A stretch of 64,000 bases of DNA from Chrysophaeum taylorii (lineage: Eukaryota > Sar > Pelagophyceae > Pelagomonadales > Pelagomonadaceae): the NCBI GenBank assembly GCA_029834535.1, contig JAQMWT010000058.1:1-64000 (forward strand), read 5' to 3'. This document shows, piece by piece, positions 1 to 64,000 of this stretch; position 1 is the stretch's first letter; each line of letters opens with the position of its first letter. The position numbers were made by a program, and so were the translations under genes. The notes beneath the pieces were generated by a model. That model saw only the letters and a list, made by a program, of their open reading frames with translations, was not told the origin of the DNA and ran no database searches.

Positions 1-1918
1 CGGAGTTGCACGCTTGCCAGCGCGCGTTGCGAGCCCACGGTCATGCGGTTAAATTGTATGGCGCGAAACAAGGAGATCTCCGGAAGGTTTTCATGAAGAG
101 GCTCAAGTCTGAGCGTCAAAGTCGGAACGAGTTCGCCATGGCTCCGACAGGCCGGTACAAGAGCTTAGACCTCAACGAATACAAGATCCCTGGAAACGCT
201 GCAGTCACCTGCCTTGGCTGATGTTCTTCTTAGGTATGTCGTCGTGTCGAAACCCGCCATACGCATGATGAATGCGGGCCTCCTGCGCCGGCAGGCGTTT
301 ATTGACGGCGCTCACTGCCTCGACAACCAGGTGATGATTTCTGTGACCGGCCGTGATGCCAACAACCACCCTCGATGATATACACTTCGCGGTGGAACAT
401 TGCCGAGTATGCGGAATCGATCGGCAAGGTCATTAAACTGACCGTCGAGAACACCGCAGATAAACTGTCGGGGATTCGTCATAGTACAGGACTTCCAGGC
501 CTCATAGCGCACGTCACCGTGAGTGACCTCGTTAGCACCATTTGATTCTTCGTGTAATTCCGATTCCTGGGCAGCATACGCCCGAGGCCGACGTCTTCTT
601 GTGCGGTAAGTCTTTGATGAACTGTTTACTCTTCGTGAACCGTCATCACAGTGAACCACCGCAGCGAGAACATCGCAAAGATCGCGGAATCCGGGGACGC
701 CGCTATCTTTCGTCGCTTTGTTGAGGCGCCTACGAAGGCGGCCAGCGACCGTTTTCATGCCGAACTTTCTCCCAAGGCCAGCGTTGGGTGAGTCATAATC
801 TCCTCGTGGCATTGAGTTTTCTGGCACTACAGGTTGCCAGTCGGCGCGAATATGCGCGAAAGCATCTGAACGATCAGGAAGCAGACACCGTCACAGTGTT
901 AGACGGGCCCAGGGCACTCTTGGCACGAGTACGAACAACCCGGCGGAGCTTTCAACAAGAGCACATCAACGCGAGGTTATGCAACGGACCCAAGTCCCTC
1001 CAGACCTTGTTCGCTGAGCAGGCAGCGACCTACGCGGATACGAGCGCAGCGGCCATCCGGTGCTCAAAACCGGCGAGAGGCTCACAGTCTTACTCGTGTT
1101 CGGATGCAAATTGTTGCGTCATTAGTTTCGTCTTGTCTTCGATCGCGTGTTTTCGGCCAATAATCTCAAGGGTCTCGACCATCTCAAATACGCACGGGCC
1201 TACGGGCCTTTGTCTTTTCAGATCAAACTTCCGTTGTTATGTTCACACTTGTCGGGTTGTTCTATGTGATATCTGAGCGTGAACCGTAGGCCCAACTACA
1301 ATAATGAGGCCCAAGTCAAGGTTGCAAAAAGCAAGACCCGGATAACAAGAGTTCAGCCTTACGGCGGCGGCGCTGGGGCCAATAAGGGGACGTTCTTGGT
1401 GTATGTCAAAGGTGACAACAATCAGCAACTTACGTCCATCGTTGTTATCGGGCAGAAGGGATACGCGAATTTTGAAGATTCGGAGCAACTCGACGTACTT
1501 TCCAGTAGCTGTGGCAACTACGCGCTCTCTCACTTGCCGTGCGTTTGCATGATTGGAGCTCAGATAGCTCGCGGGGAGCGTGCCGAGGATCTCTATCCAC
1601 TTTGGACCACGACGCAGCGTTGGGAAAATCAATATCGGGTCGGGGGGGGTGTTTCCGATTCTCAACGCAACGGAAGTTGAATCGGCGCAAGGGGAAATTG
1701 AAGCCGAATGCAAAGAAGCTGGTGAGGAGATTGAGCCTTGGCTGCCATCCGCGATCGGGCCCCGACGGACAGGCAGGCCAAAGAACGACCAACGCCAAGA
1801 ATCCTGCTGCAAGAATACGGGGTCGGGGTCAAAGAAGGACCGAGCGTGCACGAAAAGAAATGGCCTAGACGTTCGCCGGGTTGGACCCAGAAGGAACTGC
1901 TGCCCGCGTCGCCAGTAA
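1..1918 (+). pseudogene. Mutator-like (MULE) transposase, decayed
   Basis: MULE transposases cut and paste DNA with a DDE nuclease fold followed by a SWIM-type zinc motif. Pieces appear here in the right order but in different frames. At about 295-375 there is IDGAHCLDN..ISVTGRDANN, like the family's DGTH...VGRDANN block around the first catalytic Asp. At about 690-775, AIFRRFVEAPTKAASDRFHAEL matches the conserved segment after the nuclease core. At about 1465-1650, a Cys-containing stretch (SSSCGNYALSHLPCVCM) followed by YPLWTTTQRWENQY resembles the SWIM finger and the W..Y tail. At about 1770-1795, GRPKNDQR is the usual basic C-terminal signature. The longest intact pieces are 1279-1680 and 1580-1918, which differ in frame across a run of eight G near 1645. 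The 5' part lies outside the window. No terminal inverted repeat was found. Family assignment is from motif order; the gene is dead. Confidence 0.55.
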
Positions 1919-1948
1919 AATGCGGAGGAAAGGAGGCCGCAAAGCAAC

Positions 1949-2084
1949 CGAGCCTCCCGAGCCTACCGAGCCTCCCGCGTCTACCGAGCCTCCCGAGCCT
2001 CCCGCGTCTACCGAGCCTCCCGCGTCTGCCGAGCCTCCCGCGTCTGCCGAGCCTCCCGCGTCTGCCGAGCCTCCCGCGTCTACA
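1949..2084. repeat. 18-bp minisatellite coding Pro/Glu/Ala repeats
   Basis: An 18-bp unit, GAGCCTCCCGCGTCTGCC and close variants, repeats about seven times, with a 9-bp sub-period (GAGCCTCCC / GCGTCTRCC). Read on the plus strand in the 1881-2342 frame it gives EPPAST/EPPASA repeats. Because the unit is a multiple of three, all frames stay open, so long frames here are weak evidence of a gene. It lies directly after the MULE C-terminal signature and may be its low-complexity tail. Confidence 0.85.
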
Positions 2085-3274
2085 GCCCTTGTGTCTGCCG
2101 AGCCCCGAACAAAGCCTCGTTTCCTCCCAGGTGGCCAACAGACAAAGAAGCGTGGGATCGTGCGCGCGCCGAGCTCACCACTACCCTCGATGCTTACGGC
2201 GCGCGGAAACAAATCAGTCCTGGTGATGGCTTCGGATGTGCCATATCCCGCTGCGCAGCCTAATCACCGTTCCTGGAACAGTCACCTACGCCGAAATAAG
2301 TCACCGTCACGTACGACAACGGGACGATACGGAGCGGTATGATGCGAACGACGAAGACGAGTCCTTACCGAGCTGAGCATGGGGCTTCTTACCTTTCGAG
2401 CGATTCGGTGCATGCGTGTGTAGCCGAGTTTATGATGTGTGTGTTTTTATGGGAGTGTCCAAGAATGTTTGTAGCAGCGAGCTGTGTGACCCACGGTCCT
2501 ATCGGGCATGTACACCCAACGCACCGACACGGAAACAGGCTTCGCGCAGGAAACCATCAATCAGGACGGCCTACGCGTGCTCCACCGGCCGGAAAGCCTC
2601 GCTCCAAGAAAAGGACCCAGTGCGCCATGTTCTCCACTCGTTCAACGGGCTCACACGTGACTTTTAACCAAGCTCCCGCGTCGACTTCAAATCCATGGTT
2701 CATTAACGCCCGGGGGGCACTTCGACATAGCCGTGTGGTTGCCTCGACAAGACCGCCAACGACAACCTCCACAACACTATCAAGAGGCGCCCTCCTTAGA
2801 ACCTCTGATGCGCGCTCTCGACCCTGCATCGATTCGCAAAGACGCTCTCCCTCTCGGATTTTGGGATCCAGAATGGGGTGATCCGTGTCACGCTGACCAT
2901 TTACCTTTGTCTTTTGGCGTCCGCCTCTTGCCGAAGAATGGCGGACGACCACGGCAACAGCACCATGGTGAGTCGCGGTATGGGATGCTCCTACTATGGA
3001 AGGTGCGACAATGGGCCCAGCTTAGCCGCGTCAAGCCGTGGGAAACTGCAGGCGAGGCCGCGCGCCGCAGCCCTCAATATGCGAAGCTCCTTGCGTATCG
3101 CCGTGCTGCCTTAGGATCTCCTTCTAAGGCGGTCATGGGGGGGTGTCCATACCGCGCGTGTAACGCCACGGTAGATCCTGCGTAGCTGCAGCACCTAGCT
3201 CTCGTTTTAAAAGCATTTTCGCACCAAAAACGCTCACGCGCCCCCTTAAAAAGCCTCCTTAAGTTTGATTTTAA
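2085..3274. other. Unassigned stretch after the MULE remnant
   Basis: No recognisable gene. The longest plus-strand frames are 2339-2881 (180 codons) and 2733-3185 (150 codons). Their products are rich in Arg, Ser and Pro and match no family I know. The stretch may be the decayed 3' part of the MULE, since many MULEs carry a second gene or captured sequence there, but nothing in it proves this. From 3185 the base composition shifts to AT-rich. Confidence 0.4.
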
Positions 3275-3520
3275 AAGCCAAAGTTTGGTCAATACTGTGG
3301 AAGTGTGAGGAGTAGTGATCAAACTTGTTGACCAAACTTACAAGGAAATTAATCAAACTTGAAGGGTTGATTGATCAAACTTAATGCAACTTCGGAGTGA
3401 CCAAACTTAACTGACCAAACTTCTATGGAAAGTGACCAAACTTGTGAGTTTTCCCTTAAACATACATCAAAATCGAGCAAACATGAAAGAAATTCACCAA
3501 ACTTGTTGACCAAACTTGAC
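3275..3520. repeat. Array of dispersed TGACCAAACTT words
   Basis: Nine direct copies of (G/A/C)A(C/T)CAAACTT occur between about 3316 and 3517, some paired as TTGACCAAACTTG, and one inverted copy (AAGTTTGGTC) lies near 3283. Spacing is irregular (about 12-60 bp), so this is not a simple tandem array. Such clustered short words are typical of subterminal transposase-binding repeats in DNA transposons. The position, between the MULE remnant and a compositionally different region, fits an element end. Confidence 0.6.
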
Positions 3521-3536
3521 CGATCCCAAAATATAA

Positions 3537-5438
3537 TTGCGGACGGGGGGTAAGGAAGGAAGGAAAAAGAGGGAAGGCCGTATTACGGAGAGAAAACCCT
3601 CGTGTAGAGATAGGTGTGAAATGTACCAGTGTCGCACACATAATAGTGTAGCTCTCAGGAACACCAAGACACTCGTCATCTCCACCGACGCTCCGCGCCG
3701 CCACGTGTCTCACGACCTTCCGATCACCAACATAAGTCGATCGCGCCCGCACCAAGTCGCGCACGCCTTACGAGGGCGTATTTCAATTGGTGATCTCACA
3801 GGTCTTTCGATGCATTCTCCGACGTCCGACTATGAACTTACGAGTCACTTTATGGCATTCCCCAATGCCAAGACGTCTGACGCTGCGCAACCATGTCTCT
3901 GGAACTCCACGGCCACGGAAACTGCCAGACAAGAAAGCACTCAGCTCTCAACAGCCGCTCAACAGCTACTTATAGTCTCGCACATAGCAACGACTACTAT
4001 CTCGCAGTCTCTCTTGGATGACAAGACGAAAGATAAGACCACAACGGCTAGCTACACCAATCAGCCCATTGATGTAGCAGAAGAGACAACGCAAACCAAC
4101 TGCACAGCACGGTTCCAGACTATGCCGACAATGCCCAGGTCCAACGCTCAATCGCTCGACCACGCACACATTCTGTCACCCGACCTTGCGCTGCTACTGG
4201 CACCTGTCTCGTTAATAGCGGATGCACCCCATCCGATGGATCAATACTCCAGGCACGTCCCGCTCGCAGAAGCACCACCGCAGGACGCACAGGTACATCA
4301 TGAAGAAGATACAGATAAGCGCATCACGATTACGTGCACTAGCTCATTGAGCCTATCTGATCACGATGAGATGAAGCTACAGCGTCGCTTGCTCCCTTCA
4401 CCTCTGGAAGACAAAGGCCGCCTTCCAGCATCCCAGGCACCTGACCCGCCCCTGTCGCTGCAATCCGCACCAGCACGGACGATCTCGCCTCTCTGCACGA
4501 CTGCAGATCGGGCACTAGCCAATGTCAGCAGTCGTAAGAGTTATGCGCACCCGCTGGAATCTTACCAGCACGGCTACCTCGGCCAGACAGGTCACTGCAC
4601 CACCTCGGTCTCCCCTGACACCAGGTCGACGCGTCGCTCATTCGCGACCACATCATGTCATCTATTGGACGACTATGACCTCGAGCACGAAGTCATCGCA
4701 ACACTTGAGTCGTACCCAAGAAGGAATCATACTTTGGAGTCACCTCAACCAATCCCAAAGAAACTTTGGCCACCAGACGCCACCCATGTGCTTATGGTTT
4801 CTCCATTGGTTTCCTCCAGAGCTTTTGACTGCAGCAGAGACAAGATGCGATCATCCCATGCGACTTTTCCCGCATTTTCGTTTGGGACACAAGCATTCCC
4901 TTCATGTCAGATGCTTACGCTCATGATACCGCCACACACGGCAACCAATATCAACGTGGACTGCGTTCCACCCTCATCTCTGTGCGTTACCCCATACATG
5001 CTGCTCCCGGCACTGTTAGCCAGTCCCATCACGTATGATTCAGCTCCCATCGCCTTGTATGACGTCATACGTCATATTCCGATTACAGCCCAGACAACGC
5101 TCAGGCTCCTATGCACCCGCGACGGCACGTTCACCGCCCCTCTCGGTTTGGACTACCAACATTTCGCCATCCTCACGGTACACTCACAGTCAACTGAGAT
5201 GCACGCTCGCTTGTTGCACAGCACGATGCCCGAACACCTTTTTGTTCAGGATAAGCACAACACTGTCGCCTCAGTCACCGCTTACGCGCCCACTCCGACC
5301 GCCGCCCGGCTCTGCGCTCGTTCCGCAACCACGGTCTCTCCGCCTCACCGGCAATTGAAGATTTCACCCAGTTCAAATTACGAGGGCGCATTCGCTTTCC
5401 ACCGCGACAAGACTGATCCATCTCGTTTCGATCTGTAA
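3537..5438 (+). CDS. Unidentified 633-codon open frame
   Basis: An uninterrupted plus-strand frame of 633 codons. The product is dominated by Ser, Thr, Pro, His, Leu and Ala, with no predicted membrane segment, zinc motif or catalytic signature that I can see. The DNA is strongly C-rich and G-poor on this strand, which depletes stop codons, so length alone does not prove coding. The coding strands of the Copia elements in this window show the same C-over-G skew. A short segment further downstream resembles Copia-3, so this may be a non-conserved part of an old Copia-like element. It could equally be non-coding. I assign no function. Confidence 0.3.
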   Translation: MRTGGKEGRKKREGRITERKPSCRDRCEMYQCRTHNSVALRNTKTLVISTDAPRRHVSHDLPITNISRSRPHQVAHALRGRISIGDLTGLSMHSPTSDYELTSHFMAFPNAKTSDAAQPCLWNSTATETARQESTQLSTAAQQLLIVSHIATTTISQSLLDDKTKDKTTTASYTNQPIDVAEETTQTNCTARFQTMPTMPRSNAQSLDHAHILSPDLALLLAPVSLIADAPHPMDQYSRHVPLAEAPPQDAQVHHEEDTDKRITITCTSSLSLSDHDEMKLQRRLLPSPLEDKGRLPASQAPDPPLSLQSAPARTISPLCTTADRALANVSSRKSYAHPLESYQHGYLGQTGHCTTSVSPDTRSTRRSFATTSCHLLDDYDLEHEVIATLESYPRRNHTLESPQPIPKKLWPPDATHVLMVSPLVSSRAFDCSRDKMRSSHATFPAFSFGTQAFPSCQMLTLMIPPHTATNINVDCVPPSSLCVTPYMLLPALLASPITYDSAPIALYDVIRHIPITAQTTLRLLCTRDGTFTAPLGLDYQHFAILTVHSQSTEMHARLLHSTMPEHLFVQDKHNTVASVTAYAPTPTAARLCARSATTVSPPHRQLKISPSSNYEGAFAFHRDKTDPSRFDL

Positions 5439-7187
5439 CAGTCACGCCCTATATTATGGCTACATCGGAACTCACTTCAAGGCACGTGTACCGAAGTCCT
5501 CTTCCTAGAACCTCACACGGAAGAAGACCGATAGCATCCTCCCCGCTTCGACGCGACTCCCGACGTTCCAATTCCCGCCGATTTGTGATGACACTAAGCT
5601 CCGTCATCAATGCAATTCCGAGCCTCCCACGCTCTTCCGTCCGTCTCTTGCAGGTCACACCTCTCGAGTTTCAGCTCGCTCGATTCCATCCTGCATGCTG
5701 CCATATGCAAATGAAGTTCTGTCACGCCAACGCCACATGTCGCAGTTATCGCCAGTCTCGCCCAACAAATGCCCGCCACTAAATGATAGCCGCACGCAGA
5801 GTCCTTTGCTCGCCTCTTTCAACGTCCCTCACAGCACTATGCTTGACGTTGAAGCTCTGCACCTCCATGGTTCGGTTACAGCACAATTTCACGCGACATC
5901 CTCGCCCAGTTCTGTTCGCGTTTCGCATCTGTAGACATTACTGTCAGAATTCTGCTTCCGACACTGCTCAGACTGCACTCGCATATTATGCTCTTATGAC
6001 GCACCCGGTTCGTTCCTCTCCGTTCACACTGCAGGTTCCATCTTGCAGAACTCTGCGCCAAACAGCCGTCATTGCGATTCGCACCCGGTCGACATTTGCC
6101 GTAGCACCCGCGAGGATAACCCCCAATCTCCACAGGTTTGACACGCGCTCTGCTCTTAGCATTCTACCGAATGTCACTGCAGCACACCGCTAGCCCCACC
6201 CAGATGTGTTGCGAATCAAGGGACGTCAATTGCCATGCCTATCTCTTCCTTCATTCCCGCACACTCGCTGCCAGCCACAGTCTCGCATGACTCCTTATCG
6301 GACAGTTCCACATGGCCGCTCTCCATCATGTTCATTCTGTTACCCCGTCCACAGACTAACTCTCTTGAAACGTACGCTCCTGTTACATATTGCTCGTACA
6401 GCTCTCGCACATCGACAACACCCTTCTGTCGAATGTCTCGCCTTTCAGCCACTGCACGAGGGATACACCACGCTCTCTTGCGCTTGTACATCAAGGGAAT
6501 TTTGATTCTGGTGAAAACGACTCCGGACATGAAATGCCTACTGGAACAGTCGATTGTCACGACTCAGGATTACTTTGCCGAATAGAACACGAAAGATGCG
6601 ACTCCGACCATACCTTCGAAGTCAGCTCTCCCCCATGCAAGGACAATATCCTCGAACAATCCATCGCTTCAGGCATATCCTGTTGCCCGACTCTTCTACA
6701 GCGCACCGACTCTTCTGCACATGACACACGTCTGCATCCACGCAAACACGCGACACACTCGCAAACCTCAGTCTCAGTCCAATCATCTTTTGATGATAGC
6801 AAATGGCAACTTCCACCAGACCACAATTCCAGATCTACATCCTATATAGAATTATTTTCATATAGATGGCCATCCCCAGACGACTTTATTCCGACATCAA
6901 CATCACACGATGATTACCCGCATGTTATTTTGGACGTTCATAGTTTAGCTTTAGCTGTCCCACGCTACACTCAGGACGACAGCTTCGACACGCATGTGAC
7001 AGGCAATTTTGGTTCTATCATCTTCCAGGAACAGCTCCGCCTTACTCGCCATCGCTACGACGATTACCTTACCACGTCGAAACCGATTTGGTTAAACGGT
7101 CATATCTCTTCATGGGATAACGCTGCCGCTCAGTCACATCGTCGCACCCTTACTAGCCCAACTTTAGTCACAATAGAATCTAATTGA
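5439..7187 (+). other. C-rich stretch, possible old Copia-like remnant
   Basis: This continues the C-rich, G-poor composition of the preceding frame. It contains shorter open frames, the longest at 6390-7187 (265 codons). Around 6460-6500 the translation has RDTPRSLALVHQGNFDS, which resembles RDVHSSILLVHQGRYDF near 49.1 kb, just after the integrase region of Copia-3. That single similarity, plus the strand skew, is the only reason to suspect a Copia-family fossil. If it is one, it is old and heavily broken. The stretch ends abruptly at the repeat block starting at about 7178. Confidence 0.3.
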
Positions 7188-7250
7188 CTGTGTAGAATGG
7201 AATGAGAAGGGTAAGGAAGAGATCGCGTTCTCGACGGACGGAATAAGGGT
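7178..7250. repeat. Dispersed repeat block Y, copy a
   Basis: The block CTAATTGACTGTGTAGAA...AACGGACGGAATAAGGGTA recurs at 24161-24225, and its inner part recurs at 29957-30000. Copies a and b begin at the same word (CTAATTGACTG), which suggests a true element boundary. It marks the switch from C-rich to G-rich plus-strand composition. It could be the outer part of a small LTR; I cannot pair it with a specific element. Confidence 0.55.
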
Positions 7251-9329
7251 ATGAGTTAGCAGATTTCTCTGCACCCCCTCGAGATGTCCTGTGGTCGAGG
7301 AACATGGCGTCTCTAGAGTGTGATGGAGGACGAGATCAGGATAAACAAGAAGTGCACTTCAGAGGCCACATAAAGTGGCACAACAGGTTCATCAGCAGAC
7401 AGATGTTAGGGCTTGGACTTGGTGATAACACTCTGAATGCTTTTGGCAAGGGAAACTTTAAAAGAGGGAAGTGAACGTGATGAGGCAGATGTCAATGATA
7501 ACGGTGAGGAGATTGCTTGGTCCTCTTGGACTTCACATATGGCTGCAAAACGTCATCATGTTCGGGTTCAGAAGGATGATTAATACTCTTTGCAGAGCAA
7601 TGTTGAGGTATGATCCTGTGGGTAAGAGCGAGCAGGCGATGCAAGATTTGAGGGACAAGGCTCCTCAATTGCAATTCATCGAGGTTATTCTCGTTAAACT
7701 GTGGGATGGTGAAATGATCTTGGAGGGACTCAGTTTGTTGTAATGCAGGGTGATGTGTCGTGCGGATTAACTCGTTTCGGAGTTGACGGAGAGTATCATC
7801 AGGCAAGCCAAACATTAAGTCGTGTTGATCATTCAAAGCAAGAGTTAAGTTGAGTCACCGATGAGGATAATGCCGCAAGATCTGAGAGCGTAGTACGTAG
7901 GTGGTGGCCGCAAAGGTGACTGGCGGGTAGACTGACTTTTGTCGCCCAACCCTGCGATCGCAACCGTTGGTTGCGATGGAGGACGGCGCCTAAACGCTTG
8001 CTCCTGCGGCCCTGGCCGTCCCGGAGGAGACGGTGCCTGCTCGCCTCCCGGCAGGCCGGTTAGCACCGGAAAGTCCGCGCTGGGATGGGGCGCTGCTGGG
8101 CAGAACGCGACGGACGGTCGATTGTTCGTGGACCAACAGCCCGGCCTGCGACGCTGCACGACCTCGCATAAGACCGCGCGCAGTGGCGGTACACCATCAA
8201 CAAAGTCCGTCTCGTCCCTCGCCTCTGTCCCAACTGGTGATTTTCTGCATTCCGTACCGGCTCCTGCCGGTCCGGCCTGGCTCCCATGCTCGGAAGGTTT
8301 GAAGTAGTTGTTGTTAGTTTTTCGGTCGCAGCGGTGTAATCCTTATAGAGATCGGGGTAACGTGATATGTGATGATGTTTAGCAAAACCTTGCGATCGGA
8401 AATGTATGCTGTTGGTGAAAATGCTCTGTCGTCAAGATGTGGTCGTTCAAGCGTGCGGTTGCGTTCCTCAGTATGTGATGTACGAGAGAGGCAGAGCGTG
8501 AACTAAGGCCGATAACGCTTGCCTTAATAATCGAGGCCACACATGGCGAGCAATTGTCACAATAAGCGACAGGTGTTCCAGATGAAGCGGAAAATAAACT
8601 TGAGGAGGGGTAGGTCACCGCATTTTGTGAATCCTGTTGTGACTGAAAGCAATAATATCAGCGGGCTGCGTGTTCCTTGATTGGTTCTGGTGCAGTGCTT
8701 GCAGGTCCAATGGGAGAAAGAAAACACGGAGGATGGTGGCACGGAGGTGACCAGCGGGTGATGACTCAAAGGTACAATACGTGCGTTCCACGCGAGGAAA
8801 ATAAACGAGAGGGCGTGGTCAGAGTTTCTACACGCAAACACAACGACCTCGATAGCAAAGTGTAGCGTATATTGAAGGTGCAGAAGGCAGAGGGAAGACG
8901 ACTGGTGGTCTGACTGAGCAAAAGTTCGACAGTTCCATGAAGATCTGGTAGTCCAAGTGATCGCGAGATGCGTAGATGGAATCAAGTGCCCTGGTCAGTA
9001 TGTAGAAAGGACGATAAGAGACCGAGTTTAAGCCAAATTTTTGTCTGACGATGTGATGATCCATGTTCCTGCTGAGCTCACATTTGGCGCAGCATCGGCA
9101 AAGTGGTTGGGAGTTGGAGCCAGGCCGGATCGCAGCAGCAGAGGACGAGAGCAGACGAGTAACGTCGTCGCGATTCGGTTTCCTACGGTTCGGAGGAGTG
9201 TTGGTATACGACTCAGCGTAAGTGTGCGAGCTAGCTCGCGTCGGGCGGGCGTGACTCCACGTGGGTGGTTGCTGCGCCAGTGATGCATTGGCGACGTCGT
9301 ACACAAAAGAAGTGGCAAAAGATGAGGGC
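7251..9329 (-). other. Unassigned, probably old minus-strand LTR-element debris
   Basis: Plus-strand G-richness shows that the C-rich strand is now the minus strand, as in the neighbouring Copia-1. Minus-strand open pieces include 7492-7836 (114 codons), 8557-8985 and 8828-9304 (158 codons, with a Cys-rich CRCCAKC word). None shows a diagnostic domain. The region lies beyond the RNase H end of Copia-1, and I did not find a second copy of the Copia-1 LTR in it. It is interrupted by a SINE-like copy at 7945-8320. Confidence 0.35.
7945..8320 (+). mobile_element. SINE-like retroposon, copy 1 (divergent)
   Basis: About 375 bp related to the copies at 17444-17805 and 57172-57539. Shared landmarks are GGTTGCGATGGAGGACGG near the start, the CGCCTCCCGG..GGCCGGTT block, and the end GGTCCGGCCTGGCTCCCATG followed by a TTGTTAG-type tail. 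It is more diverged than the other two, so probably the oldest. A clean target duplication is not visible. The name SINE-like rests on the family behaviour described for copies 2-4; no tRNA-type promoter boxes were recognised with confidence. Confidence 0.6.
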
Positions 9330-9369
9330 TAGTTTAACGACACTACGGTCAAGGCTAGAGATTAGGTAT

Positions 9370-10920
9370 CTTCTTGGTCTGAGTCAGCAGCATGGTGCAT
9401 ACCTAGAAGAGAACGGAGCGTGGTAAAGTCGGCTGCAAGAGGCTTTGTGAAGCCATCAGCTACGTTTAACTTGCCAGGGACATGGTGAACACGAATTTTC
9501 TATAGTGCGACGCTATTCGCGAATTTTGAACCATCGAGTGGAAAGGGCTTTGCTACGAGAAGAACCGTCAGGATTGTTAGTGTGCACAGCTGCAGCATTA
9601 TCAGAAGGGTTGGCTTCTGATGAAGCATATCCTCGGCAATAGGATTGTCATCAGCGTCAAAATCGGAAGGAGGGTCAGTTTGCGTATTCATATAGAATGT
9701 CGGATTAACAAACAAACGAGAGCTCAAGAAGTAACTTACGGAGCCAGACTGCTTCGTCAGCGCAGATGCCGAGAGCGACAAGCTCAGCTTCGTGGGTAGA
9801 ACACGAAACTATGAGTTGTAATTGTTTTTCCAGGCGATGAGGCAGTTGAACAGGTAGAAAACAAAGCCAGTAGTGGACTTTCTGTCTTCCTGTTCCAGTG
9901 AAGGACGTTGTCGGCATCCACCATAGCAACCGAGGGTCGAACTTGTCAGCAGCGACGTCTTTGTCCCGGCGTCGATTATTGTTGACAGGTCAACTCTTTA
10001 GATGAAATGCGCAGGGTTTTCGATAGCATTCCCTTTAGGGTGAAACCAGAGACGAAGAGCTCGATTGGCAGGTTTGCTGAGGTACCTTGAGGTGACGACA
10101 TTTGGACATGCACGTGGGCATGCCCGGGAACAGCGTCCGAGCTTGGGAAATCGGGGCGACGCAACTTGCATGAAGACCATTTACCAAGTAGAGTAGCAAG
10201 TGATCGTGGATATAAATTTCCACGTCGGTAGAAGGGAGCCTTATAAGTAAAGTAGTGGTGACATATAGATACCGTAGTGGGGTGGGTTTTAGCGGATTGT
10301 CGAATTTAGTTTGGCTTTATTATCTAACGATATGGATCCATCCGACGTTCGGCAGACGCATATTCCCAGTATGACTGGCTCGAACACAGAGAAGCGCCAA
10401 CGCTTTTGTAATTCCGGAGAGAGTGTCATTTGACACTATAACAATGTCGTCCACTGATAAACTGCAAATGAAGCGAGTGTGGGATGCGCGACATATAGCG
10501 CGTATCCGCGTCGCTTGTATCCCAAGACCGAAAGAAGCCGTCGATCCTTTGTTCCAGAGAAGGGAGATTGTCTGAGTCCATAGGGATTTCAGAACTTGGG
10601 TAAGCGGCGGCCACGGTATTTATCGTCGTGGATCAAGTAGTTTGATGCCATCCGGGAGTTGGACGTACACGTGCGTCGATGTCGGACTGAACGAACGCGT
10701 TGGGCACGTCACTATGGTAGACCGGTAGTTTTTGTACGCCGCAATTGCTAAGATGACGTATGGCGGTCATAGTTGCCATAGGGCTGAACGTCCCAACGAA
10801 ATCAGCGCCAAGTGAGGCTAGAAATCCACGCAAGACTAATCTGGCCTTGTGCTTTGATGTAATCGACGCGTTTGTCTTGATCTTGAGGACGAGCCGGCTG
10901 TCAATTGAGTTAGCCATCAG
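9370..10920 (-). pseudogene. Copia-1 reverse transcriptase and RNase H region
   Basis: Read on the minus strand, 10917-10640 gives SRLVLKIKTNA, KARLVLRGFLASLGADF and YHSDVPNAFVQSDIDA. These are the opening motifs of Copia reverse transcriptase (KARLVARG..., D.. .AF...). At about 9900-9720, STTGF-like text is followed by VSCSTHEAELVALG, the Copia RNase H signature, and HHVPGKLNVADGFTKPL at about 9490-9440 is the usual C-terminal end. The region is a fossil with multiple breaks and no intact product. Confidence 0.8.
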
Positions 10921-11959
10921 GTAGAGATAGCTTAAAGCAGCCGAAGCGCACTATCATGTAGTTCCTTTGCGATGGCCTTGACATAGGCTTGTCTGTCTTC
11001 AGGGGCCTTGCCAACACTTTGCTTGTACTGTCGATGGATACGTCGGCCTTCAGATTGTATTCCGTCCGGACCTATCGTGGCTGGAGAGCCATAGTTTAAC
11101 GACGTTTCGGTCGAAGCAGTGTAGAGGACTTCAGGATATGCGCAAGTGGCACAAGTGGCTGGGTAGAGTGGTCAGGTTCCCAACAACCAGGAGGGGTTCC
11201 TCATGAAGTACCTGGTGATACCGAGGTGGCAGGAGGTCCTCAGGATAGTTCGGCGGATGTAGCGCCAAACTCAGATGGCGTGATCGATGAGATGGGTGCC
11301 AGGTACAGTAAGGGTATTGCAATGGAGAGACACCAAACGCTGAAGCATGTTCCATGAACATAGCGACGAAGGCGGGAGGTCACGGAGAGGTCGGTGAGAG
11401 GTGTGGCGCTACTGGGATGCTGGATGCGCATTTGGTTTGCGAGAAAGCACCATCGAGTAAGGGGTAGCGAGATGAAGATCGGTGCGCAATGGGGAGCGTG
11501 TTTGACCAGCGAGCCGTTCCCCTCTGCAGGAGCCGTCCAGTGGATGCCACCAAGGTGTTGAGGGAGGAGAGGGTGGGTGATTTGAAATCGTGAAAGCGAT
11601 GTTGAAGGTCCCAGCGGAAGTCAGCGAGTTTACCGCCAGCGGCTTTATAGGCACCAACCGCGAAGCTTGAGCCGCCATTGACGTCATGGAGGAGCGCTTT
11701 ACGCTGGTTGGGGCGCTTAGTCCCGCATGCAGTTGAAGGTGGTCTTGAGAGAACGTCGTTGTAAGAAGGGAGAATTGGCGGTGGCGAAATGGTTGTCGTC
11801 GAGAAGTAGTGTCGTCAGCGGTGGTGAGGCGCGGATGTAGGCTTAGGAGAAGGAGGCGGAGTTGGCGACGGGCAGGAGCGGGCGCCCTCTCAGCATGAAC
11901 CCCTCTGCAACGCATCATCGGGGTCTTCATCGCGATGAGGCAATGTCGAAGGATGGCGG

Positions 11960-14110
11960 AGCGGAGCATCAGGTGGAGGCCATGTTCAGGATCCAAGGTG
12001 GAGCGGCGATCATGTAGGTGAAGGTCAGTTTATGTGATGCGAAGCTGGCCATTTTCAGGTTGGCAACAACAGCTTGATGGTCAACATGAGAAGAGACAAG
12101 TGGTTTTGGGAGTTGGCAGCAGCAGAGGCGAGATAGCGGCGCCGAGCAGGGCTCACTGTGGTGTTCATGAGGCTCAAAGAGGAGCACCGCCGCTGCCAAA
12201 GATCTTATGAGATCATGTTGAGGTGTTGCTAGTTGATTACGGAGAAACCTGTTGAGGACTGATGATGGCGTGGTACGTTCGAGTGAGCATTTGGCAATGT
12301 TGTATGATGGTGTGATCACAGCCCACGGGAAGTGGATGGCAGGTTCCACGATCTTGGCGCCACGGTAATGGGCATTGAGAAGGTTACGGAGGCGAGTAGA
12401 GGCGGAGGCGATAAAGCCTATGCTCTGTTCGACTTCGTGGTTAAAATGGTGAAGGTAAGGTGGGAAAGCAACAAGGTTGATGCCGTGTTCGACCCTGTAG
12501 GGAGTAATTATGTGTTGGCTGAAGTACGGGCGGAACGCGTGGGGGTATACTGTGCGTAGGTGCACATTGAGTTAAGTTCGGCGAAAGGAATACAGGTAGT
12601 CTAATGCTTGTGTAAATTCGGTGGCGTTAGTAGTGCGAGTGAAGTAGGCGAGTAGGAACTTCGATAGCAGTTCTTTGAAAACGACAATATGGGAGAAGCC
12701 GCCCCATTCAGAAGGTATGGTTACGTAGCCACCATCGCAAGCCCAGACTTCACCAGGTCGGTGGGTCTGTTCAAAGTTGGGCTTGGTTTCGTTAGTATGG
12801 GCGTGGCGGTGACGTTTGTTGTGGCAAATGCAGTCTATGCACATATCCCTGTAGGGAATATCGGATGCTGAGAAGCCAGGGCGAGCAAGAACGTCTGGGG
12901 CTTTGGCGGCAACGTTATCAGGACAGTGATGTACATTGTGGAAGCGGTTGGCGCGTTCTTTGGCATTTTGGTATTCGACGGTGCCATGGGCGAGTGATTT
13001 GCGAGGGATTGCTTTGACCGGGATGTGTTTCTTCCGACGGACATTGAATTTGAGCTCTGTGGATGCATCTAGTGATGGGGCATCAGGATCATCGCTAGTG
13101 TCAGCATCATCAGCAGTGGGAGTTATAGCAAGGGCTTCCTCAGGTGTTGTTCCTGAGGAACGGTAGTTTAACGACTTTTCGGTCCAGCTGCAGTTGGAAA
13201 TGTGACTCATGAATGCAGCCGCCTGAAAGATAGTGTCTGAGCTGTGACTGGAAAGAAGCAGTTCACAGGTGAGGAAGGTAGATACGTAAGTCTTCTTCAA
13301 GGTAGCACTGTCATGTTGAAAGGAAGGGTTCAACATAAGTGACTTCATATCGGCGACCACGCGACAGATGTGGGTGTAAAGGATGTGATAAGTGCCCGCA
13401 GGTAGAGCATTGCTGAGTAGGTCGCAGCATAAGTCTTTCTTCAATGAAAGTAAGAAGGACGTCTGGAAGCGAGTGTGGTTGTTGGCTTTGATAAGTTCGG
13501 CTCGCGTGGGGTAGCGGAGTTTGCCGTTGCGAGGGTCCAACAAGATGATATTGGCATATCCCCGGATAGTTGGCAATGGAGCCGACATAGAGTGAATTTT
13601 GGATCCGAGCTTGCGGTCGCTGCCGCGTAAGTAGCCAATATACCTGCTATGAGAAAGATGGTAATCTTCCAAGGAAAAATATCTGTCCTTGAAAGTGAAT
13701 TGGTCGGAGGATTGGTTGTATGAGAGACAGTCAGGCATAACAAGAGAGCACTGTTGGAGTAAGTTGCGGATGGCAGGGACAGTGTTGTGGGCTGCGTTGA
13801 CAAGGGGGTAGGCTTGCACTAGCCATAGGTATCCCTGAAACGAGTCGAGATGGAGCTTCTTATCGGCGGGATTATCGCTGGCGGTTAGGGTGTAAGTAGA
13901 TCCATATGCGTCAATGGAAGCCGGATATTTGCTTGCTTTGTTCTCAACTAGTAAGTTGCCATCAGAGTGGTGTCCACCGGTAAGAGTGTGGATATTGAAG
14001 GTAGATGAGGAAGTTGTAAGAAATAGCCTAGGAGCGGGCTGGTTAGTTTCGAAAATCGCAACATAGTAAGATACAGGTGTAGCGTTGTTCGGCGAGATTC
14101 TGGAGAACAA
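11960..14110 (-). pseudogene. Copia-1 pre-integrase and integrase region
   Basis: The longest open frame is 12572-14110 (512 codons). Its C-terminal half carries a Cys/His cluster (CIDCICHNKRH) and then GEVWACDGGYV and GGFSHIVVFKELLSKF, the start of a Copia integrase core with its first catalytic Asp. The second half of the core, PYRVEHGIN...FNHEVEQSIGF, lies at about 12490-12390 and includes the Glu of the DDE triad. A linker of about 0.9 kb leads to the reverse transcriptase. Fossil. Confidence 0.75.
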
Positions 14111-15097
14111 ATGGTATAGAGCGATAAATGCCTCGATACGGAGAGGATTTGATGATCCGGGTAGTGGCTGATTAGAGGACCTCTTGAACCCAAGGTGATG
14201 ATAGGAACACTCCGAGTGCGTTTTATGTGTATGTTGTTCGAAAGCTTGCTGTGAATGAAGCCTGAGGAAGAGTAGTTGAGGGTCTCAAGCTCATAGAAGC
14301 TTAACCGAACAGAGCCAGTACGAGAGTACAGGGGAAACGTCTTGGGGGAGTGAACCAGTGGTGGATCTGGGTAAGCGCGAACCCAGCCTTGAGACAGAGT
14401 CTTGGAGAGCCAGGGGGTTTTAGGCACGGAGTTAACGTCATCTGCTATTCCAAGAAGCGCTTCGGGTGCTGGTTCGGCCAGGACAGGATGTCCATGGGTC
14501 CAGTGTTGTACCTGCGAGCAATGCAGATCCATCGTTCCCGAGATTGATAATCGCCGCACAGATAGGTAGGGAAGCGGTCGACTACATCAACAGTGTAGTC
14601 CAGTGTGGCGTGAATGAGGTTAGCTACGGAGATGTGATCCCTGTGAATGCACTTGTGAGGGGGTGTCATCTCCGCAAGTAGAACTAAGGGTTTGAGTAGT
14701 TTGATGACAGATAGCATACTGTCAAAGAGGGAGTCATCGAGCAAACTGGCCAAGTCGGATGTTTTGGTGCTCTTGAGAAGGTTTCGGTTGGTACAAGTGG
14801 AGTGATTTCTATCACATCACAGTAAAAATTCCGTCTTTCATCCTCCGTTATAGACTGGAGATGATTGAGGAAGGAGGGTGGAGATTCGAAGATAATAATC
14901 TTTGGAAAGTGTTTGCGCAGCATGCGTACAAGCGTTTCGTCGGACTCAACAGCAATCTTAACGTGGATGTTTAAGCCCAAGTCATTGGTGGCCTGTGACA
15001 GGAACGCAGGTGTTGACAATCCAGAGCATAGTAACATGACAGTTGGTTTGCGAGAGCCATTGTTGGTAGTTGATAGGAATGCTGGACGGGTGCGTAG

Positions 15098-18000
15098 TCA
15101 GGTGAGAGGTGGAGTGTTGTTTCTTACATATTCATTCTGCTTCCGAAGGTTGAGAAGTAGAGTACGCAGCCACGGTCGAGTTTTGAGCTTGGTGACCAGG
15201 TAATTGTAATAGTGGCAAAGGTCACGGTTTTCGTTGTACCTCTTCAGCGGGGAGGATAGTGAGCGTAGTTCAAGGTTCCTATCGCGTGCAAGTGTGTAGG
15301 GTAGACACGGTAGTGCAGGGAGGTCGTGGTCGACGTAGTGAATGGGCACATGCACGTCTTTATCAAGTAAGCTAGTGAGGTGCGACATATTTGGTTGTTC
15401 ACTGTCATTGAGAGTGACAGTTAGCTGAGCCTTGTTCCACTCAGGGGCACTTAGGATGAACAAGTGTCGACCCTGCACTGGTTTGAGGAATAGGGCATAG
15501 TCAAGCTTGACGTAGCCAATGCCTGGGTGAGCAGGTAAAGGGGATACTATATTTTTCGTAACCATGATATGCGATACCTGCTGTTGTCCAGTGGCAGTTT
15601 GGACAACTGGGGCACATTTAGCGTCTACGGGAACAATGTGATTCGGTAAAGCAAAATCAAATGTGGTCATCAGCGAGATGGAAGCACAACTGTCCAAGTA
15701 TAGAAATTGAAAATGTAGGGGAAGATTATGGTCTCTCCGGTATTTGGTGAGAAAAGCGTTTTCGCAGGGTACACTGGTAGAAGGAATGCTGGCTGCGAAC
15801 AAATTAGTTTGAGTGAGCAGTTTTGAGGTGACCACAACTTGTGAAAGGGTAATAGGAACGACGGGCGCGGTAGGTTCCCCGTTGTCCTTGCCGAGACCGT
15901 TGTTAAGATCGAAGGGTGAAAGATCTTGTGGATTGCTCGACAATGTAGTATTGGTCGCTGCTTGATCGGAACTCCTTCGGCACACTGCTGCAGTGACATG
16001 TGACGAGAGCTCCGTAAGTCGCTCAGGTGACAATTTTGCTATGGCGTCAGCATTAAAATTGACTGATTCCGCGGCAGCAGTGGCTGGTGAAGAGCTGGTG
16101 CCACTTGTCTTAGGTGGAGTAGAGGTGTTGGGTGCAGACACGGTAGATTGGTCTTCCCCATAGTCTAACGACGTTTCGGTCGAAAGCAGATGTATGTCAA
16201 CATTCCGAACGATATCTTCGGCATAGGAAAGTTGATCATTTAAGCGGGGCAAGTCTGTATTGTCGTCTGGGTTAGACGTAGTGGCGATAATATCTGCAGA
16301 TTGCAACAATGTTTTAGATAGCTTTGTAATCTTATCTTGCCGCTGAGGGGTAGTGGTAGTTTGATAGACGTATTTGGAGAGCTCCCGGAATTGATCTTTG
16401 AGTGCATGCATAGTATGCTTAGTGCGATCTAACAATTTCATATCAGATCGAGAAGGTCTGTCAAAGGTGCGAGCATACACAGGGCGATCGTCAGATTGAC
16501 CAGGACTGCGGGCTCTGGTGACATAAGAGTCACCGGATCGGTAGTAGCTAAGATCGTTGGGCGAGAAGGGCTGACTAGCGTCTTTTGAGTTACGTTGGCG
16601 TCGAGCATTAAATGTGAGTTTCGACTGTCGTCCAATGGCTGAATTGGCAAGTGACGCAAGTAAATGTGCTGCGTGCGCCAGTTCAGTGTCGGTGGAGTCC
16701 AGCAGTTGAGTTAGCAGTAATTTGGGCTTTTTATGTGTGGACAACCCTCCTACGTGAGGGATCCAAGAGACTGGCGGTTCTAGGCGTCGTTTGTCGCTTG
16801 TGGTATAGGACACTGGGTTGTAGAGGTCCAGTGCGCACTCAAGAATAGCAGAGGAGTCAGAAGGGTGACATAGTCTGTTGGCTTCAGGTTGCGCTCTAGT
16901 GGAGGTGCGTGTTTCATAGATGAGGCACCAGTCGACCCATCCTCTATCGTAACGATTGTTGCTGGTGTTATCGGCAAAATGGCGGTGAACTTCTTCATAA
17001 ATTTTACTGCAGAGCGTGGATTGATCAAACTGTAGGTCGGTTTCTTCCTGATTAAGTTGGAAAGAAAGATGTCTGAAGGACTGCACGCATTCAATGAAGA
17101 CATGTACATACCAGTTGGGGTTATACACAACAGTATTGAATTGCTGTTTTAGATATGAAACGTCATTACTAGAGACTGTTTCGTCGAGGTTAAAGGCAAT
17201 GAGCATGATAGCTCGGGTTTTATTAGGATGATAGTGCCGGTTGTATACCTCGGTAATGGCTGGCCAGGCCGCAAGAGCGGGTTTACCCACACTTTCGTGA
17301 TTGAAAAAGGTATACAAAAAGGTGGCATAGGTAGATTGGTAGGTTTGCCAATCGGCATGTGAAAGGGCAAAGGTGGACACTGGAGCGTTAATTCTTGCAT
17401 CAAAGGCAAGTTCACGAGGATGCTCGCGATTGAGCTCCCGTTCTAACTAACTTCAGACCTCTCCCGAGCATGGGAGCCAGGCCGGACCGACATGAGCCAG
17501 TCCGGAATCACGGGCCTGCAGACGAGGAGCGCCGAAAGGTCGTTCGGCGGAGAGTGACCATCAAGCTTGTCGCCATGCGACGAGGAGACCGCGATGTGAC
17601 TGACAACCAACTCGTCGATAACCTTCCGTCTGCGCCCCCCGGCCATACCCCGTCCCACTGCGAACGTTCCGGCTGCCAACCGGCCCGCCCGGGAGGCGAA
17701 TAGGTGCCAACCTACGCCGGGAGGGCGGATGCCCTCGCAAGGCTCAGGATTCATGAGGCACCGTCCTCCATCGCAACCGCAGTCGGCGACCAGGGTAAGC
17801 GATACTGAGCTCCCGTTCAGCGTCTAAGAACAAGTTTTTTATTTCTGGGCGAAGGGCTTTGACCTCATTATTATAGCAAACAGTGGCCAACTGTGCTACT
17901 TCACGGTCAAGTAAGTTAGGGAACGCCTCAGATGTGAAGTGCCAGCTCTGATATTCAGGAGGCAGGTCTTCAACATCTGGGAGGTGGAATTCCTCTACTC

Positions 18001-18300
18001 TGGCGTGTTGCGCCAGGCCCGGAATACCCGGTCGAGAATCCTATTGCGCTTGACTTCATAGTCAGGGCAGGACCTCGTATAAGCCTCATACGAGTCGTAC
18101 TCGAAGAGGGCTCCTGCGTGGTGGAAGCGCAGTAGTTGCCTAGTATGTCTCACTTAAAGTGAGACCTTGCGGCTTTGGGTTTGAAATCAGTTCCCATCGC
18201 TGAGGTACTCAACAACAGGGGCTTCTAATTTCAAAATATCCGCACCAGTGACTGCTTTGGGTGCGGCTCTTGCTGCTCGTTCCGCCATGAAGACGGTGAC
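15098..18300 (-). pseudogene. Copia-1 gag and protease region
   Basis: An open frame of 760 codons at 15098-17380 contains a long hydrophilic gag-like part and then, at about 15700-15640, YLDSCASISLM, an aspartic-protease active site of the form D-S-C-A. The gag continues upstream of the SINE-like insertion: text such as YQSWHFTSEAFPNLLDREV at about 17960-17910 is in the same sense, and a Met-rich start lies near 18290. The Ala/Thr/Ser-rich linker at about 16000-16160 carries one copy of a recurring TETSLxYG word. Fossil. Confidence 0.7.
17444..17805 (-). mobile_element. SINE-like retroposon, copy 2, with 13-bp target duplication
   Basis: A 362-bp element in minus orientation, flanked exactly by TGAGCTCCCGTTC at 17431-17443 and 17806-17818. 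It is closely similar, in reverse complement, to 57172-57539. Its 3' end (plus-strand left side) is CTAACTAACTTCAGACC, that is GGTCTGAAGTTAGTTAG on its own strand, a short tandem tail. Long target duplications, a tandem tail and the 5'-truncated sister at 29892 fit a retroposon mobilised by a LINE. It carries no protein: a 103-codon frame in it is fortuitous. It interrupts the Copia-1 gag and is therefore younger. Confidence 0.8.
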
Positions 18301-18796
18301 GTGAACCTATAGTTCAGTCATAGAACAGTTGACACAGTTAGACATTCTAAGGGGGTCTCTCTAACGGTGTCTATGTACACTCATCAGGTAAAGCAATGGA
18401 AGTGCCTATGTGGCAACTGTGCAAAACTGTGGTTCCTGCCAGTGTTCAAGGGGCATACACTGAACAGGCAGTTGGTAAGGGGGTGCTCGGAGAGCGGCAT
18501 GTTGTGTACTATCGTGGAGCATCCAAAAAGAGGACATACCCAAAATATTCCAAGCGCGCGTGCAACCAATACAGGACTTGTACAGACTACACACACACTG
18601 ACACTTTCACGACAATACGATACTATAAACAAGCACACAGGGGGTGCGCAGTCTTAACGTGTGCGATGTAGCTATGTACAAACCCATGTTATAGCGTATA
18701 CAAACAATTGTGTTGCATGGCGAGGCTAGATCGGCGCGGTAACGATCCAAAACCCAATGGTAAACGTGCATGCAACACATGATCTCTCAGGACCCC

Positions 18797-18811
18797 GCTG
18801 GGCCCATAACC
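18797..18811 (-). other. Copia-1 primer-binding site, initiator-tRNA half
   Basis: On the minus strand GGTTATGGGCCCAGC follows immediately after the LTR end (...CTCTGCA). It is complementary to the anticodon arm of initiator tRNA-Met (GCTGGGCCCATAACC), the unusual internal half-tRNA primer known from Drosophila copia. This fixes the LTR boundary and the orientation of Copia-1. Confidence 0.8.
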
Positions 18812-18954
18812 TGCAGAGTATTCCGCTAGGCAGTGGTTAGATCACTGAGAGACCATCCCGTCTCACCGCGTGAGTCTGGCAATCTGGTAGGTTTATTACT
18901 ACGTACTCGCGGGACGCGCTAGACCAGGATGATGAGCATGAGCACAGATCAGAC
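18812..18954 (-). repeat. Copia-1 5' LTR, inner part
   Basis: The LTR begins on the plus strand with TGCAGAG directly next to the primer-binding site. It runs to 18954, where Copia-2 interrupts it, and resumes at 24084-24155, ending TTTTGCA. Together the two parts make about 215 bp with TG...CA ends. A second copy expected beyond the RNase H region was not found. Confidence 0.65.
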
Positions 18955-19078
18955 CGCATGAGTGTCATGTGTGTATGAAGTGAACGTGGCATGTGACCTA
19001 GTGTCAGGACAGGAGACGTGGCGCGTGCGTGGCGCGTGCGTGGTGTGTCAGTGGCGTGTCACTGGGACAGGCTGGTGC
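18955..19078 (-). repeat. Copia-2 3' LTR
   Basis: 124 bp nearly identical to 23961-24083. On the minus strand it is preceded by a purine-rich tract (GGATGGGGAGG at about 19089-19079), the expected polypurine primer. The LTR ends are not a perfect TG...CA pair, so the boundaries may be off by a few bases. Confidence 0.7.
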
Positions 19079-19098
19079 CTCCCCATCCAGCGAAGCGA

Positions 19099-20473
19099 TC
19101 AGGTGCGAAGAGAGGGCTGCAGGAGGCACGTGAAAGGAGCGAAGCGCAGCGGAAGGGCGCGAAAAGAACAAGAGCAGAGCGAGGTAGGACCTCCCCACGA
19201 GTCTAGGACATGACCGGTGAGGAAGGCAGTATCGTGGTCGAAGAGGTCAGCGTCCTCGTTGGAAACGAAGACGTTGGCGTAATTGAGCTTGGCCTTGACG
19301 TACGTGTAGGCACGGTCGTACGTATCAACTGCGCAAATGAGGGCATTGAGGGCGATACGCAGATGGCGCAAGTTAGGCGACAGAAGACGGCGACGGACGA
19401 TCTTCAGTGCCGGTTGGTTATCACACCAGACCGTGGTGCGAGGCGGCCGGACCCCTTCGAGGGTCTGGATGAGGTGGCGCACGCCAAGAAGGCGACGGAC
19501 AGTGTGAGACAGGGCTAAGATGGCAATCTCAGGCGTGCTGTGGCATGTCGCAGAGACGCGCCGACTGGCCCCGGAGACGCAGGCCCCCTGGAGGAGAACG
19601 GCACCACCGAGGCGCGAGAGGGCAGAGCCGTGCGCACCGCGAGCGAGCTCACAGCCAAGACTCTCGTCCGCATAAGCAGAGAGGTGGAAGGCGCCTCGGT
19701 AGGCAGCAGAAAACAGGATGCCAAGGTCCCGGTGAGCCGCGAGCCAGCGCAGGGCACGGTCGAGGGCCCGAGCGTGGCGCTCGGACCACGTTTACGGCGG
19801 TGGCCAGGACGTGAACCGTGCGCGCGAAGGTGGGCAACGTCGCCCGCGTGAACATGAGCAGACCAAGGGCCTCGCGTGGGTTGATGGCGAGCGCGGTACG
19901 GACGTCGCCGCTGTCGGCCGTCTTGTCGGGCACGTTGGGGTCGACGTTGAAGTCCAGGTGCATCGGTGTGGCAGGCCCGACCGTGATCGAGCCGTAGCCG
20001 AGGTGACCGAGGACCTTGTCGATGTACGGGCGCTGGTGGGCGAAGACAGAGCCATCGGCACGGTAGTCGAGGGTGATGCCGCAGATGTCGTGAGCGACGT
20101 CTTCCGTCATGACAAAACGGTCGCTGAGCGCAGCGTACTTCAGCCACGGCGTCCGGTTGGCCCGCGAGCGGAATGTTGTCGACAACGCTGATGAGTACCG
20201 TCGGCGGCCCAGTATCTTCATAGCGGTAGAAGAAGCAGGGGTGGTACGGCGATTCGAGGAAGCCAAGAAGGCCGAGGTACTCGACGAACGTCTCATACCA
20301 CTTGCGGCCCGCATGGGGCTGGCCGTAGACAGGCTTGAGCGTGAGCCACAGCGACCGAGCCGGGTCGTATCGTTGGTCCGAGGAAGGTCTGCCATGTAGT
20401 CGCCGATGTGGCGAGGCGGGCGCATGTAGCGGCGCTCATGAGGCAGGAGTGGTGAGATTGGAGGTAGGCGCAC
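19099..20473 (-). pseudogene. Copia-2 RNase H and reverse transcriptase C-terminal region
   Basis: Minus-strand open pieces at 19099-19482 and 19649-20473. The latter has LDYRADGSVFAHQRPYIDKVLGHLGYG, a typical Copia segment between reverse transcriptase and RNase H (LG..I.....G.I...Q..Y....L). The former has TVWCDNQPALKI and HLRIALNALI, the RNase H D-N-x-A block and its following helix. Fossil, not intact. Confidence 0.65.
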
Positions 20474-21114
20474 CGAGCGTCCCCAGCGCAGGCGACATAG
20501 CCGTAGCGGTTGCAGACGGCCACGAAGACGAGCACGGCATTGTTGTCAGCGCATGGCGACGCGTACGAGGGTGAAACCGCAGTGACGGTACAAGGCGCAT
20601 CGTCGTGGTCCTCCGGGACGGCGAGCGCATGCGCAGTCTCGGTCCGTTTGGCTTGAGCCCCGTCGTAGCAGAAGCGAACCTTCTGCGTGCCATCGCGCTT
20701 GACGGCGAGGGCGGTAATGCAGCCGACGACCACGGCGTCATCAGAGACGTCACGGGCGGCTACAACGCGGATGGCCTCGAATTGGAAGAAGGCGCCGTGT
20801 TCCTTGAGGACGGCCGCCGTCCAGCCAGGCGCGTCCGGGCGGCCACGGGCCTCCCGAAGGGATCGGGGGCCGTCGGGTCGGGGGTCCGTAGTCGAAGACG
20901 AAGGTCGAGGGCGGCGCCTCGTGCCAAAGGGCAGGGTCCTGATCGTCGTCGAACAAGCCCGGGCCCGGTAGCGGGGCGTGGTCGGGGCGGGTTCGCCCGC
21001 CGACGTCGCGGTCGCGTACGCCTGCGCAATCTTGCAGGCTTGGGTCAAGGTAGGGGTGGGGGGCGGCGTCGGGGCGCCGGCGTCCGCGAGCGGGGCTGTG
21101 GCCGCTGCACGCAA
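20293..21114 (-). pseudogene. Copia-2 reverse transcriptase region
   Basis: The translation includes GTQKVRFCYDGAQAKRTETAH and then RYGYVACAGDARCAYLQS, matching the Copia pattern in which a K.R.C.D/G line is followed by D...AYL. The antisense frames here are shadows caused by high GC content. Fossil. Confidence 0.6.
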
Positions 21115-21365
21115 GCTGTCGAGAGGGTGCGGAGCAAGTCGGTCGTAACAGGCGTGCCCGGTGCGGCGAGGAAGCGGACGGTCGCGGTCGTGCGCACGAG
21201 GCGAAGGTCGTCCTGGACGCAGCCCGATCGCGGCGCTGGAACAACGTAGACGGCCCGGGACCGGCCTCGGGCCGACATCCTAGGTATATCCCGATCAATG
21301 CGCGTGCGGTGCTCTTCGCGGCGTCGACGCGGTAGGCAACGAGCGAGCCGTAGGGCGCCATGCCG

Positions 21366-22742
21366 CTAATGTCCTCGTGCTCGCCGATGTAGCCGCCGAC
21401 GACGTTCACCTGACGGACGGCGTAGAGGTAGGAATAGCCCCAGAATTTGGGATGGAGCACGTTCCGGACCAGACGTCGTTGGCGCGCGCCACGTCCAGAA
21501 TCCGGATGTGGGCGCTCTCGGCGGCGTTGGCGTTCGGGGACAACGTACTCGACGGCGAGGCTGGACGCGGCGGCCGCGGAGCGAAAGCTTGGGTTGTCGA
21601 GCTCGCCCCCAAGTCCGCGCGGAGGGTAGTTGGGTGCAGCCCAGCCGCGCGCGCGGACGCGAGGAGCACGGGGAGCTCCCCGCCGCGTCGCTTTTCTTGG
21701 CAATGAGCGAGCTCGCCAGGCGAGCCGGGCGCCGAAAGGCGAAGTCGAGGCCATATCGCGCCCCTCCGAGTGTCGGCGGGTTGAAGGGGCCTTGGAAGTC
21801 GACCTCAACGACGGCCCCGTCGGGTGCCGTGGTCGCGCTCGTCGTCATGGAATGCGTGGGCGCCTTGCGTAAGCGGTCGAGGGTGCAGCAGATGGGGTGC
21901 CGGCTTGACAGAAGGCCGAGCCGCTTCAGGGCGGCGTCCCGGCGATCATCGCTGGCGTGGCCGAGCATCTGATGGGCGCTGACGTCGTCGAAGCGGAGGC
22001 CCGGCATGAGGACCGGGTCGACCGGCCGTGCGCTCGGGTGCTGCAGCATTGCCGCCCTAACGGCATGGCTCGACGCCACAGCAGCCATAGCGCCGGCCAA
22101 GACCGCGGTCGCGACGAGGGAGGAGACGAAAGCCGAGCGAGCCATAGACAGCGCGCGGCGCGAGCCGGCGACCGGCAGCGGCGGCGGCGGCGGCGGCGGG
22201 GGCCGCGGCGGTGACGGCCGCAGTGCCGGCCGTCGCCGGTTCGGTCCCCGTGCGCCGGGTGATGAGCACGTAGTCCTTTCCTCGCTTGATGAGGGGGATG
22301 ATCTTGCCGTCGCTCGTCTCGAGGCGAGGGCGCGACCCGCTGATGAAGCGCCCCCCGCTCTTGTCGAACTGGTCGACCGAGAAGAGCCGCGGGAGCGAGG
22401 GCGTAATGGCTGCAGCGATGGTGACGTCGATGTGTCCGTCCGTAGTCTGGAGCGTGACGTTCTCGATGACGTGTCCACTGACAGCGTGGCTGTGGCGTCC
22501 ACCGTCGAAGAAGCCGCCCGGGAGCCAGGACAGCCACGTCTTCGTGTAGGAGACCACCGTGCTGTACTCGGGCCGCGTGTGGTTGTCGCAGGCGGAGTCG
22601 ACGAGCCACTCCTCGTAGTCGTCTGGTGGCGCCGCGCGGGCACGGGCTGCCCGCGCCGTGGTGCTGCACAGGAGCGGGAATGAGACAGTGCGGAGGACGC
22701 ATGCAAGGCCGGGGACGAGGAGGAGAGCGGGCAGCGCAACAC
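21366..22742 (-). pseudogene. Copia-2 protease, pre-integrase and integrase region
   Basis: At about 22615-22595 LVDSACDNH is the aspartic-protease active site (D-S-A form), continued by TWLSWLPGG and HVIENVTLQTTDGH. At about 21980-21850 SAHQMLGHASDDRRDAALKRLG is the GAG-pre-integrase H..LGH block, with a Cys-containing finger. At about 21810-21730 VEVDFQGPF...GGARYGLDFAF is the integrase core start with its first Asp. Fossil with several breaks. Confidence 0.65.
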
Positions 22743-22899
22743 GGCCGTCGAGGCAGAGACCGAGCATAGCCCCGGCGGCCACGAAGAGCAACGTCAACGT
22801 CAGGTGAAGGGCGCCGGAGAGACCAACGGTGGCTCGATGCCGCGCGCCATAAAGGCGCGCGCCGATGGTGTAACCGGTCCGACAGGCGTCGGTGGTGCG

Positions 22900-23906
22900 G
22901 CGGGCGGCCGCGGCATCGGCGCAGGCTCAGGTGCCTGCGGGGCGGGGCGCCTGATGGGGCGGCGCGGCCGGGCGGGCGGGTGGCACGTCCCGGGAGCGGA
23001 AAGTCCTCAACTTGCGGAGGTCGCGGATCGAGAGGACGTCTCCGGGCTGCCAGCCGGGAGTCTTGAGCGCGCAGTTGTCGGTGGTGTGGGTGGGGAAGCG
23101 GCAGATTCCGCACGGCATACGGCCGTGATGTCGGCAGGGCATATGCGGGCGGTGTGAAGAGCCCGTAGCACTTGCTGCAGAACGGGACTGGGGTCCAGTC
23201 CGGACGGAAGTCGTAGTTGAGCGTGGTGCGGCCGGGCGGGGCAGCAGTATGCGCGGCGGTCTGGCGGGCGCGTGCGCGAGAGCCGCCGCGGCTGATATCG
23301 GCGTTGCGGCAGTACGTGGTGAAGACCTTAATGAAGGTGTCGTACGAGGTGCCTGTCCGGGCGGACTCAATCGCGAGAAGACGGTGGGCCTCCGCCAGGT
23401 CATCCCCCCCCTTTGGGTCCCTTGAGGCCCTCGAGGAAGTAGAGCATGCGATCCGTGTCGGTGAATGTGTCGCCCAGTGCCTCAAGGGCCGCGATGTTAC
23501 GTTCGAAGGCCGCGAGGTAAAGGTCGGGCGTGCCGAACGAGACGAAGGACAGATCGTGCAGATGCTGGCGGAGTTCGGTCTTGCTGTTGAAGGCGAAGCG
23601 CTGGCGTAGGCGGTCCAAAGCGTCGGCACCAGTCTGGCAGCGGTCGACAATGCGCTGCGCCTCCGCCGCGGTGCCGCGGCGCAGGAGGCAGAGCAGGAAC
23701 AGGTCGGCTTCGGGCGTCAACGGCGGGAGCCTGATGGAGCCGGTGGCGTCAGCCAGGAACTGGGCGTAGTCCACGACGTCCTGTTCGAGGTGTCGCAGGT
23801 GCGTCGCGTCTTCCACCGCATCACCGTCGGGGTTGAAAGTGCGGAGCTGGTTGACGATCCGGCAGGCGCTTCCGTGCGTCCTTGAGCTCGGTGGCCGACA
23901 TGACAC
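22900..23906 (-). pseudogene. Copia-2 gag region with CCHC knuckle
   Basis: The frame at 23400-23906 (168 codons) has the alpha-helical gag look of Copia elements (HLEQDVVDYAQFL, LYLAAFERNIAALEALG). Downstream, at about 23120-23080, CGICRFPTHTTDNC is a perfect C-x2-C-x4-H-x4-C nucleic-acid-binding knuckle. Fossil. Confidence 0.65.
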
Positions 23907-23960
23907 TCGCGCGCAAGTGGTAGCGTCGTGCTAGAACACGAACAACATGGGCCTCATAAC

Positions 23961-24083
23961 CGCATGAGTGTCATGTGTGTATGAAGTGAACGTGGCATGT
24001 GACCTAGTGTCAGGACAGGCGACGTGGCGCGTGCGTGGGCGTGCGTGGTGTGTCAGTGGCGTGTCACTGGGACAGGCTGGTGC
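23961..24083 (-). repeat. Copia-2 5' LTR
   Basis: 123 bp, partner of 18955-19078. Immediately internal to it, at 23946-23960, the minus strand reads GTTATGAGGCCCATG, close to the initiator-tRNA half site of Copia-1 and so probably its primer-binding site. Confidence 0.7.
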
Positions 24084-24094
24084 AGACACAGGGG

Positions 24095-24102
24095 TATATA
24101 TA
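24095..24102 (-). promoter_or_regulatory. TATA box of the Copia-1 5' LTR
   Basis: TATATATA flanked by GC-rich sequence lies in the outer part of the Copia-1 LTR, about 60 bp from its 5' end on the minus strand, where a U3 promoter is expected. The Copia-2 insertion now separates it from the Copia-1 body. Confidence 0.5.
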
Positions 24103-24160
24103 GCCCCGGGCACTCGCACACACCAGGACCGGCATTCCTACCCTCACCTTTTGCAGACGA

Positions 24161-24225
24161 CTAATTGACTGTGTAGAAAGGAAGGAGAAGGGTAAGGAAG
24201 AGATAGCGTTCTCAACGGACGGAAT
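24161..24225. repeat. Dispersed repeat block Y, copy b
   Basis: Near-identical to 7178-7240. It starts with CTAATTGACTGTGTAGAA and ends ACGGACGGAAT, where a Helitron-derived fragment begins. GACGA between the Copia-1 LTR end (24155) and this block may be one side of the Copia-1 target duplication. Confidence 0.55.
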
Positions 24226-25263
24226 CCTTACTACTAATCGACAGATGTTTGTCTGTCTGTCTGTTTGTCCCCAGGGTTTAGGATCAGACAAACAATCCGT
24301 ACTCAGAGAAGTGAGGAAGGTTAATAAGGTGATCATCCAAGCCGTCTACGGCGACCTCGCAGACTATTTCCACGACCCGCGGCGGCACTTTCAGCGCGCC
24401 ATTCTCACGCCCCGTCGAAACAATGTGTTCGATGCTGACAACGCGCGCATGACCGCGGCCTTTTTTTCCCGGAGACGAGGCTTCGGAATTCTTTTCGGCC
24501 GACTAGGTTGGGTCGGAAGACGGCGCCTCGCTCTTTACAGTCGAGTTGTCAAATCCCTGACAACCAACAGCATGCTGACTTCGAGCGCGAGCTTAAGGTC
24601 TTCGCAACCTCGACCCGTCGCACGGCCACTGCAACGGTATCCGATACATCATCAATCGTGTCGTGTCACCGAGGCTCCTCCCACCAAATTTGTATCCCTT
24701 AAGCCCCGCCTACGCCAAACGACCAACAAGAGCCAGGGGCAGACGCCCCGCAAAGTTGGCGTCCTCTTGCCCAAGCCCGTCCTCTGCCACGTCCAGCTCT
24801 AAGTGGCTCTCTGTCGAGTCGGCGAGTCGGCAACCCCGAGGATATCCTCTTCTGGGTCGACGACTCCACCCTACCCCACACGTGCTGCGCAATACCGATA
24901 AGCCCCCTCCCGGCGTCTACACGCGCACTGTAGGTGAACTTACTGGGACCAGGTGAACTTACCGGGGTTTGAGATTGGGACTAGGTGAACTTAGTGACGA
25001 GGTGAACTTACTGGGACCAGGTGAACTTACTGGGGTTTTAAGAGTAAACGCGAAGGTTAGCGGCGTGTGCGGATCAAAGCAGCTTAGATTGGCGGGGGTG
25101 AGAGCGACGAGCTCGAAGGAGAGTGGGTGTGAGCGCGAGTGGGTTTGCGCCGGGTTAGAGATTGGGACTAAGTGAACTAACTGACCAGGTGAACTTACTG
25201 GGACCAGGTGAACTTACTAGCGTTAGAGATTGGGACTAGGTGAACTTACTGGCCTGCACTTGT
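24226..25263 (+). mobile_element. Helitron-derived 3' fragment, copy 1
   Basis: This begins CCTTACTACTAATCGACAG, followed by a TCTG/TTTG run, and ends GGCCTGCACTTGT. Between lies the C-terminal part of a Pif1-type helicase as used by Helitrons: IIQAVYGDLADYFHDPRR, then (by similarity to other copies) AILTPR, LRNLDPS..CNGTR and SQGQTP.. KVGVLL.KPV. The frame is broken several times. The 3' part (about 24940-25258) holds repeated AGGTGAACTTACTGGGACC words. This copy has a shorter, variant left end and is more diverged than copies 2-6. Confidence 0.7.
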
Positions 25264-26760
25264 AACTAACTATGTGACAACTGGAATGGGGCGTTACACT
25301 AGCGATAAGGGAATGACGTAGGGATACTGGATGCGTGGTGCAGGGGTAAGTGTCATAGCATTGGAGACGGACTTGGGTGACGGTGGTGCTGTCATCGACA
25401 TACATTGGTACCGTGTGACGAGGGAGATCAAAGTCATCAAAAAGTTTGAGAAGCCAAGAGAGCTCAGCAGTAGCGGCGTAAAGAGCGAGCAATTCAGCTT
25501 CAAAAGAGGAGCGGGCGAGGAGGTACTGCGAGCGGGAGCAGTAGGCTATCATAGAGCCAGCAAGGAGAAAACAAAAGCCAGTAGTGGAGTGGCGGTCATC
25601 AGGGTCGTCGGCCCAGCTGGAGTCGGAATAACCACAGAGACGAAGGGTAGAATCGCGACCAAGAACAAGGGCAAGATCGTGAGGACCATTGCAGTGGGGT
25701 TTACCAGGATTGTCAGTAAAAGGCGCACGCGGATTGACGGTCCAAGTGATATCAGGGCGAGGCATGACAGAAAGAAACAAGACACAACGGAGAATACGAC
25801 GAAAAGGGATGCGTGCCATGAACACGTGAGCAGGGGAGCCAGGTGCAGGAGAAGCAGCCGCAGAAAGAGGAAGAACTTTGGGAGCGGGAGTCAATGCTGG
25901 TTTACTGTGGATGAAGCGATGGTCGGGGAGGATTTCACGGATAGCATGGGATTGGTCGATAGCGAGCGTGCGACATGCGCGATCACGCGTAATGCGGAGA
26001 CCAACGGAAGTGGGAAGGCTTTGAAAAACGCAAAAAGGAAGCTTGGTAATGGCCAATGCAAGAACGGGGGTGCGCCACAAGAAGATCATCAACGACGAGA
26101 ACAAGGCGCTGAACGACAGTAGACTTAAGCATGAGTGTGTAGCTGCAAGTGGCACCAGAATCGCGGACAAAGCTACAATCATTGACAAGGAAGCGTTCTA
26201 AGTAAAGCCACCAGTGGGGACATGCTTGCGGGCAACCGTACCAAGAGCGACAGAGCGTGTAAACGATTTTGAAACCATCGAGGGGCTGGCGAGGAGCATA
26301 ACCTTCGGGTGGCCAGACATAGATGTCTTCGTCAATGGGAGCTCGGATAAAAGCGGAGCTGACATCGCGGACAACGAGATGAGCATTGTACGATTTGAAG
26401 CGGCCAGATTCATACTTCGTGCGGTGGACCCACTTCAAAGGGCAGATGGTGCCAGAAAAGGTAGAAGGAACGCGAACAATATGGAGCATAACCTTCGGGT
26501 GGCCAGACATAGATGTCTTCGTCAATGGGAGCTTGGATAAAAGCGGAGCTGACATCGCGGACAACGAGATGAGCATTGTACGATTCGAAGCGGCCAGATT
26601 CATACTTCGTGCGGTGGACCCACTCCAAAGGGCATATGGTGCCAGAAAAAGTAGAAGGAACGCGAACAACATCCGAGCAACCGAGGTGACCGAGGGAATG
26701 ATATTCTTTGGCAAGGGCTTGTAACCGACGTGCAGGATTTGGATGGGCTGGGCGAGACAG
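25264..26760 (-). mobile_element. Copia-4: 5'-truncated Copia pol remnant
   Basis: Reverse transcriptase and RNase H of a Copia element. LVVRDVSSAFIRAPIDEDIYV, LVLVVDDLLVAH (the Y/V-x-D-D site) and a DGFKIVYTLCRSWYGCPQA line lie at about 26680-26200. CGYSDSSWADDPDDRHSTTGF and SSFEAELLALYAATAE (RNase H) lie at about 25650-25450. No gag, protease, integrase or LTR was recognised. The reverse transcriptase contains a 190-bp tandem duplication. Its very 3' end is duplicated at 29796-29883. Broken in several places; a fossil. Confidence 0.75.
26295..26672. repeat. 190-bp tandem duplication inside Copia-4
   Basis: 26295-26484 and 26485-26672 are head-to-tail copies beginning AGCATAACCTTCGGGTGGCC and ending GAAGGAACGCGAACAA(T/C), with only a handful of differences. 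It is a local duplication after insertion, not an element end. Confidence 0.85.
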
Positions 26761-28214
26761 AGGGGAAGGAAGACATAATGAACTAACACACGAAAGCTAG
26801 AATAATTAACGTACAGGGAATGACAAGATGACACAGAATCGAAGGGAATGACAAGATGACACAGAATCGACACGAGATGACACAGAATCAACAGTGCGTG
26901 GTAAAACGCCAGTATTGTGGGTTTGAGTTGTTTCTCCATTTGTTTCTGAATAATGTGCGCTTTTGTCGACTTTGCGCGGTCGGCTCCGTTTGGCTCGACT
27001 TTGTTTTGCATGCTTTTTGTTTTGTCGGCTCTGGTTGGCTCGACTTTGTTGTGCACTTTTCTGTGGGGTTGTTGGTTCTTCGGAGTTCATGGGCTCGGAG
27101 AATGGTCGGTTCACGTGATGGGGTGATCAGTCCCAGTGAAACCGGCGCATTCTCATCAAACACAGGGGACAAGGGGGCAACAGCGGAAGAACAGGTGACA
27201 ATCGGGCAACAGCAGGAACAGGTGACAATGGGGCAACAGTAGACGAGAGCTTGGAAGCGTGATTCGAGAAAGTCGGAACAACGTTGAAGTTCCTTCGGTG
27301 GTTGACATTGCAGGAAATCTGATAAGCGAAACTGTCAGCAAAATCGAGGTCTGAAGAACAATAGCGACAAAAGTGCCTGGGATGACTTGCGTTAGGCGAT
27401 TGTGGCCACTGAGAATCGCAGCGGGGCAAAGATAGCGGGAACACAGGCTGGTATATATGAGGGCAGTGTACCAGACGTCTGATGAGAACGGTGCCTTTGG
27501 TCAGATATGTTGTATGGTGACCAGGTTATGACGATGGTCGGAGGCGACTGAAGCAAAAACAGGCGCAAACAGGGTTGATGCGAACGTTGGGTGTTGGGTT
27601 GTTGTGGCGCGAGCAAGTTGCCATGGGCACGACCGCGTCCTGTACGCGAAGATGGAAGACTTCGGACGCCCCAGCGATGTAAGGAACGAACACGGGTAGA
27701 CCAGGCTGCTGTATGCCAGCCTGCTGTGGCAGATAAAAAAGTGGCCCGTTTTCGCATTCGCAAGAACGAAGTTGCCATATGGGCCAACGTTGGAGGAGCA
27801 AGCGGCTAGCTTTGCTCGTCATACTCGAATAGACTGCGGTAGAAGTTGGCGATAGTGGCAAAACAGTTGTGGCACGTAAGAACGTTGCAGACAGCGTCGC
27901 AGTGACACGTAAGAACATTGCAGATAGCGTCGCGGGTGCTGAGCACGGAATTCACTGCGATAGCAAAACCGAATTTTAAAGGTCAGAAAAGCGGCGAAAA
28001 AGGCGACAGTGCGCGAAGGAGAACCACAACATTGTGTTGATACCGTAGACGAAGAAGCCGAATAACACAGCAAAGAAGCGTCGGTCCAGGATCCCGAAGA
28101 TGAGCGATCCAACCACATAGGAAGCACGAAAGTTGCGCACGCGAAAAATTGACAGGCGCAGCTTAGTGGCGGCGGGTGAAATGCGCGATGGAACGTGATT
28201 CGCTGGTTTTTTAC
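26761..28214. other. Unassigned stretch upstream of Copia-4
   Basis: No firm gene. A 28-bp unit (GAAGGGAATGACAAGATGACACAGAATC) is repeated two and a half times at about 26816-26888. Two copies of a TTGGCTCGACTTTGTT word lie near 26990 and 27040. On the minus strand, short open pieces at 26888-27172 and 27392-27918 may be decayed upstream parts of Copia-4, but no diagnostic motif survives. Confidence 0.4.
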
Positions 28215-28535
28215 CAAAACCGACAAGCACAACGAGGAGTGGATCAACGAATAGCAGAAAATGTAGAACGGGGAGTGGATCAACGAATAGCTGAAAATGC
28301 ACAACGGGGAGTGGAGCAACGAATAGGCGAAATACAGAACGAGGAGGGGGGCAACGACGAGGTGAAAAGACAACGAGGAGGGGAGCAACGACGAGATGAA
28401 AAGACAGAACGAGGAGAGGAGCAACGACGAGGGGAAAATACAGAACGAGGAGAGGAGCAACGACGAGGTCAAAATACAGAACGAGGGGTGGAGCAACGAA
28501 TAGCGGAAAATACAGAACGAAGGGCGCCTGTGCAA
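28215..28535. repeat. 36-bp minisatellite
   Basis: About nine units of roughly 36 bp, of the form GAACGAGGAGTGGAGCAACGAATAGCGGAAAATACA. Because 36 is divisible by three it stays open on both strands. On the plus strand (28176-28637) it reads as 12-residue ERGVEQRIAENT-like repeats, on the minus strand as hydrophobic LLLSSFCIFPSS-like repeats. Neither is good evidence for a protein. Confidence 0.85.
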
Positions 28536-29795
28536 TGGGAGCTAAAAACAAAAACGAGGGGCTTCCGTGGGATGGGGTTGTTGATGTGCTTGCGTCAGAC
28601 AACCGGCCGTACACACGCGGACGTGGGATTATCTTGATTGGCAGAAAGGTGCAATTATGATAAGACAGAGTATCGGGAGGTGGATGTGAGACGTTGGGTG
28701 TGGCCGTTTAAGGCGGTGAAGGGGGTGGAATAGATGGTGGTATTAAGAAAAGTGGCGGAGTGGAACTAGAATCAGTCAAGGTTGGAGTAGGCATAGGAGC
28801 AGAAAAGGTAGTGTTACTGGTGTTGGTTTTGGTGGGTTGGTGTTGTTGGGTGTTGTTGGAGTCATTGGAAGTGTTGCGCCGTTGAGAAGAACGGCGATGG
28901 TGGGTAGCGCGTTGTCGTGCAATAGCTAGGAACTCTGAAACTTGCGGCAGTCCCTCTTAAAGTGATCCTTGCAGCCGCCAAAATGACATTGGGTAGTGCG
29001 TCGGAATCGAGTAGAGCCAGGTTGTTGGGAAAGGGGAGCGTCGAGGGTAGGTCAGTTGGAAAAGTATGAATCGGGGTTGTGGCTGACGACGCGGCGGATA
29101 GCGCGACGGTAGTGGTTGTGCACGCCGATAGCGCGACGGTAGTGGGTGTGCATTGAACTTCTCGAGGGTACAACCACATTCACATACGAAACGCGAGACG
29201 ATAAAACAAAGCTAGTAAGTCGTGAAGCACGATGCACGTAGTCAAATGCGAGGACCCACTCGAGGGTGCGTCGGATCAGGTACAATGCCGAGCAACTTGA
29301 ACTCCGGTGATTGGTACAATGCCGAGCAACTTGTATACTCCGATGATGAACTTGTTGAGGAAGTTCGCTACGCGATCCCCACGGCCCATGTAGACATCGG
29401 TAATGCGCTTGAAAAGTCGCGTGAAGTTCATGTCGCGGTTTTCATGGATATCAACGCTGTTGCTTGACGCGAAATTCTTCTTCAGAGCAGCGAGATGCTG
29501 AGAAATTCTTCTTCAGAGCAGCGAGATGCTGAGATGCTAGTCCAGGGATCGTTGGTCGAGATAATGTGATCGCCGGTAGAGATGATCATGTTCGCAAGAC
29601 GACGTGGCCATTGGTGGGAAAAAAAATGTCGCTCACCGCTGAAGGCATCAAGTTTGTGCGAAAGCTTGCTAGCTTGAATTTCGATCGAGGACATGATAGA
29701 CGACAACGAACCGAACACGTAGCAATGAACTGAAGCCGAGAAGGAGTCGCCACGAAGTCAAGCACAGGCTCGATCGTGAACGAGCACCTGGTACC
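28536..29795. other. Unassigned repeat-rich stretch
   Basis: This contains a G/T-rich tract (TGGTGTTGTTGGGTG, about 28810-28860), a 31-bp tandem pair at about 29094-29155 (GATAGCGCGACGGTAGTGG) and a 31-bp tandem pair at about 29470-29532 (GAAATTCTTCTTCAGAGCAGCGAGATGCTGA). A plus-strand frame at 29222-29467 (81 codons; NAEQLVYSDDELVEEVRYAIP) looks protein-like in composition but matches nothing I know. Confidence 0.4.
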
Positions 29796-29883
29796 ATGTG
29801 ACAACTGGAATGGGGCGTTACACTAGCGATAAGGGAATGACGTAGGGATACTGGATACGTGGTGCAGGGGTAAGTGTCATAGC
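29796..29883 (-). repeat. Second copy of the Copia-4 3' end
   Basis: About 88 bp, starting CATGTGACAACTGGAATGG and ending GTAAGTGTCATAGC, are almost identical to 25275-25363, the RNase H C-terminal end of Copia-4. It is directly followed by the SINE-like fragment at 29892. Confidence 0.8.
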
Positions 29884-29891
29884 TTCCTCAC

Positions 29892-29958
29892 AAACTAACT
29901 AACTAACTTCAGACCTCTCCCGAGCATGGGAGCCAGGCCGGACCGACAGGAGCCAGTC
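29892..29958 (-). mobile_element. SINE-like retroposon, copy 3, 5'-truncated
   Basis: Only the last 67 bp of the family: on the minus strand GACTGGCTCC..GGCCTGGCTCCC, then GGTCTGAAG and a (TTAG)n tail (plus-strand AACTAACTAACTAACTTC). Keeping the 3' end and tail while losing the 5' end is the signature of target-primed reverse transcription. Confidence 0.65.
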
Positions 29959-30335
29959 AACGGACGGAATAAGGGTAGGAGTTGGCAGATTTCTCTGCGC
30001 GCGTTATGCAGTTGTTCGTTGAACACCTCGTGCCCGAAACCGGCATCACGCAATACTTCCTGCAAGGCTTCTACACGCGGGAATCCGTCTTGCGCGGATC
30101 TAACGATCTAGTAGTCGCTCTCCTAAGCCACTGCATCAAGGAGCATGACAAGGACCCCGACAACTATGCCACCGCCGGCAATACTCAAGATTTCCAAGGC
30201 CGCTTCGTCTACTACAAGGTCGTCTACCGCAAGTTCGGCAAACACTTCCTCGAGACCGTATATTCAGTGAGATCAACCTTGTCCCTCACCCTTTACCTTC
30301 CCTACTCCCCTCTCATTCTCTACTAACGGCATCAT
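29959..30335 (+). other. Repeat Y/X unit with a 115-codon frame
   Basis: The left part (CGGACGGAATAAGGGTAGGAGTTGGCAGATTTCTCTGC) is the inner part of block Y at 7215-7260. The right part, 30262-30335 (ATTCAGTGAGATCAACCTTG...CTAACGGCATCA), is the same as 43644-43717. Between them an open frame (29982-30326) codes MADFSARVMQLFVEHLVPE..., ending ...KFGKHFLETVYS. It has a folded, protein-like composition but no family I recognise. It may be a small gene fragment carried by an element whose ends are Y and X, or a fossil LTR-element piece. Confidence 0.35.
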
Positions 30336-31291
30336 CCTTACTACTAATCGACAGATGTTTGTCTGTTTGTTTGATTGTTTTTTTGTCCCCCGATTTAGGG
30401 TAAGGATCAGGTAGGCCCGCGAGCCAGCCATTGATCCTCGAAGCCGTCTACGGCGACCTCGCAGACTATTTCCACGACCCGCGGCGGCTCTTTCAGCGCG
30501 CCATTCTCACGCCCCGTCGAAACGATGTTGTCGATGCTGACAACGCGCGCATGACCGCGGCCTTTTTTTCCCGGAGACGAGGCGTCGGAGTTCTTTTCGG
30601 CCGACTAGGTTGGGTCGGAAGACGACGCCTCGCTCTTTACAGTCGAGTTTTGAACTCCCTGACAACCAACGGCATGCTGACTTTGATCGCGAGCTTAAAG
30701 TCTTCGCAACCTCGACCCGTCGCACGGCCACTGCAACGGTACCAGATACATGATTGATCGTGTCGTTGTCACCGAGGCTCCTCCAACCTGTATCCCTTAA
30801 GGCCCGCCGACGCCAAACGATCACCAAGAGCCAGGGCCAGACGGCCCGCGAGGTCGGCGTCCTCTTGGCGAAGCCCGTCTTCTGCCACGTCCAGCTCGAC
30901 GTGGCTCTCTGTCGATCGGCAACCCCGAGGATATCCTCTTCTTGGTCGACGACTCCACCCTACTCCACACGTGCTCCGCAATACCGATAAGCCCCCTCCC
31001 GGCGTCTACGCGCGCACTGTAGGTGAACTTACTGGGACCAGGTGAACTTACTGGGGTTTGAGATTGGGACTAGGTGAATATAGTGACCAGGTGAACTTAC
31101 TGGGACCAGGTGAACTTACTGAGGTTTTTAGAGTAAACTCAAAGGTTAGCGGCGTGTGCGGATCAAAGCAGCTTAGATTGGCGGAGGCGAGAGCGACGAG
31201 CTCGAAGGAGTGGTGTGAGCACGAGTGGGTTTGCGCTGAACTTACTGGGGTTGGAGATTGGGACTAGGTGAACTTACTGGCCTGCACTTGT
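30336..31291 (+). mobile_element. Helitron-derived 3' fragment, copy 2
   Basis: A 956-bp unit from CCTTACTACTAATCGACAG to GCCTGCACTTGT. The helicase remnant gives ILEAVYGDLADYFHDPRR, LFQRAILTPR, a LRNLDPSHGHCNGT line and KSQGQTAREVGVLLAKPV: Pif1 motifs V-VI and the Helitron 3' helicase end. It is broken by frame changes and internal losses. The 3' portion (31021-31280) is an array of AGGTGAACTTACTGG words. It is followed without a gap by copy 3, so the copies are in tandem. Confidence 0.75.
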
Positions 31292-31321
31292 CCTTACTAC
31301 TAATCGACAGATGTTTGTCTG
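31292..31321 (+). mobile_element. Helitron-derived fragment, copy 3, left end split by Gypsy
   Basis: CCTTACTACTAATCGACAG followed by ATGTTTGTCTG is the left end of the same unit. The Gypsy element (31322-39355) is inserted here, duplicating GTCTG (31317-31321 and 39356-39360). The unit resumes at 39356. Confidence 0.8.
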
Positions 31322-31555
31322 TGTGGCGGTAACCGCCACCGCCACCACCTTAGTTCTCCACTGGACTTTTGCTGGACGCTACTTCAACCTAACGCACGTA
31401 TTACAACGCCACCAGGCGTTCCCCTTCGAATCGACTAATCTCAATCATAAATCTTCGAGTCATCGAAGCTCGTGGACAGTTGATTTTCACACGGAAGTCG
31501 AGGGCACCGTCGAAGCAGGGTAAGAAGTCGGAGCGCATAAACCTTTCCTGCCGCA
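31322..31555 (+). repeat. Gypsy 5' LTR, shortened
   Basis: It starts TGTGGCGGTAACC and ends CCTTTCCTGCCGCA, like the 323-bp 3' LTR, but is about 90 bp shorter inside. The outer boundary is fixed by the GTCTG target duplication. Confidence 0.85.
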
Positions 31556-31574
31556 GGTGGAGGAGGATATGAGA

Positions 31575-32310
31575 GGAAAGGATTATGCGCGCCGACTTCT
31601 TACCCTGCTTCGACGGTGCCCTCGACGTCTCGAGGGTTCCGAGCGGGTTGAGGAGCGCTTCCTTCCTGTCGATCAACCTTCAAACTGTCCACGAGCTTCG
31701 ATCCGAAGACTCGTGAAATGATTTATGGTCGAGATTAGTCGATCTGAAGAAGGGGAACGCCTGGTGGCGTTGTAATACGTGCGTTAGGGGTTGAAGTAGA
31801 GTCCAGTAGTCCAGTAGACGGGTAGAGAACTCGATAGAACTAAGGGGTAAGGATGGCGGTGTGAGGGTTACCGCCACAGGACTCCCCTGCTTCGATAGGA
31901 GCTGTCCTCAGCGACGGCTGGGGCGCGATTGAAGCGAACTTCGGTGCGGACCGTCGGGGGACGGGACTTGAGGGTGCGTCTGGTGAGCGCGTTGTTGAGC
32001 TTGTATTTGTTCTTGTTCTTGGCGCGCGCGATGCGCGAGGATATCTTTGACTCGCTGGACGACCGGGGGAGGAATCGATTTACCCTGAAGCTTGAACCGG
32101 GGAACCAGGACGTCGATCTCGTCCGGGGCGAAGTCGGTTACGCAAGGGGTGCACTGAGGCGTCAGCATCACGGGGCGAGTGAAGCTGCGACCGAGTGCCG
32201 TCTTGAATTCCGGGCTCAGCGTGCGAGCTTCAAGTGGCGAGGTCGGGTCGAAATACGATGGGTCGTCGCGCGGGCCCAAGTCGGAGTAAAAATGGAGCGC
32301 GACTCTGTCT
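31575..32310 (-). repeat. Inverted copy of the Gypsy 3' end (LTR plus ORF tail)
   Basis: About 736 bp here are the reverse complement of 38601-39348. They include a third LTR in inverted orientation (about 31575-31877) and the last 120 or so codons of the element's coding region (MGPRDDPSYFDPTSPLE..., read on the minus strand). The homology stops sharply at GACTCTGTCT. The two arms enclose the whole protease-integrase region. Confidence 0.9.
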
Positions 32311-32906
32311 GGGTACCCCCTTGGGGAGAGTGCGGCGTCGCCCTGGACGTTGAATCGGGGGCGAGGTCGTTGTCAGTTGAGGAGCCCGCTACGGAACCGA
32401 ATACGCCGGAACCGGAAGGGTCGAACGAGGCGGTTGAAACAGACCGGGATCTCGAGCTCTGCGAGCTCACAAGTTTCGAGGAAGTTCCCAGCTCGGAAGC
32501 ACCCCGCATGCGGCTAAGAAGCGACAGAGTGGGACGCCCGCGCCGAGGGTGGGGAGTATGGACGAAAGTCCAGGCACTCTGGAACAAAAAGAGCCCAGAG
32601 CGCCCAAAATCCCGGACTCGAGAGCACGAAGAAAGGGGCCGGCAGTGGCAGCGGAGAATCCATGAGCTTCCCGCCGACCCGCGAACGCACCGACAGAACT
32701 GGTGGTCGAGGGCCCGTCGTCTCGTCACGGAACGCGCGCACGTATCGATGCCGATGCCGGGGACAGAGGACGAAGCGATGTGCATGCACTCATCGGTCGC
32801 CTTCATCAACGCCGAAACGATCGACAGAGACCTACGCGTCCTCAACTGTTTGGAAGCCGGCAGCCTAACGTTCATGCCCATCCATATATTCGACAAAACA
32901 GGATAA

Positions 32907-35111
32907 TTGTGGTATGCCACGGTACTTGGGGTGGACGGGATGGCCGACGTCACCTACATCTGTCACGACCTTGCGCGCCTAATGAGGAAACGAGGCATGT
33001 TATTGGACAGCGGCAAACTGCCTTTCGAGCGCACGCTCTTCGGATCGGGAAAGAATACGTCCTCAATTTCGGAGTGGATTGCTCTGCGAATATCCGTCTC
33101 GGACGAAATGGCTGTGCCAGTCGTCGCCATCGTGGCACACACCAATAAACAAGTTCTGCTGGGAGCACGCGATATTCGAGCCTTGGGCGCTGTTGTCGAT
33201 TACCCACGAGACCGAATTTCCTTTTGGAGAACCCAAACAGCCTTCCGAATGATGAAGCTACCATACGCAGGAGAGATTGCACGGTCACCCGCTATCCTCT
33301 ATCGGACAGCTTACGAAGCACACCCCGTCGTAGCGCCGATTTATGGGTCCCGAGGGCAAGCGCTGGCGCAAAGTCGGAGTCAAGGCGGCGAGAGAGCTCC
33401 CCTACCCCTCCTCACGGCAGAGGACCTCCTCTCGCCGCCTCCTCCGCGGGCATCGGCCGCCATCACCTTAGCCGAGGACCCATCTATGCCGAGCAACGAC
33501 CTAAAAACGCCCGCGCCCGAGATCCGAGCGTTCGCGACCGGCTCCCAGCGTATCGACCCCGGTCGAACCCACAACATCCCGATCAAGCTGAGCCACGCGC
33601 TGAAGCCCGGAGAAGCCTTCGTCGCCGTTGCGCCGAGCCTAGAGCACATCGGCATCGTCGCCGGAACCTGCTCGACATATGACCGCTCCGACCCAACTGC
33701 GGCCGCGGTGGCCGTATCTTCGATCGACGACACGCCGATGTCGATCCTCCCAGGTCAAGAACTTGCACGGGGAGAAATCGTCAACTGCCAAGAAGAAGTT
33801 CAGGTGACAACCCCGTGGCCAAGCGCCAACCCCGGAAACCCGCACGAAAGCGAGCACGAGGGCACGGCCTCCTTCACGGTCTCGATCACCAGCAACCCAA
33901 CTCCAGACCCCGGAGACACCAACGGTCAAGCACTTCGAACATCATCAATCAAGCCGCGACTGCAAGCCCCACAGACGCAAGGAGCGCTGACGTCTCGAAC
34001 CGCTGAAAAAGCGATCATCGACAAGCACCAGGCGCTCTCCTGGATCCCGGAGAACGTGACGCCCGTAGTAATGTTCTTCGGCGGGATTGGAGGAGGCACA
34101 CAGGGTATATATCGGAGCAACGAATGGTTCGGAGCCGCGTACAAGGTCGTGCTCGTCATTGACGCATCCGACACCGCCAAAGACATCCATGAGAGAAACT
34201 TTCCAGGAATACCTGTCGTCCAGCACACCCTCGGCGGTCGGTATGACAGGGTCCTTTCATTGGTCAAGGGTTACTTGCATGAAAGCCTATGGCCCACGGC
34301 CCTTTTCGTTGGCACACCACCATGCGTCGATTCCTCCCTGTGCAACCTTACGGCCCGCGACGCTGGGAAAGGAGCCTCCGCAACCAATTGGACCATCAAG
34401 CTCTTTCAGCTCTCCGGAGTAGGACGCTGGATCATCGAGCAGGAACCTTCCATTCGCTCGAGAATCACGCTGAGGCAAGGGTTCATCACCGTCGTCGACC
34501 TATGGACGACGACGCCGGACCTCATGAGCACCCGTCGACGCATGATCATTACGAGCTGGCCTCTCGAGCTCATTCGACGGCCCAAAACGTGCGGCACTAT
34601 TCAAGATACCTTCGCCGCCAAACTCGGACTCGACCCTGCGCAGCCTCTCATCCAGCGCAACAACTTTGGATGCATCCGAGAGGCCACGGCACCGATATAC
34701 ACCATCACGCGGAAAGGAGTGCGAACAGGACCCACGCCATCGGACACCAAAGCACTCAGCACTCAAAATAGAGATGCTCGCGGAGGCTCTCACAATGCCG
34801 AGCGATCTCGCATGGGGTCACCTCACAGTCACGGACCGAATGAAGCATCTAGCGGCCGTGATACCCCCGTCTTCCATGGCATATATCGCTATTCACGCAC
34901 ACAACGCACTCCCGCCCCCGCTCCGCAACGTTGGAATCGCGCGCCCGAACGTAGTCGTACCCACCGACAGACCCTCGGAAACATACATCATCGAGCGCGT
35001 CCCCTCCACCCCCGTCCGCGTGGGAACCATCGCACCCGCGCCCCGACGCGCCCTCGTGAACGTTTCAACTCGCGCAATTCACTGGGTGCCGAACCGCGAC
35101 CTCCAGGATAA
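32907..35111 (+). CDS. Gypsy protease plus cytosine-5 methyltransferase-like domain
   Basis: An open region of about 734 codons. At about 33000-33240, RGMLLDSGKLP and VLLGARDIRALGAVVDYPRDR are the active site and flap/C-terminal lines of a Gypsy retropepsin. From about 34020 the sequence turns into a cytosine-5 DNA methyltransferase: FFGGIGGGTQGIYRS (motif I, AdoMet binding) with VLVIDASDTAKDIHERNFP after it; FVGTPPCVDSS (motif IV, with the catalytic Pro-Cys); WIIEQEP where motif VI (ENV) is expected; and STRRRMIITSW (motif VIII). A motif X-like PP..MAYIAIHAH stretch lies at about 34865-34900. Between protease and methyltransferase there is a Pro/Thr/Ser-rich linker. The enzyme would add methyl groups to cytosine C5. 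The variant motif VI and the short target-recognition region leave activity open. Confidence 0.75.
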   Translation: MWYATVLGVDGMADVTYICHDLARLMRKRGMLLDSGKLPFERTLFGSGKNTSSISEWIALRISVSDEMAVPVVAIVAHTNKQVLLGARDIRALGAVVDYPRDRISFWRTQTAFRMMKLPYAGEIARSPAILYRTAYEAHPVVAPIYGSRGQALAQSRSQGGERAPLPLLTAEDLLSPPPPRASAAITLAEDPSMPSNDLKTPAPEIRAFATGSQRIDPGRTHNIPIKLSHALKPGEAFVAVAPSLEHIGIVAGTCSTYDRSDPTAAAVAVSSIDDTPMSILPGQELARGEIVNCQEEVQVTTPWPSANPGNPHESEHEGTASFTVSITSNPTPDPGDTNGQALRTSSIKPRLQAPQTQGALTSRTAEKAIIDKHQALSWIPENVTPVVMFFGGIGGGTQGIYRSNEWFGAAYKVVLVIDASDTAKDIHERNFPGIPVVQHTLGGRYDRVLSLVKGYLHESLWPTALFVGTPPCVDSSLCNLTARDAGKGASATNWTIKLFQLSGVGRWIIEQEPSIRSRITLRQGFITVVDLWTTTPDLMSTRRRMIITSWPLELIRRPKTCGTIQDTFAAKLGLDPAQPLIQRNNFGCIREATAPIYTITRKGVRTGPTPSDTKALSTQNRDARGGSHNAERSRMGSPHSHGPNEASSGRDTPVFHGIYRYSRTQRTPAPAPQRWNRAPERSRTHRQTLGNIHHRARPLHPRPRGNHRTRAPTRPRERFNSRNSLGAEPRPPG

Positions 35112-38100
35112 ATCGAAATGGCAACCACCGGACCTTCCGTTGACCGCTCCGAAGCCCGCTGCATCAGGGACGATGCACTCATCTTACCAATGGGGTACCC
35201 GCGCGAGCAAAACCGATGCAACCTCGAAGGGCAAACCAAGGGAGGGAAAACCAACCAAGGAACCGACGAGCGACAAAACCAAAACCAAAGAGCTCGCCCG
35301 GTTCAAGTACGAGGAATGGTTTGACGTGCCATGGAAAAACGCACCCCGAGACGAAGACGGAGCACCGCTACCGCAACAGCCCAACCATCTGAAAGGGAAC
35401 GCGGCCATGGTCGTCAAGAACCCCACGAAAGAAGAAGTAGACAAAGCCGTCGAGGAGCTAGGCATCCCGAATAACCCTCATCTGGACGAAGACGCCAAAA
35501 TCATGTTGGCACATTGCGTTCGATATTCCTGGGCGTTCTTCGACCCCATCATGAGACCCGTGGACTCTCGGCCGGTATCCCTCCGATTCAAAGACGCGGA
35601 CCCAAAGCCCATCAAGATGTCGCCGTACCGCTTGACTCCCGCCAAGATCGAATGTCTCCGACTGCAGATCGCCGAATGGTGCAGAGACGGAGTCATCAGA
35701 CCGGCCGAATCCCCCTGGGGATTCCCGGTCCTGATGCTCCCGAAGAAAGGTGCAGAGCTCGGAACATCTAACGCCTTCCGCGCGGCTGTCGACTTACGCC
35801 AGCTCAACGAGCAGTTGGTCGACAACAGCTGGCCGAATGTACCGCAGGAGGACGCCCTAGCGTTCCTGGCCGGCCGAAGGTTCCGGACATCGATCGACAT
35901 TCGGTGGGGGTACCACAACCTTCGACTGGACCCGCAGGCACAGGACGCCGTGACAATGGCCAGCCCGCTCGGAGCCCACAGCTTTCTCCGACTGCCCCTG
36001 GGAGTGAAGACCGCAGGCGCCCTCTTCTGCAAGCAGATGACAGCCGACCTCGCTAAATGGATGTACCGAGATCTGGTCAGCTTCATCGACGACATTATCA
36101 TGGGAACGGACAACGTCCACGATCATTTGCAGTGCCTAATCGAAGTCCTCTCCCACTTGGCCGCCAAAGGATACAGTGGCCGGACAGCCAAATTCCACCT
36201 GCTCCGAGACGAAATCGAGTTCCTGGGTCATATCTCGACCCCCGACGGATTAAAGCCTAACCCCAAAACGTCGGAGGCACTACGAAAGATGCCGATTCCT
36301 GGGACTCTGCCGAAAACCTCCCCGAAGACGCAAATCCGCTCATTCATCGGGATGAGCAACTACTGCCGGAGATACATCAAGGACTACTCCAAGATCGCGG
36401 AGCCCTTGCGACGCCTGACGTTAGAGGAAGTGCCGTTCAAATGGACGTCAGAGTGCCAAAAGGCATGGGACACCATCATCGACGCACTAGCAGACTCCCG
36501 CGGAGTGTACCATCCAGATTACGACCTCCCCTTCCACATCCGAACCGATGCCTCCAAAGATGGTCTCGGAGCTTATCTCTTCCAAATCGTCGAAGTCCAA
36601 GACGACAAGGGTCACACCAGTCGGGAGGAACGAGTCATCGAGTACTCGAGCCGAGCGGTGCCCAATGAGATGCGTAATTATGAGCCGCGCCGTCTGGAGC
36701 TCCTGGGGGTGATCCTGTCTCTCGAACACTTCCGCCCATTCATCGAAGGCCACCGAACCGTCCTCGAAACCGACCACCGGAATCTGACCTTCCTCCGGAA
36801 CACAACCCACTCCACCGGGCAGCTCGCCCGATGGGCAATGCGGCTGGCCAATTTCGACCCCGAACTCGGTTACAAGCCCGGCAAGTCCCCGGGGATGAGT
36901 ATCCCCGACTGCCTATCGAGGAATCCGATCGACCACGTCATCGAGACCGACGAATTCGGAGAGCCGCTCAATCACGCGTACTTGGTCGTGCAAGAGCTGC
37001 CGCTCCCCGCCGGCGAAGCCGGATGTCACGTCATTCTCAACTTGGCGCAGACAGAGATACCCGAGGACCTCGAGGACCCTCCGGACGATCCGATGGGTTA
37101 CGCCGCCTCCCACGCCACGCAACATCGCAAGAAAGTGGCCCTGAGGTCGCGCAAGCCGCCATTGCAAACCGACGTCGGGCTACAGAAGGAATTCGTCGAC
37201 AAAATTCCTGACAACATCTCCCTGGAAGAGGTTGCTGAGGCCCAAAAAGATGACCCTCTATGCGATAGTATCCGCACCGGGATGAACCAGAGCGATGCTC
37301 GCCGCCGATTCGGAGCCAACGTCCGGTATGATGTATGGAAGGGAGTTTTGTACCGATATGACATCGACCTCCGACCGGTGATCGTAGCACCCTCGGCGTT
37401 GCGAGAGAGGATCATGCGCATCTACCACAGTTCGCCCCTGGGAGGACATCTCGGACGCGATAGCACCGTCAACGCGATCGCCGAACGGTTCTGGTGGCCG
37501 CGCATGTCCCACCAGGTTGGAGTCTTCGTCAACGCATGCCTGGTTTGTCAAAAATCGCGAACCCCGGAGCCAAAGCGAAAAGGGATGCTCCAGCAGCCGA
37601 TATACGACGGAGACGGCGCCGTTCTGTGCATGGACCTTTTCGGACCTCTGCCGAGCGCCGGCAAGTCCACGTACATCCTCGTGATGTTCGACCCGTTCTC
37701 GCACTATCTGGTCTTGGACGTCATAAACACCAAGCACGCCGACGCCATCTTAGAATCCTTCGTGCGAAACATCCTCCTTCAAGGATTCCTCCCGCGGATG
37801 ATCCTCACCGACAATGGTCGCGAGTTCGTCAACCGGTTGCTACGGGCCTTCCTCGTGGAATTCGACGTCCGGTACAGAACAACGATTCCGTACCACGCCC
37901 AAGCGAACCCCGCGGAGCGAGTCAATCGGTTCCTCAAGGCGTTCCTCCGAGCCTGCCTCGAAGGTCGCAGCGTCACCGACTGGCCGGCCTTCGTCCGGTA
38001 CGTATCGTTCTGCTACAACCGAAAGTTCATTCCCGGCACGCAAATCTCCCCATTCATGTTGCGCCTGAACCGGCAGCCCATGTTGCCCACAGACTACACC

Positions 38101-38202
38101 TTGTTAGTTCAACCGGATCCCGTGCTGCCGCGACCCCGACGCGCCCCTGGAGATCAAGCAAAACCTCCAGTACTACTCAAAGGTCGTCGCAAAAGCACAT
38201 GA
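34666..38202 (+). CDS. Gypsy pol: reverse transcriptase, RNase H, integrase
   Basis: An open region of about 1178 codons. Reverse transcriptase: PYRLTPAKIECLRLQI and WGFPVLMLPKKG (about 35620-35750), FRTSIDIRWGYHNLRLD (about 35880-35930) and the catalytic FIDDII (about 36082). RNase H: FHIRTDASKDGLGAYL (about 36530), ELLGVILSLEHFRPF and ETDHRNLTFL (about 36770). Integrase: an H2C2 finger (HLGRDSTV...CLVCQ, about 37445-37550) and the DDE core with CMDLFGP, LTDNGREFVN and PAERVNRF (about 37630, 37808, 37912). The first 100 or so codons include the methyltransferase C-terminal-like stretch and a Lys-rich linker. Domain lengths are normal for Gypsy and all catalytic acids are present. Confidence 0.9.
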   Translation: MDASERPRHRYTPSRGKECEQDPRHRTPKHSALKIEMLAEALTMPSDLAWGHLTVTDRMKHLAAVIPPSSMAYIAIHAHNALPPPLRNVGIARPNVVVPTDRPSETYIIERVPSTPVRVGTIAPAPRRALVNVSTRAIHWVPNRDLQDKSKWQPPDLPLTAPKPAASGTMHSSYQWGTRASKTDATSKGKPREGKPTKEPTSDKTKTKELARFKYEEWFDVPWKNAPRDEDGAPLPQQPNHLKGNAAMVVKNPTKEEVDKAVEELGIPNNPHLDEDAKIMLAHCVRYSWAFFDPIMRPVDSRPVSLRFKDADPKPIKMSPYRLTPAKIECLRLQIAEWCRDGVIRPAESPWGFPVLMLPKKGAELGTSNAFRAAVDLRQLNEQLVDNSWPNVPQEDALAFLAGRRFRTSIDIRWGYHNLRLDPQAQDAVTMASPLGAHSFLRLPLGVKTAGALFCKQMTADLAKWMYRDLVSFIDDIIMGTDNVHDHLQCLIEVLSHLAAKGYSGRTAKFHLLRDEIEFLGHISTPDGLKPNPKTSEALRKMPIPGTLPKTSPKTQIRSFIGMSNYCRRYIKDYSKIAEPLRRLTLEEVPFKWTSECQKAWDTIIDALADSRGVYHPDYDLPFHIRTDASKDGLGAYLFQIVEVQDDKGHTSREERVIEYSSRAVPNEMRNYEPRRLELLGVILSLEHFRPFIEGHRTVLETDHRNLTFLRNTTHSTGQLARWAMRLANFDPELGYKPGKSPGMSIPDCLSRNPIDHVIETDEFGEPLNHAYLVVQELPLPAGEAGCHVILNLAQTEIPEDLEDPPDDPMGYAASHATQHRKKVALRSRKPPLQTDVGLQKEFVDKIPDNISLEEVAEAQKDDPLCDSIRTGMNQSDARRRFGANVRYDVWKGVLYRYDIDLRPVIVAPSALRERIMRIYHSSPLGGHLGRDSTVNAIAERFWWPRMSHQVGVFVNACLVCQKSRTPEPKRKGMLQQPIYDGDGAVLCMDLFGPLPSAGKSTYILVMFDPFSHYLVLDVINTKHADAILESFVRNILLQGFLPRMILTDNGREFVNRLLRAFLVEFDVRYRTTIPYHAQANPAERVNRFLKAFLRACLEGRSVTDWPAFVRYVSFCYNRKFIPGTQISPFMLRLNRQPMLPTDYTLLVQPDPVLPRPRRAPGDQAKPPVLLKGRRKST

Positions 38203-38224
38203 GCAGGCCAAGAAATCGCAGAAG

Positions 38225-38998
38225 GTGGCGTACGACGCCGAGCACGTCGACGTCGAATACAACGTCAATTCACATGTGCTGCTGTACATTCCGCAGTCCC
38301 AAAACAAGTTGCGACCGGAATGGCGTGGCCCTTTTCTCATCACCGAGCGCCTATCACCCGTCTCGTACAAGATCCGGTCGGTTTACGGAGCCCCCGAAGA
38401 GCGAATCGTATCGGTCCAACAGATCACCCCGGTATCTATGCCTCCCGCGCTCGACGCCACGATCCGTCGTCCAAGCCCCGGGTTCCGCGACGATTACGAG
38501 CGCGGCAAGCTCGTCATTTTCCGCATCCCGTCGGCCCGGGACCCCGATTGGCGCAAGAAGCTTTATGTCGCCGAGGTTTCGAGGATTATGATGATCTTCA
38601 AGACAGAGTCGCGCTCCATTTTTACTCCGACTTGGGCCCGCGCGACGACCCATCGTATTTCGACCCGACCTCGCCACTTGAAGGTCGCACGCTGAGCCCG
38701 GAATTCAAGACGGCACTCGGTCGCAGCTTCACTCCCCCCGAGAAGCTGACGCCTCAGTGCACCCCTTGCGTAACCGACTTCGCCCCGGACGAGATCGACG
38801 TCCTGGTTCCCCGGTTCAAGCTTCAGGGTAAATCGATTCCTCCCCCAGTCGTCCAGCGAGTCAAAGATATCCTCGCGCATCGCGCGCGCCAAGAACAAGA
38901 ACAAATACAAGCTCAACAACGCGCTCACCAGACGCACACTCAAGTCCCGTCCCCCGACGGTCCGCACCGAAGCTCGCTTCAATCGCGCCCCCGCCGTC
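38225..38998 (+). CDS. Gypsy integrase C-terminal GPY/F module and tail
   Basis: VLLYIPQSQNKLRPEWRGPFLI is the GPY/F module that follows the integrase core in many Gypsy elements. It is followed by YKIRSVYG and a hydrophilic tail that runs to about 38998 (SLQSRPRRR). The tail's last 0.4 kb is the part duplicated in inverse near 32 kb. No clear chromodomain was recognised. Confidence 0.7.
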
Positions 38999-39032
38999 GC
39001 TGAGGACAGCTCCTATCAAAGCAGGGGAGTCC

Positions 39033-39355
39033 TGTGGCGGTAACCCTCACACCGCCATCCTTACCCCTTAGTTCTATCGAGTTCTCTACCCCACTTCCCG
39101 TCTACTGGACTTTTTGCTGGACTCTACTTCAACCCCTAACGCACGTATTACAACGCCACCAGGCGTTCCCCTTCTTCAGATCGACTAATCTCAACCATAA
39201 ATCACTTCACGAGTCTTCGGAGCGAAGCTCGTGGACAGTTTGAAGGTTGATCGACAGGAAGGAAGCGCTCCTCAACCCGCTCGGCACCCTCGAGACGTCG
39301 AGGGCACCGTCGAAGCAGGGTAAGAAGTCGGCGCGCATAATCCTTTCCAGCCGCA
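39033..39355 (+). repeat. Gypsy 3' LTR
   Basis: 323 bp, TGTGGCGGTAACC...CCGCA. It is preceded by AGCAGGGGAGTCC, a polypurine tract, and followed by the GTCTG target duplication (39356-39360). Confidence 0.9.
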
Positions 39356-40346
39356 GTCTGTTTGTTTGTTTGTCCCCCGATTTAGGGTAAGGATCATGTA
39401 GGCCCGCGAGCCAGGCATTGATCCTCCAAGCCGTATACGGCGACCTCGCAGACTATTTCCACGACCCGCGGCGGCTCTTTCAGCGCGCCATTCTCACGCC
39501 CCGTCGAAACGATGTTGTCGATGCTGACAACGCGCGCATGACCGCGGCCTTTTTTTCCCGGAGACGAGGCGTCGGAGTTCTTTTCGGCCGACTAGGTTGG
39601 GTCGGAAGACGACGCCTCGCTCTCAAGAGTCGAGTTTCGAACTCCCTGACAACCAACGGCTTGCTGACTTTGATCGCGAGCTTAAAGTCTTCGCAACCTC
39701 GACCCGTCGCACGGCCACTGCAACGGTACCAGATACATGATCGATCGTGTCGTTGTCACCGAGGCTCCTCCAACCTGTATCCCTTAAGGCCCGCCGACGC
39801 CAAACGATCACCAAGAGCCAGGGCCAGACGCCCCGCGAGGTCGGCGTCCTCTTGCCCAAGCCCGTCTACTGCCACGCCCAGCTCTACGTGGCTCTCTGTC
39901 GATCGGCAACCCCGAGGATATGCTCTTCCGAGTCGACGACTCCGCCCTACCCCACACGTGCTGCGCAATACCGATAAGCCCCCTCCCGGCGTCTACACGC
40001 GCACTGTAGGTGAACTTACTGGGACCAGGTGAACTTACTGGGGTTTGAGATTGGGACTAGGTGAATATAGTGACCAGGTGAACTTACTGGGACCAGGTGA
40101 ACTTACTGGGGGGTTTAGAGTAAACTCAAAGATTAGCGGCGTGTGCGGATCGAAGCAGCTTAGATTGGCGGAGGCGACAGCGACGAGCTCGAAGGAGTGG
40201 TGTGAGCACGAGTGGGTTTACGCCGAACTTACTGGGGTTAGAAATTTGGATTAGGTGAACTTACTGGCCAGGTGAACTTACTGGGACCAGGTGAACTTAC
40301 TGGGATTAGAGATTGGGACTAGGTGAACTTACTGGCCTGCACTTGT
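39356..40346 (+). mobile_element. Helitron-derived 3' fragment, copy 3, main part
   Basis: This continues the unit interrupted at 31321: TTTGTCCCCCGATTTAGGGTAAGG, then the helicase remnant (ILQAVYGDLADYFHDPRR, RNLDPS..CNGTR, KSQGQTPREVGVLLPKPV), then AGGTGAACTTACTGG words at about 40010-40336, ending CCTGCACTTGT. It is frame-broken but very similar to copies 2 and 4-6, which points to recent spread or homogenisation. Confidence 0.75.
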
Positions 40347-40425
40347 ATGAAACCAAATGGAAGCAACCGCTCCACCCCAACCAGATCAGCCACATCAACA
40401 AGTGGATGATTCCACCTCCTTGAAG
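40347..40425 (+). repeat. 79-bp direct repeat, left copy
   Basis: ATGAAACCAAATGGAAGC... to ...CCTTGAAG is shared with 43719-43797 with only three differences. Both copies contain a start codon followed by MEATAPPQPDQPHQQV, so each could be the start of the same gag-like product. It is followed by GGTTATGAGCATCAGG, a weak match to the initiator-tRNA half primer site. Confidence 0.75.
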
Positions 40426-43400
40426 GTTATGAGCATCAGGCCTGGCCCTGGGGACCCTCACCGTGAAGTGGGAGGACGATCGACACCGCGCTCTCAGGCC
40501 GACGCAAATCCGGCAAAAGGTGTTCCGGAGTCAACCGGTCAAATCCTTCCGTCAAGAACGACAACCCGAGATCCGGCATCTCGAAGATCAAGCTGCCACC
40601 ATCCTCTGAGGCCGTCGATCCGACTCCTCCACAAACCGCTCCGCCATCGCGAACCTCTTCACCATCGCGAGCACCCGATGTCCAGCCCGATAAGCCCTAT
40701 TACCCGCGCTTGGACGCCCGTGATGCTGGGTATGCAGCGCACTGCGCCGGACTTGCACTTCAAGGCCCTACTTATCTCGACGCCTTCTTAGCCCAAGAAG
40801 CGGCTAACCGCGCGAAACTTGCACTCGAACTTCAAGACACCCTCGAAGCATCTGTTGTGGCCAAAAGTGCGAGGCGCGCTCTCGACGACCACGACGCTCT
40901 CTTGGCCTCGCGTGCGGCTGCCAGTGCCAAGTGAGCTCTCCGTGACGCACGTAGCGCTTCTGATGCGGCTCTCCACGCCAAACGTGCCCTTCTCCGCGAC
41001 GCTCGCCGCGCCGCCCGCTACGTCTCCGCTGCGGCCGACCGCACCACTCGTGCTCCCCGCGACGCTTGCGAAGCGCCAGCTGCGGCCAAACGGGCCAATC
41101 GCGCTCTCGACCGCACCGCTCGTCGCGACGCCCGTGAAGCCTCCGCTGCTGCCAACGTGGCTGATGCCGTCAACGCCTCTGTTGCGGCCGATCTCGCCCG
41201 ACGTGCTCTCGACGCCGCCTTTTCCGATGCTTCCGAAGTTCCCGTTGCCACCTCTCCCGCGACACGACCCCTCGCAACAGCCGACGCAGTAGTTGACGCC
41301 CACCACGCTGACGTTGATGCAACCCAAGCTCACCGCGATCTCGACGCTTTCGCTGCCGAAGTTGCGGCCAACGACGCGCACCGCGCCCTCCGTGCTGCAC
41401 ACGCCGACCCCGCCGCGGCTCCTCGCGCCCCAGGCGAACTCGACGTTGCCTCACGCCCCCACCCTGAAGTTCCCCGAGCCCAACGTGTCACCGCCTCGCT
41501 TCACCGCACTCACAGCGACACCACCTTGCTCGCCACCTCGGTGCGTTCGCGCACGCAACCCCGCGCCACCCGGCAGCACTGTCACTCGAGCCCCGACAAA
41601 GCGCACGGACTCGACCCGACCGACTCCCGTGATGACGGGGAAGTTATACGTCTTTCTCCCGATCCTCCGAACCTCGCCACACGTACTCGGTCCGACGGGG
41701 AAGTCATACATCTCGTCCCAATCACCTCGACCCTCGACTCAAGTACTCGGTCTGACGAAGAAGTCCCTCAGACCCTTTACCCGTGTCATCGGTCAGACAA
41801 GGAAGACGAAGAGGTTCACAGCCTCAACCTACACGCGAACATCGACCCGCGTACCAGACTCGCCAACATCGACCCGCGCACCCGACTCGCCAAGGAAGTT
41901 CAAGCCCTAACTGCCCTCGAACTCCCCAAGCACATAGATCCGCGCACTCGACCCGACGAGGACATCGATACCCGCGACACGCGTGTCCGATCCGACTCGG
42001 AACCCACCACCCGTACATTCCCAGCACCGGCTTGTGCTCCGCCCATTATGGACGCCCATCGTCCCCACGCGTATCACCTGTCACCCCGCACTCGGTCCAC
42101 CGCGGACTATCCAAGTCTCGACCCACGCATTCGGTCCGGCCACGTTCACGGCCACAACCCGTCCGACTCGTACAACCAAACGGCACCCCACAGTGATTGT
42201 CAACCCAGCATCACTGCACTGCCGCGCAATACGTTGATCCCGCAAGCCTCGCAACCTCCCCAGTCGCCTCTTCTTGCTGAGCAACGCCCGTATGACTCGA
42301 CCGGTCTCCTTCCTCCCGACGAAGCCGGCGGTCTTGATCTCGACGAACCAGCCCCGGGTGAAACCGACACGCCGGACACCATCTCTAGCCCCCATCCGGC
42401 CCTCACATGGTCTCCACACCCGTGTGGCCTGACACCAACATCAACTCTGCTGTCGCCATCACGCGCGAGTCGCCCCTCTCCCAAGAGATTCGACTCGAGG
42501 GGGTGAAGCCTGCATCATCGTCGCACACACGTAATTCACAAGACTCACTTCTCGCTACGTGCACCGCCGATTCCTCCAATGATCGCGCAGACGTTGGCTA
42601 CGCCAAAGCCACGCCGCAGCCCCACTGCATCCGCCTACTCCAAGCATGTCCGAGTTCTTGCCACTTGAATGCACAACAGCTGACCTGTGCAACACCCGTG
42701 AGAAACAGCTCTTCAAGCTAGACCTCACCGCCAACGAGATCAGGATGTCAACACAACCTTTGACACCTGTAGTCCCTGCATACACACAGGCGCAGCAAAC
42801 AAACTTCATACGTGGACAACTGGAACCCACAGACTTTCACCAGCATGACCACTTGACCTATGAGGACACTTGTCAGCGTACAACTACAGTCTCTGGCTCT
42901 ACAGACGCTGAAGCCGTGATGAACGCCTTACTCACCCTGCTCACAGATGAGGTATCGCGTGACATTCTCACCACCAAGTTCACCTACAACGAGTTTACAA
43001 GCGATTACACAGTCGAATTGAAACATGACTACACTGTCCCTGTACACGACATGCATACAGCTCACCTTAAGAATCAGCTGCAATGCAAATCGCACACCAG
43101 GGGGTGTGAGATACACATGCTCTCTGCCTTGAACAATACGATGATCTCACGAAGCACGTGCATCGCGTCAAACATCAGCTGTTGTTCTTACGCCTATGAA
43201 CATTTTAAGTCAGACGCTGAAGCATACAAGTTACATTCCCGCGCTAAAGACTCTGGACTACTTGCATCACTCCAAGACCATCTGCAAGTCCCGAGCAAGT
43301 TCATATGGACACTACCAACCCACCACTTCACAGTGGGCCTCCCAGGCCACTGCACTGGCTGATCTAAACAAACCTGCACCCTCAATCATTCCTCATCACT

Positions 43401-43643
43401 TCATGGCACGTCAACAACAACAAGATCGCCTGATGTTCCCGTGCCTCCTGCTTAGTAGTCAAGGAAATCAACGTGAACCGCGCTCACGGCTCAGTTCACA
43501 TGCATCGCTGTCTTGTGGAACGATTCCACCGCCCCTCACCTTTACGTCTCCCATCGTCCGTCTTGACTGAGTCATGACACGTATGTACGAACTACCTACG
43601 ACCTTCATGCTTACCCCGAGCACCGAAGTATCGTTCGAGGGGG
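40426..43643 (+). mobile_element. Unclassified LTR-like unit with Ala-rich repeat protein
   Basis: Between the 79-bp repeats lies a C-rich plus-strand unit. At about 40700-41450 the translation is Ala/Arg/Asp-rich with helical repeats (ARRALDDHDALL, ADLARRALDAAF). It runs into a 449-codon frame (41157-42506) whose later part repeats a R(T/I)RSD-x-E-V-type word many times. A further 238-codon frame (42646-43362) has no known domain. A purine tract (TTCGAGGGGG, about 43634) then precedes a TG...CA segment (43644-43717) that looks like a short 3' LTR. No reverse transcriptase or integrase is visible, so if it is an LTR element it is non-autonomous. It is treated here as a fossil. Confidence 0.4.
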
Positions 43644-43717
43644 TGTTCAGTGATATCAACCTTGACCCTTACCCTTTACCCTCCCTACTCCCCTCTTATT
43701 CTCTACTAACGCCATCA
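43644..43717 (+). repeat. Short LTR-like segment X
   Basis: 74 bp, TGTTCAGTGATATCAACC...CTAACGCCATCA, preceded by a purine tract. A close copy lies at 30262-30335. It has TG...CA ends as in an LTR, but no matching 5' copy was found at the other end of the unit. Confidence 0.5.
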
Positions 43718-43916
43718 TATGAAACCAAATGGAAGCAACCGCTCCACCCCAGCCAGATCAGCCACATCAACAAGTGGGTGATTCCACTTCCTTGAAGTAT
43801 ACGAACCGAAACTCCAAGAACTCAAAGACCAAGACCAAGATACGACCGATACGACGAAAGGAAAGTTATATCCGATCACGCAACCCCACCTCCAAGGAAA
43901 AGAAGCCGACTTCGTC

Positions 43917-46423
43917 GTGTACCTCCGCGAGACCGTGCACCCCCTCTTTCGCCGTTTCCTGCATGCCGGTAGCGACTCCGTCAAGCACCCAGCATACGAC
44001 GAGATTGATGCACTCGGATCCTCCCATCCGATAGGACTCGAATTCGTACTCCAAGTCCGTCTCGCACTTGACAAGCACACGGGCCAGAACCACGTCCATC
44101 ATGCGCATTATGTCTTCAATGCCTTCCTGGACACGCCGTTCAACCCGGAGATCCACGAACCAGCGCACTATATAGATTATATGCGCCACGTTCAACAACA
44201 GCTCCGTCAAATCACCGACGACCCTTCTCTCCAACTCAGCGACAACACGATACAACAAGAAACCCACAAGATGCTCCGCTTCAAGTACCCTCCAAGGTTT
44301 CTTGACTCTCGCGCCCCAACCCATATAAAAGGTTTTGCACGTCTTGCAAACTGCCTTCGTACCCCCAACGACTCGCTGTTACTCGACGAAGACAAAGAAG
44401 CGATAAACAATTTGCCCAAGCTGATCGCCCGCATCACGGTTATCTCCACCTTTGAGCGCAACTTTTGGGCTCACCTCGAGCCTCACCCCACCCTGAATTT
44501 CAAGCCGTTGCGATTCGTCACTGACTTCGGTCGTCTGCCGACCAAAGATAAAGACAATCCACGTTTTCGCTCCCGCCGTCATGGCCTCAACCTCACCGAA
44601 GATGACGACGACACCTCCCCCTCTGAAGATGATATCCCTCCGGATCCTGATGAAGCACCCCCTGACGACACCGACCCCGTTTTTCTCACGGAAGCCAACC
44701 TCGATCCAGATGACGACACTGCTCTCATCCAACATCTTCACGCTTGCCGTAAGAAGCAACTCTCACGCCACCCCAAGAAACCTCCACCCAAAAAGCCTCC
44801 AAATCCTCGCTCACCGTCCTACTACGACATCAATGACAGCCCCAAGCCCAAGGCCACCCCGGTCACCCCAACCAAGAACAAACAACACCCCCGTGCTTCT
44901 CCCGTCACCCCTGACAAAAGCGAGCACCCGCACCTCCGCAAAGTCACCTTTCCTACCCAAACGCACCCCCCATAGCCATCCACTCCTGACCAGCGGTTCA
45001 AGGTCCCCCTCCGTGATGCTCGTCGCAAGCTCCAGACCATCCGGAACCTTAGTCAAGCCGGCCGTCAACACACCTCCAACTCGGATCGTATGACCAAGCT
45101 CATCAACCTCATTACCACTATCTCCGACGAGATACTCCTCTCCGAGGCTGATTCTGACGCCGCCGAGTTTCTTCCGTTGTTATCATCCGACCCGCAGGAT
45201 GATCCACCAGATGAGGGCGAAGCCGACGACGCTGATGACCAAGGCCAACTCGGTTTTTACGATGATCATGGTCAACTATGCCTATACGATGATCAAATCC
45301 CCGAAATCGAAGACGAAGACGATGCCGCCGAAGACTACGCACAACGTCACCAAGACTATATGCGTGCTCTACACCGGAGCCAGCTTTTTCGATGAAGGTT
45401 GACGACGACGCCTGTGCCGCCAACCAAACCTTACTAAATCAGGCACCAAGCCTCACGATGAAAAATTTCCCAACATCATCGACACTTCCCCCCAGAGTCG
45501 CAGAATTTCTTTGTGCCACTTACACTACAGGAAAGGCACCCACCAAGACTAACTCTCTGCACGGATGCAATGGACCCGGCACTGAAGTTTCTTTAATTGA
45601 CGGTGGCGCATCTTTTTGCTTCACTCGAACAATACAACACGTTGTTCCCGAGTCCATGCGCAGGATTCCCGAACATTCCATCCGTATGGGCAAAGGCACC
45701 CTAACCAGCCCTTTCATCCGTGTCAAACCGCTGTATTTGCAGGCTGCAGGTCTCTCCTCACAGGATATCAAAGACTCCACAGGCTACGCATTATACTTAG
45801 TCTTTTTGGTCGTCCCGCACTTCAGGCCAGGTTTGCAGGTTACAGCGACCTCTCAACTGAAAGCTCTGAACGTACAGGCAACAGACCCACCGCTGCCGCA
45901 CGAACCGTACTTGTATGAACTTCCGACAAACTCCACCTCAGATCCGCATGATTACAGAAAGCTTCTAGGCACAACCGCAGTAGTTCTCGCCAATCGCCAA
46001 ACCAATGGTCTTTTGTCACTGCTCTCTCATCCAAAGCAAACATTCCGCGCTGTGATCAGTTTCCACACCGGAGCAAAATTGTCCTTCAAAGATGAACTTG
46101 CAAACATAACTCAGAAAGTAGCAAAGACGCGCTCGCAATCTCACCTCCTCGATTTCGCCAAACTGCAAAACCACTCTGCATTCCTGACGGAATTAATAGG
46201 ACTGCCGCGTACTTTCGTCCAATATGCATTCACTGGCACAGCGGACCTCTCTGTGCAAGCACAGCCCCCTCCGCTACATACAGCCATTATTGCAGGTGGA
46301 CTTCACCAAGAGGGTTTCGCCTCTTTTCGCAAACGCTTCAACGAGCGCGTCATCGTCGTTGCCACCTGTGAAATCAATCCAACTATGCGCGCAGCAACTG
46401 TTCCCGCAGGCTCTGCATTATAA
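43917..46423 (+). pseudogene. Copia-3 gag and protease region
   Basis: The 352-codon frame at 43917-44975 reads YLRETVHPLFRRFLHAG... with long helices, then an acidic and a Pro/Lys-rich tail (SPSEDDIPPDPDEAPPDD), fitting a Copia gag. At about 45590 EVSLIDGGASFCFT is an aspartic-protease active site of D-G-G type in an otherwise normal context (frame 45392-46423). Fossil. Confidence 0.65.
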
Positions 46424-46691
46424 GGATCTCAGAAAACTCACTGCCGCCTTGCAAGCCGGCAAATTACGACTACCTCAACTTGACTTGGCTGTCTTCACCT
46501 TGCCTTGTCAACACCTGAGTGTAATGAAAGACTACGATGGCTATGCCACTCCAGCAACTGCCGATCTCTTCGTCAAATAACAAATTCGCTTTGTTCGTTG
46601 CACGCTCCCGACATACACCATTGTCGAGAACGTACCACCAAACCCGAAAACCCACAAAGAGTACACCCAACTCGCAAAATGCTATCGACGC

Positions 46692-49165
46692 ATGGGCTAC
46701 TTCCGACACTCCGGTGTCTACAATGCCACCGCCTTTGGCGACGTCATAAGCAAGAATCGATACCTCGCTGTCTTCGCTCGACACCCGCTAAACGGCTACA
46801 ACCTCGAGAAAACCGCTTCTCCCTGGTTAATATCTCCTCCGATCATGGTTCCCCTCCTTGATCCAAGTCACACCGTCCCAGACGAACTATGGATAAACAA
46901 CCCCGCTCTTCGCGGCACAGTGACCCGTTCCACCTTGGATTATTATCAGCACAAAGCCATTTTCTCATATGCACCCGCCAATGCTGCTCAACTCTCGATT
47001 TCCGAGAATGCACGCATCTGCCAAATGCTTGCACGCCTGAAGAAGCCATTCACGGATCTCGGCCTGGACGCCGACGGCACCCCCTACACCTCGATGACCA
47101 CCATCCCACATCTCTTGGTATTTACATTGCTGCACAATCATTTGTCGCAACACCCTACTCTCGCCGCCTGGAACACACTTCGCTGCTTTCACGCCTCCGG
47201 GTCTCAATTTGCTTACCTTGAGGTACCACCTGGATGGAGCCATCTCCGGCACTGCCGCCGCCGCCGTTGCATGCGGCTACTTCCCGCGCGCATCCCTCAC
47301 CTTGCATTCACGCCCCCCTCAGATATTGGACTGCTCACCCCAACCCGCAGTCTTCTGCCCAACGCACACCTTCTCCCTGGATGTCCCCAAGGGCACCGCC
47401 GTTCTGGTCGTCGCCTACACCAGCTCATTTGCCGCCACTCACTGCTGCTCGCGTCCCTCCACGTGGGTCCACTACACGAATCGCTCGCATCCCGGCTTCG
47501 CCGCGATCAATTCACGAGGGCGAATCACACTCGATGACCCCACGGGACTAATAATGTCCGAAGCACGTCCCACTTGCGCGGACTATGTCGGCCACATCGG
47601 CGACACTCTCCAGAAAAGCACCAAGTGCTACTCGGTCACTGGCTCGTGCCCAACCAACACGAGCTACTCCAACGCACTACAGCCGATCTCTCCCGACCAC
47701 ATCCGATACGCGACTCTCAACGAAATCGCAAAATTTGGACACCACTCGGACCCGGAACTGCTTCGCTTGTTCCAACAGGACCCACCGTACTTCGCGTTTA
47801 AGGCACTGGCCAACGCCGTCCCGCACAACATGCTGCAGGCAACGTACAGTGCTGTCCTCGCACTCCAGGAATCGCATCATCACGTGAACCTTCACATCGA
47901 ATGGGCAACGATACGCCTTGGCATCCCCAGCCCCGGAGACATTAACCAGGTTGCAGAATTCTTCTCGACCATCTCCAGCCGTCCCTTAGCAGAGGAGGAC
48001 CTGAACCTCACCCCCCTCTTCAATGCGGTTGCAGATGCTCACCATGATGCGATCCGCAAGCCACGCAAATCGAAAAACCTCGAGACGCTTCTTGCCGAGG
48101 CAACCGTTGCCAAAGTCCGAGCGACCCAGCCCCCCTAGCGCGTCGACCGCCGCACTGCCCCCCTTGCACAAGCCTGGCACCACTCAGCACGCAAAAAGAG
48201 TGCTTCTGGTCACGCTGGCACCGCATTCACCACCAGCAACCCGAGGTTCTTCGCCGCACGATTGCCGCTAACGTAACGAACCTCAACCAGGTGATGATCG
48301 GTATCTGCAAGACTGCAGCGAATGCAAGCGCTATCAATCGCATGTCAGCTTCCGCCATAAGAACGCTTCCTGGTAACAGGATGAACTGGCCTACGCTCCT
48401 GGCCAACATCTCCACATGGATGTATCCTACCCGAGCATCAGCAAATGCTATGGTGGATTCCGTTACATAATGCACTTCGTGTGTGTTATTTCGGTACACA
48501 AATGGGTATACTTCCTGAGGAAACTGGACGCGCAGAACGTTCTTGCTGGCATCCTCTACGTGGCCAACGTGATTAAGGTCGAATTCGATGTAAGTGTGGA
48601 ATGCATCTCATCTGATGCTTTTTCCACATTCCGCTCCGAAGCTTTTCACCCGCGCAAAGTACAACTTGGCATCCAGTTTCAAATCATTGGTCGCCACCTA
48701 CACCAGCGGAACTTCGCGGAAAACATCATCAAAGAAAATACCCGGGGCACTGTCGTTCGCCTCCTGAATCTGCGCAGCGTCCGCATTGAAGGAAAGCCCA
48801 TTAGCACCGAGTATTACCACCCGTTTGCTCTGCTGCATAAGATCCAAGCAGACAATCCGCGCTCTCATGGATTGCCCTCGAGCACTCACATGCCCTGCAC
48901 CGTCCCCAGGCGCATTGTGTCATATACGGCACCACTCTTTAAGCTCCTCCTCTTTGGCGAACCTGTCACATTCGTATACCCGCAGAGTCAAAAACTGGGA
49001 CCCTCCAGCGTCTCCGCCTCTTACCTTCATAGCAACAACTATCTTCCGAATCTCCCTGGCACGGACCGATTTATCCGTGATGTTCACAGCTCTATCCTGC
49101 TTGTGCATCAAGGGCGATACGACTTTCACGTCGATGCGGACATGGTAGTCAATCGCAACAAATAA
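46692..49165 (+). pseudogene. Copia-3 pre-integrase and integrase region
   Basis: The frame at 46692-47537 is a protein-like stretch of unknown type (FGDVISKNRYLAVFARHPLNG). The frame at 47209-48138 resembles the region between protease and integrase in Copia-1. At about 48415-48500 HMDVSYPSIS..YGGFRYIMHF is the integrase core start with its first Asp. The rest of the core and a C-terminal VHQGRYDFHVDADMV tail run to 49165. Fossil. Confidence 0.6.
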
Positions 49166-49246
49166 ATTGAGCGGATTAAAGCACAGGCACAGTTTCCAGC
49201 AGAAGCACGGCAAGAGGACCCGCTTCCAGCTATAAGCGACCAGCCA

Positions 49247-49975
49247 ATGCCGGAACTTAGACAGGAACCGCAAAATGAGGGCGAGACTCATGACAAACCG
49301 CAAAATGAGGGCGAGACTCAGGACAACAACCATGATGACAAACCCGATGACGAAGACAAGGATAAGGAACCAGATCAAACCTCTGCTACTGGTCCAAGTC
49401 CCGTCAGCGACGAGACACCTGAACAGGACTTCTCCTTCCTCAACAGGCCACCTCCGCCGGATGGAAGCATTCCGATGCCCAAGCGAAAAGATCGCTTGGA
49501 GGTTGTTCTCGACGATTCAGGTTTTACTCCAGTCTTTGTGCATCGCAACCAGAGTGACAAACTCAAGGCAGATCTCAAGGACGAGCGCGGATTTCGCATT
49601 CCCAAAGACCAACTTTACATAGTGAAACGTGTTGACGATGGACAACTGTTCACCAGACGCATTATCGCATCAGAGTATGGTCGCAACTGGAAATACCAGC
49701 AGGAGCAACCCACGGCTCGCGCCACAGCCAACATGTCCAGCACGTTGATGTTTCTTATCAGTGTCAGCGCTCTGCATCAAGGCCATGCCGCCAGCATCGC
49801 ATCTGATCTCAACATTAGAAGGGACGCTAAGCCGCCAGATGATGTCCCGATAGGATGCCTCCTCGCACATACCACCCAAGACTATGGTATCATGGGCGGC
49901 ACTGCACTGGATCTGCAGAGAGAAACCGATGCAGAACTCTTGCACGTCAACTTCCCAAAGAAGCCGTACCATTAG
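49247..49975 (+). pseudogene. Copia-3 acidic linker between integrase and reverse transcriptase
   Basis: A 242-codon frame beginning with two 33-bp direct repeats (PQNEGETHDK / PQNEGETQDN), then a run of Asp/Glu/Lys, then a folded segment (DRLEVVLDDSGFTPVFVHRNQS). Copia polyproteins normally have a variable linker here. Part of a fossil. Confidence 0.5.
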
Positions 49976-50164
49976 TCTGTTCTGGTCGATCACCAAGACA
50001 ACGACAATTCTGTTCTCGAGAATTATGTATGCCATGACGAATTGTCACCGGCAGAGTACTATGCGCGTCAACGGAACCAATAATTCAGTTGTAGTTCCTC
50101 TTTCTTATGGGACATCTCAGCGCATCAGCACTACCACATAGCCTCTCGTCACAGACACGCCTTC

Positions 50165-51403
50165 ATGCATGATTCTGGCGAACTCGGATACCTCTTTCTA
50201 AGTCAACGTGATCCGAATCAAGACATTCTCCAAGAAGTCATGGACTATGACTTGCAGCACATCGACCATGTCGTGTTACAGCTCGTGACAGCTGATGACA
50301 TTGTCGATGAGCCCGAGAAGATTGTCGAACTCAAAGGCCTCAGCGAAGAGGACAAGCTCAAGCATATTGCTTCGATTCGCAAGGAGATTGAAGGATTGTG
50401 CTCCAACGGCGTCTTTAAGCTAGAGCCTTTGCCGCCAGACCGTTCGTCTATCTCGACGAAACTCGTGCTGAAGATCAAGTATTTTGCTGACGGCACTCCA
50501 GACCGCTACAAGGCTCGTCTAGTTGCCCGAGGTTTCTTGGCACGCGTCGGCATCGACTTTTATGCCACATCTTCACCGACCGCGATGCTCGCCACTAACC
50601 GGTTATTGCTCGCCATCGCTGTGAAGCACAAGCTCCCCGTCGCGCACGCGGACATTCCCCAGGCCTTCATCCAATCGGCGCTTGATCGCCCGGTATGGAT
50701 CGATTTACCTCGTGGAATTCGTGTCTCGCAGAACCTTATTCAGCAGATACAGAAGAACCACCCAGAGTCCAAGTTAGCTCTACGACTCGTGAAGGCTCTC
50801 TATGGTCTCAAACAGTCAGCTTTGTTGTGGAACATTAAGCTTGACTCATTTCTTCGACAACACGAGTTTGAACGCTCGCAAGTCGACACTTGTCTATATA
50901 TCAGTTGGGATCGATCTATTAACAGATGGGTTCTCCTATCCGTCTCCGTCGATGATCTTTTGATCACTGGTACCAACACCGCCAAAATCACATCTCTTCG
51001 CACCGCTTTGGAGAAAGAATATGGCAAAGGTACTTGGCACGACAATATTCGATCTTTTCTTGGTATCGACGTCCATTATAATGTCTCCGCTGGTCACCTC
51101 ACTATGAATGTAGCAGCAAAGATAAACAAGATGCTCGCCGAGCATAAACTTTACCTCCGCAGTTCTGACGTCCCTTACTCTGAAAAACTCACTCACAAAC
51201 CTTCTGCTAAGTTTCTTTCCGACTTGGCTCCTACCTTGGAACTATTACGCAAGCATTTTCCTCATTACTGTGGCACTAGTGTCTACTTGTCTGTCACATG
51301 CCGTCCTGATATATCACAGCTCTGTGCAACAAGTGCTGCAAAGGCATGCACAACCCTGAGCAGACCCACCTTCTACATGTGTATGTTTTACTTCGCTATT
51401 TGA
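50165..51403 (+). CDS. Copia-3 reverse transcriptase
   Basis: A 412-codon frame with the full Copia RT domain: STKLVLKIKYFADGTPDRYK, ARLVARGFLARVGIDF, VAHADIPQAFIQSALDRPVW (first catalytic Asp), LVKALYGLKQSALLWN, and SVDDLLITG, the catalytic pair in x-V-D-D form. It ends in the region leading to RNase H. This is the best preserved Copia domain in the window. No separate gene: part of the Copia-3 polyprotein. Confidence 0.85.
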   Translation: MHDSGELGYLFLSQRDPNQDILQEVMDYDLQHIDHVVLQLVTADDIVDEPEKIVELKGLSEEDKLKHIASIRKEIEGLCSNGVFKLEPLPPDRSSISTKLVLKIKYFADGTPDRYKARLVARGFLARVGIDFYATSSPTAMLATNRLLLAIAVKHKLPVAHADIPQAFIQSALDRPVWIDLPRGIRVSQNLIQQIQKNHPESKLALRLVKALYGLKQSALLWNIKLDSFLRQHEFERSQVDTCLYISWDRSINRWVLLSVSVDDLLITGTNTAKITSLRTALEKEYGKGTWHDNIRSFLGIDVHYNVSAGHLTMNVAAKINKMLAEHKLYLRSSDVPYSEKLTHKPSAKFLSDLAPTLELLRKHFPHYCGTSVYLSVTCRPDISQLCATSAAKACTTLSRPTFYMCMFYFAI

Positions 51404-52107
51404 AGGGTACCCCGAATGATTCTCTAGACTATTCATCCGACAGCCCCTCTATTACGCCCTTTATTCAGCATCTTATCAGCAACTACCCAGAATTGCATCA
51501 TCTTAGTTCACCTATTATTTGTTTCACTGATGCCAGTTTCGCTGACAGTTCTGATCCTCGCTTACGATCTCATTCTGGTGCATGTATTTTCGTATTTGGC
51601 AGCCTCGTATTTTGGTCTAGCAAACGCCAAACCCTTACTGCCAAAAGCACCATGGAAGCCGAACTCATCGCCGCTAGCGCAGCCGCTGATGAATGCCAAT
51701 GGTTTCATAAGATCTTCTCTTCTCACCCTTACCTGTTTTCACGTGATCAAGCTCACGCTATCCCACTGCTTATTGACAACGCTAGCGCATTACATGTCGC
51801 TAATCACCCTAAAGTCAGTGCTCCCTCTCGTCATATCAATTTACGAGAATTTCGCATTCGTGACTACCAGGCCAACTCGGTCATCCGTCCTCTCTGGTGT
51901 CCTACTCACTACCAGATCGCTGATCATTTTTCGAAACTTCTTTCTCGCAATTTATTCCACAAGTTCAAGAACGCCTACGGTGTTCATTCCACCTCTTCTT
52001 CACCACCATCTCATCAAGTTACTTTCCGCTACTCTTCCACCGTACAATTCCGTCCAGAACACTCTCCACATACTTGTCGATGGAAAGTCGCTTCCTGCTT
52101 AGTTTGA
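51346..52107 (+). pseudogene. Copia-3 RNase H
   Basis: LRYLKGTPNDSLDYSS, CFTDASFADSSDPRLRSHSG, FWSSKRQTLTAKSTMEAELIA and LLIDNASALHVANHPKV are the standard Copia RNase H blocks, including the catalytic Asp/Glu residues. Then HINLREFRIRD and IADHFSKLL close the pol region. Part of a fossil. Confidence 0.85.
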
Positions 52108-52147
52108 TCCAGATTTCGCTCACCGAGTTCAATCCGTGAGGGGGGCG

Positions 52148-53664
52148 TAGAGATAGAAAATTCGATTTGACGACGGCGTGTCTTCCTCGACGGCGAGATC
52201 GAGGCGGCGCCGCTTCAAATCGAAGACGAGGACGCGCGCGTCTTTGACCTCGAAAGTCGCATGGCCCCTGGTTGCGGCGGGTTTGGGGTCGATAGTCGCG
52301 CGGACGCGGCCGTCGCCTACGTCGTCGCGCTTAATGCGGTAAAAGAGGCCGCGGCGCCGCGCGTCGGCTCGGCGGTCGATGTGACGCGGCCTGGTGAGTT
52401 CGCAGATGCGGCACGCGATGCGGAGATCGTCGTGGTCCTCGTCGTCTTCGAGGTTCTCCATGAGCAAGCGGCCCTCGTCGTCGCACGGCAAGTCTTCCGT
52501 CTGGCGCAGCATCGTGTAGGCGTTGTCGTGGCTGCACATGCAATCGAGGCGACATCCGGTCTTGCCGGCGGCGCCCTTTGTGCACGTCTGGTGGTGGTGT
52601 TTGTCGTGGTTGTTTCGGTTGGCCCGCGTGAGCGAGGCGCTGTGCTTGAAAGCTGTGGGATCGTTGGGGATGGCGGCGGCGGCATCGCGGCGTGCTCCGA
52701 GCCGCAGAGACTTGCGCGCCTCCGAGGCCGCGTGGGACGCGAGCTGGAGCTCGCCCGAGACGTACTTGTCGATGGCCGCGTAGAGGGCGGCGCGAAGGTC
52801 GTCGTGCTCAACGACGTCGGCGATAAAAGCTGGCGTCGCGCCGCCGAAGAGCTTCATGTGGGAATGCAGCGAGTCGCGCTGGTTGGTCTCGCAGACGCCG
52901 AAGGCCCCGGCGAGGCGGCCGAAAACGCCCTTGGGGCGGTCGCGAATGGGGACGTCGGCCTTCTCGTTGCCAGAAGGAACGGCAAGAACGTCCTCGACGA
53001 TGAGGCGGAGGAGGAAGTCGAAGACGAGCGCGCAGGGGAAGGGATTGTGTGTAGCTCGTTCTTGGAGGGCGGTTTTCGTCATGTGGGGCTCGCGAACGCG
53101 CCGGTCGCAGTCTCGCGACGCGCGCATCTGGGCAACGAAGACGTCGTCGTAGTCGGGCGCGTCCTAGGAAGGCAAGAGCTGGTAGCCGCGCCACGGAAAC
53201 ATGAGGCGAGCGGCGACGAGGTTGTGGACGTCGTCCGGCGCGATCGTAAAGAAGTAGGAGGCGGCGCCGTAGTGACGAAGCGTCGCGAGGAGCGTCGTCA
53301 TGTCGGCACGCCGCTGGGAGCCGGACCACGGTTGCTTGGAGGAGCCGAGGTGGACGAAGTTCATGACTTTCGCGACGAGGTTGGCGGAATCTTGGCTGTC
53401 GGGGTTGGCGGCCATCGCGCGGAGCTTGTCCCAGAACGAGGGGTCGGAAACCATGGCCTTGTAGCCTTCGAACTGGTCCGACTTGACGCGGCCCGCGAAG
53501 CCGCGGTTTATCGCGTGTCTCTTGATCGAATTGGCCGCGTAAGCGAGAAACGAAAGACCGCGAGCGAAGCGGCCATCGGCGAAGAGCACCATGTGCCGAT
53601 ACGCGCCTCGGGGAATACCTTTGCCGCGGCGGAGGCCGTGTCCGCGCGGGAACAAGAGGGGCAC
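52148..53664 (-). CDS. Helitron Rep (HUH nuclease) domain, truncated
   Basis: 53664-53164 reads LLFPRGHGLRRGKG, YRHMVLFADGRFAR, then HLGSSKQPWSGSQRRAD and GAASYFFTIAPDDVHN, the start of the Helitron-like N domain. 53127-52148 reads NQRDSLHSHMKLFGG, whose H-S-H is the metal-binding HUH motif, then CTKGAAGKTGCRLDC and CRICEL. Rep nicks DNA and joins it through tyrosines in rolling-circle transposition. The paired Tyr motif and the whole helicase, which should follow, are missing because the sequence ends at the Copia-3 junction. The two pieces are in different frames. Dead as it stands. Confidence 0.7.
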
Positions 53665-54123
53665 GCGCCAACGTACAAGTCGGGCGCGGACGCGTAGTCG
53701 TCGATTGGTGTGTCCGCGCGGACGAGGGAAATGGACGGAGTTGGAGCGGCCGCGGGCGCCACCGTTGCAGGCGCGGGAGGACCGGCACGTGCTATGGCGG
53801 GCATATCTGCGGCGTCTGCGCGAATATCTTCGTCGTCTGCGGCGTCGTCGGCGAGTTGGTCGTTGTCTTCGTCGGGCAGGGTCTCGACCGTCGTGGTAAC
53901 CGTCTTGATGATGGACCGGGCGACAGACCCCATCGTTTCTTGCGACGCCGGGAAAACGCCGACGTGCGACATTCCGGCGAGCAAGCGTCGTCGCTGGCGC
54001 TCGGCGTTTTTCGGCGTCGCGCGCATTTCGGCGTCGTCGTCGTCCTCGAAGGTGGCGACGGCGACGGCCGAGTCGTCGTCCGCAGCTTCGTCGGTGTCGT
54101 CGTTTTGGTTGCGGTCGGCGGGG

Positions 54124-54708
54124 TCATCCACGTTGGGGAATGACGGGTCTTCCGAGGGTGTTCTTTCGAGATCGTCGTCGTACTTGTTTAGGCGGCCGTC
54201 GTCGTCGTTTTGGGCGCGACACATTATCTCGTAACGTTCGCCCGTCGTGCCGGAGAACAGCAGATGTGGGGCTTCGGCTTCGAGGCGCGTGCCAATAAAG
54301 AGCATTATCGAGGTCCGTCCCTTCGCGCGGAATGAGCACATCGCGGTGAAGATTTTCCTTTGAGTGGAAGTCCGAGACGTCGTCGGCATCGTCGATATCG
54401 TAGTCCGCGTTGGAATCATCGTCGTCGTCGCGAGCCGATGCACGAACTTGCGCGACGTCGGTCGCCGCCGCGGCGTCCTCGGCTTGGTCGTTGTTGGCGA
54501 GGTGCACGGAATTTTCGACGACGCGGCGCTCGATAGCGTTGAGGTTGTCTGCGGAGTCCTTCGTGGTTAGTTTTTTGAACGTGGCCTCGTATTTGCGGCA
54601 AAAAGTGCTCCAGTCGAGCGGTGCGCCCGCGAAGGTTTCGCTTCGAGTCTCGTGGACGTGAATTGGGTCGGGGGCGCACGCGAGAATGTTGATCCAGTTG
54701 AAGACCAC
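54124..54708 (-). CDS. Helitron protein middle segment
   Basis: 194 codons beginning MVFNWINILACAPDPIHVHE and followed by an acidic Asp-rich run and a block continued in 53508-54443 (PHLLFSGTTGERYEIM). This is the linker commonly seen between the DUF6570 region and the Rep domain. The two frames overlap, so the original single gene is interrupted here by a frameshift. Confidence 0.5.
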   Translation of the reverse strand: MVFNWINILACAPDPIHVHETRSETFAGAPLDWSTFCRKYEATFKKLTTKDSADNLNAIERRVVENSVHLANNDQAEDAAAATDVAQVRASARDDDDDSNADYDIDDADDVSDFHSKENLHRDVLIPREGTDLDNALYWHAPRSRSPTSAVLRHDGRTLRDNVSRPKRRRRPPKQVRRRSRKNTLGRPVIPQRG

Positions 54709-54794
54709 CCAAGGACGAAGGGTAAGGTCGGTCTACTGGAGCGCCTTGCGTTCTAACTCGCCGCGCTTGCCAACTTTTGGGCCGACGACGTAGA

Positions 54795-56999
54795 TCACGA
54801 TGTGCTTGAGCGCGGCGGGGACCGCCGCCTCGGAGAAAGCGAGGGTCGTGTTTTTAGTAACGGCGCGCTGGCCGAAAACGATGCCGTGGCCTCGCATGCG
54901 TACGTGGTGCGACGTCTTGGATTTCCAACGCACCACCGGCTTTGTGAGCACCGTGTAGACGCGGTGCGTCGCGAGCAGGAGTGCCTCCAACTGTGTCGGC
55001 CAGAAGCGCGGGAGCTGGAAGTCGAAATCGACCGTGCGCGAGCCGTCGCGTAGACGAACGTCGCGGACCCAAAGCCGACCAAAATCGTTGCCACTGGCGA
55101 TGGCGTGGACGGGGGCATCCCAGAAGTCGTCGTGGCGGTTGTGGAGGCAGCACGAGCACAAGTGCGTGTGTTCGTCGCCGTCAGGCTTCTTAAAAACGGC
55201 TTATGGGTGGAGGTGGAGGTAACGAGGGTCGCCATCTTGGCCACGAGCATCGTAGTAGTTCTGGAAGTGAGCCGCGGAGACGATGGCAACGTGGCAGGTG
55301 GCCCTTTTTCTTCTTTAAACACGATCCGAAATTTGCGCGCGCGACGTTGTCCGAACGCGAGGAAGGCATTCGCGACGCCGAGCGTTGCCGCGTTGTTCGG
55401 ATCGAACTTGTCTTTGTCGAGTTCATCGACGCGAGAGCCGTCGGAGAACTCGAGCCATTCGAAATTGTCGTCCGTGATGTCTTTGAGCCTTAGTGTCGCG
55501 CCCCCAAAATCCGTAGGATCGCGGCGTGCGCACGCTCCGCAGACGTTGTCGTGGAGTTTGTTAGAACGCGCCATCCCGCGAAGCCTCGCAGCTTCGGTTT
55601 CGTTCGCGTCGACGTCAATAAACTCTTTGATGTCTCGGTGAACGTCTTGTTTGCAGCGAGTGAATGCTGCTAGTTTGTGCGAATTATGCGGGTCGTGGAC
55701 ACAGGAGTCTCGTAGCGTTGCGAGGCGCATTGAATTCCTCGTAATTACTGCGGGGTGAGACTCGTAGAAGTGCAAGAGATTCGCCGGGTCCGCCTCCAAA
55801 TCACGATTGCGCGCGTTCGTACCCAACATGCGACGCCAGCGCGACGTGCCGTCCCATGTGTCGCCGGTGACGCACGAATAGCAAAGGCGATGTTCGCGAA
55901 CGTCGGCGCGCTTGAATTGAGGCGGCTGATTGTGCGGAGCGTCCTCAATTGTAATCGAGTTCGACTGAAGATCGTCACCACGAGCTTGGGAGTGGGTTGC
56001 AATTACTTCGGCGCTGTGCAAATCTCTTAGATTCTGGGACAAATAGGCGGCTTCCTCGTCGTCGAGAGCGCCAAATCTCCTTGCGTCCTCCGCCACGTAC
56101 TCGAGGAATTCGCCCATACGTTCGTGACGAAGACGACGCACGCGCGCACGCTGCGCTTCGCGCTCGCGGCCCAACGCCAAGATTGCAGACTCCGTAGCAG
56201 CATGAGCTTGTTTCTTTGTAGCATCGCGCACTCGTTCCTGACTTTGATGGTTGGCCTCGCGTTCCCGCTCACATTGCAAGATCGCAGCCTCGCCTCCAGC
56301 TCGTATAGCTTCCCTGCGACTCTCGCGGCATACGGCGTGGCGCAGACGATCAGCCTCGCCGTTGTGCGCGAGCGCGCGCGTCGCGTCCTCGTCGCCGCCT
56401 TGTGCTTCTTCTAAGCGCTCATCACGCCGCTGCTGGTTGCGCAGACGATTAGCCTCGCGTTGGTCCTCGAGCGCCCGCATCGCGTCCTGGTCGCCACCTT
56501 GTGCTTCTTCTAAGCGCCTGTCGCGGCATACGGCGTGGCGCAGACAATCAGCCTCGCGTTGGTCCTCGAGCGCGCGAACCGCGTCCTCGTCGCCACGTTG
56601 AGCTTCTTCTAAGCGCTTGTCGCAGCATGCGGCGTGGCGCACAGGATCAGCCTTGCGTTCGTGCTCGAGAGCGCGCATGTAGTCTTCGACGCCGCCGTAC
56701 GCTTCTTGTAAACGATCATCACGCCGCTGCTGGTGACTACGACGATTGCCCTCGCGTTCACGCTCAAGTAGCATCGCCGCATCCTCCTCTCCGGCAATCG
56801 CGGCTTCGCGACGAGCGGCACGCTTCCACGCACGAATGGTGCGCGTGTATATTTTCTCATCGCCATTCCACTCCTGGGCGAGAACAGTGAAATACCACTG
56901 TCTCTTCAAAGCATCTTGCGCGTCTTTCTTCTTCCCGCGTAAATCCAGCGGCGGGTATCGCCGAGCGGTATGCACGAAATCCGGCGTTTCGTGCACCAT
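54795..56999 (-). CDS. Helitron protein N-terminal part (repeat domain, DUF6570-like)
   Basis: 734 codons starting MVHETPDFVHTARRYPPLDL. Residues about 95-230 are 26-residue tandem repeats of the form RLEEAQGGDEDAMRALEDQREADRLRHAVCRD (quoted in outline), a highly charged coiled coil. Residues about 330-530 are globular, with Cys pairs (CGAC, CYSC) of a zinc-binding type. The continuation at 54733-55161, in another frame, has LPRFWPTQLEALLLATHRVY and MRGHGIVFGQ, matching the DUF6570 domain found upstream of Helitron Rep. The switch between these frames lies near 55.2 kb, so at least one frameshift has occurred. Function: probably part of the replication initiator, nuclear. Confidence 0.65.
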   Translation of the reverse strand: MVHETPDFVHTARRYPPLDLRGKKKDAQDALKRQWYFTVLAQEWNGDEKIYTRTIRAWKRAARREAAIAGEEDAAMLLEREREGNRRSHQQRRDDRLQEAYGGVEDYMRALEHERKADPVRHAACCDKRLEEAQRGDEDAVRALEDQREADCLRHAVCRDRRLEEAQGGDQDAMRALEDQREANRLRNQQRRDERLEEAQGGDEDATRALAHNGEADRLRHAVCRESRREAIRAGGEAAILQCEREREANHQSQERVRDATKKQAHAATESAILALGREREAQRARVRRLRHERMGEFLEYVAEDARRFGALDDEEAAYLSQNLRDLHSAEVIATHSQARGDDLQSNSITIEDAPHNQPPQFKRADVREHRLCYSCVTGDTWDGTSRWRRMLGTNARNRDLEADPANLLHFYESHPAVITRNSMRLATLRDSCVHDPHNSHKLAAFTRCKQDVHRDIKEFIDVDANETEAARLRGMARSNKLHDNVCGACARRDPTDFGGATLRLKDITDDNFEWLEFSDGSRVDELDKDKFDPNNAATLGVANAFLAFGQRRARKFRIVFKEEKGPPATLPSSPRLTSRTTTMLVAKMATLVTSTSTHKPFLRSLTATNTRTCARAASTTATTTSGMPPSTPSPVATILVGFGSATFVYATARARSISTSSSRASGRHSWRHSCSRRTASTRCSQSRWCVGNPRRRTTYACEATASFSASAPLLKTRPSLSPRRRSPPRSSTS

Positions 57000-57113
57000 G
57001 AGATAAACTTCACCTTGCGGCTTGTTCCCTGCGCGTTTCGGATTATCTTTTTTCTTGTTCCCTGTCCGTCACGGGTTGTCTTTTTTCTTTATCTTCTTTC
57101 TTTCCGTCTTCTT

Positions 57114-58556
57114 CCTTACTACTAATCGGCAGATTTTTCTCTGTCTGTTTGTTTGTTTGTCTTTGAAGGTCCCCCCTTACCCTGATCGCCGACTGCGGTT
57201 GCGATGGAGGACGGTGCCTCATGAATCCTGAGCCTTGCGAGGGCATCCGCCCTCCCGGCGTAGGTTGGCACCTATTCGCCTCCCGGGCGGGCCGGTTGGC
57301 AGCCGGAACGTTCGCAGTGGGACGGGGTATGGCCGGGGGGCGAAGACGGAAGGTTATCGACGAGTTGGTTGTCAGTCACATCGCGGTCTCCTCGTCGTAT
57401 GGCGACAAGCTTGATGGTCACTCTCCGCCGACCGACCTTTCGGCGCTCCTCGTCTACAGGCCCGTGATTCCGGACTGGCTCCTGTTGGTCCGGCCTGGCT
57501 CCCATGTTCGGGAGAGGTCTGAAGTTAGTTAGTTAGTTAGAAGGTCGACTGCTAAGAGGGGGGTGTGTTTGTTTGTTAGTCCCCCGATTCAGGGTAAGGA
57601 TCAGGTAGGCCCGCGAGCCAGGCATTGATCCTCCAAGCCGTCTACGGCGACCTCGCAGACTATTTCCACGACCCGCGGCGGCTCTTTCAGCGCGCCATTC
57701 TCACGCCCCGTCGAAACGATGTTGTCGATGCTGACAACGCGCGCATGACCGCGGCCTTTTTTCCCGGAGACGAGGCGTCGGAGTTCTTTTCGGCCGACTA
57801 GGTTGGGTCGGAAGACGACGCCTCGCTCTTTACAGTCGAGTTTTCAACTCCCTGACAACCAACGGCATGCTGACTTTGATCGCGAGCTTAAAGTCTTCGC
57901 AACCTCGACCCGTCGCACGGCCACTGCAACGGTACCAGATACATGATCGATCGTGTCGTTGTCACCGAGGCTCCTCCAACCTGTATCCCTTAAGGCCCGC
58001 CGACGCCAAACGATCACCAAGAGCCAGGACCAGACGCCCCGCGAGGTCGGCGTCCTCTTGGCGAAGCCCGTCTACTGCCACGTCCAGCTCTACGTGGCTC
58101 TCTGTCGATCGGCAACCCCGAGGATATCCTCTTCTGGGTCGACGACGCCATCCTACCCCACACGTGCCGCGCAATACCGATAAGACCCCTCCCGGCGTCT
58201 ACACGCGCACTATAGGTTAACTTACTGGGACCAGGTGAACTTACTGGGGTTTGAGATTGGGACTAGGTGAATTTAGTGACCAGGTGAGCTTACTGGGGGT
58301 TTTAGAGTAAACTCGAAGGTTAGCGGCGCGTGCGGATCAAGGCAGCTTAGATTGGCGGAGGCGAGAGCGACGAGCTCGAAGGAGGGTGGGGTGAGTGGGT
58401 GTGAGCGCGAGTGGGTCTACGCCGAACTTACCGGGGTTAGAGATTTGGACTAGGTGAACTTACTGCCCAGGTGAACTTATATGAAACTTACTGGGATTAG
58501 GTGAACTTACCGGGGTTAGAGATTGGGACTAGGTGAACTTACTGGCCTGCACTTGT
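57114..58556 (+). mobile_element. Helitron-derived composite, copy 4
   Basis: Left end CCTTACTACTAATCGGCAG, TCTG/TTTG run, then a short antisense LINE tail (CTTTGAAGGTCGACTGCTAAGAGGGG, split by the SINE-like insertion at 57172-57539). From about 57570 come the TAGTCCCCCGATT start, the helicase remnant (ILQAVYGDLADYFHDPRR; AILTPR; LRNLDPSHGHCNGTR; ITKSQDQTPREVGVLLAKPV; LYVALCR) and AGGTGAACTTACTGG words, ending CCTGCACTTGT at 58556. The helicase core text is interrupted by internal losses and frame changes, for example about 25-30 residues missing between the NGTR block and the SQGQT block. Confidence 0.75.
57172..57539 (+). mobile_element. SINE-like retroposon, copy 4, with 7-bp target duplication
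   Basis: A 368-bp full-length copy, from CCCCCTTACCCTGATCGCC to a (TTAG)n tail, flanked by GAAGGTC at 57165-57171 and 57540-57546. Removing it restores the LINE-tail sequence TCTTTGAAGGTCGACTGC seen (as TCTTTAAATGTCGACTGC) at 58610 and 59834. It is the reverse complement of copy 2 with few differences. The 103-codon frame inside (57221-57532) is not conserved as a protein in copy 1 and is probably fortuitous. Confidence 0.8.
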
Positions 58557-59775
58557 CCTTGCTACTAATCGACAGATGTTTGTCTGTCTGTCTGTTTGTT
58601 TGTTTGTTTGTCTTTAAATGTCGACTGCTAAGAGGGGGGTGTGTGTGGGGAGCATGAAGGATGTGGGTGGGTTTGTGGGGTATGAGGGATGTGCCTGACG
58701 GGCGGAGATAAGTACGCGGGACCTAGTCGGGGTCATCGCCGAGGCGTGGGGCAGGCGAAGAGAGGACGGGCCCCGCCCGTAGCCTCGGCGTAGGTCGTAC
58801 GTTTGTCCCCCGATTTAGGGTAAGGATCAGTTTGGCCCGCGAGCCAGACAGTGATCCTCCAAGCCGTCTACGGCGACCTCGCAGACTATTTCCACGACCC
58901 GCGGCGGCTCTTTCAGCGCGCCATTCTCACGCCCCGTCGAAACGATGTTGTCGATGCTGACAACGCGCGCATGACCGCGGCCTTTTTTCCCGGAGACGAG
59001 GCGTCGGAGTTCTTTTCGGCCGACTAGGTTGGGTCGGAAGACGACGCCTCGCTCTTTACAGTCGAGTTTTCGACTCCCTGACAACCAACGGCATGCTGAC
59101 TTTGATCGCGAGCTTAAAGTCTTCGCAACCTCGACCCGTCGCACGGCCACTGCAACGGTACCAGATACATGATCGATCGTGTCGTTGTCACCGAGGCTCC
59201 TCCAACCTGTATCCCTTAAGGCCCGCCGACGCCAAACGATCAACAAGAGCCAGGGCCAGACGCCCCGCGAGGTCGGCGTCCTCTTGGCGAAGCCCGTCTT
59301 CTGCCACGTCCAGCTCTACGTGGCTCTCTGTCGATCGGCAACCCCGAGGATATCCTCTTCTGGTCGACGACTCCACCCTACCCACACGTGCTGCGCAATA
59401 CCGATAAGCCCCCTCCCGGCGTCTACACGCGCACTGTAGGTGAACTTACTGGGACCAGGTGAACTTACTGGGGTTTGAGATTGGGACTAGGTGAATATAG
59501 TGACCAGGTGAACTTACTGGGACCAGGTGAACTTACTGGGGGTTTAGAGTAAACTCAAAGATTAGCGGCGTGTGCGGATCAAAGCAGCTTAGATTGGCGG
59601 AGGCGAGAGCGACGAGCTCGAAGGAGTGGTGTGAGCACGAGTGGGTTTACGCCGAACTTACTGGGGTTAGAAATTTGGACTAGGTGAACTTACTGGCCAG
59701 GTGAACTTACTGGGACCAGGTGAACTTACTGGAGTTAGAGATTGGGACTAGGCGAACTTACTGGCCTGCACTTGT
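58557..59775 (+). mobile_element. Helitron-derived composite, copy 5
   Basis: CCTTGCTACTAATCGACAG, a (TCTG)n(TTTG)n run, then about 190 bp of antisense LINE 3' end (about 58610-58800, including the last codons of its protein and the 3' untranslated part). From 58801 come GTTTGTCCCCCGATTTAGGG and the helicase remnant as in copy 4, ending CCTGCACTTGT at 59775. It directly follows copy 4 and directly precedes copy 6, head to tail. Confidence 0.75.
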
Positions 59776-59945
59776 TTGTCTTTAAATGTCGACTGCGAAG
59801 AGGGGGGTGTGTGTGGGGAGCATCTGTTTGTTTGTCTTTAAATGTCGACTGCTAAGAGGGGGGTGTGTGTGGGGAGCATGAAGGATGTGGGTGGGTTTGT
59901 GGGGTATGAGGGATGTGCCTGACGGGCGGAGATAAGTACGCGGAC

Positions 59946-61575
59946 CTAGTCGGGGTCATCGCCGAGGCGTGGGGCAGGCGAAGAGAGGACGGGCCCCGCC
60001 CGTAGGTCGTACGCATGCTGCCGCCGGACGTATGTGCGACGAAGGGTGACGTCCTGCTGGGATCGGGCGGCCTGGGTGGGGTTCCCCGAGGCGGCGACAT
60101 GGGTGAGGGCGGTGAGGGCACAGCGAGCCCGGCCTAATGCGTTGGCGATCCCCCACTCACGGTAGATGCGGCGAGTTTGGGCCGCCTTTGCCTCTGTGAA
60201 GTTGGCGCAGCCGCTTGCCACCCAGGTTCGCGCAGCGATGCGCTCTGCGCATGTTTGGGCGAGAGCGTGGCACGCCGCGCTGGCCTCACCGAAGGCACCA
60301 AAGACGAGGCCGGCGACGGTGCCGTAGCTACGTAGCCGCTGTTCGACAGGGCCCAAGAAGCCAGGCGGTGGTGCTGTACCCGGCTGGGGGATGATGGCGT
60401 CGATGCCGCGGGCGTGAGCGAGGTATTCGGAGTGGACTTGCGCTGCGCGCCGATCGACAGGCGACGGGTGGGAGGGATGGAGGGCGTGGGCGGTGTACAA
60501 CGAACCCCAAGCGAGGGTTTTGATGTCGTAGAGTTGCTCCTTGTTGTCGAGCGTGGTGAGGATGTCTGGGACGACTTGGCGTCGGGCGAGATTGCCTCGG
60601 TACCGGCCGTAGAGGCGCGTGCGAATGGTAGGGGGCGACGACGTCAGCAAAGATGCCGAAAACCTCGGACAGGGCTGGGATGCCGGCCTCTTTGACGCTG
60701 CAGAGGACGCAGTCGAGCTGGCCGTCATGCCAGGTGGTCCGCGCTCCTCCACGGTTGACAAGGTTGGCCTGCGTGAGAAGCACCTTGCCGTGAGCGTCGA
60801 GAACGACGTCAGTGCCCAGAATGCGAGTGCCCACGAGGCCCAAACAAGCTGGAGAGGGGTAGCCAAAGTACTGGGCACACATCTCAGCCCAGCAGCGGTT
60901 GGGGATTTGAAGGGCAGAGCTGGGCCACGAGCTGATGAACGTGGTCGAGAAGCGATCCCATGAGGACGCCGCTACTCGAAGTGCATCGGTGATGGGAAGG
61001 GTGGCCGCAAGGCGCTGGAGTGCAGTGGCCCGAGCTGTCTCGCGCTGGGAGGTTAGAGCACGCTGGAGTTGGGGTATGAGCACGGGTGTCGAGATGGTGG
61101 GGTCGACGAGGACGCCCATGGAGACGAATTCGTGGGAGAGAGGACCGTCGACGAGATGAACGTTGGCGGGGTCGCCGGAACCAGCGCCGCCGTGGGAAGC
61201 CAGCGTGGTACGGAGATCAGCCCGAAGTCCGTCCCACGCAGTCTCGAGTGCTCGCCCCAGGCGGCAACCGGATGCGAGGAGGTGGTGCCAACGGTGCAAC
61301 TCGTTACCTGTGCGAAAAGAAGTGGCACCCAGGACCGAGGCGAGGCGGGGGAGGTAGCCAGGGACCTCCACGGCACCCGTAGGATCGCGAAGGTCGACTG
61401 AGGGCCTGGGCCGCCGTGCCAACAAAGGCGGCGGGGCTGAGGTCGGCGCAGGAGCGAATGCCGCCACCCCCACTTCGAGCAGGAAGACGGAGGCGTTGGA
61501 GGACGATGCCGGTGGAGTCAAAAACCTGACGCGGATCTGCGCCAAGTGCTGTGGCGACGAAGCTGAGGACGGCAA
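59946..61575 (-). pseudogene. LINE C-terminal region with nuclease-like motif
   Basis: This continues the LINE protein in two overlapping frames, 60328-61575 (415 codons) and 59946-60878 (310 codons), so a further frameshift lies near 60.6-60.8 kb and another near 61.4 kb. The first has a globular segment ending TTWHDGQLDCVLCSVKEAG. The second has RRQVVPDILTTLDNKEQLYDIKTLAWGS, with a P-D...D-x-K spacing like PD-(D/E)XK nucleases (quoted in outline). GFLGPVEQRLRSYG and GLVFGAFGEAS, conserved in a LINE family I know from algae and sponges, follow. It ends at LGDDPD before a stop near 59946. The nuclease role (target nicking) is inferred from the motif only. Confidence 0.65.
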
Positions 61576-61736
61576 CGTCGAAGCGGCGGAGCGCGCTCAA
61601 GGCATTGGTGGGGTAGCAGTGTTGCGCGATGTAGTCCATGCGCGGGGCGATGCAGTAGCGGCCCAACGAGTACATGCAGTGGAGGGAGACGTTCTGGAGC
61701 TTGGTGCGAATACGGCTCATGTAGCTCACCTGAGCG

Positions 61737-62726
61737 TCAACCTCGCGTTGCAAGGTAGCTTCGACATAGGCATCTCCGGCGTGGCCGGGAGCCGATGGGC
61801 ACACCGTAGATTACGAGGCCGTCGGCGACAACGGGGATACCAGCAAGAGTACGCGTGCCGTCAGGCGCAACTTGGACGTGGTCGTGAACATCGGGGTGAT
61901 CGAGAAGACCCATGCCAAGTGCCGGACAGAACGCCACGCACTTGTCGAGGCGGAGCTCCTCGCCGCTAGCTTGGATGTCGCGGGCGTACTGCAGGAGGGC
62001 GTCGACAACCTCACGAGGGGAACCAGAGATGACGCCGTCGTCCATGCCAAATCGGGCGTAGCCGGCACATGAACGTAAGCGGGTGTCAAGGGCCTGTGCG
62101 GCGTCATGCGTTGCCAGACAGTACGCCGGTGGATAGGTGGGGTCGCCTTGCTGGCCGCCTTCTTGAGAGTCGAAGGGGGCGCGATCGAGGCCGGTGGGGC
62201 CGTGGAGGGCCACCCAGGATGCCGGCCGTAATTGCTTGAACATAAAGTGGCCAAAGGCACGCAGCTTAGCGTTGGCGTGGTTTGCGAGTTTGTCCACGAC
62301 GGTCCGGCGCTTGAGCTCGTTGAAGGCGTTGCGTTTGTCCAGCTTGATGATGACCTGGTCGGGGTACTGCTCCGCGTGGGTGCGGACGCCAAAGACGAGG
62401 CGCGAGGGGCCGCCCTTGACCCCGACGGCAACGTTGATCGGGTACAGTGCCTCAGAGAGCTCGGAGTGGAGGCTACGCACAAGGCACCGTCCAGTGGCAC
62501 GGCGGCGGACGGTGCCAATGCCGATAGGTCGAACGTCAGGTGCTTGGTTAGCGTCAGCGGCGCGTCGTTTTACCAACGGAATGAGGGTTACCGTGGTGGT
62601 GATGAAGTAATACCAGTCAGGAAGAGCTCCACGAACGAACAAGGTCTCAAGGTTGTCGATTTTGTCCATCGCCGAGCGTGCCTTGACGTTGCTCGAGGGC
62701 TGGGGAGAAGGATTTGTGGAATTCAT
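61737..62726 (-). CDS. Non-LTR retrotransposon reverse transcriptase, 5'-truncated
   Basis: 329 codons. ALPDWYYFITTTVTLIPLVKR and DVRPIGIGTVRRRATGRCLV are the finger motifs, IIKLDKRNAFNELKRR holds the first catalytic Asp, GGQQGDPTYPPAYCLA is the G-x-x-Q-G motif and FGMDDGVISGS is the catalytic x-D-D site. The domain begins well inside the usual ORF, so the N-terminal part is lost. The first codons (MNSTNPSPQPSSNV) may not be the native start. The following thumb part is in another frame (61304-61804: YMSRIRTKLQNVSLHCMYSLG), so there is a frameshift near 61.75 kb. The protein would copy LINE RNA at the target site in the nucleus. Confidence 0.8.
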   Translation of the reverse strand: MNSTNPSPQPSSNVKARSAMDKIDNLETLFVRGALPDWYYFITTTVTLIPLVKRRAADANQAPDVRPIGIGTVRRRATGRCLVRSLHSELSEALYPINVAVGVKGGPSRLVFGVRTHAEQYPDQVIIKLDKRNAFNELKRRTVVDKLANHANAKLRAFGHFMFKQLRPASWVALHGPTGLDRAPFDSQEGGQQGDPTYPPAYCLATHDAAQALDTRLRSCAGYARFGMDDGVISGSPREVVDALLQYARDIQASGEELRLDKCVAFCPALGMGLLDHPDVHDHVQVAPDGTRTLAGIPVVADGLVIYGVPIGSRPRRRCLCRSYLATRG

Positions 62727-63850
62727 TTGCGGGATGAGGGAGTCGGCCTGACGGGCGGCGTCGCGGACCTAGCGGGGTCATCGCCGAGGCGTGGGGCAGG
62801 CGAAGACGGGCGCGTAGGTCGTACGCATGCTGCCGCCGGACGTATGTGCGACGAAGGGTGACGTCCGTTTGTCCCTCGATTTAGGGTAAGGATCAGGTAG
62901 GCCCGCGAGCCAGACAGTGATCCTCCAAGCCGTCTACGGCGACCTCGCAGACTGTTTCCACGACCCGCGGCGGCTCTTTCAGCGCGCCCTTCTCACGCCC
63001 CGTCGAAACGATGTTGTCGATGCTGACAACGCGCGCATGACCGCGGCCTTTTTTCCCGCAGACGAGGCGTCGGAGTTCTTTCGGCCGACTATGTTGGGTC
63101 GGAAGACGACGCCTCGCTCTTTACAATCGAGTTTTCAACTCCCTGACGACCAACGGCATGCTGACTTTGATCTCGAGCTTAAAGTCTTCGCAGCCTCGAC
63201 CCGTCGCACGGCCACTGCAACGGTACCAGATACATGATCGATCGTGTCGTTGTCACCGAGGCTCCTCCAACCTGTATCCCTTAAGCCCCACCGACGCCAA
63301 ACGATCACCAAGAGCCAGGGCCAGACGCCCCGCGAGGTCGGCGTCCTCTTGGCGAAGCCCGTCTACTGCCACGTCCAGCTCTACGTGGCTCTCTGTCGAT
63401 CGGCAACCCCGAGGATATCCTCTTCTGGGTCGACGACTCCACCCTACCCCACACGTGCTGCGCAATACCGATAAGCCCCCTCCCGGCGTCTACATGCGCA
63501 CTGTAGTTGAACTTACTGGGACCACGTGAACTTACTGGGGTTTGAGATTGGGACTAGGTGAACTTAGTGACCAGGTGAACTTACTGGGACCAAGTGAACT
63601 TACTGGGGTTTTTAGAGTGAACGCAAAGGCTAGCGGCGTGTACGGATCAAAGCAGCTTAGATTGGCGGAGGTGAGAGCGACGAGCTCGAAGGAGAGTGGG
63701 GTGAGTGGATGTGAGCACGAGTGGGCTTACGCCGAACTTACTGGGGTTAGAGATTGGGACTAGGTGAACTTACTGGGACCAGGTGAACTTACTGGGGTTA
63801 GAGATTGGGACCAGGTGAACTTACTGGCGAACTTACTGGCCTGCACTTGT

Positions 63851-64000
63851 TTTGAACTAAAAAGAAAACATGGAAGACCGACAGGACAGACAGACACACA
63901 GACGTGACGCACATTGAACTTCGCGTTTTTTGCGATCCGTTTAGTATGCCATGTACTGATATACTGAGCTGGCGACGACGGTTTCGCGCACGCATTAATC
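63851..64000. other. Unassigned right edge
   Basis: The last 150 bases hold a CAGACAGACACACAGAC simple run and no recognisable gene or repeat of the families above. Confidence 0.5.

Follow-up and report, generated by a model that had tools for sequence, protein, structure and literature searches.

A C5-cytosine methyltransferase-type domain within the Pol polyprotein of a Ty3/Gypsy family of Chrysophaeum taylorii, and a different one in Ty1/Copia elements

A domain of the C5-cytosine methyltransferase (C5-MTase, DNMT) type is very probably a standing part of a Ty3/Gypsy retrotransposon family of Chrysophaeum taylorii, where it lies inside pol between the protease-like region and the reverse transcriptase (RT). 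One copy is found in a 64,000-nucleotide stretch of contig JAQMWT010000058.1 (referred to below as the window), and the domain occurs at no fewer than 200 distinct places on 165 contigs, among the matches listed. DNMT-bearing retrotransposons have already been reported, mainly from dinoflagellates and from one charophyte (de Mendoza et al. 2018, PMC5890265). The C. taylorii elements are of this known kind, here in a new lineage: the host belongs to the Pelagophyceae (stramenopiles), in line with the initial annotation, which had raised the prospect of a lineage other than those two.

The window copy spans positions 31322–39355, as delimited by a 5-bp target-site duplication (GTCTG) found by reading at 31317–31321 on the left and 39356–39360 on the right. 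Its 3′ LTR (TGTGGCGG...GCCGCA) occupies 39033–39355 on the forward strand. The 5′ LTR (31322–31556, same strand, start placed by reading) is partly deleted, and its segment 31357–31556 matches the 3′ LTR at 73% over 256 columns. Both LTRs and the short target-site duplication are thus described from the window copy alone. The Ty3/Gypsy order protease–RT–RNase H–integrase is present, with forward-strand Pfam matches for the RT (RVT_1, 35740–36234, 46.2 bits), the RNase H (RT_RNaseH, 36517–36855, 88.3 bits) and the integrase (H2C2 zinc binding and rve core, 37390–37896, 68.3 and 44.9 bits), and with the protease recognized by reading only. Retropepsin-like motifs (LGVDGMADVTYI ... LLGARDIRALGAVVDY) lie on the forward strand at approximately 32907–33240; the D is kept, DTG having become DGM, and this region of the window copy gave no match in a Pfam search and is 54% identical to its counterpart in subfamily B, defined below. 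The description of an otherwise standard Gypsy element holds for the RT–RNase H–integrase part but fails at the 5′ end, where 31575–32310 is an inverted copy (reverse strand) of the element's own 3′ end, comprising LTR and end of pol. This region forms 97–98% inverted repeats with 38601–39348, and 31800–32310 matches, inverted, positions 7987–8497 of a sister copy (L039). A DIRS-like repeat arrangement was considered for this inverted 3′ end; no repeats of 60 bases or more were found in the stretches of two other copies (L039 and L040), which span less than whole elements. With its rearranged 5′ end and a frameshift within the DNMT domain, the window copy is defective.

The DNMT domain of this copy is divergent and extends from 34026 to about 35055 on the forward strand. 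Its frame A part (34026–34766) contains motif I (VVMFFGGIGGGTQG, 34065–34106, predicted to bind AdoMet), the PPC of motif IV with the presumed catalytic cysteine (34317–34325), WIIEQEP at the motif VI position (34428–34448), STRRRMII as motif VIII (34527–34550) and the start of the target-recognition region. The frame B part (34759–35055) contains, as read by eye, a motif IX-like EMLAEALTMP and a motif X-like PPSSMAYIAIHAH at 34864–34902. Motif I and the C5-MTase motifs are named here after their usual definitions. All the motifs listed by the initial annotation could be located by reading at 34065–34902, in the order given there and between the protease-like region and the RT. The motif X-like segment stands in another frame than motifs I–VIII because of a frameshift of the window copy at 34757–34766, the frame A match ending at 34766 and the frame B match starting at 34759. 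A programmed frameshift was set aside, since L039, a copy of the same subfamily, reads through the DNMT region in a single 1856-aa frame. In the Gypsy domains, motif I (LFSGAGG or FFGGIGG) and the Pro-Cys of motif IV follow in order; motif IV reads PPCV instead of PPCQ, and motifs VI (EQE for the canonical ENV) and VIII (SxRxR for QxRxR) keep their Glu and Arg with altered neighbors.

At least 150 matches to the Gypsy domain were obtained in the C. taylorii genome, and three subfamilies of DNMT-bearing elements could be distinguished: A, with the window copy and L039, B (L040) and C (L073). A search for further Gypsy copies with the domain had been suggested, with its absence from every other copy as a refuting outcome; that outcome is false. 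A protease-like region was found upstream in 31 of 33 rows, corresponding to 29 of 31 distinct loci, and an RT downstream in the same proportions (31/33 and 29/31). Conversely, a listed DNMT lies upstream of 84 of 138 RT matches, at a median offset of 1556 bases, and the single RT match read among those apparently lacking the domain carries one. The catalytic Cys of motif IV and the Glu of motif VI are each kept in 20 of 21 A copies and the Arg of motif VIII in all 21; the three residues are kept in 8/8 B copies and in the C copy. Median dN/dS values of the domain, lowered by the use of stop-free copies only, are 0.245 within A (36 pairs), 0.082 within B (21 pairs) and 0.074 between B and C (7 pairs); a single pair of subfamily B proteases gave 0.248. 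The domain thus lies within Pol of many Gypsy copies and under purifying selection. Between A and B, identity amounts to 48% in the DNMT and 83% in the RT; the integrase comparison gave no match, probably because the compared B stretch stops short of the integrase.

The Pfam profile PF00145 (cut-off 22 bits) had been suggested as a check, a missing score counting against the domain. The window stretch itself does not score, nor does L039, but the family does: domain slices of the B copy L040 and the C copy L073 reach 26.7 and 26.3 bits, subfamily B in its whole frame remaining below the cut-off at 19.2 bits. A more sensitive comparison was provided by a profile of 15 stop-free Gypsy copies, which aligned with 96 DNMT2-type proteins at an hhalign probability of 97% (E 4e-11, score 83.8), whereas the controls reached 28.7 with the reversed profile and at most 25.2 among 59 shuffles of its columns. 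Another run gave E 1.4e-10, and four phage C5-MTases gave E 1.6e-7; the profile match is confident over motifs I–IV, motifs VI–X being assigned by eye. A DNMT2-type HMM scored C, B and A at 39.1, 34.3 and 19.6 bits, with a shuffled maximum of 1.0 (200 shuffles, 91 of them reported by the search). Subfamily B also matched a PHROG 'DNA methyltransferase' profile at 32.4 bits. With NCBIfam TIGR00675 (cut-off 100.65), B and C scored 18.4 bits, and the host DNMT2 (53.9) and the Copia domain described below (34.9) were also under the cut-off. PDB matches are weak, with DNMT2 at E 0.04–0.21 and unrelated proteins at 0.19–0.38, and the single-sequence AlphaFold model of the domain is unusable (pLDDT 35). 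A model built with the DNMT2-type alignment reached a pTM of 0.59, and 26 of its 28 PDB matches at E ≤0.001 are C5-MTases with low TM-scores (0.34–0.45), both results being partly circular. Taken together, the profile comparison, the catalytic residues retained in nearly all copies compared and the low dN/dS support a maintained, presumably catalytic, enzyme.

The class of the Gypsy domain is less clear. PDB matches lean weakly toward DNMT2. A specifically DNMT2-like character was rejected as a claim, because panels of equal depth fail to separate the classes: 30 draws of four DNMT2 sequences gave medians of 26.5 for C and 24.6 for B, and four phage C5-MTases gave 21.5 and 24.6. The PPCQ and CFT motifs of the DNMT2 panel consensus are absent from A, B and C, which show PPCV and no CFT. 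The host DNMT2 (L001) and DNMT5 (L002) of C. taylorii are stand-alone frames outside pol; they belong to the same C5-MTase family as the Gypsy domain, but neither is closely similar to it or to the Copia domain. Some similarity to the Gypsy domain is shared by the host DNMT2, with an hhalign E of 6e-4 and a probability of 28%.

A second DNMT family, unforeseen by the initial annotation, is carried by Ty1/Copia elements and is also represented in the window. The Copia element body extends over 43743–51151 on the forward strand, with gag at 43743–45392, pol from 45356 to beyond 50757 and RVT_2 at 50408–51151; no LTRs were found in 42000–54000. Its DNMT domain (46256–47361, forward strand) is interrupted by one TAA and by frameshifts, and its three pieces are 69–87% identical to another copy (L042), whose domain slice scores 35.8 bits with PF00145. 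This family accounts for 118 matched stretches in the genome, with a protease upstream in 36 of 38 rows and an integrase downstream in 34 of 38. The PCQ residues are each kept in 34/35 copies and the ENV residues in 32–34/35; motif I is degenerate. The Copia domain matches a phage-type C5-MTase profile (E 8e-6), and its score with the deep DNMT2 panel does not exceed those of its own shuffles. A genome search with PF00145, in which 123 of 474 candidates were scored, yielded 57 places, none near a listed Gypsy place. Of these, 46 adjoin listed Copia copies, and the remaining 11 include two host genes and two places (L003, L005) that are Copia by sequence. Profile comparison detected no mutual similarity between the Gypsy and Copia domains, and since they appear unrelated at this level, two separate captures in this genome are likely.

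The explanation that we favor, and hold to be quite probable as a whole, is that a Ty3/Gypsy family incorporated a C5-MTase into its polyprotein, giving the arrangement (gag)–protease–DNMT–RT–RNase H–integrase, and would have retained it under purifying selection while spreading to at least 200 places as three subfamilies. A Ty1/Copia family would separately have acquired a different C5-MTase at the analogous site, after the protease. In the likeliest mechanism, the domain would be made, and presumably packaged, as part of Pol. Inside the particle or the pre-integration complex it would methylate cytosines in the nucleic acid of its own element, a new copy then arriving pre-marked. This explanation builds on the observed domain, its place in the order, its copy number, its kept catalytic residues and its constraint; catalysis, packaging, DNA rather than RNA as substrate, and a benefit to the element are inferred. 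That the element's own DNA is methylated by the domain is accordingly proposed as a tentative reading. CpG observed/expected ratios in the elements are 1.03–1.25, with no depletion, and C-to-T change at CpG versus CpH (4.3% versus 3.6% in A, 1.3% versus 1.4% in B, 3.5% versus 3.2% in Copia) leaves no clear 5mC footprint.

Fortuitous similarity, or the isolated insertion of a methyltransferase-like stretch into a single Gypsy copy, might be suspected from the lack of a Pfam match in the window copy and from the unusable single-sequence fold prediction. It is refuted, to the point of being negligible, by the copy number, with a fixed neighborhood at 200 places or more, and by the sister copies, one B and one C copy exceeding the PF00145 cut-off and profile matches standing far above shuffles. 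A former methyltransferase kept in a non-catalytic role, such as nucleic-acid binding in the particle or a structural function, would fit the non-canonical motifs VI (EQE) and IV (PPCV), the lack of a Pfam match in subfamily A and the larger A–B divergence of the DNMT compared with the RT. It is nevertheless improbable in view of the Cys, Glu and Arg maintained in nearly all A copies examined, all eight B copies and the C copy, and of the well-kept PCQ and ENV residues of the Copia domain.

The Gypsy domain could also act like DNMT2, which is a tRNA C38 methyltransferase, and methylate RNA, either the genomic RNA of the element or the tRNA primer. LTR elements use tRNA primers, DNMT2 enzymes are the only C5-MTases reached in the PDB, whether from the Gypsy profiles or from the C copy, the DNMT2-type HMM outscores PF00145 for C (39.1 versus 26.3 bits) and for B (34.3 versus 26.7), and the CpG mutational footprint is not clear. 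An RNA substrate is rendered unlikely, however, by the similar scores of the equal-depth DNMT2 and phage panels and by PPCV standing in place of PPCQ without CFT, both motifs being present in the DNMT2 panel. Less likely still is the fuller scenario in which different C5-MTases were captured by two LTR superfamilies of one genome at the same site downstream of the protease, the Gypsy domain being an RNA methyltransferase of DNMT2 affinity whose substrate is genomic RNA or the tRNA primer. If true, the Gypsy domain would be a retroelement-encoded RNA m5C writer, and we know of no other.

Among the closest published parallels is KnitGypsy-Dnmt3 of Klebsormidium nitens, with a C5-MTase in Gypsy Pol, several copies, Ka/Ks < 0.2 and key residues kept (PMC5890265). 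The C. taylorii family shares the location in Gypsy LTR Pol, the multiple copies, the purifying selection and the kept residues. KnitGypsy-Dnmt3 has a charophyte host, a Dnmt3-type domain and a DIRS-like repeat arrangement, whereas in C. taylorii the host is a stramenopile, the lean is weakly toward DNMT2, the window copy has ordinary LTRs and there is an additional Copia DNMT. When expressed in yeast, the KnitGypsy-Dnmt3 domain gave no detectable methylation, a result termed inconclusive by its authors (PMC5890265). In Symbiodinium, SymbioDIRS-Dnmt3 and SymbioLINE-Dnmt account for hundreds of intronless DNMT copies in retrotransposons, and the SymbioDIRS enzymes performed de novo CG methylation in yeast (PMC5890265). 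As in C. taylorii, more than one retroelement class per genome is concerned; the elements are there DIRS and LINE, the host is a dinoflagellate and activity has been demonstrated, whereas the C. taylorii domains are known from sequence. For streptophytes and dinoflagellates, some DNMT3 members are stated to reside inside Copia LTR elements and DIRS elements (PMC12344493); the C. taylorii Copia domain scores with phage-type C5-MTase profiles.

Gypsy and DIRS retrotransposons that encode DAM or DCM are stated to occur in stramenopiles and in other groups (PMC6338049), a statement that pools adenine and cytosine enzymes and whose available passages name no stramenopile C5-MTase element. The Sola1 element of Ectocarpus, a DNA transposon, carries an N4mC/N6mA methyltransferase (PMC12477816) and differs from the LTR elements described here both as an element and in its type of enzyme. 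The open-access literature, as far as its accessible passages go, yielded no C5-MTase in a retrotransposon of a pelagophyte or other named stramenopile, although the general statement of PMC6338049 cuts against a flat claim, and a term search of the main text of the C. taylorii genome paper (PMC10366177) found neither 'transpos' nor 'retro'. Among 5.8 billion protein sequences, candidates preselected by length and shared 5-residue words gave no match at E 1e-3 for the Gypsy region (2329 candidates) or the Copia region (3329 candidates), and viral contigs and bacterial and archaeal genome contigs gave none either. The published survey scanned the proteomes of 96 genomes with PF00145 (PMC5890265). 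Since the Gypsy domain scores close to or under the cut-off of this profile, similar domains may have been missed elsewhere. With two numerous DNMT-bearing LTR superfamilies and unlike domains in one stramenopile, capture would appear to recur, and the slot after the protease may tolerate or even favor it. Since C. taylorii is cultured and has been sequenced with long reads (PMC10366177), an element-written epigenetic mark would be testable in this host.

The Ty3/Gypsy element of the window lies on the forward strand at positions 31322-39355, with a 5-bp GTCTG duplication on either side. Its 323-bp 3' LTR is found at 39033-39355 (+), the matching 5' LTR being partly deleted. In an upstream frame (32907-35111, +), a retropepsin-like region, recognized by reading and with no Pfam match, precedes the C5-cytosine methyltransferase (DNMT) stretch. 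The downstream part of pol (frame 34546-38202, +) displays by Pfam the RT, RNase H, integrase H2C2 and rve domains in their usual order. The DNMT motifs reported at 34020-34905 in the initial annotation are indeed present, and in the order described. This copy is defective: a frameshift at about 34757 to 34766 moves the last motif into another frame, and on the 5' side the element's own 3' end, inverted, replaces part of the upstream coding region, which might be a product of self-integration or template switching. The inverted segment (31575-32310, matching 38601-39348) adjoins the 5' LTR of the element; KnitGypsy-Dnmt3, the DNMT-bearing Gypsy of Klebsormidium nitens, was published with DIRS-like repeats. 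A block of more than 0.8 kb is directly repeated on both flanks (30369-31210 and 39356-40197, spacing 8987), so that the element is located at a tandem duplication. At the D-T/S-G position of the protease active site, reading gives DGM in Gypsy (window 32925-32960, and L040, a copy of subfamily B) and DGG in L042, a Ty1/Copia copy.

Since the window copy alone has no Pfam match, the question of the METHYLTRANSFERASE domain is judged on the family, which comprises subfamilies A (that of the window), B and C. The PF00145 (DNA_methylase) check is divided: it fails for the window stretch and succeeds for domain slices of one B copy (26.7 bits) and one C copy (26.3 bits; cut-off 22 bits), with a match spanning motifs I-II only. 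Within its whole frame the B copy scores 19.2 bits, under the cut-off, and no Gypsy copy is among the 57 places listed by the genome-wide PF00145 search. A profile of 15 stop-free Gypsy copies aligns with 96 DNMT2-type proteins over 80 columns (motifs I-IV; probability 97%, E 4e-11) with a score of 83.8, compared with at most 25.2 for 59 column shuffles and 28.7 for the reversed profile; against four phage C5-MTases, E is 1.6e-7. The DNMT2-type HMM gives 39.1 bits for C, 34.3 for B, 19.6 for A, 17.2 for the host DNMT5, 81-87 for the phage C5-MTases and at most 1.0 for shuffled sequences. Motifs VI to X, aligned by eye only, include WIIEQE/WLIEQE, STRRR/SSRVR, an EMxxExLTMP-like stretch and VxPP. 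PDB sequence searches rank DNMT2 first, but the match is weak (E 0.04-0.21), and unrelated proteins come in at E 0.19-0.38. AlphaFold yielded no usable model from the window sequence alone (pLDDT 35). With a DNMT2-type alignment, pLDDT, taken by tens, ran from 73 to 94 in the first 100 residues and stayed under 50 for most of the final 90 (pTM 0.59). Foldseek matches to this model at E 0.001 or better were C5-methyltransferases in 26 of 28 cases, with low TM-scores, the other two being an adenine and a carbon methyltransferase; this structure test is partly circular because the DNMT2-type alignment was fed in.

The proposed recurrence of the domain in further Gypsy copies is borne out. At least 150 matches to the DNMT stretch were found in the assembly (70.8 Mb, 697 contigs), and three pooled searches give at least 200 distinct places on at least 165 contigs. 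These numbers are slightly inflated, as contig pairs C25/C521 and C10/C297 show the same matches at nearly identical places, as if they were separate haplotypes. Subfamily A accounts for 24 among the matches listed (identity 81-100%); B shares about 50% identity with A, and C about 80% with B. A listed DNMT lies 1.2-1.9 kb upstream of at least 84 of 138 RT matches, a lower bound since one of the remaining 54, when read, holds a frameshifted C-type DNMT. Among 33 Gypsy neighbourhoods, an upstream protease-like region and a downstream RT were each found in 31, or in 29 of 31 distinct loci once two repeated rows are discounted (L010 for L039, an A copy; L033 for L040); the C copy L073 is too short for either, and L025 and L026 resemble two versions of one place. 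Between L039 and L040, identity is 83% in RT and RNase H, 54% in the protease, 48% in the DNMT and 41% in the linker: the upstream module of pol either evolves faster or has been exchanged. Frame lengths of C copies on contigs C5 (548353, 524295), C22 and C472 suggest that some encode DNMT and RT together in a single frame of about 3063 aa, and others in two frames (1840-1842 and 1102-1209 aa), the break falling between DNMT and RT.

A second DNMT is found in a Ty1/Copia family, to which at least 48 of the 57 listed PF00145 places belong (46 by position; L003 and L005 by sequence). In the 1801-aa frame of L042, the PF00145 match (residues 349-475) follows a protease-like region and precedes rve/RVT_2; 118 stretches match this DNMT region. 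Across 38 neighbourhoods (35 distinct loci), 36 have the upstream protease and 34 the downstream integrase. Of 35 copies, 34 retain any given residue of PCQ and 32-34 any given residue of ENV; the median dN/dS is 0.221 (25 copies, 300 pairs). Phage-type profiles recognize the Copia domain, with 24.5-26.7 bits and an hhalign E of 8e-6; DNMT2 profiles do not (-1.8 bits; E 0.012 with a deep DNMT2 panel, no better than shuffles). The single PDB match of the Copia domain is a cytosine-specific methyltransferase (E 0.27). No similarity to the Gypsy domain was detected (E 0.73), a comparison limited by the shallow Copia diversity. The simplest reading of these sequences is two separate DNMT captures, both directly after the protease.

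The window also holds a Copia DNMT copy, in pieces, at 46256-47361. Positions 1272-1535 of L042 match window 30000-30262, and the adjoining 1531-8500 match 43797-50757. An interruption of about 13.5 kb, which takes in the whole Gypsy element, may therefore divide this Copia copy, so that perhaps one DNMT-bearing element is nested in another. Other Copia-like pol fragments lie on the minus strand at 10666-10911 (51% identical to L042) and 12314-13654 (23%), with a weak rve match in frame 12575-14284 (minus strand).

Retrotransposon DNMTs were already known from DIRS and LINE elements in Symbiodinium and from Gypsy in Klebsormidium (PMC5890265). Chrysophaeum taylorii, a pelagophyte and hence a stramenopile, has them in Gypsy and Copia LTR elements. 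DAM- and DCM-encoding retrotransposons are said in general terms to exist in stramenopiles (PMC6338049). As far as our searches of the open-access literature show, the new features are a stramenopile host identified by name, dissimilar DNMTs in two LTR superfamilies of one genome, and a Gypsy DNMT that scores near or under the PF00145 threshold applied in the published survey. Judged by host and element, the captures are likely independent of the known ones.

As part of Pol, the DNMT would enter the particle together with RT and integrase, where it could act on genomic RNA, the tRNA primer, the RNA-DNA hybrid or cDNA. Self-methylation of retrotranscribed DNA has been proposed for such retroelements (PMC5890265), and we tentatively retain it as the leading mechanism, possible rather than probable. 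The footprint data give it no support: the elements have 1.03-1.25 times the expected CpG, and C-to-T changes at CpG versus CpH number 626/14550 versus 843/23734 in A (20 copies), 57/4357 versus 147/10232 in B (8 copies) and 511/14640 versus 1397/43062 in Copia (30 copies). Heavy 5mC usually leaves far more CpG C-to-T than A and Copia show, where the excess is slight. We know of no strong CpG loss in Aureococcus; yet this pelagophyte with DNMT5 is reported to be heavily methylated (PMC9998398), so the test has little power.

Besides methylation of its own DNA by the element, the Gypsy DNMT may target RNA, or its role may be non-catalytic. In subfamily A, 20 of 21 copies retain the presumed catalytic Cys, 20 of 21 the motif VI Glu and all 21 the motif VIII Arg; in B, all 8 copies retain each of the three. 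This is only modestly above background, since mean identity already reaches 90% (A) and 99% (B). For the DNMT, 36 pairs among 9 A copies have a median dN/dS of 0.245, and 21 pairs among 7 B copies one of 0.082; the 7 B-C pairs, at dS 1.6, give 0.074. The adjoining linker and RT start in A come to 0.289 (11 copies, 31 pairs); using only stop-free copies and excluding pairs with dS up to 0.01 biases these values towards constraint. For A-B and A-C pairs, saturated dS gives no ratio.

Two host genes were also identified. L001 is the host DNMT2, a 360-aa frame from the PF00145 search, 100% identical to CTAYLR_008533 of C. taylorii; its contig also bears an RT match of the Gypsy family at 90066, and Gypsy elements thus lie beside algal genes. 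L002 is the host DNMT5, whose sole PDB match, 7r76, deposited as 'Rad8', we take to be Cryptococcus DNMT5. Seven PF00145 matches above the cut-off are not near any listed Copia or Gypsy place (C193:27577, C395:19786, C23:3967, C216:62478, C104:69944, C683:49402 and C683:59821). Direct repeats are also seen in the window at 28192-28545, with copies mostly 36 bases apart, and at 26293-26672, where a 190-base unit occurs twice.
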